Source: Ananas comosus
Taxonomy: Eukaryota; Streptophyta; Magnoliopsida; Poales; Bromeliaceae
Assembly (NCBI RefSeq): GCF_001540865.1
Contig: NC_033633.1
Coordinates: 8,215,691-8,279,690 of the forward strand
Reading direction: 5' to 3'
Length of the DNA: 64,000 nt
Shown here: piece by piece, positions 1-64,000 of the stretch
How the letters are laid out: each line of letters starts with the position of its first letter
Position numbering within the stretch: position 1 is the first letter of the stretch
Made by a program: the position numbers and the translations under genes
The notes under the pieces: model-generated
What the model was told of the DNA's origin: nothing
Database searches by the model: none
Seen by the model: the letters and a program-made list of their open reading frames with translations, nothing else

Positions 1-642
1 CTCTATAACATATATCTTCTTATTCCATTCTTTTACGCAGCAGTTTTATTTATTCTAAGCAGAACTTCAACCTTACTTAATTCGTTTCCATTTCCAACAC
101 TAAGCATATATATCATTCATACGTATATACATGTAACATATACATTTATATGAGCAGCTTGTTCACATTCCACCACTTATATTATATAGAACTTTCACAT
201 TAATTATTTTCACCCAAACTAGTCACCTTGACATCAAACATAGAGCATTCTCTAGATTCATACAGTCAAATAGGCATTAAGCAACTTAGAAATTCTAAGT
301 TAACATTTTGCTCTAGGTTTCACATGCACTTAGAGCTTAACAATCATAATCTATCATTCAAACTCTCCTAATTTAAAACACAATAACATTAAGTAGGAAA
401 TAGATCAACCTATTTCAGTTTTTATCTCTATCATAATTCACCTATATATATACTATACTACATATAGCTCTTTATATTTAATCCATGGTTATATTCAACT
501 CCATAAGCTAAATTATGCATAATTAACTTTTCTTATAATCAGCAATTAGCATCATTCCCATTTCAGGAATTTGAGCTAATTATACTCCAAATTTCATTCT
601 TAATAATGCTAGGCATATAATATATATATATATATATATAAT

Positions 643-675
<33 letters not shown>

Positions 676-690
676 ATATATATATATAAG
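1..690. other. AT-rich non-coding DNA ending in a TA microsatellite
   Basis: No open frame or recognised gene. Positions about 615-688 are almost pure (TA)n with small interruptions. Confidence 0.6.
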
Positions 691-899
691 AGTAGGGCTA
701 AAATACTTTTACAAGTAATCACCTAAGTGATACTTGTGTGTTTCTAGCCCTTGGATGGAGAGATGGGAGGTTGAGATGATGGGGTGGTGGTTGTAGGTGG
801 ATATGTGTTTTGATCCAAGGGCTATTTGTAATCAAAAAGTAGATCCAATGGCTAAAAAGGTGATAGACTTGGGATTGATACTTGTAAAAGTATCCTATA
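691..899. mobile_element. Small MITE with ~23-bp terminal inverted repeats
   Basis: The left end GGGCTAAAATACTTTTACAAGTA is mirrored at the right by TACTTGTAAAAGTATCC just before another TA run. Inner arms CTAGCCCTTGGAT and ATCCAAGGGCTA also pair. It has no coding capacity. Confidence 0.7.
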
Positions 900-1981
900 T
901 ATATATAATGCTATATTTTTTTTTTATAATCTCTAGGCTTTCTACATACTACTACGTTACAAGCCTTTAATCATATAAAACCCTCTCATAGGTAGTTAGA
1001 ACAAACCTTAATTAAGATCTCAACCAACTTAAGTCTCGTTCATATTTCTAACCAATAATTCATATGCATTCTTTCCAACATATAGCTTATTAGAGATTTG
1101 CTCATGATGATATAAGCTCTAAAAGCTAACTATCCATTTGTTCAACTCATTCTAGAGTAGATAACATCACTCTAATTAAGAAATATTCTAATTCATACCT
1201 CAATTTCTTTCTTTCTAGCTGAATCCCTGCTCACTAGCCTCTTCTCAGCTCACAATACCCAAATTCACTAAACTCTTCTTCAAAAACCATTCTAGTGCTT
1301 TAGAGAAAGAGAGGAAGAAAAAGCTAAAAAGAAGAGGTGAGAAGATAAGCTCCAATACGTATGAAGCTGCTGGGGTTGTTGGCTGTAGATAAGACTAAGA
1401 AAAAATGCAATTAAGCCCCTCCACAATGCTGCAATTGCAGTTTTCACAAAACAATCCTGCAGTTTACGAAACAGTCCCTGCAGTTTACAAAACAGTCCCT
1501 GCTGGCAGCCGCAGCCTTGGCAGCCCATTTCTCACTTCTAGCTCGCTCCGATTTCATCCCAACACTTCCAAAACATGCTAATCTCTATGCCCAAACTACC
1601 AATTTAATTTGGAAGCATTTAATTTTTAATTTTGTATTAATTTGATCATTTTGAACAAATCGACTAAAAATTTCAGCTTTAGAGTAGCAATAGCAATTGG
1701 AGGTCTTTAGCCACTTCGATTCCATTCGTGTCTATTCTCATACTTCCAAAACATGTCAATTGCTGTTCTCAAGCTACTAATTAAGTTTAGAAACACTTAA
1801 TTTCCATTTTAGCATCATTGCGACCACTTTGATCACAATTAGCTCGAGATAAATTTTCAATGCATTACATAGATAGATAGATATGTATCTGGAAACTGTA
1901 AATGCAATAGTAGGAAAACTATGCTACTATGCCCATAATCATGAATATGAATGCATGCATCATATAATAAAGGTTTGCTAC
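900..1981. other. AT-rich non-coding DNA; left flank of LTR block
   Basis: No gene is evident. The last part (about 1866-1981, from the GATAGATAGATATGTAT run) recurs nearly identically at about 4360-4480. That places the LTR starting at 1982 inside an older LTR of the second family. Confidence 0.5.
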
Positions 1982-3216
1982 TGTCACGCCCCGGGACCGG
2001 CGGATGCCCTCCCTCTCGAATAAAAGGCGTCTAGAATAAAAGCGGAAGTAGAAGCAAGTAATAATACGAATAGAATAGTAACAACTAGTGATATCAGAGC
2101 GAGTAAAATTCTATCATCTACACCGAAGTGAAGAAATAAAGCTAGACAATAAAAGAAACCATAAGCAGTACAATAACTGTGTCTAGTATAAAAATGGTGG
2201 TCTCTAGTACACTGGTAAAACCCTCAACCTCTCGCAAAATAAAATAAGACATCGAGAGGTAGACCACCTAGCAACTCGTCATCGAAGGAAGCTAGCTCGA
2301 AGCAACTCCCTTCCCGCGATCCCTGGCCTCACCCTGCGTGGAAGGCTCTGAAAAACATCGAGAAAAAGAGGGCGTGAGAACTATAATTTATAGTTCCCAG
2401 TGGGCAATTACTGACCTCAGCTCAATGCACCACTAGGCCCCAAAAGAAGAGGGTAAGTACAATAATAATAGCAATAATGACTGCGATATAAAGGCATAAT
2501 TAAAATGCTAAATTACTAAACTCAAGTATAAACGATGTCATGGTGATGTACATCTACGATATCAAAATAGTAGGTCATTAACCTTCATGAATACATTATG
2601 CATAAGTTCTGTCATGGCAACCAAGTATGCTTTAATGCAAAATGGAGACTATCAAGTATACTACATGTCTCAACACTAGGCTAAAAGCATATAAATGTAA
2701 TTCAACTTCTAAACCTATCTAGTAGTGATTAACCATTCTCAACACCGTGTCGATTTTCATTTCCAATTAAGGACCTACCAAAGGTAGTCTAGCTTGTGCC
2801 GCCTAAGTGCCTGTGGTAGTCCAACATCCCTACTCTTGGAATGTGTCTGTCCCACTCGACCCCGTAGGCTTCTCAATACCGCACGAGCGAACATAAGTCG
2901 CGTAGGCTAATTCCGGAGTGCCGGCTTGTAGGGAGCGACCCTCACAAGCATGTGCGAATGAGCACAAATGGCAAGCAAGCATAGTCCAAGTCTCAAATAT
3001 CCAATCCTCATGTCTCTAACATGGTATGGTCACTGGCATCCCGAAGATCTAGTTTAAGTCACAATGTGAAGTTTCAACATTTGCTATGCCTAGTGCCCCT
3101 TGATGACACTTAGGCAATCTGATGTTCAATATGTATTTCAAATCCCTTGATGGCCCTATCCATTAGGTTCACACGCGTCCCGAGCTCAATGCCGCTTGAT
3201 GACATTAGCTCTCTAA
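1982..3216 (+). mobile_element. LTR fragment, family A (TGTCACGCCCCGGGACC start)
   Basis: It begins like the complete solo LTR at 56278 (TGTCACGCCCCGGGAC.GG) and follows it through the CCCAGTGGG motif and the AATTCCGGAGTGCCGGCTTG run. It carries the hairpin GAACTATAATTTATAGTTC at about 2379. It stops at a single N (3217). Its part from 2450 to about 3127 is repeated without visible change at 5501-6178. No protein-coding region is present. Confidence 0.75.
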
Positions 3217-3803
3217 NGCATACAACTCATGCATTCTTTAACATCTATCTCTTGCCTCATGCATTCATAATTAGCATGTTTATCATGCATTCATAATTAG
3301 CATGTATCTCATGCATCATTTACAATGTGGACTACCATTACTTGCATTCATTACTAGCACATATGTTATACTTTTATTTAGCATTTAACTCATGCATTCA
3401 CTCAACATATACTCTATACATTCAGTAGCATCTAGCTCTTGTTAATTATTTAGCAACTAGCTCATGTATTTAGCATCTAGTTCATGCATTATTCACTTGG
3501 TAATTAACTACCACATCATGCATCAATAATGAGACATATACCACTTTGGCATGGAAGCGACCTAATCGCTTCGGTAGAGCACAACCCACTTGTAATGCTC
3601 TCCGATTGCTTGTAGTCACTTGCAATCGGGCTCCCGCGGCACACGTGATCCGATTCGGCTTCAACTCGCGATTGATCGCCGAACGCCAACAATCCGCAAC
3701 GTAGGGTCATCAAAGGCTCATCTCTAAACTTTAATTAGAAAACAATAGGGTTAAATGAGATCAAAACCCTCATTTACCCATAATCCCCATTTTCTAAGCC
3801 TAG

Positions 3804-5499
3804 TGTCACGCCCCGCCCCGAAACCACTACCAATTTGGCACGATTCGGGCGCCGCGAGCGGACCGCCGAACGGACAGCACCTCCCCTGCCCGCCCAAGGC
3901 TCACAACAAGAATGTGTACAAGAATTTTTCAGAAATTTAAATTCTAAATATACACATTCAACGGGGCACGAATAGTGCCAGCAACTACAAGAGCAAGCAA
4001 TCCACAGGAATAACATGTGAAATAAAGAGAGTACTTTACTAACTATTACAATAGTTCATTTACATCATTTTCTTTAAATGATTACATCATTCATCCAAAA
4101 TACATAGCTCTCCAAGTCCTCACCTACAATGAATCTATCTCAATACATAGGTGTACTAATGAAAAAAGGAAAGCTACTATACTACCACGGTCTCACTGAT
4201 CGGGAGCGATGCCCTTGCTGCGGTCCTCCCTCGGCAGCCCTGTACCTACCACTGGAAATAGAGTAAGGTGAGAACTATCTTCCATAGTTCCCAGTGAGCT
4301 CGGCCGCCGACTCGGCCGGTCTCCCCACTAGGTCCAAGTGGGCACAAGTAACAACAGATAGATAGATAGATATGTATCAGAAAACTATAAATGCAATAGT
4401 AGGAAAACTATGCTACTATGCCCATAATCATGAATATGAATGCATGCATCATATAATAAAGGTTTGCCACCATGCTAACAAATTCGATCCATGTTCGAAT
4501 AGTAATGTTCAATGACATTGATAAACCTTCACCTTTCCATTTACCCAATCTGTGGCGAGGCCCTAGGGCTCACCTATAACTCACCTTTCAATACTAAATT
4601 AGGGAGGGAGCTCCAAGTGCACCCAAGCCCGGGACCGTCTGCGGACCTCCATGTGGTTCGGACCTCCAAGTGGTCCTAGTCGCATGACACTCCGGAGTAC
4701 TCGACGACAATCCCCTCCATGTGGGGATATGGATGGCTATACCACCCCAAAAGCAGACTGTGAGCTAGATCTATCCTCTCCAAGTGAGGATACACTACCA
4801 CTAGGGTCAACAACCCAATCCAATCCTCTCCAAGTGAGGATGCACTACAACTAGGGTCAACAACCCAATCCGATCCTCTCCGAGTGAGGATGCCCTACAA
4901 CTAGGGTCAATGTCTCAATAACTCATCGACAACCTCTCCATGTGAGGTTACTTAGGTTTACTAAGTTCTTGTCCACAAGGCATTTTCTAAGGGGTCCACC
5001 TATCCCTAGGTTCTCAAACCTCTAGTGTCATTTACACTACATTAATGCCACTCGTCATCATTTAACATTTGGATGCCACTCGTTTGTTCTTTAACATTAA
5101 CACTACTTTCTATGTCATCGACACCCCCATCGGGTTCATCTCTTTTCTTTCGCATCATAGGATCCACGTTCCGACCCAATCCTCATCTATCTAAGTCACC
5201 AAGTGTTCCAAGTACACTAGGTTATCATTTAGAAAGCATAAGGAATGGAGCTACTATGCAATCCTACAATGCAACATGTAAAAGATGAGATTAAATGCAA
5301 TCTAAGACATAGAAAGGAGTTCGAAAGCTTCGGGATGGCACCCCCCACCTTTTATCGATGTAGAGGCTTGGAAATTCTTCTCGGCGAACCTTACGAAATG
5401 GCTTTAACCTTCCTTGCCCAAGACAATGCTAATTCGGCCCTATTTTGCCGAGAACTTCACGCCGGCTCGCCGAATGCTAAAACCGACTTCGCCCCCGCG
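3804..5499 (+). mobile_element. LTR fragment, family B (TGTCACGCCCCGCCCCG start)
   Basis: A related but distinct LTR start at 3804, with the same downstream order of a ...GAGAACTAT...ATAGTTCCCAGTG hairpin and CCCACTAGGTCC near 4270-4330. It ends at a single N (5500). Its last 480 bases (from 5018) recur at 7599-8080, mostly identical at first and with substitutions after about 5277. No coding sequence is present. Confidence 0.7.
4774..4925. repeat. Three tandem ~50-bp repeats within family B LTR
   Basis: Three consecutive units start ATCCTCTCC(A/G)AGTGAGGAT and continue ..ACTAGGGTCAACAACCCAATCC. Each unit holds a CCTC...GAGG mini-stem. The unit is about 50 bp and the copies differ at a few positions. 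Confidence 0.8.
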
Positions 5500-5500
5500 N

Positions 5501-7597
5501 AGGGTAAGTACAATAATAATAGCAATAATGACTGCGATATAAAGGCATAATTAAAATGCTAAATTACTAAACTCAAGTATAAACGATGTCATGGTGATGT
5601 ACATCTACGATATCAAAATAGTAGGTCATTAACCTTCATGAATACATTATGCATAAGTTCTGTCATGGCAACCAAGTATGCTTTAATGCAAAATGGAGAC
5701 TATCAAGTATACTACATGTCTCAACACTAGGCTAAAAGCATATAAATGTAATTCAACTTCTAAACCTATCTAGTAGTGATTAACCATTCTCAACACCGTG
5801 TCGATTTTCATTTCCAATTAAGGACCTACCAAAGGTAGTCTAGCTTGTGCCGCCTAAGTGCCTGTGGTAGTCCAACATCCCTACTCTTGGAATGTGTCTG
5901 TCCCACTCGACCCCGTAGGCTTCTCAATACCGCACGAGCGAACATAAGTCGCGTAGGCTAATTCCGGAGTGCCGGCTTGTAGGGAGCGACCCTCACAAGC
6001 ATGTGCGAATGAGCACAAATGGCAAGCAAGCATAGTCCAAGTCTCAAATATCCAATCCTCATGTCTCTAACATGGTATGGTCACTGGCATCCCGAAGATC
6101 TAGTTTAAGTCACAATGTGAAGTTTCAACATTTGCTATGCCTAGTGCCCCTTGATGACACTTAGGCAATCTGATGTTCAACATGCATTCCAAATCCCTCA
6201 ATGGCCCTATCCGCTAGGTTCTCACATGTCCCGAGCTCAATGCCGCTTGATGACATTAGCTCTCTAGTTCACATACCTTCTAAGTGGCAATCTTGTCATC
6301 TTTCATGTCACAAGTGAACTCAAGTTTAAATGCATGAATCCGAACTCATTTACACTATAGAAGTATGAAACCAAGTCTCATAAAGAATGCTAAATGCAAC
6401 CATAAATCTCCCAAGCAACTCCCTACTACAAAGGGGTCCAAAATTTCATCATATATAACATAGACCTTTTAGGCATTCTAAAATTCACAATAAATACATA
6501 TAACAAGAATATGCATACCTTTTCATTTAACGATGCTTAATTAAGCACAAATGAGAATTTCTCAATGTGTGGCTAGGTCAAACCCACCGAACCGTCGCGT
6601 AGCATCTCGTTTCGCCGAACAAAGTTGTCCCCGAGTCCCAAAATACCCTAAAAGCATTGAGCGACAAGATACACGGGCATTACGATCAATCTATAAGGTC
6701 AAACTTTAACAAAATTAGCAAAAGGGCTAAAACTCACCCAATGTGTGGAAAATCTCTCTCAAGCTCCAAAAGAGAGCTAAATCCCTTCCAATCCAAGCCC
6801 AAGGAAGGTTCTAATCCAACCAATTTAGTTCCAAAAGCCCTAGATCAAAAAGCCCCAAAATCAACCCTAAAACCTCATTCTAGGGTTCCAATACAATAAA
6901 ACCTCAAATCCAAGGTCTAGATGGAGAGAAAGAGCTACCAACCTCTAAGAAACTCCAATCCAAGCTCCAAGGGTGAAGTTCTCCTCTTTGGCAAGCTCCA
7001 AGTCCAAGCTTCATGCACCAAGGAAGAAGAGAGGGTGAGGAAGATGCTCCAAGTCCACTAGTAGCTCTCAAACTTCTTCTTCTTCCTTCCTTCTTCTCCT
7101 TCTCCTTCTCCTTCTTCTCTATCTAGGGTGGAGAGAGAGTTAAGAGGAGAGAAATGAGGAGAGGAGAGAGGGGATGGGTCATATAGACCATCTATTGTAA
7201 CAAAATCCAGCTAGGTCCTCCAAAAATCCAAAATTACCACAGCCCGGTCTGGGCAGTTTTCGCCCAGAGGGACCGGTCTCTCCCCAGCAGGGACCGGTCT
7301 TTCCCTGCGAACCCGAAAAACCAACGTTCGGGAACCGGTCTCTCCCTGTGTGGGACCGGTCTCTCTCTGCGAAGGCGCGCACGGGGACCGGTCTCGCCCG
7401 CCAGGGACCGGTTGTCTCAGGGCTGCCGCAACACTGTTCACTGGGGGACCGGTCTCTCCTCCCAGGGACCGGTCCCCGAGAGTAAAAACTCTCAGGACTT
7501 ATCCAGAATTCCAGTTTTCGAACTTTTTAGGTCGGAAAACATTCTACAACCCTCCACCAAGTGCGGAAAAGCTCGAAATACATCCAAACACTCGAAC
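5501..7597 (+). mobile_element. LTR fragment, family A, distal part
   Basis: It starts immediately after a single N. The first ~680 bases duplicate 2450-3127. The remainder follows the distal half of the solo LTR at 56278-58911, including ACCGTCGCGTAG, a CTTCTCCTT tract and the ACCGGTC array at about 7245-7480. It stops at another single N (7598), just short of the expected LTR end. Confidence 0.75.
7240..7480. repeat. Array of GGGACCGGTCTCTCC-like motifs
   Basis: About nine dispersed copies of GGGACCGGTC(T/C)CTCCC spaced roughly 15-40 bases inside a family A LTR. The core ACCGGT is self-complementary. Similar arrays occur at 8620-8910 and 58580-58760. Confidence 0.85.
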
Positions 7598-7598
7598 N

Positions 7599-9902
7599 AC
7601 CTCTAGTGTCATTTACACTACATTAATGCCACTCGTCATCATTTAACATTTGGATGCCACTCGTTTGTTCTTTAACATTAACACTACTTTCTATGTCATC
7701 GACACCCCCATCGGGTTCATCTCTTTTCTTTCGCATCATAGGATCCACGTTCCGACCCAATCCTCACCTATCTAAGTCACCAAGTGTTCCAAGTACACTA
7801 GGTTATCATTTAGAAAGCATAAGGAATGGAGCTACTATGCAATCCTACAATGCAACATGTAAGAGATAAGATTAAATACAATCTAAGACATAGAAAGGAG
7901 TTCGAAAGCTTCGGGATGGCACCCCTCACCTTTTATCGATGTAGAGGGTTGGAAATTCTTCTCGGCGAACCTTACGAAAAGGTTTTAGCCTTTCTTGCCC
8001 AAGATAATGCTAATTCGGCCCTATTTTGCCGAGAACTTCACGCCGGCTCGCCGAATCTAAAACCGATTTCGCCCCCGCGTTTTGTGATCTAGCAATTGGG
8101 TTTCCAAGGCTTCAAATGGGATCAATCTCATACTTTCACAAAAACTCCATTTTGGAGCCCTATGTTTGCACCTATAGCAAACCACCAATAAATCCCTAGA
8201 TTCTTGGGATTGATCTACTTAGAAGCATGCTTAGGGTCTATTTGACCCATTCCAAAGCATCAAAACCCAAAACCCTAAGTTCTAGAAGCTAGGGTTTAGT
8301 AGCTTACCTCTAGAGCTACTTCAAAGAGAAGATGAGAGGGAGATGTGGGTGTCCAAAGCCTTCCTCTTGATCTCCTTCTTCTTCTCCTTCTTGTTCTTCT
8401 TCTTCCTTTCCTTCCTCTCTTTCTTGTTCTTCTTCTTCTTCTCCTTTCTTTTCTAGAGAGAGAGAGAGAAAATATGAGAGGGAGAGAGTGTGAGTGAGGG
8501 TGAGAGAGGAAGAGAGCTCAGCCCCTCTAATCCCCCACTTACTAATGCCATTTTGCATAAAAACCCCTCAACTTTTAATCCTATACACTGCCCTTACTGG
8601 GCAGAATTCGCGCGGAAGGACTGGTCTCCCCGACTTGGGACCGGTCCCCGAGGGCCTCCCTCGGGCGCACGCGTTCGGGAACCGGTCTCTCACCGAGAGA
8701 CCGGTCCTTGGGAGACCGGTCCTCACCTGAGAGATCGGTCCCCGAGAGTTCGATTTTTAGGACTTAGCCAAATTTCGACATTTCTCTCGGTTTTCACCTA
8801 CGGGGACCGGTCCTTCCCAGCTCAGGGACCGATTGCATCAAGCAACCCCGCGACTGTAGCTACGGGGACCGGTCCTCCCCTCCAGGGACCGGTCCCAGAG
8901 AGCAAAATATGCCAAGTCCAGATTTTTGCTTATTTGCTCTCGCGGACTCAACTCCAAAGCACTTTTTGTGTTTTGGACATTTTCAACTCGCACAAAGGGT
9001 ATTCTCTCGACAGTTAGTCGATCCTGGATGAAGTACAATCCTCGAATTTCGAGAATTCACTTCCTCACACCTAGGGTTTCATGAATCCTCAAGAACAACA
9101 AATCTCATGGTTAAACTTTAACCAAGCTAATTTAGAATCATCTAGAGATTCTAAACATTTCATTTACAAAAGATTTAATCCAAACCCTATCTTAAATCAC
9201 AAAACTCACCATGGCTACATAGCTTTCCACTATTAAAGAGCTTGCTTCACCATTGGAGAGCTCCAAGCTTCACCTCCAACTTCATCTTCTCCAACTTCAT
9301 CTTTAATGGAGAAACTTGCTAGAGAGAGAAAACTAGAGGAGAGAGAAATGTGAGGAGTGGGCTAAAGAGCAAGAGAGAAAGAGCTCTCTCTCTCTCTCTT
9401 GGGTTGAACAAAACAAAGGGAAAAGCCCTTTTGTTACACAAATAGCCCCCTCAACTAAATACAATTTACTTTCAGTTTAGCAGCTCAGGATCAGATACTT
9501 TTCGTTGGCCCTTCTGAATGTCCGTCTACGCTCAAATTTGACAGTTAGACTCGGTTTTTGCTAAATAAACGGAATATATCTTAATTTCTCAGTTTCGACC
9601 ATTTTTTGTCAGCGAAAGCTCTACTGAGCTGAAATCTCTAGCAGATAGCAGTCGGATTTTATTTTTCACCTTCCGAATGTCAGAATGACATGAAACTTTA
9701 AATCTAGCATCATAAAAATAATTCTGATATATTCTCCAGTTTTCATAATTTTCTGACACTGTACATTTTCTGCTAAAATATCAGTCCCGTTTCTCACAGA
9801 AAATTCTAAATTTTCTGTTTTCATTCCGATTTCAGCACAAGTCATTTCCAATTTATATTTTACTTCTTTAAATCCAATAAAAATAGTATCTCACACTATT
9901 TT
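7599..9902 (+). mobile_element. LTR fragment, family B, distal part with ACCGGTC array
   Basis: It begins after N at 7598 with a copy of 5018-5499, then continues through CTTCTTCTT and GAGAGA tracts, an ACCGGTC array (8620-8910) and AT-rich DNA to the next LTR start at 9903. The end of the element is not clear. Short frames here are not credible genes. Confidence 0.6.
8620..8910. repeat. Second GGACCGGTC motif array
   Basis: About nine copies of the GGACCGGTC core or close variants, alternating with CGAGAGA/CCCCGAGAG runs, inside the family B LTR block. The motif is shared with family A although the surrounding sequence differs. Confidence 0.8.
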
Positions 9903-11783
9903 TGTCACGCCCCGCGACCGCCCGCCTATTTGGCCGGGTCGCGGCGCCGCAACAGATCGCCGAACGGACAGGGTTTCCCCTGTACTGCGGACAGAGTCTC
10001 CCCTGTACGTTCAAGGCATAGCAATCAATACAATGTACAAAGTTCCAACCAGGAACACATTTCAATCAAGATTGCATAATGGAAGGTATCAAACAACATA
10101 ACACATCTTATGTTATTACATGCATTCACATTCATACATTTTACATCCCAAATACTTATTACATTTAACTTCCAAATACAATCCGATTTAACATGATTAT
10201 TACAATCTTATTCCTTTCATTTTCTTACATCTTTAAGAAAAGCCGACTCAGGGTACCGCTATCTCTGGTCTCGGTGGTAGGGCGCTAACTATGATGCTAC
10301 GCCCTCGCCTCGCGCCGCCGCGCCGCTCACGTGTGAACCTGTAACACCCCAAAACCACGTGGGGTGAGAACCAACTCCATGGTTCCCAGTGGGTACGGCC
10401 ACCCAAGGGAAAAGTTCGACCAATAGGTCCAAGGGAGGCAACTGCAAGTTAGTTCAATAAACAGATAGATATATATATCTTGATTATGCAACGAATAAAA
10501 CCATGCATTGCCTCACGAATGCAATAATGTAATGCTATATGCAAATCATGCAATAATGCAACTATGCAACCAACTAGTAGTTCATTTGACACTACTTTCA
10601 AATCTGCTAACCATAGCTCATCCATTCGATATCTAAGGTTTCCTCTATCTTAGATTCTTGTCAATCACCGTTTTAATCATAAAGTTTCATCTACCTTTAC
10701 AAGGCTAACCACCCGACTCGGTCTTGAGTCAATCGTCTGCGGAGTACCGCACTAGAACCAGGCTCGAGGCGATGGACGTCTCACATACACCTCAGCCCTA
10801 AATCCTCTCGACTAGGATACCAAATCCATAACTCATAAGGTATACTTGTTGTACAATCATTTGGCTATGACCCAATCTTACCGGTTAACCATGTTAACCC
10901 CAATAACTCACAACCAAATTCCTTAATAACGGGGGACTCGAACCTCCCTAGGGACCGTCAACTGGTGGGACTTTACCACGCCCAGTGGTGACCAACTCCG
11001 GAGCGCACCGCCCGAGGGGGAGCTACCTCCCTCAAGCCAAGACTTATCGTGAGTGTCGATCCAATCCTCAACTTGAGGATACATAGCCACTAGTCACAAT
11101 GCCAATGTCACAATAGGTCTCTACCTATTTAATCATGCCACTCTCTATGTCAACTTGGACAAATGTCAATATGGTTAAACTATGTTTAACAATCACTTTC
11201 TTGATGCCAATCATGTCTCTATTGTCATTGTCACCCTTGTTTACTAATGTTCAAGTCCAACTCTCACATTTACACAATAATAGGGTCCTAACATACATGA
11301 ATGACACCAGAATATATATGATCAATCACCACAAGTGTTTGCTAGGTTCAAGATGCTAGGTTTAATGCCACTCGATCTAATATACATATAGATTGTCCAC
11401 TATGTTCCACAACATGGCAATACGTCATCAAGTATGTCTTTCTATTTAACATAATCCACAATATGTAAATTCATAATATATCATCATGCACATATACCAC
11501 TAGCATCACATGATTTGTCAACATACATATAGTCATTATCCAAAATAGTCCATACGTAGCATCTCATGCATTCTTTTAGCACTTAATTCATTATGCATTA
11601 CATTTAGCATATTCTACAACATGTCATCATACATTCCTTTTATGATGTTCTTATAATGCTAATATTCATACGCCCTTTATATTATGCATTCAAAGCATTA
11701 ATCATATGCATTTATCTAGCATTTATATAGTATATTAACATGCATTCTTTTCACATTCTTATATTATGTCAATATGCATCAAT
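9903..11783 (+). mobile_element. LTR fragment, third family (TGTCACGCCCCGCGACC start)
   Basis: A new TGTCACG start follows ACACTATTTT. The block has the shared GAGAACCAACTCCATGGTTC hairpin and CCCAGTGGG near 10359-10392, then CCAATAGGTCC. It runs to a single N at 11784. After the N, about 125 bases (ACAGAAAATTCTAAAT...) resemble 9775-9902 with roughly one difference per ten bases. No coding sequence is present. Confidence 0.65.
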
Positions 11784-11941
11784 NTATCTGCCCCGTTTCC
11801 AACAGAAAATTCTAAATCTTCTGTTTTCATTCCGATTTCAGCACAAGTCACTTCTGACTTATGTTTTACTTCTACAAATCCAATAAAAATAGTTTCTCAC
11901 ACTATTTTTATTTATTTTTATTTTTATACCAAAATCTGGTA

Positions 11942-12388
11942 TGTTACAATTTTTATTTACTATTATTTTTATATTAAAATCCGGTATATTACAATTATAT
12001 TCCTCTATATAATATACGGGAGTTTTTAGAAAACCCTAGCCGTCATCTCTCTTTTCCTCTCTCTTCCATCTTCTAGCAAAAGAGGTCTTTTGCAAAGGAG
12101 CTAGCACCCCGGTGAGGACATCGATCAAATCATCAACCTCATGTGGATACCTATAGAGGCCGGACGCGTGTGCGGCTTCAAGAGAACCTAATTTCACGAT
12201 CATCAAATTAAGGTGAAGATCTATCCGCGCAAAAGGTAAAGATTCGATCTTGGTTTTCTCCTTTAATCTTAAAGAACATGAGGGATCCTAATTGCGTGAT
12301 TTTTGAGATTGGATCTCGAGAGTTTTCAAAATCAAATTTGTTTGATTTATTTTTCCGCTGTGTTTTTACCATACGCAATTTTCTAACA
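11942..12388 (+). mobile_element. 3' part of a Ty1/copia-type LTR
   Basis: The sequence ends ...TTTTCTAACA directly before a primer-binding site, the usual arrangement at a copia 5' LTR. A TGTTACAA run near 11942 may be its start, but this edge is uncertain. The LTR contains a TCTCTTTTCCTCTCTC tract and ends in a T-rich region. Confidence 0.5.
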
Positions 12389-12389
12389 G

Positions 12390-12403
12390 TGGTATAAGAG
12401 CCA
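12390..12403 (+). promoter_or_regulatory. Retrotransposon primer-binding site (initiator tRNA-Met type)
   Basis: TGGTATAAGAGCCA differs by one base from the canonical TGGTATCAGAGCCA and sits two bases after the LTR end CA. It is typical for plant copia elements. No gag-pol frame follows; the next 300 bases are AT-rich repeats of TTTAAAATTTAAA. Confidence 0.75.
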
Positions 12404-12960
12404 AGTTCATGTTTTTAAGATTAAAATTATGATTTTGGGTATTTTAAACCATTCTACGCCGGTTGAACGACATATGGATCGTCTTTGGCTAATTCGAAAA
12501 ATTTAAATTGATCAAAGGATTTAATCGATGATTTCTAGCAAACAAGCAAAAAAAAAAAAGAAGAAGAAGAAAGTTACTGTAATATTTTAAAATTTAAAAT
12601 TTAAAATTAAATTTTAAATTTGATCATTTTAAATTTTAAAATTTGAATTTTAAAATTTAAAATTAAAATTTAAAATTTAAAATTAAATTTTAAATTTGAA
12701 AAGTTGAGATTTAAAAATTCAAATATGAATTTGAAATTTTAAAATTTACATTTAATGTTAAATTTATAGTTTGAATCTAAACTAAAAATAAAAAATTAAA
12801 GTTTGAGCTCAAAATCAGAATCAATTTTGAAGGATTCGAATACTTCAAAATCAATTTTCTGATTTTGAAAGACAGAATCATATTTTTCATCTCTGTCGTC
12901 CTAAATGCTTTACTGAACTCAAAAATTAATTTTAGTCAGTCACGCCAAATCAGTTTTTGG
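12404..12960. other. AT-rich remnant of retrotransposon internal region
   Basis: Dominated by AAATTTTAAAATTT-type runs (12575-12760). No protein frame is seen. Confidence 0.5.
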
Positions 12961-12973
12961 ACAGGCCAACATC

Positions 12974-13293
12974 GTGACCTGTAGTTATATACACCTCTCT
13001 CCCCGTCGCTGCAACCAAATCGTGCACCATCGCGCATGCCGGTCCATCATTCCCCTCCATCGGCTCTCTCTCCCTCTCTTCGTCGCCCTCAAACCTCCCC
13101 CTCGCCCTCGCCCTCGTCCCAGACCACCTACTCCCTCTCCCTCTCTTCTCTTTCTTCATATAGCGAGCATCCCCGCAGCATTTTTCGTTCCCCACGAGCA
13201 TCCTCGCAGCGACAGCCCATACAACCGTAACCCCCGGCGCAGACGGTTGCCCCCACGAGCACCCCGCCTATCCCCCCACGCAACGCAGCCACC
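12974..13293 (+). other. Possible 5' non-coding leader exon of the PIEZO gene
   Basis: A C/T-rich stretch, GC-richer than its surroundings, ends at a good splice-donor sequence (CCACCAG|gtcagt near 13293). It lies 1.4 kb before the PIEZO start codon. Its longest open frame is Ser/Pro/Arg-rich low-complexity sequence and does not look like a protein. A pyrimidine-rich spliced leader is the likeliest reading, but transcription is not shown by the sequence alone. Confidence 0.35.
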
Positions 13294-14695
13294 AGGTCAG
13301 TTTGCTAATTCGTTCAAAATTAGGTTATTATTTATTATTATGTTACATATGTCTAATGCCATGAATATGATATGAATTTCTTCAATATAGTGGGCTATTT
13401 TCTCTTCAGTTTATGCTTCCATGGCAAGGTTGGAGGTTCTCACAAACCCTTGATTTATATCCTTTTTCTTGGATAGTTCGATGCACTAGATAGGGAAACC
13501 CTAGCCTAGAATTTCTGATTTGGGGCTATTGTCACTCGTCTTGCCCATTTTCTAGGGTTTCTTTATTATTTATAATGCTTTACGTTGTGTAGCTGACTGG
13601 TGCTGTTAATTTGATCAACAAGACTGTTAATTCTGGTTCGTGAGATGTTTCTTCTAAATGGAACTGTAATTTAACAAAAATACACTCATCTTAATGTAAT
13701 TTTTGGGACCTTTGGGTTTGCTGTGGCGCCTTGTCGCGCATTATCTTGCTTCTTAGTATCTGCTTGAATAAGATATATATGCTATCTTTTGCTCAATTTG
13801 ATAGCGAAATATTTTTCTTTGAAAGATTTTTTGAATGTTATTGAAGGAAGACTGGTTCAATAGTGGAGGTGCATTTTACTGATTGTCCAAAACAATTAGT
13901 CTTCTAAAATTTTTAATGAGATCAATCTTGTAAATTGAATATTATGACGTCACATAGTTAAAGAATAGAGGGTGAAATTAGAGTCAAATTCGAATATCGG
14001 GGGACCTTTTATTGAATAATCTTATATGGGATGCGGAGGATAGGGTTTAGAGAACTTTTGAGATCTTAAGAATTACGACATCATATAATTGCATGTTCTT
14101 AAAAGTAAGTGCTCTTGGGATACTAGAATTGCCTTTTGGTTTTGAATCGAATAATTGTGGTTTTATTATAGTCAAGATTTAGTAAGTGTTTCGTTTTATT
14201 TGTGATTAGTTTGTTATGATATGTAGAGTAATTTGATGAGATGAGAGATCATTTAAGGTGGCAAAAAAAATATGGGAGAATAACTAGTTAAAATGATTTA
14301 TAAGTTTATATTTATAATTGGGACTTTTGTTTATGTACCCTTCATTAAGAATTGTAATTAATAACTAGGGGAGAGGGATTGAGAGCAGCCAACGATGACG
14401 AGAAGGGAGCAGCCAACGGCGACGAGCATCCTCCCTTTCGCCTCAAATCGAACCGTCCAAAATAATTACAACACTGCTCTCAATCCCTCTCCCCCCTCCC
14501 AAAAAAAAACTGATTCTTTATTGGGCAGGTGAGTCGCTGTTTCCCCTTCAGAGGTCGTTGTCAATTGAAAGGAAAAAGAAATCCGCAGCGTTCTAGATGT
14601 TTTGCGGAGATGAGTTTTCATTTGCTGGAGGGTATTAGATATTCTGTCGCCGAATGAAAAGGCTGCTGATTCCATTGATTATTGAGAGGAGACGA
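13294..14695. other. Putative PIEZO 5' intron / leader region
   Basis: No coding sequence is visible. It contains the inverted repeat at 14368-14495 and ends with the start codon context GACGAATGG. Its role as an intron depends on the leader exon being real. Confidence 0.4.
14368..14495. repeat. Short inverted repeat in PIEZO leader region
   Basis: The arm GGGAGAGGGATTGAGAGCAG at about 14368 is repeated inverted as CTGCTCTCAATCCCTCTCCC at about 14474. About 85 bases lie between them, including two GCAGCCAACG(A/G)(C/T)GACGAG copies. It sits about 200 bases before the start codon and could fold in a leader transcript, or be a small degraded repeat. Confidence 0.5.
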
Positions 14696-17600
14696 ATGGG
14701 GGGTTTTCTCGGTCGATTCTTGTTGCCTCTGCTGCTTTTAGCAGGTATTTTTTTGTTTTAATTTTTGTCTCTCTTTCTCTCTCTCTCTAATTGCTATTGA
14801 CAGCCTGGATTTGCAACAATGTTCACAGAATTAATTTATTCTTGCTTGAATATACTAGGACCAGTTACATACAGTTGCTGTCTGTTGAGTGTCTTGGATA
14901 CGTTGTTATAGATGTTGCTTTCTGTGCAATAATTGGGGAGCGCTAATATAACTGGACATACATACCAATCCTGCATTTGATCAGTTAGATAGCTTCTCTA
15001 TGCGGTTTGGGTGGGGGTGACTTTGGAAGCTCATTAATATGTAGGGTTGTATAGCCCAAATTTATGGGGTTTCTTTGCTTCGGAGTTGAAGGTAGATTGC
15101 CTTTTAGAACGAAGTTTAAGTGCTTTGTAGAACAAAATTTTAAGTGCCTATTGGCATGGCCATGCCAATCGTGTCGATAAGATATCAGCACTATTTGTCC
15201 CCCGTGCCGGTGGCACGCTCAACACCTCTTTATTCGAAATTAGTAAGTAATTATCTCAATAAAATGCAAAAAAATTGATGAAGATATATAATAGGTAATT
15301 AGAAAATATTGGTGCTAAAGAAAATAAATATTTCATGTCATAGTGTGTCAGACATAGGTTCTTTTGCCACCAGACCGTGCCGTTTCATCCTAGTAAGTTT
15401 TTGGCTCCACGACACTTAAATCCTTGTATTAGAATAAAAAAGTTGAAGATTTTTATTGCTAGGTTTAGAAGGCAAGTATGAAGGAAGAAAGTTGATTAAA
15501 CGTGCTCTAAATGATAAGTTAAGGATAACTTGAGAGAAGGAAACACTTATGTGAACTAGATGCTGCTGCAACACTTATTGAAGGCCACGGATCAACAAAA
15601 GACGCGTGGGACTTAGACGTATTCTTTATGTATCTTCAGAACACTTATTTTCTAGAATAGTAGGTGCTACTTGATATATTGCTGAATGTTGGAAGAGCAT
15701 TTTTGAAAAAGTGCTTTGCAGTTTTGTGAACTAAAATTCATACCACATAGATAGATGAAACAATGTAATCCTTGTGCCATATAAGGGAGTGTTGGAAGTG
15801 GCCTTATTTAAGATTTCAATTAAAGCAAAAGCTACAATTGTCCAGTTTAGTTTGGTAGCATTTGTGGAGAATTTAATCCGCAAAAATAGTAGAGAGAAAA
15901 GCGGGTGGTGCTCGTGGAGGATTTCTTTGCTTTTCTTGATAGATGATTGCTTTTTAGGAGGTTTTGTCACAAAATAAAGGGCAATAAGCACATGAAGCAT
16001 TAACAGGTGTACGATTTAAAGGGTATTTAAGCACAGAAAGCTCTAACAAGTGTATGATTTTGAAAGGTTCAACTTCAAGCAGCCTTCCTCTTGTATGGTG
16101 GTTGTTTCTTCGGGTCGGCATGGAATCGGCCGAATCACATAAAATGAAATTGAATTGAATCGGCAATTTTGGTTTCAGGTCATAGAATTGAAAAACAACT
16201 AACACTGAATAGCAAAGCTTGTGCATGTGAGTGAATGCATGTATGTATATGTGTAAGCATATTTCATGTATATGTATGTACATTTAACACCAAGTCATCA
16301 CCCAATTTGCCAGTAAACTAAATCAACTTGAAACGTGCAATTTAATAAACGCAATTCCTCTCAAACTAGTCAAATTGATAAACTGAACTGGCTCAAACCA
16401 ACAAAACTGAATAGAAACAAAACTTGAGACTTTTGATTTGGTGTTGTTTGCTTTTTTCCTTGCAATTGTTTTAATTTTGGTTTTGATTTTTTGAAACCCA
16501 TTTAAACCATCTCGATTCCAATTTATTTTGGAAACTAAAGCATAGCCAAGCTAGCTGTTACTATGATTTGAATCCACAATGCTAAGGTCTATGAGCCTAC
16601 ATTATCATTGTGGCGTGGCCTCTATATAGTGTTCAAAGTAGAAAAGGAAAAAAAAAAGGCTTACTTTTGAGATTGGGAGGTGCAAATTGAGGACAAAGGA
16701 TATTGTTCTAAAAAGTGGACAGGTGCACCGATCATCTTAATTCAACAAGTTCCTTGCAAGCATTGCTATTTTGTAGGTCATCTATTTATTGCAGAAAGTT
16801 TTTTCAAGAGTTACAGGATTCCAGCAAAATGAAAATGCCATAGGGAAGAAGAAAGTGGGAAAGTAGAGAGTTTCTAGTTGAAATCAATATAAGTTTGACA
16901 CTGTCATATTAGGTTCTTTCTGAATTTTTGGACATTATTTCAACTTATAGACTCCTATTTGGAATGGATTCCCATCAGAACTTGTTCCTCTTAGAGGACT
17001 CATAGCTGGCAAGTAATTAACCCAAATAGTACTCTTCCAGAGAAGATTTTAGCTGCAATATTTCTCACCATACTTAGTGGTTGAAATATAGTTAAAAGTA
17101 TAGCATGTGTACAATATTAAATGAATGACATTTCATTTTAAAGTCCCCTAAGTTTGAAAAATGCAATGTAAACTAAATAGGACCCATCTATACCTAGACT
17201 CAATCACACTCGAAATTAATTTGAAATATGGGACTTTTTTTATAACTTTAAAAAAAATTATTTGGTTTCAAATAACCTGTTAAAAATTTATTTGGCCAAA
17301 TCACCCTATTTTGTCCAACTTAGCGCTAGGGTGGAGCAATAAATAAAATACGGTGAATTTTTCACCATCTTCAAATAAAAGCGATAAATGATTCACCGTC
17401 AATGCCATGTGGATGTGAGAGTTAAAAAGGCGGCGAATCGTTTACCGTATTTTTCTTTCTCAATTAAAAGAGGTGAATGATTCATCATTTTGTCATAACA
17501 GTTCCCTACATGCAATCCTAGCAACCCCACAAAAATCCTAATTACCTACACAAACAACTCACAAACAACCCTAATGATTTGAATACAGAAATGCGGTAAC

Positions 17601-20600
17601 ACCGTTTTCTAAAGATGGTGAGTGATTCACCGCTTTCAATGCACACAGTAAACGATTTACCGTCTTTCACTTCTCCTTCCACATGGCGCTGAGTTGGACA
17701 AAATACGGTTGGTTTGCGAAATAAATTTTTATTAGGGTTATTTGACTTAATATAATTCGTTAAAGGTTATTCAAAAAAAAAATGAAATTTGTTTATGTAA
17801 TCTTGCTTTATCAAGCAACTAGAATAATGTATAGATGCTAAAGTTACTATTGCACAAATGATCCATATGCTACAGCGAAACAGTTTTAGCTATCGTGAAA
17901 TAGTTTTAGCTACAATTTAATAGAAATGTAATAATTAGTAATAGTCTTAATGATCATGCGTTTCTCTTTCAAGCTTTAATCAAATTGTTTATATCAAGAA
18001 GATACTTAGATTTTGATGGTGATGCAGAGTGGGATTCACATAGGATTCAGTTGAGTCATCTTTTATTTATTGAGTCAATTTTTGTATTAGGTTTGGTTGA
18101 GTCGTTAGGATATTATATTTTTTTTTCTAATTCTCGGAATTATTATTTTTTAATTTATTTCAGGGATTGCTTTTATTTTCTATGTGGAATAAAACCCTAA
18201 AAATTAGGGATATATTTTAGGGCCTTTTTTAGATATGTTCGAATTAGGAAAATTTCGATTTGTTTTAGATTACAATTATATTTGACGGCTATAATTATAG
18301 CCTATGCCTTGTAATTTTAGAGACAATTTATGATGAGATAAAGTTTGTGTTTCATGTTTAGACTGCGATCATGGTATCTTCTTCTTCCCTTTGCCTTGTG
18401 CATCGACGAAAATCTATCTTTCTAAAGGTTCTTTCTTCTCTTTTCTTCATCTATTTCTTCTCTCTTATTTCTCGCTTCTTCTTCATTTAATCCTTACTCT
18501 CTAATCTTTTTAAAGTATTCTAGAATTTTCTAAAAAATTATAAAATTCAGTTTTATGAAGATTTGGGCTCATCACAAGCAAGATAAATTAAGACTTTTCT
18601 AATTTGTCCTGCATTAGATGGTTTTAGGATATGTTTGTTTATGTCAAGATTGTAGTGCGGAATGGTGAATATGTGATAGGAGTCTAAAAGCATATGTTAT
18701 GCATTAGCAATATCTTGCACATTAAAATCAATCTTGTACAGATTTGGTTTGGTATGGAAAATGTCTATTGTCGAGTAAAGTTAGTGTCTCTTGATCTGAG
18801 TCTTCTAATTTATTCAGAAATTGACTGACAAAGTCTTGCTTATCTTAATTTTCAGAATTCTGAATGCCACTGTACGTAAATTGCCTCGTTTGGCATTGGT
18901 TTAATGTTTAAAAGGCTCAATCTTACTAAGTAATGCTCGTTAATTGTTGTTGGTTGATGGACCGTTCATTGATCTGGATGAACTTTGAGCATCTGATTTG
19001 TATTTTGTTTGTCACACCAAGTTCTTTGATATGACCTTGGGCGATAGTGGTGGAATCATGGATAGAACTATAATGCAAGAATCTTGTGGGGCTGATGTAG
19101 CATGGCCGTTTTTGCCTTCTGGAGGTTTTTGATGCAAGAATGTTTTAGTGCTATCACACAATGGTGCTGTAGCATGGCTGTATTGTAGTAGGTTAAGGAG
19201 AAGAAGAAAAAGAAGAATGAGATAGAAGAATAAAGACGAAGATTGGGGACAAGAATGTCACGCCCTTGTTCCACAGCGGAAGCCCAGGGGACGACAACAG
19301 ACCGCCGTGTGTGCACAATCTTGCACACACGAAGCGTCCAATCGAACAACAACAACAACGAAAGCGAGTAACTTTATAATCTACAACTAAAGAATACCAC
19401 AAATCACAAATTAATGGTTCTAGAACTACGAAGTTAAGATAAAGACATGTATTAGAGCACTATGCACAAGCTTAACTACCGTACATCACTATACAGAATC
19501 ATATAAACCTCAAACCCCAAAAAGTAAAAGTGCAAGTAAAAGGCCTTGGCCTCGCCAGTCCTTATGTACAGTAAACATATCCAAAATCCACTAATTGGTG
19601 GTCCTCTAACACACATGTACACCGGTAGAAGATGCTATCTACTGCACGATCCCCTTACCTCGATCAGCGGAAGGTGCACCTGTCTCTGAAAAGTAAACCA
19701 TAAGAGGGTGCGAGAACTACTAAACAGAAGTTCCCAGTGGTACAGTTGGCGACAACCATGACCTTCCCACTAGGTCTACAAAAACAAGCATAGGTAACAA
19801 TAATTAATTCCACTAAATACTAAGCTATAAAGCATAATACGAGTAATAAATTTCTACTATTCATCATGTTTCTACGCAGGTAATGAACATGAAGGAAAAT
19901 GACTAAATCATGCATCAATGCTATTACTAATAGATAAATGCAATAGTATATTTGATTGCAATAACCGACTCATAGGTCCGGTCAAGCCTGTGCCCGCCTA
20001 GTGTGCGGCCACACTGCTGCATGTGTGACGGCGATATCTAGGCTACTGTCTTTGCTATCGCTGGCCAGTCTCCGAAGTGACACTCGAGGGGAGTGACTCC
20101 TACCGAGTCTAATAGTGCGTAATTCTGTCAAGCTCTATGTGGCTCTTCAGGCTATAGTCTTTGTGATGATCAAAAGATCACAATTAACCAATCCGGTGTT
20201 CTTAATGTTATAAAAAATAATTTCTATGTCTAGTGTCACTATGACATATATTCTACCTCAATGTCCAAAACGTCTATTTACTACTGCTGCTCTAACCCAC
20301 GGTCTTTATTACCTAGTTCATGACAATCGAGACATGTTTAAATGAGGAATGCTCTACAACCATGCATATGATGTTAACTCGCCCCTCTTGGCCTAATCTA
20401 GCATATATGCTTAATATACTATTAACCATTTACTATATTACAACTATAGAACATAGGATTTACCTGACATGACAAAGATGAGTGTTAACATGCAATCATG
20501 CTAGAATTCTAATTCTCTACTTGATTTCGTACCATCGCCTTCTATCAATATAAGTAACATATATATATATAGAGCTAGGCTGGTATACTATTGGTTGCAC

Positions 20601-22385
20601 GGAGGCCTCCGTGCTATCAAGTTATTTTCAATGATGCGGCTTCCAAATCGACGATCGGCTCCGTTAGACTTGATCTACACTATTAAAAGTATTTGGAACT
20701 AAATTTCATAATTTTTCGACATCATTTGACTAGTGATCAAAAGGTCTCAAAATTGACAATTTTAATGGTAGATGTGATGCGTTTGTGAATTTAACATTGT
20801 AAAACAATCCAAATCTGATGAAATTTTTATAGAAAATTCTTTTCACTATTTAGAGTAAGATTAGTACCTCTGATCTTAAATTCAAGTTTTTTATCATTAT
20901 TTTTTATGAGATTTTTATTTTTAGCCGTTCATATTTAGACTACTCGTTTGATAGGTAAATGATACCGAAAATTTATGAAATAATGTAGATCAAGTCTAAC
21001 GGAGCCGATCGTCGATTTGGAAGCTGCATCATTGAAAACAACTTGGTAGTACGGAGGGCTCCGTGCTACCGATAGTATACCAGCCTAGCTCTCTCTCTCT
21101 CTATATAAATATAGAGTCTGGCCACTATACTTTTATGAGTATAGACCCCTTTGTACTCATAAGTTTTCGGTCGTTAGATCTAGCTCTTTGATCATTTCCT
21201 CCCGTTAGATCATACTATTCAACCAACCACCCACTCAACCCTAAGGGACCACTATCATCATAACCGGGGCCGCTATCATCCTAACCACACATTTCTTCAT
21301 CCAACGGCCGAAAACTTATAAGTACAAAGTGGTCCTATACTCATAAGAGTATAGTAGTCTACTATATATATCATATTATAATATAGATTATTATATATAT
21401 ATATATATATACTATATATAAGAGTTCCGGCTAATGTGCTTGTAAAATCACCCAACACTCTTTGGTACCTTGTAAGGTTTTTACCGTTAGATCTACGCTT
21501 TGATCATTTTCAAGCCGTATTTAGATATACTATTCAACCAACTACCCATCTCAACCCCTAGCGTGCCCACATTATTCTAACCGCACATCCCTTAATCCCA
21601 AAGAGCCGAAAACTACAAAGACCAATGACTTGGTACTTTTAAAAGCATAGAGTCATCTATATATATATATATCAATTTAGACATAGAAGGAAATTCGCTG
21701 TTTCTCTGGCGGATTGGAACCCACCTTGGATCGCTATCAAAAGCGGCAACGTAATCGTCTATACAGCCATTCTCGGTTCATGTCCCGCAGGGACTCCACG
21801 AAAGTAAACTTCAAATATCAGGAAGGAGTTAGCAAAGCAAAGGATACCATAAAATGCCATACAATTTTGCGATTTGATCAAAAGAGAGGGGCGGGGGGTG
21901 GGGGTGGGGGGGGGGGTGTTAGATTAAAACTAATCCAAATTACGTTGATGATCCGTGTGAGGTAATTCCAAACCAGCGGGAAGTGACAAGAGGTTTAGTA
22001 AAATCCTCCAAACGCTCAATGGGAGAATCGGAACTACGAAAACCTAAAATTCAACGGAAGATCAAAATTCTATTTAACTTTAATTACATCAATTTCACAC
22101 CGGTTACATCAAATTCCAGCAAAATAAAGTGTAATTCAAACTCCCCTACTTTCCTCTTCCTCCCGTGAATGTCGATTCAATCGCCGACCGCGGATTGCAC
22201 GAAATTGACTCTCCCTCTCTCCCTCCTTGCTCCGCTACTGTTCCAGAAGCAACTGATGGCTGGTTGCTGCTGCTGCTAAGCAGCCAGCAGCAGCAGCTGC
22301 TGGCTACTGCTGCTGCCGTTGCTGTCAAGCAGCCATCAGCAGCAGCTGCTGGCTACTGCTGCTGCTGCTGCTGTTTCTCAGCCAG

Positions 22386-22426
<41 letters not shown>

Positions 22427-24267
22427 AGGAGGAGGAGGAGGAGAAAAAGGAACTGTAAACGAGAAAATACTTACGTCGCAAGCGCAGTTCGCATGTGCAA
22501 TTTCGATCGGCTCGTCGGATTAATTGGAACTTCACAATCCTATTTCTTCCTTTTCTCCTCCTTTCTCTTCTTCTTCTCTTCTTTCTCTCTCTGTAAGCCT
22601 CAGGTGGAGTGACAGGGCATTCAAGAATGCTCCTGAGGCTTAGTGGATTTCCACTAAAATTGGACAATTGCAAGATAGTCCAATTAACACAAGTAATGAG
22701 ATTTTAGTCCTCAACAAGTGGAAATTGAGTTATTGAGTTCTTTTTCGCGTCAATTTCGTGCCAAAACGTCTGCAACCTACGCAAGCCCTGTAAGAGCATG
22801 CTGACTATAAAGTCATACTGTAATCTTGTCTATTTGGCAAGGTGCATTATTCTAGAAAGAAGGTGAGAGGAGGGACAGATCGGCTAACCTAGCCAAACAA
22901 AGGAAACATTATGGAAAAGCCCTCGAATGAACTAAAACACTATTCCTATTGATCATCCTCTGGTTACAAAGAGGAGCATTTTGTGTTATTCAAAGATTTC
23001 ATGTGCCTAGTGGAATTTCCAATTATTGGGTTTGTGTATTCTAAACGACAACAACTTATTTGAAATTCCTAACTAAGAGATTCATTCTAATCCTTTTGTA
23101 ACAATCAACTTACTTTGAAAATATACCACAATATTTTTGAAAAGGTGATAGTACTCGATTTCACTTGTCTTAGTTCCACACATCGTACTGCATCAGCACA
23201 AAAACATGATGCAGTAATGTAGGATTGAAATTATATATATATTTTTAATCTCCGACTAAGAAGTTCGATTTTTTATATTTGTTTGCTGTTATTGAGAATG
23301 GAGACTCCATTAAATTATTGCTGGAGTACAATATTTATTTATTTTGTTAATTTAGCTGCTTTTCCTTAGTTAAACTCTATTTGCTATTATTGTGCTGTTT
23401 TTGCAGCTTCTCTACTTGACTGGAGTTTGATATCTCTTATCAATATGTTGATGTTTATTGCCATTCAGCTTACTACTCCAAGAAGAGGTATGTATTATTG
23501 AATTACCACATGTTATATTCTTCTTTATTGCTTGTAGGTTCAGTGTCTCTTGGTTCTGGAGAAATGGTTCTCTGGAGGACTCATATTTAATTAGTTGTTA
23601 CGATGACTTTAGATTTTTCATGATTTCCTTAAGCTTTTTGAGATCCTAAATACTGTCATCTAAGCTATCTTCTTATATCTACGTCATGTTATATGTAATT
23701 TTGTTGCTCAGAGTAATTGTATTAAGCTGCTTGTATTGTTTTCTTTTCTTTTCACTTTTTTCCCCTATGTTTGGGGCCTGTTTGGTTCCTCGAAAAATAC
23801 CACAGAAAACTTGTTTTATGGTGGAAAAGTTTTTTTTTCCATGTGTTTAGAGTAGATTTTTTGGAAAATTATTTTCCATTTTTCACGGAAAACTTTCCTT
23901 TTCGTTTTTCAAATTTTTTTTTCCAGAAAACAAAAACTTTTTTCTTATGGACGTTTTGAGTAAAATAGGGAATTTCTCTTTTCTAATATATCGGTATACG
24001 CTTACCACTAAACCGTCATCTTAACATTTTCTACTGTCGTCTCTATCTCCCCAAGGTGTATATATATATATATATATACACAGCATAATTGTCTCCATCT
24101 CCTATTTGTCATATCAACCATCTCCATCTTCTTTGTGAAACTATTTTATCTACACTAAAATATACTTCAGATTGTTTTTATTTATTATTTTATTATTTAT
24201 ATTATAAATAGTTTGTGCGTATTATGTTAAATTTTAAAAGGTTAGTATTCCCACCCTCCTTTGTAGC

Positions 24268-24310
<43 letters not shown>

Positions 24311-25207
24311 TAGGCTACTATACTATCTATAGTACCGGGGCTTCGGTACTATAGTCTTGTTTTCGATCTTAGGGTGTTCAAATTAACGATCCACATTGTT
24401 AAAAATGATCTACGGTATATGAAGTTCTTAGAAATAAAATTTTAGTTTTTTTCGACATCGTTTACTTAGTAAATAAATTATGTCAAAATGGAAGGTGGAA
24501 ATTGAATAATCTTTAAAATTTGAGCATAGGACTTTTAAATTCAAGATCAAGAATGTTAACCTTAATCTAGATAGTTTAAAGTATTTTCTATCAAAATTTG
24601 AAGAAATTTAGATTCTTCTACACCGTTAAACTCTAAAGTCGCCATAGTAGCCATTGAAAATTGACAATTTTGAAATGGTTTGATCATAAAGTAAACTATG
24701 TCGAAAAAATATAAAATTTTATTTCTAAAAACTTTAAAAACCCTAGATCAGTTTTAACGGTGTGGATCGTTGATTTGAACACCCTAAGATCGAAAACGAG
24801 ACTATAGTACCGGAGCCCCGGTACCAAGGTTTTAAGTGCCCGTCGGCACGGACCGTATCCACTGTGCCGTATCGTGCCCACAAGATACCGACATGATACA
24901 GATCCCGTGCCGATGGCACAGCTCAAAACCCTCTATTCTTTAAATTAGTAAGTAATTTCCTCAATAAAGTTCAAAAGATGTGATAAAAAGATATAATAAA
25001 TAGTTAGAATATTTTGTTGCTAAAGAAAATAAATATTTCATACTATTATGTGTCGGCATGCAAGAATTTTTTTGACCGGCACGCATCGGCATGGCTCGGC
25101 ACGGCTCGGCACGGCTCGGCACGCACCGTGCCGGCAAGTTTCCGGCACAACCTCGTGCCACGACACTTAAATCCTTGCCCGGTACTATAGATAGTATAGG
25201 AGACTAA

Positions 25208-25277
<70 letters not shown>

Positions 25278-26289
25278 GTGCTGGTATGCTTCTAGTATAT
25301 ATAGAGTTGTGCTGGTATGCTTCTAGAAGCACGGAGGTCTCCGTGCTTCCAAGTCGTTTTCGATGTTCGCACTTTCGAATCGTTGATCGGCTCCGTTAGA
25401 GTTGATCTAGAGTATTTGAAGTACCTAGAAAATAAATTTTGCGATTTTTCGATATTATTTGCCTAGTGATCGAAGGGGCTCAAAATCAATAATTTTAACG
25501 GCCGTGGTGAGCCGGTTGCAAGTTTAACGGTGTAGAAATATCCAAATCACATGAAATTTTGATAGAAAATTCTTTATACCATATAAAACAAGATCAATAA
25601 CTTTGATCTAAAATTTTAATGTCATATCATCGTATTTTGTAAGATTTTTATTTTCAGCCGTTGATTTTGAGCCACTTCGATCACTAGGNNNNNNNNNNNN
25701 NCCAATCAACTTTTAAAACTATGTATGTATGTATATATATGTATATATATATCTCGATCCGACCATATGATAGCCATCGTGCCTCCGGAGGTACGATGGT
25801 TCAACAAAAGTTACTACGTCGAAGGTTTAGCTGCTAGCCGAAACAATCTGAACTAGATGTGATAATTTTTATAAACCTTTGATTTAAAGTATTAAAAAGT
25901 CGTAGTTAACCAATCACTAGTTTTCCAGAGTTTTAACTGTTAAAATTACCATCTACACTACGTAAACATTTAAATTGCCACATTTTGTTAGGTTTAGTTT
26001 ACTTTAAAAATATCTTTTAAGAAAAATGATAAATCTCATTCTAGTCATGGAGATTAGAATTTAAGTTCAGAAGATAGTAGTAAAAAATACTCTAAAAATA
26101 AAAGTCAGCAAGTAAAAATCTGGTGAGCAAACTATCCATTTACTATGACTTTTTAATACTTTAAATCAAAGGTTTATGAAAGTTATCACATCTAGTTCAG
26201 ATTGCTCCGGCTAGCAGCTAAACCTTCGGCGTAGTAATTTTTGTTGAACCATCGTTCCTCCGGAGACACGATGGCTATCATATGGTCGG

Positions 26290-26384
<95 letters not shown>

Positions 26385-29300
26385 GATGATATGATAGCCT
26401 TCGTATCTCTTAGACTATGAAAGCTAAAAAACCGGGAATTTAGTTAGTGAAACTAGTAAAGATTGGAAACCTAATTATGATAATAGTACACCGTTAACCG
26501 TAACCTGTATCCTAAAATTTCATAGGTTTAAGTTTGTTTTATACAACCCGGTACAAAGTCCTTTTGTTTTTTTTTTCTTGGTGTTTTCTAGGTTTCGGGT
26601 AACCCCGAATTTGGTGTAAAGTATGTTATATGTATTATGTGTGACCCGGAATATTTCGGGTAATTGTAAAATACCCCTGATCTTTTAAGATCTTTTAAGT
26701 TCACATTATACGCTGTAACCGGGTCTAGTCAATCCAACAAACCCTAACGTCTCTCTAACGCCACTCTTTTATGATGACGCCGTTTTATGAAATAAATAAA
26801 AACATTGATTATCGAACAAATAACGAGCTGTATAGCGTTAGAATACTCAGTTTGTTTCTTCGTGTAGAAACATGCGAAAACGAGGTCGAGACAAAATACT
26901 CTTAGTATCAAGACATGTAGCAACTCTAAAGTTTCCCACTAGTAGGGAAATCTAATAAAATTCAATTTACATAAAAATACTAAGAGGTCTCATGGTTGAT
27001 AAAGTCGAAGAATTAAGCTTAGTTATAAATTTATAGCCGACTTACTCAGGTCAACTTAGCACTTAGTTACTTAACCACCTTAACAGGCTTGGCAACCAGC
27101 TCGGTGACCAGCTTGGCTATTTTGGAATTAGACTATCGCAAAAACGCGCACAATATATATTGAAAGAAAGAAAATACGGATTCCAAAGACACCTACAAAG
27201 TTTGTTTTACCGAATCAACTGGTTTCACAAACTTATGAATTGTCATGACATGAGTGGTTCTAGTCTGTTTACCCATTCACGGGTTCAATCCGTTTGATTT
27301 CAGTTTTGGATAAGTTGAGTCGTTGACAACTTAATTACGAAAAAAAAAAAAAAAGGGGTCAGTTTTACCAGTTGAAAACTTTTGTGGTTACTGAGTACTA
27401 CACAACTACACACACATACGTATGTTAATGTAATAGAGTAACAGGGGTACGTTGGTTTAAAAATAGTTGGTTTAAAATTTTTGATTCATCAACTTCTGGA
27501 AAACACATCACTCACCTGTACAATTAAACGTAACGTTAATTTAATAAGGGTAACATCTATCAGGATGATTCTTGTATGGTTTACCTATACATTATTACTG
27601 TCCATCTTCTTTGGAAAAAAGGGGGGGAATTAATAACTTATTTTGAAAAATCATGGTGTAGATAATAACCTACGATACTAATAATATCACGTTATTAATT
27701 GACACCCTCGAAAATTATTATAGATGGAAGATGAAACCGGAGAAGACGAAGAGACCCAACGAAAAGTTGGAACACAAGACGATAATTTTTGGGGTATTTG
27801 AAAAGTATATTCTTAGTTAAAAAATAAAGATCTCAAAACCGGTGACAAGAAAGAATTACAATCAACTCGTTAAGTCTACGGGATGAGATCAGAAGTTATA
27901 AAATAATTTAATATTCCATGTTGTATTTTAACATCTCAGAAAAGGAAAAAGGTAGTATACAAATATTATATTCATATGCATATTGTTGAAGGTGGCTAAC
28001 ATGAATCACGTCAACCAATTCTTAAATTACCAACCATAGGCTCTAAAATTCAAGTTTTAGATTAACGAAATATAAAGATCGACTCAAATAAAGAGTCTTT
28101 ACTTGTTTTTGTACATCGTACAAGAGAGAGAGAGAGAGTGAAACTATTTTTTTTTTTTTTTTTTTTGGGGTTTCTTGTTTTACCAAAAAGGATGGTACAT
28201 TCGTAGAAAATTACTCCACTAATAATCAACCAATACAGACTGTCGAGATAACAATCCTTGTACAGGGTTTGAACCTGGTCTCCCTTACGAAATAAAGTAA
28301 AAGTACCCTAGTTTGTTCCAAAGTTAAACAATCGATGTTTGTGATTTTCCGAAAGCTTTTATTTATAATAAAAATGTATCATAGTATTAACCTTCAAGAT
28401 TAAAACTTGAAATGTTTTAAAAGATTAGCTCTGCATCCTTTTTGACAATTTATATTTATAATTTTTATGGTAATAGACCATCGAAATCAAAAATCTCTAT
28501 TTTCTGAGTAGAAAGTGTAATAAAAACGTACTCGAATTAATATAAGAATAATTATTTGTATCTTTCTAAACTTCTATCTCAATACATTGATTTGTCCTTC
28601 CTTTTTCTACCCACTCGTTTTCGATTTGGATTTTCCCGAATAAAACGTCACTCCTTTGTCAATATTTTTCTCTCGTAAAACAGTCAAGAACAAACCTAAA
28701 TAGGGACTTGTCCTTAGAATTAATTAGTGTACTTTAATTTGGGGTCTTGTTCCCGGTGTCGGAGTCACACCACCAACACGGTAAGGACAGGAAAAAACGA
28801 ATTTAAGACGCCGTCAACCCGAATACAGCTCTTTTTTAAATCCAGAATTAAGACTCATCAAGAAGAGACATTGCAGGTAAGGTGCATTTAATACATTGCA
28901 TAATAAATGTTGTTAAAAAAAGAATATCAATAAAAATAAATTTGAATGAATTTTATAACAAGTAAAATAGACTGGTTAGAATGTACCGATTCACTTAATT
29001 TATTCCCGTAATTCCTCATACGTACGTATAAGATCGAAACCTATACGAACTTTGAAAGTTCACCTGGACTCACGTATCTAATCTATCGTTCCAACTCGGT
29101 TACCGATGGTTTGGAGATGAGTCTTAGAGTGGTATAGATCGATTAGAATAAAGAAAAGAAAAGAAAAGAAAAGAAAAACTTAACTTTAATAAGTCTTTTG
29201 TGTTTTCCTCCTGGTTTTCCCGTTGAAAAACAAAAGTAAAAAGGAGTTTACTAGTTTACCACGAACTCAACTCGAAAAGTCATCTACGTCCACCCCAGAG

Positions 29301-32300
29301 AGACGTCAGGGAAAGTCGTACGGACTCGAGTTAGTGGGAATGAGATTTGTGTGAGAAAGGTTTGGATAGGTTCGATGGGTCTTCTAGAAACACAACCAAT
29401 GGAGAGTCCTTCCCTCTTCGTGAAGAGGTTTAGTGTATTTTTTTTATCGTTCGGTAGGATAATATAATCGGATGATAACTTTAAACTTTTCAGGGGAAGT
29501 GAAAGGTTAAGGAAAAAGAAAGGGACGGTCATTGTACACTCCGACCAAAAACACGAGTGTACCTTTTTTGAGATGAGTATAACGTAACTTTTAGTGAATG
29601 GTTCTTCGTGAAAAGGAGTTGGTAGTAGTATTAGTGTTAGTAATAAAGGACGAAGAAAAACTTCGACTTTCCTCTCAAGTTCAACAGTTACTAGTAGTTC
29701 CTCTGGTAGAGTTCGAGAGTGACGTCATAGAACATTCAAGGTTAGATGATAAGGTCGTACGTTTTCAAGAGAGAGTACGAAAAACACAGTGAAAACTCGT
29801 GGTATGAGTAGTGACGTACACATCATCAGAGACGTTTAAGACTAAGTCACGACGACGAAGTTTATTTTAGGCTAAAGCAGCTGGGCTTACCCCAAGAGCT
29901 TTCGACCAGAAACTCACGTTTACACACATCGACCTTACCTCAATGTACAGAACTACTGGTCCTGATACAGAACCCAGAATTGAATAGCCCGGCTCCCGAC
30001 AGGCCAAGCTAGAGAGGCCGCTGGCCTGCCGAGCATAAGGAGCTTAAGGAGCTAAATAGCAGCTTAAGAGACAGGCCGGGCTAGGGGGTGCTTGAACCGT
30101 ACGAGTTCTTGGACTTTTGTAACGAAAACATGAGGTTAAGGGAGAGGCCAAGCTAAGGAGCTCTCGAGCCGGAAGACTACTTGGAGCTCCTCGAGTCTTA
30201 TCCACTATTGAACGAGAGACCCCTCTAGGGCGGCGTATAGCCGTTGACGTGGCTTAACCTCTAAGACCCAGAACGAAGAACGGCTAATTTGCCCTCATAA
30301 GGCTAAGTTTAAAGACTATACTTAGTAGACTCTTATGAATTATAAGTCTTGTTATCGGAGAGTCCCGGCTAAGGGCTTCCTTAGCCGATGACGTCATTAG
30401 ACGTTCAAGATAGTCGACGACTCTTGTTGAATGTCCCTCTTTAGGGAGTTAGTTAACCCTTTAATATACTTGACGTTTGAGACTTAGAACGTTTGTTGGT
30501 TGAAATGCCCGGCTAAGGATATCTTTAACCGCTAGAAAGCTCGAACTGAATAGAGATAGATGAGCCTTTGGCTAATTCGCCGTCGTAGGGACGCGTCGAC
30601 TTGGTCAACTCAGTCGACTTCTAAAACCTGAACAGCTACTTATTAGAGAGGCCCTGTCAGCCATAGAGGTGACGGGCGGAGTTGTTAGAAGTCATAAACC
30701 AGGAAAGGTCGTTGAAAGAGCTCCCGCCGTAGAGACTTCTAGAAACAGGCTTATTGAGCTCGAACGTTTTAAACAAGAATCGGCCTTTGTTAAATTGTCC
30801 GTGTTAGCTCCTCGATGAATTGACGTTAAGTAATCTTAGAGACCTGGAGAGTTTGTTATCGGAGTCGCCTCAATAAGGCAGGCCATAGCTGGCGGAATGC
30901 TTAGAGTTCTTAGAGCACGAAGTGTTGTTATCGAAAAAGCCGCAAGATGGTGTACTCTAACCTTTAAACTCGTTAAACCTCTATAATAGAGAGAAGGTGT
31001 TGTTAGACTAACCACCTTAAGGTGGCCTTTAACCCTTCAATGTCTTCGACTGCGAAGAAGAGCATATACTCTTAGTCTACAGACCCTGGTAAGGCTTACT
31101 CGATTGGTTGACGAGCTTGAATCTTCTCTAGCTGAAGAAGCCTTTAGTGAAACAGCCAGGTTAAGGCCTATCGTAACCTTTCGAGTTCTTGAACCATCAC
31201 GACGTTAACTCCGTCTTACTCGAAAGCCCGGGATAAGGAGGCTCAAACCCGATGACGTTCTTCGATGTTCTGGAACGGAACCGGCTATTATTCGAGAGCC
31301 CCTGGTAAGGCTCGTGAAAGCTTGTGGAGCGCCTAGAGTGTAACTAGTGTAACATGTTGTTAAGGGAGCTCCCAGGAAACGGCCTCAGAGAGAAGTACGA
31401 TTTTTTAGAGTCGTAGTAGTTGAAGAGAGTGTTATCTGAGTTGCCTTCGTAGGAGGGAAACGAGCCGAGTTGGCGTAATTGACAGGACCTAAACTGTTTA
31501 TTGTCGAAAAGTCCACATTAAGGGAGGCGATAGCCACTCAGCTCCTTGGACTGGTCTGATTCCGATCCGGTGTTAGAGGATTGACCACGTCAGGGAGGAC
31601 TCAATCCGGAAGAGCTCCTTGAGCTGAAGGATCTAGAACGCCGCTTGTTAAATAGGCCACTTCAGGGCTTATACGACAGTTCCACATTCTCTGACTGGGT
31701 AGAGGACGAATTACCTTTATTGAATCACCCATCACAAGGAAGTACCGACCCCTTAAACTTAAACGAGCCACTTGAGCTAGAGAGAAGTTTACTTAAGTCG
31801 CCCCTAAATGGAGGCCTCTAACCGTTGACGAGCTCAAATGACTTTGAAAGAGACGTACTGTTGTTACAAAGTCCACAATATGGTGGCCTCTAGCCTTTAG
31901 AGCGGAGTGAGTTACATGAATTAAATGTTTCATTATTAGTAAGTCCGGGTTAAGGAAGCTGATAAGCCGTGACGTTGTTCGAGATACTTAACTCCGAAAG
32001 ACTCTTGAGTGACTGTCCTCATTATGGCCGTCTCTAGCCTGTCAATTGACTCGAAGTTCAATATGACCTAAACTCGTCTTTAGTTAATAGTCCTCTTTAG
32101 GGAAGAAGATAACCTCTAGAGTAGTTCGATCTCTCTGAATTAGATAGAAAGTTAGCTAACCTTCCCGCGTATGGACGAAGCTAGCTGGCTGACTGTTCGG
32201 ATGTGGCTGATTTAAATAGCTTATTAAAAGAGCTGCCAAGTTAAGGAAGACATGAGAGCTCGAAGGGCAACTCGAGCAAATGCCCATTGCTTAATACACC

Positions 32301-35300
32301 GCGCGGTAACCCAAGTACACAGCCGAGTGCCCGGAGACTCTACTTCTCGAATAGCTGACGCTGCCACCGCCCCTAGTATCATCGCTAACACGAACAAAGT
32401 CGTCGCCAAACGCACCGCGAAGAAATATATTACGAATCTTATACCTACTTAACCTCCCTTCAAAGACACAGTTTAAGTCTACCTCTTCTCATACTCCCCT
32501 TTCTTCTGTCATTTACCGGGTCTTTTCTGTTGTTTACCTAGTTTTTTTTACCCTTCATAACCTTCCACTTCAGGTACAGACACCACCGAAGAGGACTACT
32601 CTCCTTGTCGAGAAGTAGACTAAGTACGTAAGAACCTCACTTTTCCCTTCACCCACGAAGTCTCTTAAGTCACCAGACTTTTTCTAAACCTTCAACTTAC
32701 GTCAAATCGACAACGTCTTGTAAGAGAGAAAGAAAAAGTAAAAAAAAAGAAATAAAAACATCACAAAACAAACCAACGACTTCACCCCACACCCATTTCT
32801 ACACGACCCAAAACATACGCCTTTAGATAATGATAACATCATCAAACATCTGAGTCATTTAGTTAGGGAACGGAAAGACTTTTAGACATGACGTTCATTG
32901 TAGAGAAAAGAACACGTTTGATCAGAAACCAATGACAAGTATGACGTACTTTTAAAAGTTAATTTGGTTCACTAAAACGTCTATCTACTCTTAGTGAAAA
33001 TCGGGCTTATTTTAAACGTTCCAAACTAAATGTTCTCTCTTCATCTACTTTGTGAGGTTGGAGACATCACTAATCATTCAAAAGTCGTCAAGTAGAGTTT
33101 ACGGAATGTGTAGTTGTTTGAAATGTTCCGCTTTTTCTAATAGTGTATAAATGTAACCTTGAATTTATAATGTCTTAAACAAGTAGTATTCGGTTTAAAT
33201 GTCTACCTAAAGTTTGCATTGTCCTATTCTCACTCAAGGTGACTCTTTTACATGTAACGCTGCATATAAGGCTTAGAGTTCCATAGAAATGTAAATCCTC
33301 TGTTATAAGGACGCAAGGAAGTTTGTTAATGTAGACTAAACCGTTTACCAATTCGGACTGACCAAAACGATAGCCGAACTTACTAGTTTTCTCTTTTTTA
33401 TTTTTTTTTATTTTCCTTTTTGGTATTTGGGATGGTTACATAATTGATTACAAGCTTCGTTTTAAACAAGAACAAGGTACCGTAGAAACACGAAAAAGCG
33501 CGAGTAACAACCCAGTGGCATATTAGTGTTGGTAATACCCATGGTATCTTGGTCACCACCAAACTCTTTTTCTCTTTTCTTAACTACAAGATACGTATTA
33601 TGTACATGTTCGACGAAAATCGTCGTGTCTGTTAGTCCAAACAACATCCTACGGTACGGTTTACTCAGTCGAAGCTGAAGTTCAGCGTCCCCTAGAGAAG
33701 TAATAATAGTCCCGAGCCTTATAGTACAGGACACTACTCCCATTGCCGTTCTTAATTTTTATTTTTAATAACTGCCAAGAAGTTCCTTTGACTTTCAACA
33801 CCACTTTTCTTTACTCTTCACGGATCCTGGAGAGGCTAACTCGGGTGCTCGTTTTGAACATTCGTTGGGACGTCGAAAACCGTCTCTTAAATACACACCA
33901 CAGGACTCTAGTTATACTTAATAATTTCACTCCGAGTAACCAATATAGGTAAATATGTTTCATCGCTAATAATGATAACTTCTACGCTCCAATAGAAAAA
34001 GGTTTGGGAAAGTTCCTAAACGAAGTAATTTCATCCCTCATCTTGGTCATCTCTAACGAAAGGAGTAAATGGGATCTCAACTCATAGAGTAACCTACTTT
34101 ATCTAGTTATTCCCTTTGATCACTTTTTCTTTATTAAGCTGTACTATAAACATTATATTATTGAGGTGTAAAGTTGTCTTTCACTACTGTTACTATGACA
34201 CTGACTGTTAAGTTCTGACTATGAGCTCAAGCTAGTTTTTCCTCAAACAAAAGTAAATCGGTCTCCCATATAGAAGTTAAAAGAAGCTGTTAATTCAAGT
34301 GATAGAAACCTTTAGTTAATTCGATTACTTGTTATCTTATATATTTGGTTGGACAAACCCAAAGACGATCGAACGTTTCATTACGGTAGTAGTCCAGGTG
34401 GCAGCGCTCTCTTTTGAGCCTTTAATAACGACTAAAGTACGTCTTTTGTCATCAGAATTATTGTTATTAAGATCTTCGTCAGTTTATTATATAGTCTTTG
34501 GACATTCTAGGTGACCGTTTCGCCGCAGGTAGGAACGATTACGTTGTGGGTTTGAACAGCTTCTGCCTTAGTCGTGATATGTTGAGGTTCTCGACGTCTA
34601 TGGTCTTTTATACAATTGTAGTTTTATATAAAAAAGTTCTCCTCATGAACATAGATACTAATCAGCAGGTTTTGGATTGTTTTTGTTTACTGTTCGTGAA
34701 TAAGATGACCGTCTAACCCAAAAGAAAGCTTTCCCTTTTAAAGTTTACTCTGTGTAAACTACCATGAACACGTATAACTTAGTTTTGATTATAGTTAATT
34801 CTTTATTTTTTATTTATTCAATGGAACCTCGCTTCTATGAGTACATGTAATTTTCAACGTTATCCTCTCGAGAGGTACACGTCCAGGGTGTAGACTTTTA
34901 CGTCCTTTATTGTACACTGTGGAGATCTAAACATCAAGAAATATTTTCTATATTACACCAGTTTGGAGAATTGGACCGATATCTTAAACCTGCCACCGAT
35001 CCAAGTTCTCTAATTCTCTCAATTCATACGATTCTGATCTCATCGGGATCCTGCCCACTGAGGGAGTCTTCACCCCGCAGTGTATTGTTAACTCCGACTG
35101 ACGTTTCAGGTGTTAAAAAAAAAAAAACCGATTATATCTTGTATTACTGTTGTATTTATTATATACCATCCTGTTTTTTTTAACATCTTTTCTCAGAGTT
35201 GTTACTTCAAAATCTTTAGTGTCATCGACTTATATTTCTAAAATCATTTTGTTAATCTCTTTCCGAACCAGTTCAGTCCAACCAGTTAGGCGACTGACTT

Positions 35301-38300
35301 TTTGTTTACAGTTGATAAAGTTTACCCTATTAAAATTTATAAAACGTCAATTACTGGGAAATTTTTAGTCAACTGAACGGTCCGATCATATTCCACTTGG
35401 CAGTTAGTTGTTTCTTATGAGTGTCATTACTTCTAATTGAAGGTGTATTCCGATGTGATGGAAATTTAAGTACATCAGCGCTGAATCTTATATAGAAGGT
35501 AGAAAACCTTTGAAATATAGTCTTTATCTTCTTTAATAGAGCGATTTCTTTCAGGGTCTAAAAAATAAAAGTGCTAGTGCATCAGACGTTGTCTTTTATA
35601 GTTTAGTAGTTGGGGGAAACGATTTCTTTGATAATTTCTCATTGTATATAATCTATTTAGGTCACTATTCTTATTGCTGTTCGTTTACTTTATCGAGTGT
35701 AAGAGTGTAAGACTAGTGTCTGACGACTGACAGCGTCCAGTTGTTCGGCTTATTTTGGAGAGCTTGACGACATCCGATTTTCTAACGTTATTCTGCCTAC
35801 TTTAAGTCGACTTCATTAGTGGAGACCTCTCAAGTTGTTTACTTTCAGTCATTCATTTCGATAACTAGGTAGTTATTCAATGCATTAACAAGTTTCCATT
35901 GAGTCGTACGTGATGGTTTGACATCTTGAAGACATACAACAGGAGATGTGTTTCCTAAGGAAGTTAGTTCACATATTTTACATCCGAAGAACAACTCTAA
36001 GGGAGTTGATAGCCGGTACACTTATCTGGGGAGTCGAGAAAAAAAAAAAAAAAAACCCAATGTAAACGAGCAGAACTAAATTCAACAAAGTAATCCCTAA
36101 GGTAATTAAAATTACCGAGGTAGTCAATATTGTCCGATTGAAAATTGTCTTGGATGTCTTTTTGGCTCTGCAATTTAAATTGGCATTATGAGTCTAATGC
36201 GTATTAAAGTGGTATTACTCTTTATTGAACTTAGTTTTACTCCTTTTCGTATACCCGCAGTTTTTTTTTTTTCTATTTCAACCCCTCGGATAAAGTTTTA
36301 TCGGTTGTCGACGTCCCTAGAGACATTCTAAAATCGGTAGATAATAAGTACTACTCCTGATTTTCAATGCCTTTTGTCTTAATACTTATTTCTACTAATA
36401 ATACAGTCCTTTTGTCAATGTTTTATCTAGTGGATGCTCTAGAAGGTACAGTTTTCCGAAGTATAGTTACTACAATTTCGTAACTAATGACTAGAGGTCC
36501 AAGGTATTCAAATAAGACTCCAGTAGTCGTCTATACTTACAGAGTGGTAGTGACGCGTGCATTCTTTTTATAATCCGGAGTCTGTTTTTTGGTTTTTGGT
36601 GTATTTTCTTGGATGTTTCCGATCCGATGTAATCATGGTAGACGGGTAATCACTGTCTTCATTTAGGACTTTTTATTAATGTTTATTAGACTTGTACATC
36701 TAGCTTACTCTATTTAGAAGTGTGTTAATTCGTGTTTTACGTCTTCTATCATTTTTTTCTTATTACCTTTTAACATAGTTATCTACGACACGATGGGGCT
36801 ACTACGTTGAACCGGGGACTTGTAAAGTGAATTTGTGACAGTAGGAGGTCAAAAGAGTATACAACGTTAAGGTAGGAATCGTCACCTTTTTTTTTTCTTG
36901 TTCTTTTATTACATCCGACTGGAAAAGTGATTTTACTGGAAAGATTGAAGTAAAGTTCATTTGAATTTTTGTTTCATGAAAATTATCTTCCCTAATATAC
37001 CAGTAAAATCTTTTGAAAAAAAAAACTACCAGTCCTTACTTTGACGTTGTATAATTTTTGAAGTCCCTGATGCATAAATTCACTTCTCAAGTCCCTGGTG
37101 TAGTGTTATAACCCTATCATTCCCCTGATAGGTATGTAATATGACTTTTATAGAATGGATAATAATCTCTACCTTAACTACAACATTAGTACTCGTACTC
37201 TTATCTAGGAGGCTGTGAAACGTCATCACCATAGAGGTTATAGATGATGGATTATTGTTTTTATTTATATCTGATGTACCATAATTATAAATGGTCTTCT
37301 CTGTTTTGTATATTATGATGTTATGTCAAAGAAGAAGCCGAATACTACTTTGTTTTATGTTGATTATTGTTGAGTCAGTACTTAAGGCTTAACCTATATC
37401 AACCTAATTGTTCCATTATTTGATTGTATATATTACCTCTAAATACCCCTTCCTTTTTATTTTTTCTTTTAGGAGATTTGGTTGGAAAAGTCCCGGAAGA
37501 AGTCTACAACCTCTACATAAAGACCCGAAGAATAAGGAGGTGAGTTCCATCATTGGTAAGGAGCATCGAGAAAGGCGGAGCGGTTGTTCTTTTGAAAAGG
37601 GTCGTTCATCTCGCAAGAGACTCCCATACGCATCTGAACCAAAGCGAAGGAATTGAAAGAAATTGAATAAAAGGCTTCAGACGAAAGTGCTATATCAAGT
37701 AATTTTAGAGTAAGACTACGATCTTCTGTGTAAGGTTAATGAGGTTTGTACTTAAAAAAGACAGTTCAAAATGGAAGGTATCAAATTAACAGGATAGTAA
37801 ACATCTTTCTTATTTGTCACTTGACAACCCGACGCGTGTGGTGGAGTTAAACAACTAGAAGAGAGGTTAGAGGTTTGATAAGTCTATCAGTTTGATGTCT
37901 CTCTTCATGGTAACGTAAAGAGATATTCGTTAAATGCACGGTTTTAAATGCGTGATATTATCTTGTTCTTTTCCGATTGAATTATTTATCGTATGGAGAT
38001 CGAGTACTGAAACCTTGAGCCAAAATATTCATATATATCCTGCACGGCATCGTCCTATCAGGGACCTAAGATCGAGTAAGGCTCTTGGGTTGACTTTTAT
38101 TAATTTTTAGTCAATCATGAACTGGTGGTTTAAGCACATGTTTTGAATTCTTCCTTTTGCTCTAGATAAAATAGAATCAACGTTAACATATGTATAAAAA
38201 CGTACATGTCTTTTTTTTTTACTGCTTTATGGTATCTACTACACTCTCAAATGTACTAGGGAGAGACAAGGAAGTTTTTCTTAATAGGCCGGTGGTATTA

Positions 38301-41300
38301 GAGGTTGACGCTCTATCAACGGAGACGTCAGCTTAAGGTAACGCCTATATCATAGTGGACGTCGTTACGTTTTCTTCGTCGTTAAACATTTTATCACCGT
38401 CGTTCTATTATTCAAGGCCACGTAAAAACCCAAAAGAAAAAAGTGGAAAAAAAAACCAAAATAATGTGATATGATCTGAACTTGAAGTCCCAACAAAAGC
38501 GAAAGATATAGCATGAAGAAAAAGACAGTTTTTAAAATAATAAGTAAACCGTCATTAGGGATATGCGATAGTTGCTTGCTATTTTAAAATTAGTCGTGGC
38601 TCGTAAAAGAACGTATATCAAAGAGGTCGGGGTTTTGGACCAAAACTATCAAGCGCACGCGCTTTCACAAAAACTAGTTCCTTCTTTTACATCAATTCGT
38701 CGTTACGTTTCGCTCGCATCTCTCAAACTTTAAGTGTGAGATGTTCATCGTAGAAAAGATACTAGACGGTGGTTTTAATTGGTATTGCTCCAGCTTTAGA
38801 GTTGCAAAAGAATTGGTTTAATTCCTGAGATCTGAAGAGATGACTCGAGGATTTCACATTAATTCGAGAAAAAGTTTACGAGCTTACGAAAAGATCATTT
38901 CTTCGACTTGGTTTGTTCGTGATTCGTGTGTATAGTCGTAGTAAGTAGCTCGTGCAGATTAATGCTTCCACATATCTTGAATGGACTTGATAGCGGGTAA
39001 AACTAGACTGATGGATTGGGTATTTTTAAAACTAAAACAGTAGATTGAAAAATTCAGTCAACTATCTTTAGCTAATTACTGAGAAGGTAAAGTTTTAAAT
39101 CTATTCTTGTTCGTATTATTTACGTAGTTTTACTCGTGACTCGGATTCGAAGCATGCCCTTCTTGGTAGTGTGGCGAATTTAGTTTGTTTACTTTTCGAA
39201 CCTATACTTTTAGTTTTAAAAGTCCCTAACTAATCCATCACTTACCTAAACCTAAACCTACCCCTGACATTAGCAGCAGCAATGGTAGAAGCTCGAAGAG
39301 GGGGCCTTCGCCGAGCGGGTCGTGGACTCTGTTGAAGGTGAGGTCGCGGGGGCCGCGGCCGCGGCCGCTTGAGTAGCGTGATTTTGCCGCCGCCGCCGCC
39401 GCCGCCGCCTTCGCGAAGAGGGATAGCGAACGAAAGATATAGGCGTCAGCTGAGGCCACTTCACGAAGTCTCATTTCGCTTTATTTATTTATTTATTTTT
39501 AAGAGACGAAAAACAAAAACAAAAAAAAAAAAAACAAAAAACGAAAAAAAAAATCCACGTGTCGTCGTGTCACGTGAACGAATAGAGAAGCGGTTTATAA
39601 AATATAAAGAGCAAAAAAAAAATAAAAACCTTTTCACTCTTAAAAATCACCACATAAAACGACGATGTAATCGAAACCGTTGCAGAGTGCAAATGTAGGC
39701 GTTATATATTATCTACGCGTCAATGTTTGTTAAGATGTCATATTTAAATCTAGTAAATTCTATATTATTATAGCTAAAATCGGCGGCGTAATGGTTTGAT
39801 CTGCTTTTGTATCTTGTTTCGGGTTCATTCCCGAAAAAAACGTTTATCGGGGTACTGTTTAAAATAAACATTTTTATCGGGGCAGGTTTTTAATAAACGT
39901 TTTTACCGGGATGGGGACGGTGCGGTCGCGGTGCAGTCGCGGTGCGCCCGTCCCGCCCGGGTCCACAAATTCAACTTGTGCCACTTGGTAAGTGGCACAA
40001 GTTATGTTTTAAAGTGGCACAAGTTATGTTTTAAAAACATAACCTGTGCCACTTACCAAGTGGCACAGGTTATGTTTATGGGGTTGTTACTGATTCAACC
40101 TCCATAAACATAATCTGTGCCACTTAGTAAGTGGCACAGGTTAATAAACATAACCTGTGCCACTTACCAAGTGGCACAGGTTATGTTTATAAAGCTAGAA
40201 TCGATAAAACATAACTTGTGCCACTTAGTAAGTGGCACAGGTTATGTTTTTGAAACATAACTTGTACCACTTAGTAAGTGGCACAGGTTATGTTTTTGAA
40301 ACATAACTTGTGCCACTTACCAAGTGGCACAAGTTGAATTGGTAGACCGGGTCGGGGCGGGCGCACCGCGACTGCACCGCGAACGCACCGCTCCGGTCCC
40401 GGTAAAAACGTTTATTTAAAAACTGTCCCGGTTAAAATTTTTTTTTTAAACATTCCCCCGATAAACGTTTTTTTCGGGGGGTTCATTCCTTGTAAAGGAG
40501 TTTTTGTTCCTCTAACCTACGTCTTGTTACAACTTCAATTTGATATGTAGTCGAACGGTTAGATCTTTAAAATGTTCCTTTACTTCTAACGTTATAGAGA
40601 GGGGCATTTAAGCTCAAGCGTTGACCTTTTCATACGGGATCGTAAGTCGCGGTCAATGGCGCAGCGGTGATCCAATGGGTACTCGGGAGGCCGCTAAAGC
40701 ATCACGAACCGAAGCCTTTTAGGCCGCACAAACCGCTCCAAAAGATTGAGGAAAGGACGTGTCTTGTGTCTGAGAGTTCGGCTGCATTTGTGCTCGCTCT
40801 AAATTAATGACACAGCTATAGATTTGACTGTCTTTAAATTTCGAGCTAGACAATGTCTACTTCTTTAAAGCTTTTAAGGACGACTTAACGTCGAATTTAG
40901 AGTAATGTCATTCGACGAACAAAAGAGTACTTAAAATCCTAAACATTGGTAGCCTGGCTAGCGAGATTTAGATGAAGATAAATAGGAAGTCCGAGATATT
41001 ACTTCAAAACATTACTTGTTGATACCTACGTATAAGGGTCTTTTTTCATAAGTGGTTGTATTTATGTTTACATTTTGTATGGACAATTTTTGAGCCGATA
41101 ACTTGGAAAATTTATGAGCATGAGAAGGCGTTCCGGTATGGCTGAACGTTCTCCTTGTTGGCGTAACAGATAGTGGGTTAAGATGTTACATCTTTAATAT
41201 CGCAGCAATTAACTTTCTTTTCTAATCTCGGGGGTGCTTCGTAAAGTTTAGCCGAAGTTCTTGACACCGCGTAGGCCGAAAATGTTCTTTACCTTGTTCT

Positions 41301-44300
41301 TTTCCATAACGTGTTTCTCAACGTTCTTATTATTTGATATGTATAGTGCCCTGTTCTGTATGTCCGCCTTTCCAGAGTTCATGGACTTTTCTTCTATACT
41401 TTCATCTACTCGAGAACAATTTTAGATCTTAACTACGAGAACTAGGACGTTTTGTAAATGAGTTTTGGCTCTGGTTATTATGCATTGTCAAAGTGTCGTT
41501 TTTTGTGATCAGCTTTACTCAACGTTACCATACTTTGGACCAAAGTCTTGGGATTTATAAAGGACGTAACGAAATCCAAACAGTTGGTTCAATGCATTGG
41601 GTATTGGTTGTCATTACCGTAGTTTTATCGTCAGGTACTTACCATTTAGATCCCGTAGTGGAAGTTGGGTGGACGTATTTTCAAAGAAAAAATTTTTTTT
41701 TTTAAGGGTCACATTCCAGATATGCCCCCTCGTATTTAAGGGAAGTCTTTCTTATTCGTGTCTTTTTTACGGTACATGAACTTTTATAGAGTAATTATAT
41801 GCGTTACATTTGTCGTACGTTAACATCCCTTGTCGTCGTCTTCCTAATATCTCAAGGTCATACTATATCTAGAGGATTTACCCAGTGTACGTGATTCTTA
41901 GATAATATTGACTTTGTTTTTTCTATTGGGAAGTATAATGTTCCTGAGAAATACGATAATATGAAAAGCACGGCTTCCAAGAGTGAATTACAAGAACATC
42001 GTTCGGAAGGTTATAACGAGAACCGCTCATCTTCGTTAACTATTACCGTGAGAACTCTTCAGTTCTCGATAGTGGACACTTCACACTGTTTTATCGTAAT
42101 CTGAGAGAGTAACAGACTATAGGGTCCAGTTAGTAAGAGGTAAAAGCAGTTTTACTTGTTTTCTATTTTCCCATTTTATATAGATATCATTGGGGTATAA
42201 CGTCGAGTCACGAATTTGTAAAGTGAAGTTTCGATCAGGAATTGAAAGAGTACTTAACATGATGGGGCTATAATACTGATTTAGGGATTTGAAGAGTCTA
42301 TTTGTGAAATGATGGACTTGAAAGAGTATATGACGTAAGGTAGGAATTGGCGAGGACTTAGAACATTCACTGGTAAATATAGCATAGGTTATTTTACTGA
42401 AGGATTGATTAAAGGACTTTGTCGTAACTTTTCCAGTGAAATGTCATTTTTACAGTACAAAAATCAAAGAAAAGAAAAAAAAAAAAATTCGTGGTTCCTA
42501 CTTTTACGTCATTATAGTCTTTAAAACTCCCGATTTCTAAAGTTGACTTTACGATTCCCTGATTGACTTTGTAGTTCTAACATGTTTCTGTTAGGAATGC
42601 ATAATTAGCTTTTATTTTTTACGTATCACCTACTTTTGTAAACGATTGGGACTGGACATTCTGGTAAATTTGAACAAAGTGTCTGTTGTAAAGTGAACGT
42701 ATTACCAAATCTTTTATTTCTATGTTTTTTCTTCCACTGGAGGAAGATGTCATAGTTTTTCATAGATTCTACGAACGTCGTTTTCATTGTACGAAATGGA
42801 GATCCAGTACGAATAGAAAGTTCCTACCTTTCATTTTCTTATGAGTTCTTTATCGTCTGGGGTTGGGGTTGTGGGAGGGGGGGGAGGTTTGGTTTTTTTT
42901 GTTGCTTTCTCTTTTCTTCTTTACAACTTTGGAATTTCAAATAGTGACTACCTCTCTTTATTTTCCGAACGATATAATATAAGGCATTCATTACGTTCGG
43001 AATGATGTTTAAGCTTTCGTCTCCTTTCTATATACCGGGAATTTAAATTACTCTTATTGATTGACATATATCATCGTGGTAAACTACATTTTACTAACAG
43101 GGCTACTAAAGTACTACCGACACATTCCAGTATAACAATGTATGAATGTAGAGTATCGCCCGTATCGTCAAAGTGTCCATAAAACTTATACACAATTTCA
43201 ATTATCTGTTGTCGGTGTGGAGAGGCAGTCAAGGTTGGAAGACCCTATCTTCTTTACAGTTTAGCGGCGAGGGCGTCGTGTTTAGCTCTTGGGCTAGGGG
43301 GTAAAAGCGTGACGTTTTTCTCTTTTACCCATAGTTTTAATTCTACTTTATGGACCTGATGTTCCGTAAACCTTTGTTGTCAATAACCTTGTAATTTTTG
43401 ATTGATTGGAAAGGCAATTAAACCTCTTACAAAAATTAGATTTCCTTTTAAAACAATTAACCGTCTTACTATATAATGACAAAACTGTTTTTATCTATTA
43501 AAAGTTTGTTATAATTACTTTATTTTTTGTTTCTTTCTATTTCATCGATTTAGTATTATAAAGGACAACTAAATGCGTAAAGATATCAGACCATTCCGAA
43601 CATACGAAAATGGGTTTTAATTTGGATGATTTCATTTCGAGTTCACGACAAACCCTAGTAATAGTAAAAACAAATTGAAAAAATTGTAAATAAGATATAT
43701 TAACTATATAGCTGTATTCTGAAAAGAAAACAATAGTAACAACTAATCGAACGTTACGTGATACCGGTTCATTGCCTGCTATTGAACAAATTTTTTTAAA
43801 ATTTTCGTTTGTTTTTTCATCGAGAAAAAAAACGACAATTTATTTTAGGTTCCTAAACATTCGTTAGGTGGTAGAGAAAATATGATAAAATATATCTTTA
43901 AAATACATTTTTTTACTTTTTTTTTTTTACCGTTTCCGCGTTTTGCTCCGGTTTTTTATCGTAAAAAAAATTAAAATGGAATTAGAAGATCTCACTTTGG
44001 TGTTTAAGTTAAAGCCTTGGGGTCACTATCATTGTTATTCCATTTTTATATGTTTTGGACTTGATACATAGTAAAACTAAACCGACGGGTTGGAAAGTTA
44101 AAAGTATAATGATAGGTTGGAAAGTTTGTCAGTCTAAACACAGCCACTTGCTATGAAACTGAAGTTTTAATTTCAATTAATGAGTGAAATTCATCAAATA
44201 TTAACGTTTTTAATGTACTTTATATGGTTAGTTTTGCGTAAGTTTAAAATTTTAATTTCATGGGGCAACTGACTTAGTTTAGTTTATTTGACTTTGTCAT

Positions 44301-47300
44301 CTATCATTTTAGTTTTAAAATTTTCAAACCCATCAGTTTAGTTTTACCAGTAGTCAAGCTAAATCAAGTTCCGAAGTTCGTTAAAGACATGCAAAAATGC
44401 CTTTTTTATTTCTTTTTCTCTCGTAACGTATATGGGCGAGGTCCTCTGCCGGTAGGAGAAGGTTTAGGATACAACGGGGTTCCACTCGTGTAGCAACTCG
44501 ATGGTAAAGTCGTAGTTTTCGTTGTTGTATGTATTCATTATCTTGCTTCGTTTTCTTAGTTTGCCCGCCTTCTCTTCCTCCTCCTCCGCCTTAACCCTCC
44601 ACTCGATTGTGTGCAACAGCATCTACCCCCGCTACGCCCTCTTATCCCAGACCGCTAGCTCCCTCGTGGACTAAGCTGCTCTGCTTCGGCTGCTGCTGCT
44701 GCTGCTGCTGCCGCTGCTGCTGCCTCTTCCTCTCCTCGCTTCCGCTGCTGCTGCTCGAGGGCTCCTCCTCCTCCTCCTCTCCCTCTCCTCTTCTCCTTTA
44801 CCTCCTCCGCCTCCTCTCCACCAAGCCCTCTCTCACCTTCTCCCGCGACGTTGCCGGTACCCGCTACCTACGAAGAAGGGAGAAGGAAAAGCGTGGTTTT
44901 CCCACTCCTAATATTATTACTACTAAAAGAAAAAAGAAAAAAGAAAAAAAGAAAGAAAAAAAAAAAAAAAAACAAGTGAAATAGAAATGAAAAAGTATTT
45001 TTCATTTTTTTTCTTAACATCCAAACATGTATATATGAAAAACTATATATATATATATATATATTTTTCCTAATGAACCAAACAATAGAAACTAGAAAAT
45101 ATCTTTTCCACAGAAAAATTTTTCTGCGAAAATAGTTTTCTACTATTTTCCAAGGAACCAATCAAGCCCTTAGGAGTGAAATTATATGGAACATGAAACG
45201 GCAAGTAGTTTATTGTAGTTTTATCTCATTCCTAGCTGTAGCAGGGTCTAATATTTATATAGTACAAGTTTTATACTTGCAGAATGCATGGGCTAGTATT
45301 TATCACATTAGGGTAGTGGTGATATATATTAAAAATGATGGAAGGTAAACCTAAATCTTAGGATTTGATTTACACTAGGGTAATGTTTGGGCGGCTATCA
45401 ATATAGCTTACGACTTGCAACTTATGGAGAGATGAGTTATGATGAAATAAAATTTGGTGTTTCGTAATTTGACTATGGTTATGTTATCTTCTTTTTCTTC
45501 CTCTTGTTGTGTGCGCCAACGAAATTCTTCTTCCTAAATGGTTCTATCTTTTCTTTTCTTTCTCACCTTTCATTCTTATCTTTTTTTCTGTCTTATCATT
45601 CTTCTAAATTTTCTTCTCTAATTTTTTTGAAAATTTTTGCAAATTTTCTGAAATTTTGCCCATTTATTGGTTATTTTCTAATATTTCTTCTTAATTTCTG
45701 AAAAAAAGATAATTTTGAAAAATATGAAAATCATTCAAAACATTTAAAATTTAGTTTTCTTTAAAGTTTGGGTTCATCGCTTGCAAAATAGATTAGGGCT
45801 TTTCTAATTTGTCCTGCATCAATGCTACTTCAGAAGTTGACATTTTGAGTGAGCAAAGAAAACTGCTGACCGATTGGATTTTGTTACAACAAATTTCAAT
45901 AATAATTACTGCTATTATGCCCTGTCAGAGTTAACAAGGGTTTAACCATTTGTATCATCTCTTTCTTTATGCTAATTATGTTCATTTCATGGTTCTTTTC
46001 ACAAATGTGTTCTACATTTGTACGAAATCCTCCATAGGAGTTTTGAACTAGCTGTTTCAACTACATTTCTTTAAACAAAGTAAGACGGAGCTATGTACCA
46101 ACATATATGAGAAAGCTTATTTACAATTCTTAAGGGCCTCAAATCCTCTTGCTGCTTTTATTTGGGTTAGCAGGATGGAAAAAAAAAAAATCACTAGCAA
46201 TATCACAAGCAAAGTTTAACTGCAAAGGCACGGGGTTATGTTGAGTACTTGCTAGCACAGTACATCAGTGCTGTGCTGTGCCGGTTTGTGTAGCTGACAC
46301 AGTATCTATTTGCGGACACACTTGGCATAAAAAAATTATATCTTTGACTCTATTGTATTCCAATTGCTCTCAATATATTGTTAGTCAAATGTTTTGTACT
46401 CCATTAATGCAATTACTTGCTACTGTCCAAAGAAAAAAAAGAGCCCGTTTTGAGTTGTGCCATCGGCATGAAGGACATTTTCATTCCGATACCTAGTCGG
46501 CACAATGCAGCATGGTAGGCAGGGCTCGTGCCAATGAGCACTTAAATCCTCGATCACAAAGATATTCACAAATTTCTGTATTGTACTTTTGTTCCAATAG
46601 TTAATGTATTATCATGATTTTGTTGATTGACAGGATTCTATTCTTGGAGGCTATTCATAATATCATGGTGTACAATCATCTATTCTATTCTTGCCATATT
46701 AGCTCAAATCTTATTTAATATCTTTTGGTGTATTGAGGGAAAGGACTGGAGTGTGGCTCATGCCTGGTGGGCAAACCTCGTTGGTTTCATCAGGTACAAT
46801 AGATAATGTGATTTACTGGTTTTTCTTTTTTGGCCTCCAAACTTTACCCTTTCTTGGTCCTATAATGCTATAGGCTACTTCAATGTGTTACAATAGACCA
46901 TTTATATTGACTGCCTCGTCGCAGAACTTACTCATGCAGGAGTGTATATCTGTCAAGAAAATCTACTTAGGTCAAAAGTTCATTGGTTTTGCTCGTCTTT
47001 GTGGATTCGAGAATCTAGAGCATATTAACATGATGAAAATTTCATGGCACATTATGGAAGTTTTGAACTGGTGAAGGATAATTGAAGCTACTTTTAACAT
47101 ACTAGGAAGGATTATCTAATATGAGTGTTCTAAGGGGGACTAAATGCACATTTGTAACATATGAAACGAGGCTTTTTTTCAAAAATGTTGGTCCAAGTAC
47201 CGAAACTTTGCCATCTTTGATCATCACCTTTACTGTGCTAGAATTGACGAGGTCAGACTAATTTGCAATTTTTTAATTGAAACTTCCAGGTCAATAAGAG

Positions 47301-50300
47301 TATTAGTACATATGAAAGTAGATTTAAACTCGACAATTGGTAAATCGAAGCTGCTTAAGTGCCTGCATCTGAAGAAGCAAATGCTCCTGCCTTAGGAATA
47401 TACTTTATAAATTGCCTTATTACATCAAAACAATCTCATGATAGAAGATGGAACAATAAAAGGGAGGCTAAGCCAATGATAAATGCATGAATGAATTGGT
47501 AAGCCATCCAATAAATCCTGGGCGGAAGTTGAGTGAGAGCGAGGAAGGAAGAAGGTGATTGATGACAATCTAATAGTAATGATAAATTTTGTTATATTAA
47601 TATGTGATGATATTTTATGCTGCTTTTCGTTAATGCTCCGACCTAACTAGTTGGCATTGATAAACAATGCCACTCTTGTCTTGCTAATCTCGATCGATTG
47701 TTGATACTATAACCTTTTTTGAGATTTAGCTGAAGGAAATATCTTTGTCACCCGATACCTTGCTATTTTGTTGTTTGAGATATCAGGGCTCTTGTATGGC
47801 ATTTCTAATGTTGTTTATTGATTGACCTACAATGTAGAAGCCTTCTTCAATCCTATTAATATCCATTGTGCAAAGTGATTGCTTCTTGCACAATGCCGTC
47901 ACTAGTTGATGGTGTTGCCAAACGTCCAACATTGCTGTTGTTCTGGTGTGGGTGAATATTTGTTCTTCTTAGCAAGGCACCTTAATGCAATGTATCTATT
48001 CTGTAGTTATTTAAGCTCGTGTTTCAAGTGACCATCAGAAATTTCTAAGTGTTTAGGGATGGACATATCTATACTCCCGTTGTTGGTTTTTATTGTTCCC
48101 ATTAACAATAGAGAAGCAGTCTTTTTCTTGACAATTGATTAATGTAGAAATCAGAAAACATACCAAATGAAATATAAAATATCATAAAGAGTGATCCTAA
48201 ATGTGAGCAAGGATGGGCGCAATTCACATTGAGTAGAATTGCTATTCTATAGATATATTGGAAAGTTTGATTATTTAGTGGTGAGTCATATGTAGGTGGT
48301 TATGTTGTCACTACATGTCATATTACTAATTCAACACATGACTGGCAAGATGAACTTCGTGTTGCTTGCTAAGATCCTATCTGTATCTTGCCATTGATTT
48401 ACATGTTGATAACCTCGCCCTAAAAGATTATGTTACATATAGTTAGCTACGATGAATGTTCACCTCATTAGAAATGCCATATTGATTCATTATTTTTAGA
48501 ATTTACCGGACTCACTCTGTTCTAGTTTTATATTTTATGGGAAGAGAATCATTCACTTATAGTTGTATTTAAAGTCACAAGCCCTAGACAACTTTATTTT
48601 ATCTGTACTACTATAAGAAAGGAGTTTCAAATATTAGGTTCTTCCTATTTTACTCCTAGTGTTTGAAAAAGCGTGAGGTGCAAAAAGGTTCAAAGGCCTT
48701 CTGGAGTCTAGGTGCGAGGTGCATCGCGAGGTGTGTGCCTCAAAAAGGTGATGTGCACATCTAATAAAAATTAAACACTCTTAATAAGCCTAGTTTAAAT
48801 GAATATTTTACATTAAAAAATTTCAAAATAGCCATACAAAAATAAAATAACTATAAAAAAGCAAAGAAATCACATGTATAAGTATTCTCAAACTAAAAAG
48901 AACGAAACTATTTTCAACTTTCAACTTAAAAGCAAGGTTTTAAGTGCCCGTCGGCAAGAGCCGTATATACCGTGCTGTACCGTGCCAACAAAATATCGGC
49001 ACGATACAGACCCCGTGTCGATGGCACAGCTCAAAACCCTATATTCTTTAAATACTAAGTAATTTCCTCAATAAAGTTCAAAAGATGTGATAAAAAGACA
49101 TAATAAGTAGTTAGAATATTTTGTTGCTAAAGAAAATAAATATTTCATGCTATTATGTGTCGACACACAAGAATTTTTTTGACCGGCACGCATCGGCGCG
49201 GCTTGGCACACACCGTGCCGTACCGTGCCGGCAAGTTTCCGGCACGCCCCCGTGCCACAGCACTTCAAACCCTTATTTAAAAGCAAGGGTTTAAAGTGCC
49301 GTGGCACGGGGGCGTGCCGCTCTTTTCTTGGCACAGTACGGCACAGGCACTCTTGCGTGTCAACACGTGGTACGATTGCGTGCTGATGGATACGTATGAC
49401 CTCCTACTGGCACGCTTTGGTATGGACTTATTTTAGTTTTTTGGTTCCAATAAGCTCTTAGAATGTAATTTTGAAAGATTTAGACAAATAATTATGAATA
49501 TTTGCTATGTATAGCTTTCTATACTCGTAAATTAACATGCATGTAAGTTTTTTGTATATAAAGTATAACTATACTTAATATGGAATAGAAATTAAAATAC
49601 AATAATAAAATTTACAAGTACAATAATTATTTAAATTTACATATTTACATAGAGATGACTACTTAATTCCACATAGATCATCGCAGTAGATCATATGACA
49701 TAGTGTCATCTGCATATACAGGATTTATTTGACAATGTTGATATAAATATTGCTGGTATTGTAAGAAATTCATATATTCCCGATATAGCTCATTGTATTG
49801 TCGGAGATAATCTACATACAACTAGATCGTGGTGTAATGGACAACAATCATCTGTGGCATATAGATTGAAACATCATAAGGATAAGGATTGTACGGAATA
49901 GAAGAATCATAATATGGATATGCATGCGTATTAGTGGACGTAGATTTGCCATATGAGCTTTCACTATGTGAAAGTATAGATGGATAATAACCAGCAAGGT
50001 TCTAAGTGCCCGTCGGCACGGGGCGTATCCACCGTGCCGTGCTGTGCCAACAAGATAACGACACGATACAGACCCCGTACCGGTGGCATAGCTCAAAACC
50101 CTCTATTCTTTAAATTAGTAAGTAATTTTCTCAATAAAGTTCAAAAGATGTGATAAAAAGACATAATAAATAGTTAGAATATTTTGTTGCTAAAGAAAAT
50201 AAATATTTCATGCTATTATGTGTGGGCACACAAGAATTTTTTTGACCGACACGTATCGGCACGACTCAGCATGTACCGTGCCGGCAAGTTTCCGGCACGA

Positions 50301-53300
50301 TCCCGTGCCACGGCACTTAAATCCTTGGTAACTAGATTGTTGTTGCTCCAGTTGATGCAGGATGGATTGGGATTCACTCTGAGTGCCATGAATTGATGCG
50401 TCATAATCAAATATCCCTCCATAAAGGCCATGTTGATATGAGGGATATTATGACACCGAAGTACTATCAAACTGTGTGTGTAAAGTATCATCCCTTCGTG
50501 GATGTCTAAGTTGATACTGCCTCCAAACCTTCTCTCATCTCCCCATAATCTTGTTGTGAGGATCTTATCTTTTCTACGGTCATATACCACTCCAAATGTT
50601 TGACATGGTCGAGACCCATGATCAGCATCTTGAGTGGCATGCGTGAAATTTTGCTCTTTAGTAAATATAAGACCACCTCCACTTTCCTGTTGTGTTGGTG
50701 GAATGAAATCGCCACCATCCTTACCGCTATTAGTGGTATCATTATCATCACTACATTCATCTTTAGACCGTGGTAATCCAGAATCTGCTCGTGTTGATGT
50801 ATCACTATCATCATCTTGTGGGATCATCTATTGGATCTGTCGAGGTCATACTTTTTTTACTCTTACCACTTCGAACTGTCGTTGAAGGCCTCTTTGCATT
50901 ATAAGACGTTTTCTTCTTTCCAGATTGACTCTGAGTATGATGTGGGTGACCATGTCCAGGTCTTTGCATTAGACGTTCAAATTCTGCATCAGAGTCATGT
51001 GTAGGATTTTGAGATTCTTCGTCCAAAGCTGTTTGTTTTTGCACATTACCTTGAGACTTTCTTATATTCTCGTCAGCCCATCTTTCAACATCACTAATTC
51101 CTACTCCCTCAATGATTATTCTGAATGGTCGTGGTGGATCTCCAGGCTCATCGAGTTATGGGTCCTTTTGATTGACTCTATCTTGTAGTCAATCAAGTAC
51201 GGGGTCTGATTCATCATTGATAAATCTTACATTCAATGGATCATAGACGTTGTTTGGGATAAGACACGCACAACAGTCTTTTTTAAATGCTTTGTTGATC
51301 CACCATATTGTGGCCACCACTCATCTATACAATTAAAAGTTAAAAATATATCAAATTAGATTTATCGTCAAGTGTAAAATGTCTAAATTATGGAGTTACT
51401 CACTGGGATCGGTATAGTGTCTCTTGTTAATTGCACCCCAATTCGCCAAAAGCTCCAGAAGATTCACGAAATGTTTTTTCCTTTATTATAATAGTATAAT
51501 AATCAGCAATTAGCATATTAACATCTAGCAAATTAATAATACATTGAAAAAGCCATTATACCTCATTTATGGCAAGAGTAGTATGTGTTGGATCCCTCTC
51601 CAATCTATTGATGATGTTTCGTAATGCCTTCAACAGTTCATCATCAAATTCAAGATTATAATGATGGTTGTACGACGGATTAAGATAATAACTTATCATT
51701 AAGAAAGAAATCACTCCATTAATAATGTAAGAATACAAATGAACAATCGGTAATAAATAGTTTTGTTATAATTTATAACTTACCTGCTAGGTGTAAATCC
51801 CGACTCATTTGGACATTCCAACGTCTGGCAATAATTTTTAGATAAGATTGACGCCGCAACGGATTATTTTTTTTTATATATTATTTTTAGCCATTCTCAG
51901 TTTATAATAGACATGTCCTATTTGAGATATTTTTTCTTGATCCACTAAACGGAGGACCATGTATAACGGTTCCACAATATCAACAATCTCTTTCACGTAA
52001 TCCCAAAACTTGGCGGATAGAATTATTTGCTCCATTGATTTTTCATCAGCCGTGGAGATATAACGAGATGTTTGCCATTCGTCTGATGCAAACATGGACT
52101 TTAATCCATTTTTATTTTGACGGATACTGTTTAGAGCAATAAAATTTGTGGCAAATCGTGTGATACCAGGACATACGAGTTCTTGTCCAGTGAATTTCAC
52201 CATTAAAGCATGGACCCAAAGATGATTATACAAATATTTAGATACACATTGTGCAGTATCTACAGTTTTTTTTTTTATCTATTGGGTCACAAATTCTCAA
52301 ATTCAACACATTTTTGTAGTTTTTCTTTGTGTAATATATCCACTAAAAGAAGTGTACTTTTTTTGCAGAGACCAGCCGTGGGGATCAACATCTGTAATTT
52401 ACTTTCTAATCATACAACTATCTGCTGCTCTTGTTGCTTTAATCAACAACATGGAAGATAAACTCTATCAAGATTCTTGTTGGCTTAGCTTCTCATTAGC
52501 AGTTCATCATATAGGTTTGTAATCTTTGAACTTGAATTCCTTCTTATTCTTTTGCGATGTCTCTGCCTAATGTTTCAGTAATGCTGCATTATTTACACTA
52601 GTGTCAACAGGACCACAATTCACATATACAACTGGTGATGCTAGATTAGAATACTTGAGAAATTTAATTTATAGGTTTGTTGTAGAGTATTTGAAGAGTA
52701 TGATTAATGTGCCATGCTCCAACGCAGAAACCAATCAGACGCGCAACAGATTTGGTCCATGGACAGAGTCTTTCTTGTACGTGCAACGCGTCAAACAATA
52801 CAACCTGTTCACGATTTGCATAATTAACAACATGTTATATTTAAATAATAACAAAGTGGGCATTTAAAGCTAGACATAATTTTACACTCTTAAGTTTATG
52901 TAGTTTCACAAGTTCTATCAAACCCTTTTATTAATTACAATACATGCTTTATACATATATCACTTCCAAAAGATGACTAACCCAAAAATGTGAGCTGTTT
53001 CTATCTCATCTATAACTCTCTGAAACCTCGCCATGTGGTAGCTCACTGCCCATCTTTGGCTACGACTGGATCTGAATATATTTCAACAATATGGAGTGAG
53101 AAAGTAACAAAAGTTTTTCAGTGGGTATAGCAGGCCGAGAGAAGCGAGAAGTACCTATTAGGTCCGGTCAGAGGTACAAATAGTAAACAACTGGTAATAA
53201 ACGAAGAATGATAAGTATTGAAATAGCAACTAAAACTATCAAGCCTCTATATACAAATATCCGAATAAGGCTTCAAGAATAAAGTCATAATGAAAACTGT

Positions 53301-56300
53301 AACAACTAAATGTAAAGTTCAACTTATGGGAACATAAAATTATCATGCATCAAGTGTCAAATTGTCCAACAATAATTTTATTATCAACAAAATCTCACCG
53401 GCTTGCCTCATTAGGCCCAGCCAGGACTTTTTTATAAAATAACCTTTTGAAATTTTATTATTTGTGAAATAACCTTACTAAAATTATATTTAAAAAACTA
53501 ATCTCTTAAAGACGGTGAATGGTTCACCGCCTTCATAAAGACGGTGAATGATTCATCGCTTTCCTAATTTCTCAAAAAAGCGGTGAATCATTCACCGCCT
53601 TTTACTTGTTTATTGTTTTTTTTTTATAATCCTAACAACCACATAAATATTTCAACAAATCACATATAATCTTAACCTGAAAATTCTAATAATCTATCCA
53701 TACAATACTAACAATCAAAAAGATCCTAATAATCTATCCCTACAATTGTAATTTTGTAATAATCAAATATCACATATAATCTTAACAATTTGAAAATCCT
53801 AATAATATATCAATATAATCCTAACAATCAAATTTTTTTTAATAATCTATCCATACAATTCTAACAATCAAACAAAAATTCTAATATTCCACACACAATC
53901 CTAACAACCTCACTTTTTTTATTTCCCGTATAATATACGTACAATTTTAACAATCTCATTTTTTTTCTCTTTCCCAAAAAATTATGAAGAAGACGGTGAA
54001 TGATTCACCGTCTTTTAAAAATTATGAAGAAGACGGTGAATGATTCACCGCCTTTAAAAGATCTTAGAGACTTTTAGAATGCGGTGAATGATTCACCGTG
54101 TTCGAGAGTTAATTGCCAAATACAAATTTGATAGGGTTATTTCGCAAATTATAAAATTTTAGATGGTTATTTTGTAAAAAAGTCCCCCAGCCAAGCTTTC
54201 TTTCCCACCGGTCTGCCTCATTAGACCTGGCCATACATGTCCTCTCCGGAGGGCACCAACCGCAAGGTTGCGAACCTTGATCACGGCGGTGGTAAAATAG
54301 TATATATTTGTAAGCTATGGCCTTTACATATGATCAAGGCTCCATAATCTCACTAACTGATAATGTTTAACAAGTGACATATACTATGCATACCATAGGG
54401 AGCCACAAGTTAGAATACTTTAACAACAAAAGCAAGTACGTAACTGTTCATTACTAACCACTAGCATTCGTAATTTCAAAACCAACAGCAATTAATATCA
54501 ATACAGACATAACGAGAAGGATTATAATATATCAACCTAAGCATGCTTACACTCACCATGAATCAAAGAATATACCCAAAATAAGATAACCAATAGCAGG
54601 GAACAAGATTATAGATCAAACTCAAAATTATAAAGGGAAAACTTCAAAAAACCCCCCTGTGGTTTCTTACTTTCTCATTTTAGTACCCTGTGGTTTAAAG
54701 TGTATCAATTTGCTCCCTTGTGGTTTCGTTTTTATCTTTTCGGTAGCTTTTTGGTTAATATTTCATTAAATTATATACAAAAAACTTCAGATACTCATCT
54801 AGATTTATCGAATATTCACTTTGATACCCTTTAATTTTAACTTTGTCACTGATTTAAGAAAAAAAAATAATGAAATTGATAATAAAAAGAGAAAAACGAA
54901 ACCAGAAGGGGGCAAATTGATACATTTTAAACCTCAGGGTACTAAAGTGAGAAACTGCGAAACCACGGGGGGGTTTCTGAAGTTTTCCCAATTATAAAAT
55001 TAGTACTGGTAAGAAGTTTTACCACTTTTGGAATCGCTAACTCACCTCAACTAGAGATGTCTTCACTAGTTTATATGCCTGAATCTTGTTGGTTTGCCAA
55101 AATCTATGTAATTCATATTTTACATATTAGATTTTACGTAAAAATCTCTCTGTTAAATATTGTAACTAATTTGGTCTGATCGGATTGATTTCTCCAAATT
55201 CATTCTAAATCAGCGCAACTGTTTTAGATTTAATTTCTTTATACCTGCTGGAATAAGAATTTCATCAAGCAAGCTAAACTGTTTTTTTTTAAGTATTATC
55301 TGGAAATTACTACGGAACCTTTTTATATGCTAAATAATCTTCTTCATTGATTTCATCAGCTACATAAAAACCTTCTTCAGATTAAGTGTTTGGAAATCTA
55401 GAGCTATCAATTTCACCTGAAAAAACTTACAAAATCTCTTAAATTCGAAGCTTTTTTTAAATTCAACTTTAAGTGTTTATCAAAAGATTGCCTTCTTTCT
55501 TGGCTTAGGGTTGAACCAAACTCCTTGACAGGCTTTCTTATATTTTATCTTCAACACACTCCTCACGTCTGGGTTTGAGAACTTTTGATAGGCCCAAGAC
55601 GTAGACTTGAATTAAATGGGAGGAAATTAAATGAGACTAGGGACCTGGCAAGATTTGAACTCAAAATATTCTACTCTGATACCAGGTTAAATTAAAATGA
55701 ACCAACCGTTTATTTCCAATAACTTAAGCTGCCAGAGAACGGTGTTTTTAACATTTATCTTCAACATGCGCTGGTTTGGTAGTTGTGGCTTATTTTGTAG
55801 CTTGGTCTTATGAGTCTCTTAGGAAGCTGGTTTTCAGTTTTGGATCTACTAGTTGGGATTCTAGATGTCCACTTTTGTTCTCTGCAGATTTATACCAGGC
55901 ACTGCTTTTGTTTCAATTGCTGGAAATTTCCTATGACTAACTTTAATTATCGTCATTCTAAAATATGCTATGTCATATTTGATATTTGCTAAAATTATTG
56001 ATCCAACTTAGAGCATGGTTGGCCCAACTTTTCCTCCGACGTCTGTGTGAAGGGGGGGGGGGGGTTTTTGGATGATTTTGTATGAACGTCATCGAGTCTA
56101 GGGACTTTGCACAATAAATCCAAAATCGTATTATTCGACACAGCATTAAATCGACACTTCNGGGTGGTTTTTGGATGATTTTGTATGAACGTCATCGAGT
56201 CTAGGGACTTTGCACAATAAATCCAAAATCGTATTATTCGACACAGCATTAAATCGACACTTCACAGGATAGCACTATGTCACGCCCCGGGACTGGCGGA

Positions 56301-59300
56301 GGCCCTCCCGATAGCGCGCCCAGATCCGCCATATGTCTACACATATAAGGCGTCTAGAATAGAAGCGGAAGTAAAAGCAAGGAATATAGCAAAGGAAAGA
56401 ACTACAACTAATGATATCAGAGCAGTATGATTCTATCATCTACAATAAGGTAAAAAGACAATACTGAAGCAATAAAAGTGAAACACAAAGTTATACAATA
56501 TCGGTCCAAAAGGTACACAAAAGGGTGGTCTCTAATACACTGGTACAGCTCTCAACCTCTCCAAAATAAAAATACACCGAGAGGTAGACCACCTAGAACT
56601 CGTCACTCGCTGAAGAGCTAGCTCGAAACAACGCCCTTCTCACGGTCCCTAGTCTTTCCCGGCGTGGAAGGCTCTGAAAGAAAACATAAAACAGAGGGCG
56701 TGAGAACTATAATTTATAGTTCCCAGTGGGCAATTACTGACCTCAGCTCAATGCACCACTAGGCCCCAAAGAAAGGGTAAGTCAAAAGAGGGCAATAATA
56801 ATGAATAAACTGCATTTAAGAAAGCACAATTAAAATACTAAGATACTACATTGTCTCAATTAAGATGAACCTTATTTCATAATGAACACGTATGTCCCTA
56901 CATGACCACAAGAAAAAATCAAGATTTGTTTTATGAAACTATGAAGATCATGCTTTACTATGGTAACCAATGATTACAGGAATGCAATAAACAATATCTC
57001 CTAGCATGCTACATGTATGTATTTACACTCAAGTGTCCAACACTATGCTAGAAGCAAATCTAAGTAATCCAACTACTACTCGCTATCTAGTAGTGATTAT
57101 AACGCACTCAATACTGTGTCGATTTCCATTTCCAATTAAGGACCTACCAAGGGTAGTCCGGCTTGTGCCGCCTAAGTGCCTGTGGTAGCCCAACATCCCC
57201 ACTCTTGGAATGTGTCTGTCCCACTCGACCCCGTAGGCTTCTCAATACCGCATGAGCGAACATAAGTCGCGTAGGCTAACTCCGGAGTGCCGGCTTGTAG
57301 GGAGCGACCCTCACAAGCATGTGCGAATGAGCACAAATGGCAAGCAAGCATAGTCAAAGGCTCAAGTGTCCAGCTCTCATGTCTCAAATATGGCAATAAC
57401 TACTAGTAACCCAACGGTCTAGCTCTATGTCATAATGTGACACCCCAACACTCACTTGCTTAGTGCTTCTTTATGATACTTAAGCACCACAACTAATCAA
57501 GCCCAAATCATGTTCTATGTTCTCATTTAAGACCTTAATACCAATGTTCACTAAGGTTGGAGCCCAATGCCTCTTTATGACATTGGCTCAAAATCTCAAA
57601 TAGTCTAAGTCCCTAAGCCTCTCTAGGCTTCCAAAGTCTCTAATGTCACAATTGGGCAAAAAGGGTAAATGCATGAAGGCAATGTTCATTTTCATAATAG
57701 GAATCATGGTTCCAATTCTCAACTAGAATGCTATATCTCACATGCATGCACTCTGCCACATAGAGGTCCAAAAATTTACTATACATAACATATGCATGTT
57801 AAGCATTCTAAAATTCATAATAAATATATCTAACATGATTATACATGCTTTTTCATTTAACGATACTCAAAACATCACAAATGAGATTTTTTCATTGTGT
57901 AGCTAGGTCAAACCCACCGAACCGTCGCGTAGTGCCTCATTTCGCCGAACGAAGTTGTCCACGAGTCTCAAAATGCCCTAAAAGTATTGAGCAAAGAGAT
58001 ACACGGGCATTACGATTAACTATAAGATCAAGCATTAACCAACAAGGCAAAAGGGCTAAAACTCACCTAATGTGTATAAAATCTCCCTCAAGCTCCTAAA
58101 GAGAGCTAGAATCCTTCCAAAGCAACCTAAACCACGGTTCTAATCTCATCAGATTAGCTCAAAAAGCCTCCAATCAAAAAGCCCCAAATAAACCCTAGAT
58201 TTTCCATTCTAGGGTTTCATCCCCCAAAATCTATCAAAGCTAGGTCTAGAGGGAAGAAACAAACAACCAACCTCAAGAGAACTCCAATCCAAGCTCCAAG
58301 GGTGAAGATCTTCTCTCTTGCAAGCTCCAAGTCCAAGCTCCAAGCACCAAGGAAGAAGAGAGGGTGAGGAAGATGCTCCAAGTCTACTAGTTGCTCTCAA
58401 TCTTCTTCTTCCTTCCTTCTTCTCCTTCTCCTTCTTCTTCTTATTCTCTATCAAGGGTGTAGAGAGAGTTGAGGGAAGGGAAATGAGGAGAAGAGAGAGT
58501 GGATGGGTCATATAGACCATCTATTGCAACAAAATCCAGCTAGGTCCCTCAAAAATCCAACATTGCATCAGCCCGGTCTGGGCAATTTTCGCCCAGAGGG
58601 ACCGGTCTCTCCCTGCAAGGGACCGGTCTCTCGTGTCGAATCCGAGAAACCATCGTTCGGGAACCGGTCTCTCCCCGCGCGGGACCGGTCTCTCAGTGCG
58701 TAGACGCGCTCGGGGACCGGTCTCTCCTGCCAGGGACCGGTTGCCTCGCCGGCGGTCCCCGAGAGTAAAAACTCTCAGGACTCGTCCAGAACTCAGGTTT
58801 TCGAACTTTTTAGGTCGGCAAACATTCTACGACCCTCCACCAAGTGTGGAAAAGCTCGAAACACATCCAATCACTCGAAACTCGCAGTTTGCAAAGGTCT
58901 AGTGTGTTACACACTATGATGGAAAAAGTTAGCGAGGAACTTGCCTGCTGCAAAATTGGGACCAAACAGGTCCTCAATCCTTTATCGACTGCTCTGATGA
59001 GCATTTTCCGAAGTACAGAATTTTGGAATGTAAAAACTATTGCATCATGCTGTATGCGTAATTTTCTCTTTCATAACAATAGATTCATTGGTAGCATTGT
59101 CATTTCCGTTATGAAGACCTATATTAAAACACTGTTGAAGTATTCAGGTGTTTGAAGAAATGTATCTTCTTTTCTAGTTAGTTAGATCCTATGCTATTGT
59201 TTATGCTCATTGCTTTTAAATTGGGTAAGTTGCGCTATTGATCCTTGAACATAAGTTTCACTTGGTCTCCACACTTTTAAGATAGACTTTTGGTGCTGTA

Positions 59301-62009
59301 AACTTTTGTAATTACTTCAGTTTAGCACTTGCCTTGGAGAAAAAATTATTTCCTGCACCTGGTGCATGTGGACATGTGTGCACCACAAATCCATTGGCCC
59401 TTCATCTTTTTCATACTTTAATCTAACCATCCAACGACTTAGTCAAGAAAACTTAGAAAAAGGCTGCAACTTAGTGAGTGTTAGCGAATGAAATGGGCGT
59501 CAATACGGATCTGTGATGCATATACGTTCAGATGCACCGGTGTGTTGTAACAAATTTTCCTTTAACAGTAGATGAGGACAAGGAACATAGTAAAATGCTT
59601 ACAAAATTTTAGAGGGTTGAATGTCCAACTTGAAGTTCAGAGAGTAGTGGTGCAGTTAGCCCCATTTCAGTGTTAAACTACAACATTTCCGAAGTCAGCT
59701 GCAGAATTCAATGACAAAAAGATAAAAGGATTTTCAAAAATAAACTTAAGTTTCCTTGTTCTTTTGATACATACTAGCTTCATAGGTATTATAGTAGCTG
59801 ATTTAGTCAACTAATTTAAAAAAAATATATTTTTAATTGGTGTTGTTAATACCTAAGTAAATTAGACATTTGATATATAAAATATTGTATGGGCAAAGTA
59901 AGTGGAGTTATGCCATATTGCTATCTACACAAATAAGCTAGGAATGCAATGCAGCTGCAATAAATTGTACGAGCTGTGGCTTATAAATGTTCTTATTATG
60001 AGCTTATGAAACAACTTAATGAACATTTTTATGACTCATTTCTTGAAATTTATGTTTTTTCCGACTAAAATAAACTATAAGTACGCATAGTTAGGCTTCT
60101 TATAAGACTTTAGTAATGTACAGCTGCATTTTAAGGTTGCCTGTTCCATGTGTGGGTGCGATGTCATTGCATATGCACATTTGGGCCCATTACGGACATT
60201 TTAGCACAGTAACTCGCGTGATATTTAACAAAACAAAACCTGTAAAGAGAAACTATGCTTATGATGAACTATTATTCTTCTTATGTGACATTATGCCAGG
60301 CAAGGTTTAAACTGCCCATCGCCACGGGCCCTATCCACCGTGCCGTATCGTGCTAGCAGGATATTGGCACGATACAGCCCCCGTGCCGATGGCACAAATT
60401 AAAACCTTCTATTCTTGAAATTAGTAGGTAATTTTCTCAACAAAGTTCAAAAGATTTGATAAAAATACATAATAAATAATTGACATATTTTGTTGCTAAA
60501 GAAAATAAATATTCATGCCATTACGTGTCGGCACACATATTTTTTTGACCGGCATGCATCGGCACGGCCCGGCGCGCACTGTGCCGTATCGTGCCGGCAA
60601 GTTTCCGGCACGACCCTGTGCCACGACACTTTAATCCTTGACAAGGTTTAAAGTGCCATGGCACGAGGGCGTGCCGCTCTTTCCCTAGTATGGTATGGCA
60701 CGGGCACGCTTCAGTGCCGACACGTGGTACGCGTGCGTGCCGATGGATACGTATGACCTCCTACTGGCACGCTTTGGCACGGACTTTTTAAGTTTTTTTG
60801 GTTCCAATAAGATCTTATAATGTTATTTTGAAAGATTTAAACAAATAATTATGAATATTTGCTATGTATAGCTTACTATACTCATCAATTAACATGTATG
60901 TAAGCATTTTGTATATAAAGTACAACTATACCTGATGTAGAATAGAACTTAAAATTCTTTTGTTTTTTTTTTTTGTTTTTATTTGAAAAGTACAACTATA
61001 CCTGCTATAACATTTGAAAATTCTTTTGTTTTTATTTTTTTTAGAATTAAAAAAATTATAACAGATAAAATGAAAGAAAATAACTTTCCCAGAGAAGAAA
61101 AAAATATAACAGATCTTATATGGTGCGCTCTGTATCCTAGAGAAGAAAAAAAAAAGAAGAAAAAACCAAAAGAAAAAGCCAAAAAGCCAAGAGAAAAAAA
61201 AAACACTAGCGACATGACACAGTGCAGCGGCACGCGTTGCCGTGCCGCTTTGTCTTGCGCGGCACGCCCATGCGTGCCGCGGCTCACAGCGGGGGTCCGA
61301 GACCCCCCCTGTACCGTGCCCCCTTCTTGGTGGCACGGTACGTGCCGCCCTGGCACGGGTTGGCACTGCCGGTACTTGAAACCTTGATGGATAATAACTT
61401 TCCCAGTTAATAATATTTCTTTCACAAGGTTGCTACTTTTCTTAGCAGCACTGCATCTATAACTTCTATGCTGTGTGCCATCCTCCAGTCTTGACATCTT
61501 TTAAGAATATTTTTCATTTAGTTGGAATAAAATTGATGATGTTGAACATTTCCTGTTGCTGAATGAAGGTTACCACCTGAGATTTGCATGCTGCTTGTTG
61601 CTGCCTGCTATTCAATTGGTTGCGGGCATTAGCTATCCATCTTGGATTTCACTGCCATTCTTTGTATTTAGCTGTGTTGGGCTTGTTGATTGGTCCCTGA
61701 CAAGCAATTTTCTGGGCCTTTTCCGGTAAAAGTTTCATAATGCTATGAATTTATTTAAACTGAATACGGATATTGTGATCTTTGAATGGTTTATACTAAC
61801 CTTTAATGTAATGATATTGAAGGTGGTGGAGGCCACTCCAAATATATGCATTCATCAGTATTCTTCTACTTTACATTTACCAACTGCCAGTGAAGTTTCC
61901 AAGCACAATCCAAGTAATTGTTGACTTCATTGGTTTGTACAAAATTACCTCAAAATCTGAATGGCCTGAGCTTTCTTCTGGACTTTCTCTGCTTACATAC
62001 TTCTTCCTG
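14696..62009 (+). CDS. PIEZO: PIEZO-type mechanosensitive ion channel, N-terminal part (6 exons; continues past window)
   Basis: Plasma- or vacuolar-membrane mechanosensitive cation channel of the PIEZO family; only the first 260 codons lie here, forming the start of the N-terminal transmembrane blades. Exons: 14696-14744, 23407-23487, 46634-46793, 52369-52514, 61569-61725, 61823-62009. Every junction is GT-AG and phases agree (49, 81, 160, 146, 157 and 187 nt, sum 780). The start is MGGFLGRFLLPLLLLAASLL, matching the family's N-terminus. Later diagnostic runs are IEGKDWSVAHAWWANLVGF (exon 3), QPWGSTSVIYFLIIQLSAAL (exon 4), SYPSWISLPFFVFSCVGLVD with DWSLTSNFLGLFRWWRPL (exons 5-6) and LLLYIYQLPVKFPS (exon 6). 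No in-frame stop was seen. Plant PIEZOs are about 2,400-2,500 aa, so most of the gene is to the right; I found no further exon in 62010-64000. Intron 2 (23 kb) contains the mirrored segment with three other genes. Confidence 0.93.
14745..17209. other. PIEZO intron 1, proximal part
   Basis: Apart from the MITE at 15120-15430 there is only AT-rich intronic sequence. I found no missing PIEZO exon here; exon 1 joins exon 2 in frame across it. Confidence 0.6.
15120..15430. mobile_element. Diverged hAT-type MITE (CAAGG/CCTTG family)
   Basis: The left end AAAATTTTAAGTGCC and right end GACACTTAAATCCTTG match the better-preserved copies at 24825 and 49995, as do the inner CGTGCCGGTGGCAC and AAAGAAAATAAATATTTCATG runs. 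It is diverged. Confidence 0.65.
17210..17760. mobile_element. Palindrome-rich MITE, degraded copy
   Basis: Contains GGTGAATTTTTCACC, AGTGATTCACCG and AACGATTTACCG variants of the CGGTGAAT.ATTCACCG palindrome. T-rich ends mention GGTTATTTGAC and CAAATAACCTG, which are mutually inverted. Related to 53424-54185. Confidence 0.6.
18170..18620. repeat. Diverged dispersed repeat, copy 1
   Basis: The succession GGCTAT...ATTATAGC, ATGATGAGATAAAGTTTGTG, TATCTTCTTCTTCCC, AGGTTC/TCTTTTCTTC and TTTCTAATTTGTCCTGCAT recurs in the same order and orientation at about 45385-45830 with many substitutions. Confidence 0.6.
20571..21092. mobile_element. MITE with ~100-bp terminal inverted repeats
   Basis: The left arm AGCTAGGCTGGTATACTAT, then GCACGGAGGCCTCCGTGC, is mirrored at the right by GCACGGAGCCCTCCGTACTACC and ATAGTATACCAGCCTAGCT. 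GATCGGCTCCGTTAGACTTG and its complement lie further in. Long arms and no coding region suggest a foldback element. Confidence 0.85.
21111..21366. mobile_element. MITE with TACTCATAAG inverted ends
   Basis: GGCCACTATACTTTTATGAG and TTGTACTCATAAGTTTTCGG at the left pair with CCGAAAACTTATAAGTACAA and CTCATAAGAGTATAGTAG at the right. It lies between CT/TA tracts. Confidence 0.8.
21421..21660. mobile_element. Related degraded MITE
   Basis: It shares GTTAGATCTACGCTTTGATC and TCAACCAACTACCCATCTC with the preceding MITE. Its ends GGCTAATGTGCTTGTAAAA and ACTTTTAAAAGCATAGAGTC pair imperfectly. Flanked by TA runs. Confidence 0.6.
22262..22430. repeat. CTG/CAG compound repeat followed by GA microsatellite
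   Basis: Two ~55-bp units built from GCTGCTG and CAGCAGCAGCTGCTGGC palindromes (22262-22385) precede (GA)n at about 22388-22425 and (GGA)n. Frames through it encode homopolymers and are not genes. Confidence 0.85.
23488..24305. other. PIEZO intron 2, proximal part with a MITE-like relic
   Basis: About 23770-23960 (GGGGCCTGTTTGGTTCCTCG... with TTTTCC/GGAAAA pairs) resembles an element end read inverted at 45060-45175. TA tracts lie at 24058-24078 and 24270-24305. Confidence 0.5.
24306..25200. mobile_element. MITE interrupted by a nested hAT MITE
   Basis: The left end GGCTACTATACTATCTATAG, TACCGGGGCTTCGGTACTAT and CGATCTTAGGGTGTTCAAAT are mirrored by ATTTGAACACCCTAAGATCG, ACTATAGTACCGGAGCCCCGG and CTATAGATAGTATAGG. 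The right arm is split by the insertion at 24825-25177. Confidence 0.85.
24825..25177. mobile_element. hAT-type MITE with perfect 8-bp target duplication
   Basis: Ends CAAGGTTTTAAGTGCC and GGCAC..CACTTAAATCCTTG. CCCGGTAC flanks it on both sides (24817-24824 and 25178-25185). An 8-bp duplication and CAAGG ends fit the hAT superfamily. The interior is rich in CGGCACGG/CCGTGCCG palindromes and has a conserved AAAGAAAATAAATATTTCAT core. Confidence 0.9.
25289..25688. mobile_element. MITE truncated at an assembly gap
   Basis: It has the GCTGGTATGCTTCTAGAAGC arm and AGCACGGAGGTCTCCGTGCT palindrome of the 20571 family, with CGTTGATCGGCTCCGTTAGA. The matching right arm is missing because a 12-N gap follows. 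A 31-base piece of its start is duplicated at 25276. Confidence 0.75.
25689..25700. other. Assembly gap (12 N)
   Basis: Twelve unknown bases replace the right arm of the MITE at 25289 and perhaps more. Confidence 0.99.
25750..26296. mobile_element. MITE with CTCGATCCGACCATATGATAG ends
   Basis: The left arm CTCGATCCGACCATATGAT, GCCTCCGGAGG and the TACTACG...GAAGGTTTAGCTGCTAGCCG run are mirrored at 26200-26296. It is followed by (GA)n and (TA)n, after which the mirrored segment begins. Confidence 0.85.
26293..26381. repeat. (GA)n(TA)n microsatellite at the left edge of the mirrored block
   Basis: GA repeats run to about 26347, then TA repeats to about 26381. The change to mirrored sequence must lie in the TA part, since (TA)n looks the same in every orientation. 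Confidence 0.9.
26382..29757. other. Mirrored non-coding DNA upstream of the LRR gene
   Basis: Complemented letters from 26382 read as a MITE-like end followed by CACTTTGATCATTTCTAACC, close to the CTTTGATCATTTCC run in the normal MITE at 21189. Further on are AT-rich DNA, a GA run and a T run near 28125-28165, and promoter-distance sequence before the LRR gene. I see no gene in any reading. Confidence 0.5.
29758..32679. CDS. LRR receptor-like protein, GSO-type ectodomain, no kinase (readable only on complemented letters, left to right)
   Basis: Complementing the printed letters and reading left to right gives one uninterrupted 973-codon frame from ATG at 29758 to TGA at 32677-32679. Residues 1-26 are a signal peptide (MQKFSLMLFVSLLSTILIT...). 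An LRRNT cap with a CSWNGVTC motif follows. About 30 plant-type LRRs of the form NxLSGxIPxxIGNLxxLxxL run from roughly residue 70 to 840, then a paired-cysteine cap (CGAPLGSC, 847-854), one membrane span (about 869-892) and a basic 81-residue tail. The ectodomain resembles GSO1/GSO2 receptor kinases, but the kinase domain is absent and the frame stops before it. It therefore reads as a receptor-like protein, presumably a cell-surface ligand receptor needing a kinase partner. It is tail-to-tail with the B55 gene. Strand is undefined because the segment is mirrored. Confidence 0.93.
32680..33589. other. Mirrored intergenic stretch between convergent LRR and B55 genes
   Basis: This holds the 3' flanks of the two genes, which face each other. 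Complemented letters after the LRR stop are T/A-rich and lack a kinase-like frame, so the missing kinase is not hiding just downstream. No other gene is seen. Confidence 0.6.
33590..39375. CDS. PP2A 55-kDa regulatory subunit B (B55, WD40) (readable only right to left without complementing)
   Basis: Substrate-targeting WD40 beta-propeller subunit of protein phosphatase 2A. Read backwards on printed letters, exons are 39375-39285, 38357-38254, 38091-37996, 37893-37774, 37679-37485, 37249-37158, 36551-36433, 35823-35700, 35584-35461, 34892-34824, 34592-34501, 34429-34352, 33903-33830 and 33729-33590. They total 1518 nt, 505 aa plus TAG, and every intron is GT-AG. Family signatures in order are ALEWKLSQVLGE, YLNSLEIGEKINKLRWC, STNDRTIKLWK, CRRIYSHAHDYNINSISNN, FISADDLRINLWNLEISNQ, VITSAEFHP, LAYSSSRGFIRLVDLRQSA, DGRYILSRDYMNLK, VFDKFGCCIS, HLAWHPTTNLI and the usual C-terminus SLYMYYA. 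The fifth exon (65 codons, Lys-rich) does not resemble the B55 sequence I know at that position. A 5S-like element lies in the intron before exon 10. Confidence 0.94.
34945..35090. repeat. 5S-rRNA-like element (Cassandra/5S-SINE type), mirrored
   Basis: On complemented letters, left to right, about 35015-35073 reads AGTTAAGTATGCTAAGACTA followed by GAGTAGCCCTAGGACGGGTG. This follows the internal control region of plant 5S rRNA (AGTTAAGCGTGCTTGGGCGA then GAGTAGTACTAGGATGGGTG). The rest of 5S is not clear, so this is a 5S-derived retroelement piece rather than a 5S gene. It sits in an intron of the B55 gene. Confidence 0.55.
39826..40486. mobile_element. Palindrome-rich MITE, mirrored copy
   Basis: Printed letters contain many copies of GCCACTTRGTAAGTGGC. 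Complemented, these become CGGTGAAYCATTCACCG, the palindrome of the normal elements at 17330-17700, 53424-54185 and 63660-63840. The outer ends are inverted repeats of a run that, complemented, reads GGGGCTATTTGCAAAAA-like. GC-rich inner arms (GCGGTCGCGGTGCAGTCGCG / CGCGACTGCACCGCG) pair with each other. It lies between the 3' end of MENG and the 5' end of B55. Confidence 0.75.
40655..44859. CDS. MENG: 2-phytyl-1,4-beta-naphthoquinone methyltransferase, chloroplastic (readable only right to left without complementing)
   Basis: SAM-dependent UbiE/COQ5-family enzyme that methylates demethylphylloquinone, the last ring step of vitamin K1 synthesis in plastids. Reading printed letters backwards, exons are 44859-44614, 44499-44435, 43310-43220, 42074-41986, 41671-41538, 41445-41384, 41181-41082 and 40755-40655. 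They total 888 nt, 295 aa plus TAA. All seven introns are GT-AG. Residues 1 to about 64 are a Ser/Arg-rich transit peptide. Then come RQTLFSRIAPIYDN and LGQHRIWKRMAVSWSG, SAM motif I VLDLCCGSGDL (about 111-121), GDALDLPF, GYGLRN (186-191), ILDFNKS, EEYEYLKGSI and the C-terminal EIAGGLMGNLVATR. Arabidopsis MENG is 261 aa; the excess is in the transit region. It has the same sense as the neighbouring B55 gene. Strand is undefined because of the mirroring. Confidence 0.94.
40656..40755. other. MENG: MENG terminal exon, clearest spot to verify the mirroring
   Basis: Reading the printed letters backwards from 40755 gives GKELENLAKHAGF, then SEAKHYEIAGGLMGNLVATR and a stop, the conserved MENG C-terminus. 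Neither real strand yields a similar peptide here. Confidence 0.9.
44930..44976. repeat. A-rich tract at the right edge of the mirrored block
   Basis: AAAGAAAAAAGAAAAAAG followed by a run of A. Mirrored MENG 5' sequence precedes it, and normally oriented MITE-like sequence follows from about 44972. Confidence 0.8.
45385..45830. repeat. Diverged dispersed repeat, copy 2
   Basis: Same-direction counterpart of 18170-18620. It ends in TTTCTAATTTGTCCTGCAT as that copy does, then diverges. The two copies bracket most of PIEZO introns 1-2, including the mirrored segment. Confidence 0.6.
46225..46555. mobile_element. Diverged hAT-type MITE, inverted copy
   Basis: Reverse-complemented, it begins CGAGGATTTAAGTGCTCATTGG and contains GCCGATGGCACAACTCAAAAC, both close to the 24825 copy. 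The far end is weak. Confidence 0.55.
46794..48932. other. PIEZO intron 3, proximal part
   Basis: Ordinary AT-rich intron. Short open frames such as the one at 46883 show no family signature. No exon is needed between exons 3 and 4, which join in frame. Confidence 0.6.
48933..49275. mobile_element. hAT-type MITE
   Basis: Starts CAAGGTTTTAAGTGCC and ends CACTTCAAACCCTTA. The flanking 8-mers CTTAAAAG (48925-48932) and TTTAAAAG (49276-49283) differ at one base, an aged 8-bp duplication. Directly followed by the next CAAGGG end. Confidence 0.85.
49284..49995. mobile_element. Terminal region of a longer hAT element (CAAGGGTTTAAAGTGCC end)
   Basis: The subterminal run (GGGCGTGCCGCTC, TGATGGATACGTATGACCTC, TGGCACGCTTTGG, AATTATGAATATTTGCTATG) is shared with the element at 60642. 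It is followed by the transposase remnant on the minus strand, so this is probably the 3' end of the element that once encoded it. Confidence 0.6.
49995..50327. mobile_element. hAT-type MITE nested in the hAT remnant
   Basis: CAAGGTTCTAAGTGCC...CACTTAAATCCTTG, flanked by ATAACCAG and GTAACTAG (six of eight identical). It interrupts the 3' portion of the transposase remnant. Confidence 0.85.
50340..52233 (-). pseudogene. Degenerate hAT transposase (DUF659/hAT-C type)
   Basis: Minus-strand fragments of a plant hAT transposase. The best block, 51874-52233, reads YNHLWVHALM, CPGITRFATNFIALNSIRQN, FASDEWQTSRY and VEPLYMVLRLVDQEK, the usual central region. Next comes a fragment at about 51556-51738. 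At about 51240-51330 is DEWWPQYGGSTKHLKKTVVR then VLSQTTS, the start of the C-terminal dimerisation region, after which the expected CERNWS run is lost. At 50480-51180 is an acidic and basic tail (MIPQDDDSDTSTRADSG...). The DNA-binding N-terminus is absent: the remnant stops about 130 bases before PIEZO exon 4. Frames are broken, so it is non-functional. It is nested in PIEZO intron 3, antisense to the gene. Confidence 0.8.
52515..53423. other. PIEZO intron 4, proximal part with LTR-like debris
   Basis: No gene. About 53100-53170 holds CAGTGGGTATAGCAGGCCG and ACCTATTAGGTCC, a weak version of the CCCAGTGGG...CCACTAGGTCC signature of the LTR blocks. Confidence 0.45.
53424..54185. mobile_element. 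Palindrome-rich MITE with 8-bp target duplication
   Basis: Terminal inverted repeats GGACTTTTTTATAAAATAACC and GGTTATTTTGTAAAAAAGTCC. CCCAGCCA flanks both ends (53416-53423, 54186-54193). Inside are clusters of CGGTGAAT(G/C)(A/G)TTCACCG palindromes at 53515-53600 and 53990-54100, separated by AT-rich spacer with repeated AATCCTAACAA. Best-preserved copy of the family in the window. Confidence 0.9.
54635..54989. mobile_element. Mutator-like MITE with perfect 9-bp target duplication
   Basis: Ends GGGAAAACTTCAAAAAACCC and GGGTTTCTGAAGTTTTCCC. AATTATAAA lies on both sides (54626-54634, 54990-54998). The 9-bp duplication fits the Mutator superfamily. Inner arms CCTGTGGTTTAAAGTGTATC and GATACATTTTAAACCTCAGG also pair. 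Confidence 0.9.
55590..55745 (-). mobile_element. tRNA-derived SINE-like fragment
   Basis: On the minus strand it reads AACCTGGTATCAGAGTAG followed by GAGTTCAAATCTTGCC. These resemble the A box (TGGTATCAGAG) and B box (GGTTCGAATC) of plant tRNA-derived SINEs. Ends are not sharply defined. Confidence 0.5.
56048..56265. repeat. ~100-bp tandem duplication joined by a single N
   Basis: The run GGTTTTTGGATGATTTTGTA through AAATCGACACTTC occurs before and after N at 56161 with no visible difference. It is preceded by a G homopolymer. This looks like a failed gap closure that kept both overlapping ends. Confidence 0.85.
56278..58911 (+). mobile_element. Complete solo LTR, family A, with 5-bp target duplication CACTA
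   Basis: Begins TGTCACGCCCCGGGAC, ends GTGTGTTACA and is flanked by CACTA at 56273-56277 and 58912-58916. The length of 2634 bp, TG...CA ends and 5-bp duplication identify an intact solo LTR left by recombination between the LTRs of one element. It carries the GAACTATAATTTATAGTTC hairpin (about 56704), CCCAGTGGG, pyrimidine tracts and the ACCGGTC array (58580-58760). No coding region. It sits in PIEZO intron 4. Confidence 0.92.
58580..58760. repeat. Third GGGACCGGTCTCTCC motif array
   Basis: About seven copies of GGGACCGGTCTCTC(C/G) inside the solo LTR, at spacing similar to 7240-7480. Confidence 0.85.
58917..60300. other. PIEZO intron 4, distal part
   Basis: AT-rich intronic DNA with no recognisable gene or clear repeat. 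Confidence 0.55.
60301..60640. mobile_element. hAT-type MITE
   Basis: CAAGGTTTAAACTGCC...CACTTTAATCCTTG with the family core AAAGAAAATAAATATTCATG. It lies one base from the next CAAGG element, and its own target duplication is not evident. Confidence 0.8.
60642..61386. mobile_element. Internally deleted hAT element (CAAGGTTTAAAGTGCC...GAAACCTTG)
   Basis: Its left subterminal 270 bases match 49284 onward. The right end GGCACTGCCGGTACTTGAAACCTTG closes the element. The middle is A/T homopolymers, so the open frames of 134-172 codons across it are not genes. A duplicated AAAGTACAACTATACCTG lies at about 60916 and 60987. Confidence 0.75.
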
Positions 62010-63594
62010 GTAAGCATCTAATATGACCAACACTACATTCATATTTTCAGTTCTTTTGCAGTAGAGTGATTTTACCGTTGACTAAATTTATTTTCAATAG
62101 TCAAGTTATAGCCCCTATTTTGATACTTTTTCACTTGGGTATCTAATGAATAATGATGTTTGTTTCGAATTTAGATTTTTTGCTGTATGGTTGAGTTTGG
62201 TTGGAGAATAGAGTGGTGCTAGTTGTAGCTGTCACAACTAAAAAAGATATCAGCTATCTCACTTGGAATTGGATAAGAAAAGTATTTCAATATCATGGTA
62301 TCCCTCAGGGATAGCAATTCCGTGTGGTACTATAGAATTGTCCCATCTCTAGGCTCTTTTCCCAACTAATTTGCACTATACCCTGCCAAACTCAGTTGGG
62401 AGAGCATAAAGAACTAAAATCCCTCCCTACGACGGCAAGGAGGCATTTATATTCTGTGCATAAAATTTAAATGTGGGTTGGTATGCTTGACTATAGATGG
62501 CTCGGAGATGGTTTGGCATTTGGCTTGTTGCTGATGGTGGGAAAGGAACAAAAGAACAAAATATACTAGTTTGTCTCATAATTTAATGTTGCACTGGATA
62601 TTCAAAAGAGTTATGTTAGAAGTATTTACATACGTTTTAAGAGTGCGAGGACGATGTCAAAAAATGTCTTCTGCATCAATGTTATAACTAAGGGATCTTG
62701 ACCATGCTTTCCATGGATTACCTGGGTACTCTATATGCACACAACAGGAATGTAGAGGAAGAAAATAACATTTTACTTGAAAAGATCTATCAATGCTACA
62801 TTTCTAGTTTGTGGAATGCAACTACATAAAAAGGTGCAATTGCGCATCTAAATCTTCTTGTAGAAACTTATCATTATTGCATAAGAATTATTTGTTTTAA
62901 CCAGTTTTAAAATAAGCAGCTTGTTAAGTTTCTACTATGTCAGGTGTTGAGGTTTCGTTGAGCTAAATTTCTTAGAAGGATACCTTCAATAATTCTGATG
63001 GACAAACAGTTTAATGTTTGCAAATAATGCTGCACGTGTATAAGATGATTGACTTGCTTGATGTTGTCCAGTTTTGCTTTTTTTTTTTTTTTAATTAGAA
63101 GTTGATGCCACTAACATTTAATCATATGGTCCCACGAGTGTCATGCAGGTGCATTTTTCCGAATAATTTTTAAATTTTTCAGTATCTGCTTAATCCATGC
63201 TTAGATTGTTGTATGGACAAAATGGATGATCCTGATGCTTTATGCTTAAGCAAGAATGTGACTTAGTGAAGCAAGTTGAACCTGATAAGAAGTGAAGCTG
63301 TTGTGGCTCCAAATATTGATTGATTTTATGCATCATCTGAGTGATGCAGCCCAAACTATAACTTTTTCACCTCCAAGGAGGATATGCTTGTGATTCATGC
63401 CAAGGACTTGTAAAGGCTGTAATCATCCATGTGACTGTTTCTCTACAATCGAAAGTTATGTCATTAGTTTATGATGAACTTGTTATATATCTGTCATTTT
63501 GCTTCCATAGAAGTAACAGGTATGTTTGGAGAAAATTATAGATTGGACTGCATATTGTATATGAGGTGCTGTTCTAAAAGGGGTTTTAGTGCAA
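62010..63594. other. PIEZO intron 6 (start)
   Basis: It follows the donor CTG|gtaagc. I searched for the next PIEZO block and found none, so exon 7 is either beyond the edge or too short to recognise. Confidence 0.55.
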
Positions 63595-64000
63595 TAGTCC
63601 TCTTCTAAAATTTTATTTTAAAAATAAACCTGTTAAATTTTTATTTGTAGATATAGTCCTATAAAAGCGATGAATGGTTTACCGCTTTTAAAAGCGGTGA
63701 ACCATTCACCGCTTTCTTTCTTTTGATCACTTCTTTTTATAATTCTACGATGGTAAAAGCGGTGAATGGTTCACCGCTTTTACTGTTTTTCTACTTCTAA
63801 ACAGAAGTTATGAATGCGGTGAATCATTCACCGCATTTAAAGGTCTATTTTTATAATTATTTTTTTAAGAAAATTATTTTTATGATTATAAAAATTGATA
63901 AGGTTAGTTATACAAAAAATTCGTTCTAAAATACTTCTCAAAATTTTTTGGTATAGGTTGCTTGGTTTGTATATTTCTTGATTGGCAAGAAAATTAATAT
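63595..64000. mobile_element. Palindrome-rich MITE, left part, cut by window end
   Basis: A T/A-rich end resembling the 53424 element, then AAAGCGGTGAACCATTCACC, AAGCGGTGAATGGTTCACCG and GCGGTGAATCATTCACCGC at 63660-63840. It probably ends beyond 64000. Confidence 0.7.

Follow-up and report, generated by a model that had tools for sequence, protein, structure and literature searches.

Can a plant chromosome carry intact genes that are legible on neither of its two strands? The question is raised by the window analysed here, a 64,000-nucleotide stretch of pineapple (Ananas comosus) DNA, part of which seems to make sense only in a forbidden reading, i.e., when its letters are complemented without being reversed, or reversed without being complemented. 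With high confidence, positions 25702 to about 44930 are the complement of the true strand, left unreversed, most likely because the assembly pipeline merely reversed contigs or gap fills placed on the opposite strand. This segment is called the block below, and its features are collected in Table 1.

Table 1. Features of the block and its surroundings, in window coordinates.
Feature	Position	Strand	Remarks
Normal-sense MITE copy of the left flank, used as reference	20561..21102	+	
Truncated Ac-mMITE-1-like copy, normal sense, cut by the gap	25296..25688	+	75% identity across 376 columns to 20561-21102
13-N assembly gap, left edge of the block	25689..25701	.	Normal-sense MITE before, complement-sense MITE after
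Block, very probably an unreversed complement	25702..44930	.	Dinucleotide ratios, Markov LLR, genes, repeat sense
Full Ac-mMITE-1-like element, complement-only	25742..26306	.	Inverted ends of 158 bp, 93.7%
LRR receptor-like protein ORF, 973 codons	29758..32679	.	Complement, left to right
PP2A B55 regulatory subunit gene, 14 exons, 1518 nt	33590..39375	.	Printed letters, right to left
MENG (2-phytyl-1,4-naphthoquinone methyltransferase) gene, 8 exons, 888 nt	40655..44859	.	Printed letters, right to left
A-rich tract, likely right join	44925..44976	.	

The hidden genes provide the most direct evidence. The stop-free leucine-rich repeat frame announced by the original prediction in the complemented letters was reproduced, with 973 codons plus a stop, starting from an ATG. 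Across the four possible readings of the window, a single frame reaches 250 codons or more, and it lies in the unreversed complement (29737-32676). As printed, the block (26382-44930) offers no frame longer than 146 codons, compared with a mean of 129 and a maximum of 198 in 200 Markov shuffles of its complemented version. Residues 27-860 of the product match the GSO1 ectodomain (6s6q, E 1.5e-240), which identifies a GSO1-like LRR ectodomain. No protein kinase family is found among the seven Pfam hits, and it is therefore a receptor-like protein rather than a receptor kinase of the GSO1 type. A close pineapple orthologue was absent from the best 120 of the 7971 candidates scored. The two other genes, both read from right to left, were recovered by spliced alignment with the predicted exon numbers and coding lengths, and with GT-AG borders at all 20 introns (7 in MENG and 13 in B55). 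Since this alignment admits GT-AG introns only, what counts is the existence of a matching model of this kind. The B55 protein is 97.6% identical, across 503 amino acids, to the annotated Ananas comosus B55 subunit P0121, and the MENG product carries the Ubie_methyltran domain expected of a MENG/UbiE methyltransferase (PF01209, 5.7e-55).

Nothing comparable is obtained from the permitted readings. With the MENG and B55 guides, the other three readings gave scores below zero and 13-26 fragments, thus no gene model in either permitted one; a six-frame B55 search of the whole assembly listed 52 matches, none of them on C13, the contig of the window. An ordinary inversion, or a gene desert in which the forbidden-reading genes would be coincidental, could invoke only weak matches of pineapple MENG proteins to the printed strands; the best of these has E 2e-5, and they fall in low-complexity segments rich in serine, proline and leucine, with composition adjustment off. 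Such a coincidence is practically inconceivable in view of the 973-codon ORF, of the complete set of GT-AG introns and of the near-identity to a pineapple protein. A biological inversion, in particular, is rejected, the reverse complement being illegible and no permitted strand carrying the genes. Complementing the block in place restores genes, repeats and dinucleotide composition, an effect beyond the reach of an ordinary inversion, and this upholds the earlier claim of a complement without reversal. The situation is not that of an ordinary orientation error, which keeps a legal strand and is found by BLAST, whereas a piece that has only been reversed gives no useful match on either strand. 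In functional terms, such a block would bring nothing new: its genes are of ordinary plant kinds, and normal annotation would overlook them.

Direction-sensitive composition changes in the same way. The CA+TG count exceeds that of AC+GT in 22 of the 25 one-kb bins of the left flank, in none of the 19 bins of the block and in all 19 bins of the right flank; the corresponding ratios are 1.24, 0.77 and 1.28, and those of CG to GC are 0.68, 1.52 and 0.58. An independent Markov model, for which 12 loci from elsewhere than the window served as training set (two of them overlapping and one mostly N), places the flipped segment at 25571-44930, with negative scores in 2/25, 19/19 and 0/19 one-kb bins of the left flank, block and right flank, respectively. 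A first Markov segmentation gave change-points at 25352-44570, and another, run with several model orders, gave edges from 23883 to 25570 on the left and from 44384 to 44605 on the right. The k-mer models also err locally: positions 44600-44893 are scored as normal (+10 to +15), yet protein identity is of the flipped kind there, and two of the four models stretch the flipped segment leftwards to 23.9 kb, yet the repeats of that region read normally. Because Markov change-points alone are coarse, the edges were set by repeat and protein homology.

On the left, the decisive landmark is a MITE. The element at 25742-26306 matches the reference copy at 88.7% across 565 columns, in complement only. 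Since this 565-bp element is already complement-only, position 26382 is ruled out as the left edge, which is found at the 13-N gap instead. Of the limits first given (26382 to 44930), the right one is still the most likely, but the left one was about 680 bp too far to the right. The truncated copy on the other side of the gap was aligned up to 25671 in the permitted reading, its last positions (25672-25688) being followed by eye. One report on pineapple (PMC8449440) describes Ac-mMITE-1 as an element of 510-570 bp, with inverted ends of 140-180 bp and (TA)n or CT/GA flanks. Size, inverted ends and dinucleotide microsatellite flanks of the two full elements of the window fit these ranges; unlike the published element, however, the copy at 25742-26306 can be read only as a complement. 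More generally, the complemented interval 26382-44930 yields six repeat matches to the flanks, and the printed one none. On the right, complement-sense protein identity persists to 44890, a weak 38-bp normal-sense match follows at 45134, and a firm 230-bp one sets the latest limit at 45362. The edge most likely lies near 44930, at the A-rich tract; it contains no N, which counts against an origin at an assembly join.

A further question is whether the block, besides being flipped, is in its proper place. It might represent a C5 locus, either as its second allele or as a recent duplicate, wrongly put into C13, perhaps by way of low-complexity ends that resemble each other once reversed. This addition, compatible with the strand-flip error, is considered a tentative possibility. 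A closely similar B55 copy reads normally at C5:14877023-14882782, where it spans 5.76 kb (5.79 kb in the block), with 14 matching rows that are 65-98% identical, intron spill-over included; moreover, the block ends in an A-rich tract on the right and in a MITE cluster on the left. Misplaced or misoriented pieces of this kind resemble the F153 v7 scaffold regions called chimeric in PMC8774480 (section 3.2). On the other hand, MITE copies cluster around the left edge, one before it (25296-25688) and one after it (25742-26306), and neither the block interior nor the right flank yielded any to the MITE query; this fits a block that is in place once complemented.

How, then, did a strand flip without complementation arise? 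The faulty step would be one that flips strands while scaffolding, merging or filling gaps. Complementing in place presumably gives the true sequence of the block, in which case the operation was reverse-only, not complement-only. Among the causes offered by the original prediction, an assembly or gap-filling error is favoured over a deliberate edit by the N gap at the left edge and by the recurrence of the fault on many contigs. A window edited on purpose, as a planted test, would account for so exact and clean a transformation, but seems very unlikely: the same transformation is found at dozens of assembly sites beyond the window, often beside Ns, and it affects two repeat families that are unrelated to each other.

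The transformation itself, a systematic exchange of A with T and of C with G relative to the homologue, also defines the “swinger” DNA of Seligmann, and this feature is present in the block. Swinger records and the block share this exchange on one strand and sharp switches inside a record. They differ in that swinger DNA is claimed for genes of the nucleus and of mitochondria, rRNA in particular, and taken as biology (16S rDNA of Kamimuria wangi is an example listed in the references of PMC7027195, and PMC4942731 gives a general description), whereas the block holds 19 kb of nuclear genes, is bounded by a gap on the left, recurs assembly-wide and is taken as an assembly fault. Outside the swinger papers, no literature on reversed-not-complemented sequence in an assembly was found among the titles and abstract openings screened. 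A real molecular event copying DNA in the forbidden sense is extremely improbable here, with splice sites intact over 19 kb and the left edge located at an assembly gap. In 20,395 E. coli records containing 37,543 normal places, a 360-nt 16S segment had no complement-only match, and a survey of 84,980 prokaryote species returned no complement-only 16S motif, compared with at least 116 occurrences of the normal one. No established polymerase is known to copy DNA in this sense. A biological origin of the block is effectively excluded and, since the same fault recurs on numerous further chromosomes, a data-processing error is most likely.

The recurrence was quantified across the 382-Mb assembly. 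For a 33-base MITE-end pattern, 1330 normal-sense occurrences compare with 39 that are reversed but not complemented; for an unrelated repeat, the counts are 341 and 6. A 17-base pattern, repeat-like but chosen arbitrarily, matched 37 times in normal sense and 28 times reversed, so that only long, specific patterns are informative. A complement-only MITE query returned 146 alignment rows, the window's own copy included, with 40 of 298 candidates scored. A flipped segment reached an LLR of at least 25 in 11 of the 20 ten-kb regions fetched, compared with maxima of 13 in four control regions and 19 in eight three-kb loci; two of these 11 (L139 and L147) hold normal-sense MITE copies and are doubtful. 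In the nine regions below 25, it is the MITE match alone that indicates the flipped state. The independent model reached 25 in 8 of the 20. According to the full N list, 16 of the 20 sampled patches have an N no more than 300 bp from one of their estimated edges, the exceptions being L141, L143, L146 and L152.

If repeats sample the assembly evenly, about 2-3% of it, roughly 10 Mb, would be affected. The assembly, which appears to be the pineapple F153 reference, probably contains reversed-not-complemented patches throughout, which would conceal genes by the hundreds, whatever the annotation or homology search, and explain part of the apparent gene losses. Reversed-only sequence should indeed escape BLAST, read mapping, RNA-seq and gene prediction on both strands, and the genes inside therefore look lost. 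Should this hold for about 2% of a crop reference in such wide use, published pineapple gene counts, gene-family losses, MITE insertion surveys and synteny would need rechecking. The dinucleotide-direction test and the count of reversed repeats are cheap checks, applicable to any assembly. Genes are found in other patches as well: the coding frames of PMD, Sec20 and urease-beta sit in forbidden readings of three of them.

Frames of at least 250 codons occur in only one of the four readings in which the window was examined (forward, reverse complement, unreversed complement and reversal without complement), namely the unreversed complement. The last two readings are forbidden for a DNA strand, and the block from 25702 to about 44930 is written as the unreversed complement. 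Its longest frame reaches 980 codons once complemented, against 146 codons as printed, no more than shuffled sequence yields (129 codons on average and up to 198 in 200 shuffles). The stop-free LRR frame of the original prediction, found exactly as described, is the sole frame that reaches 250 codons. It encodes a receptor-like protein with a GSO1-like ectodomain, the best PDB match being the GSO1 ectodomain 6s6q (E 1.5e-240). A putative membrane segment followed by a short tail is visible by eye, and no kinase domain was found by Pfam domain search.

Features of the left edge and LRR gene of the block (window positions)
Feature	Position	Sense	Details
Truncated MITE copy	25296-25671	normal	75% identity to the normal-sense copy at 20561-21102
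13-N gap, left edge of block	25689-25701		
MITE copy	25742-26306	complement only	88.7% identity over 565 columns to 20561-21102
LRR receptor-like ORF	29758-32679	complement, left to right	973 codons, ATG to stop

Two further genes are read from the printed letters from right to left. With an aligner permitting GT-AG introns only, spliced alignment gave 14 exons (1518 nt) with 13/13 introns GT-AG for the B55 subunit and 8 exons (888 nt) with 7/7 for MENG, which spans 40655-44859; the exon numbers, lengths and 20 GT-AG introns predicted beforehand are thus exact. The scores were 2428 and 1425, respectively, and fell to between -50 and -117, in 13-26 fragments, when both guides were aligned to the three other readings. 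The B55 protein of the block is 97.6% identical over 503 aa to the pineapple protein P0121, whose tblastn matches spread over residues 5-507 in the complemented window, versus four matches with E 2 to 10 in the printed one. The MENG guide included the N-terminal frame of the window itself, so that exon 1 is not independent in that alignment; this exon is also matched in complement sense by P0242, a protein from a separate pineapple record. Against the printed strands, pineapple MENG proteins gave weak matches in low-complexity stretches (best E 2e-5). Among the matches listed, the closest proteins by identity are those of Ananas comosus for both genes, and the MENG list ordered by score has a Buddleja protein on top. 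In database listings, B55 and MENG lie on contigs of equal length in Dioscorea zingiberensis (locus tags three apart), Canna, Aristolochia fimbriata, Protea, Phoenix and Dioscorea cayenensis, and on contigs differing in length in Asparagus and Magnolia; these lengths and tags suggest a common neighbourhood in several plants.

Gene-free composition gives the same picture. Complementing without reversing exchanges CG with GC, CA/TG with GT/AC and TA with AT. In left flank, block and right flank, CG/GC is 0.68, 1.52 and 0.58, CA+TG over AC+GT is 1.24, 0.77 and 1.28, and TA/AT is 0.88, 1.21 and 0.87 (chi-square p 1e-35, 1e-40 and 1e-14). One-kb bins with CA+TG above AC+GT number 22/25, 0/19 and 19/19. 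Between 26382 and 44930, six repeat matches to the flanks were obtained after complementing and none as printed. Training on 12 loci from elsewhere, of which two overlap and one is mostly N, gave a model that placed the block at 25571-44930. Window-trained models resolve the edges more coarsely: two of four extend the left edge to 23.9 kb and all four end at 44.4-44.6 kb, calling 44600-44893 normal, contrary to the protein evidence.

The left edge had been set at 26382, which is wrong: it is the 13-N gap, since the truncated normal-sense MITE can be traced by eye up to the base preceding this gap and the next copy is in complement sense only. By size, inverted ends and microsatellite flanks, the copies at 20561-21102 and 25742-26306 fit the pineapple Ac-mMITE-1, as that element is described in PMC8449440. 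On the right side, identity to P0243 persists in complement sense to 44890, followed by an A-rich tract; normal-sense repeat similarity is weak from 45134 (38 bp, E 1e-4) and firm from 45362 (230 bp). P0243, a MENG protein whose annotation is partial, comes from an Ananas contig of 32,775 bp; its start matches 44890, so that this other record probably breaks near the same place.

A contig or gap fill from the opposite strand requires both reversal and complement at placement. The simplest account of all data is a faulty step of reversal alone, the true sequence presumably being the complement in place. In addition, the block may be the other allele or a duplicate set into the wrong place. Speaking against a simple in-place account, a closely similar, normally read B55 copy lies on another contig, at C5:14877023-14882782; its gene span nearly equals that in the block, and its 14 rows are 65-98% identical, intron spill-over included. 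The same whole-assembly search listed no B55 match on C13, the contig of the window. MITE copies on both sides of the left edge favour complement in place, and hence reversal alone as the probable faulty operation. A partial B55 copy is also seen at C20:2348291-2349069.

The assembly searched comprises 381,958,007 bases in 3128 contigs (window at G000:C13:8215691-8279690). The complement-sense MITE gave at least 146 alignment rows on 23 contigs, from 40 scored of 298 first-look candidates; matches to either inverted end count as rows, and so does the copy in the window. Pattern searches have the reversed-not-complemented pattern as a built-in control. A 33-base MITE-end pattern (up to 3 mismatches) occurred 666 + 664 times normally versus 19 + 20 times reversed-only (2.85%, 39/1369), and an unrelated 37-base repeat pattern 136 + 205 versus 4 + 2 times (1.73%, 6/347). 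An arbitrary 17-base pattern (three ATGGC repeats with gaps; 13 + 24 versus 23 + 5) is uninformative either way, being short and repeat-like. The pooled fraction is 2.62% (interval 1.97-3.49%), which amounts to about 10.0 Mb (7.5-13.3) of flipped sequence if repeats sample the assembly evenly; this may be too high, should MITE clusters favour hard joins.

Twenty chromosomal matches from the upper part of the MITE list were sampled with 10 kb each, three on small contigs being omitted. A flipped segment with a Markov log-likelihood score of at least 25 was found in 11/20 regions (range 26 to 171), the control maxima being 13 (four regions, one mostly N) and 19 (eight 3-kb loci). The calls in L139 and L147 are doubtful because normal-sense MITE copies lie within the flipped segment. 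The model trained outside the window reached 25 in 8/20 (L137, L140, L143, L145, L146, L149, L152, L153); below this score, the flipped state rests on the MITE match. Of five forbidden-reading frames picked by eye, three carry Pfam families: the plant mobile domain PMD (PF10536, 6.8e-38) in 602 codons at L145:5840-7645 (C1), Sec20 (PF03908, 1.7e-27) in 314 codons at L152:645-1586 (C20) and Urease_beta (PF00699, 4.3e-7) in 124 codons at L153:2432-2803 (C24). No family was found in the other two.

These 20 regions hold 34 N events in their 200 kb. In 16/20, all except L141, L143, L146 and L152, an N is found no more than 300 bp from an outer boundary of the complement-sense MITE group or of the scored segment, for a chance expectation of about 4/20 if Ns are even, with two edges per region. 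The N immediately precedes the complement MITE in L142 and L150, stands six (L147) or nine (L154) bases ahead of it, or two bases past it (L151). Since they often touch flip edges, single Ns seem to mark contig joins. The block of the window has an N gap at its left edge only.

Seligmann named sequences reversed without complementing "swinger" sequences, the DNA cases being solely A<->T plus C<->G according to PMC4942731; a title cited within PMC7027195 names the Kamimuria wangi mitogenome as a case with sharp switches. The transformation of the block is the same. The pineapple patches are recurrent and gap-associated, which argues for a processing fault, the reading preferred here. Finished bacterial genomes give a rough gauge of rarity: 0 of 20,395 E. 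coli records, holding 37,543 normal places, matched a 360-nt segment of 16S once complemented, and a complemented 16S motif was found in none of 84,980 species genomes, for at least 116 matches to the normal motif. The MD2 v2 paper (PMC8774480) describes some regions of F153 v7 as chimeric; it also gives the MD2 v2 gene set a completeness rate 4% above that of F153 v3 and counts 2060 genes not predicted in F153 v3. Hidden patches could account for part of this.

Within the window, single Ns are present in the flanks at 3217, 5500, 7598, 11784 and 56161, and none in the block. They may also be joins, given the single Ns at flip edges of other patches. The stretches 5046-5547 and 7627-8089, separated by 2.6 kb, hold the same repeat-derived sequence, with the Ns at 5500 and 7598, possibly as a join duplication. 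An ORF at 51874-52233 presumably resembles a hAT-type transposase.
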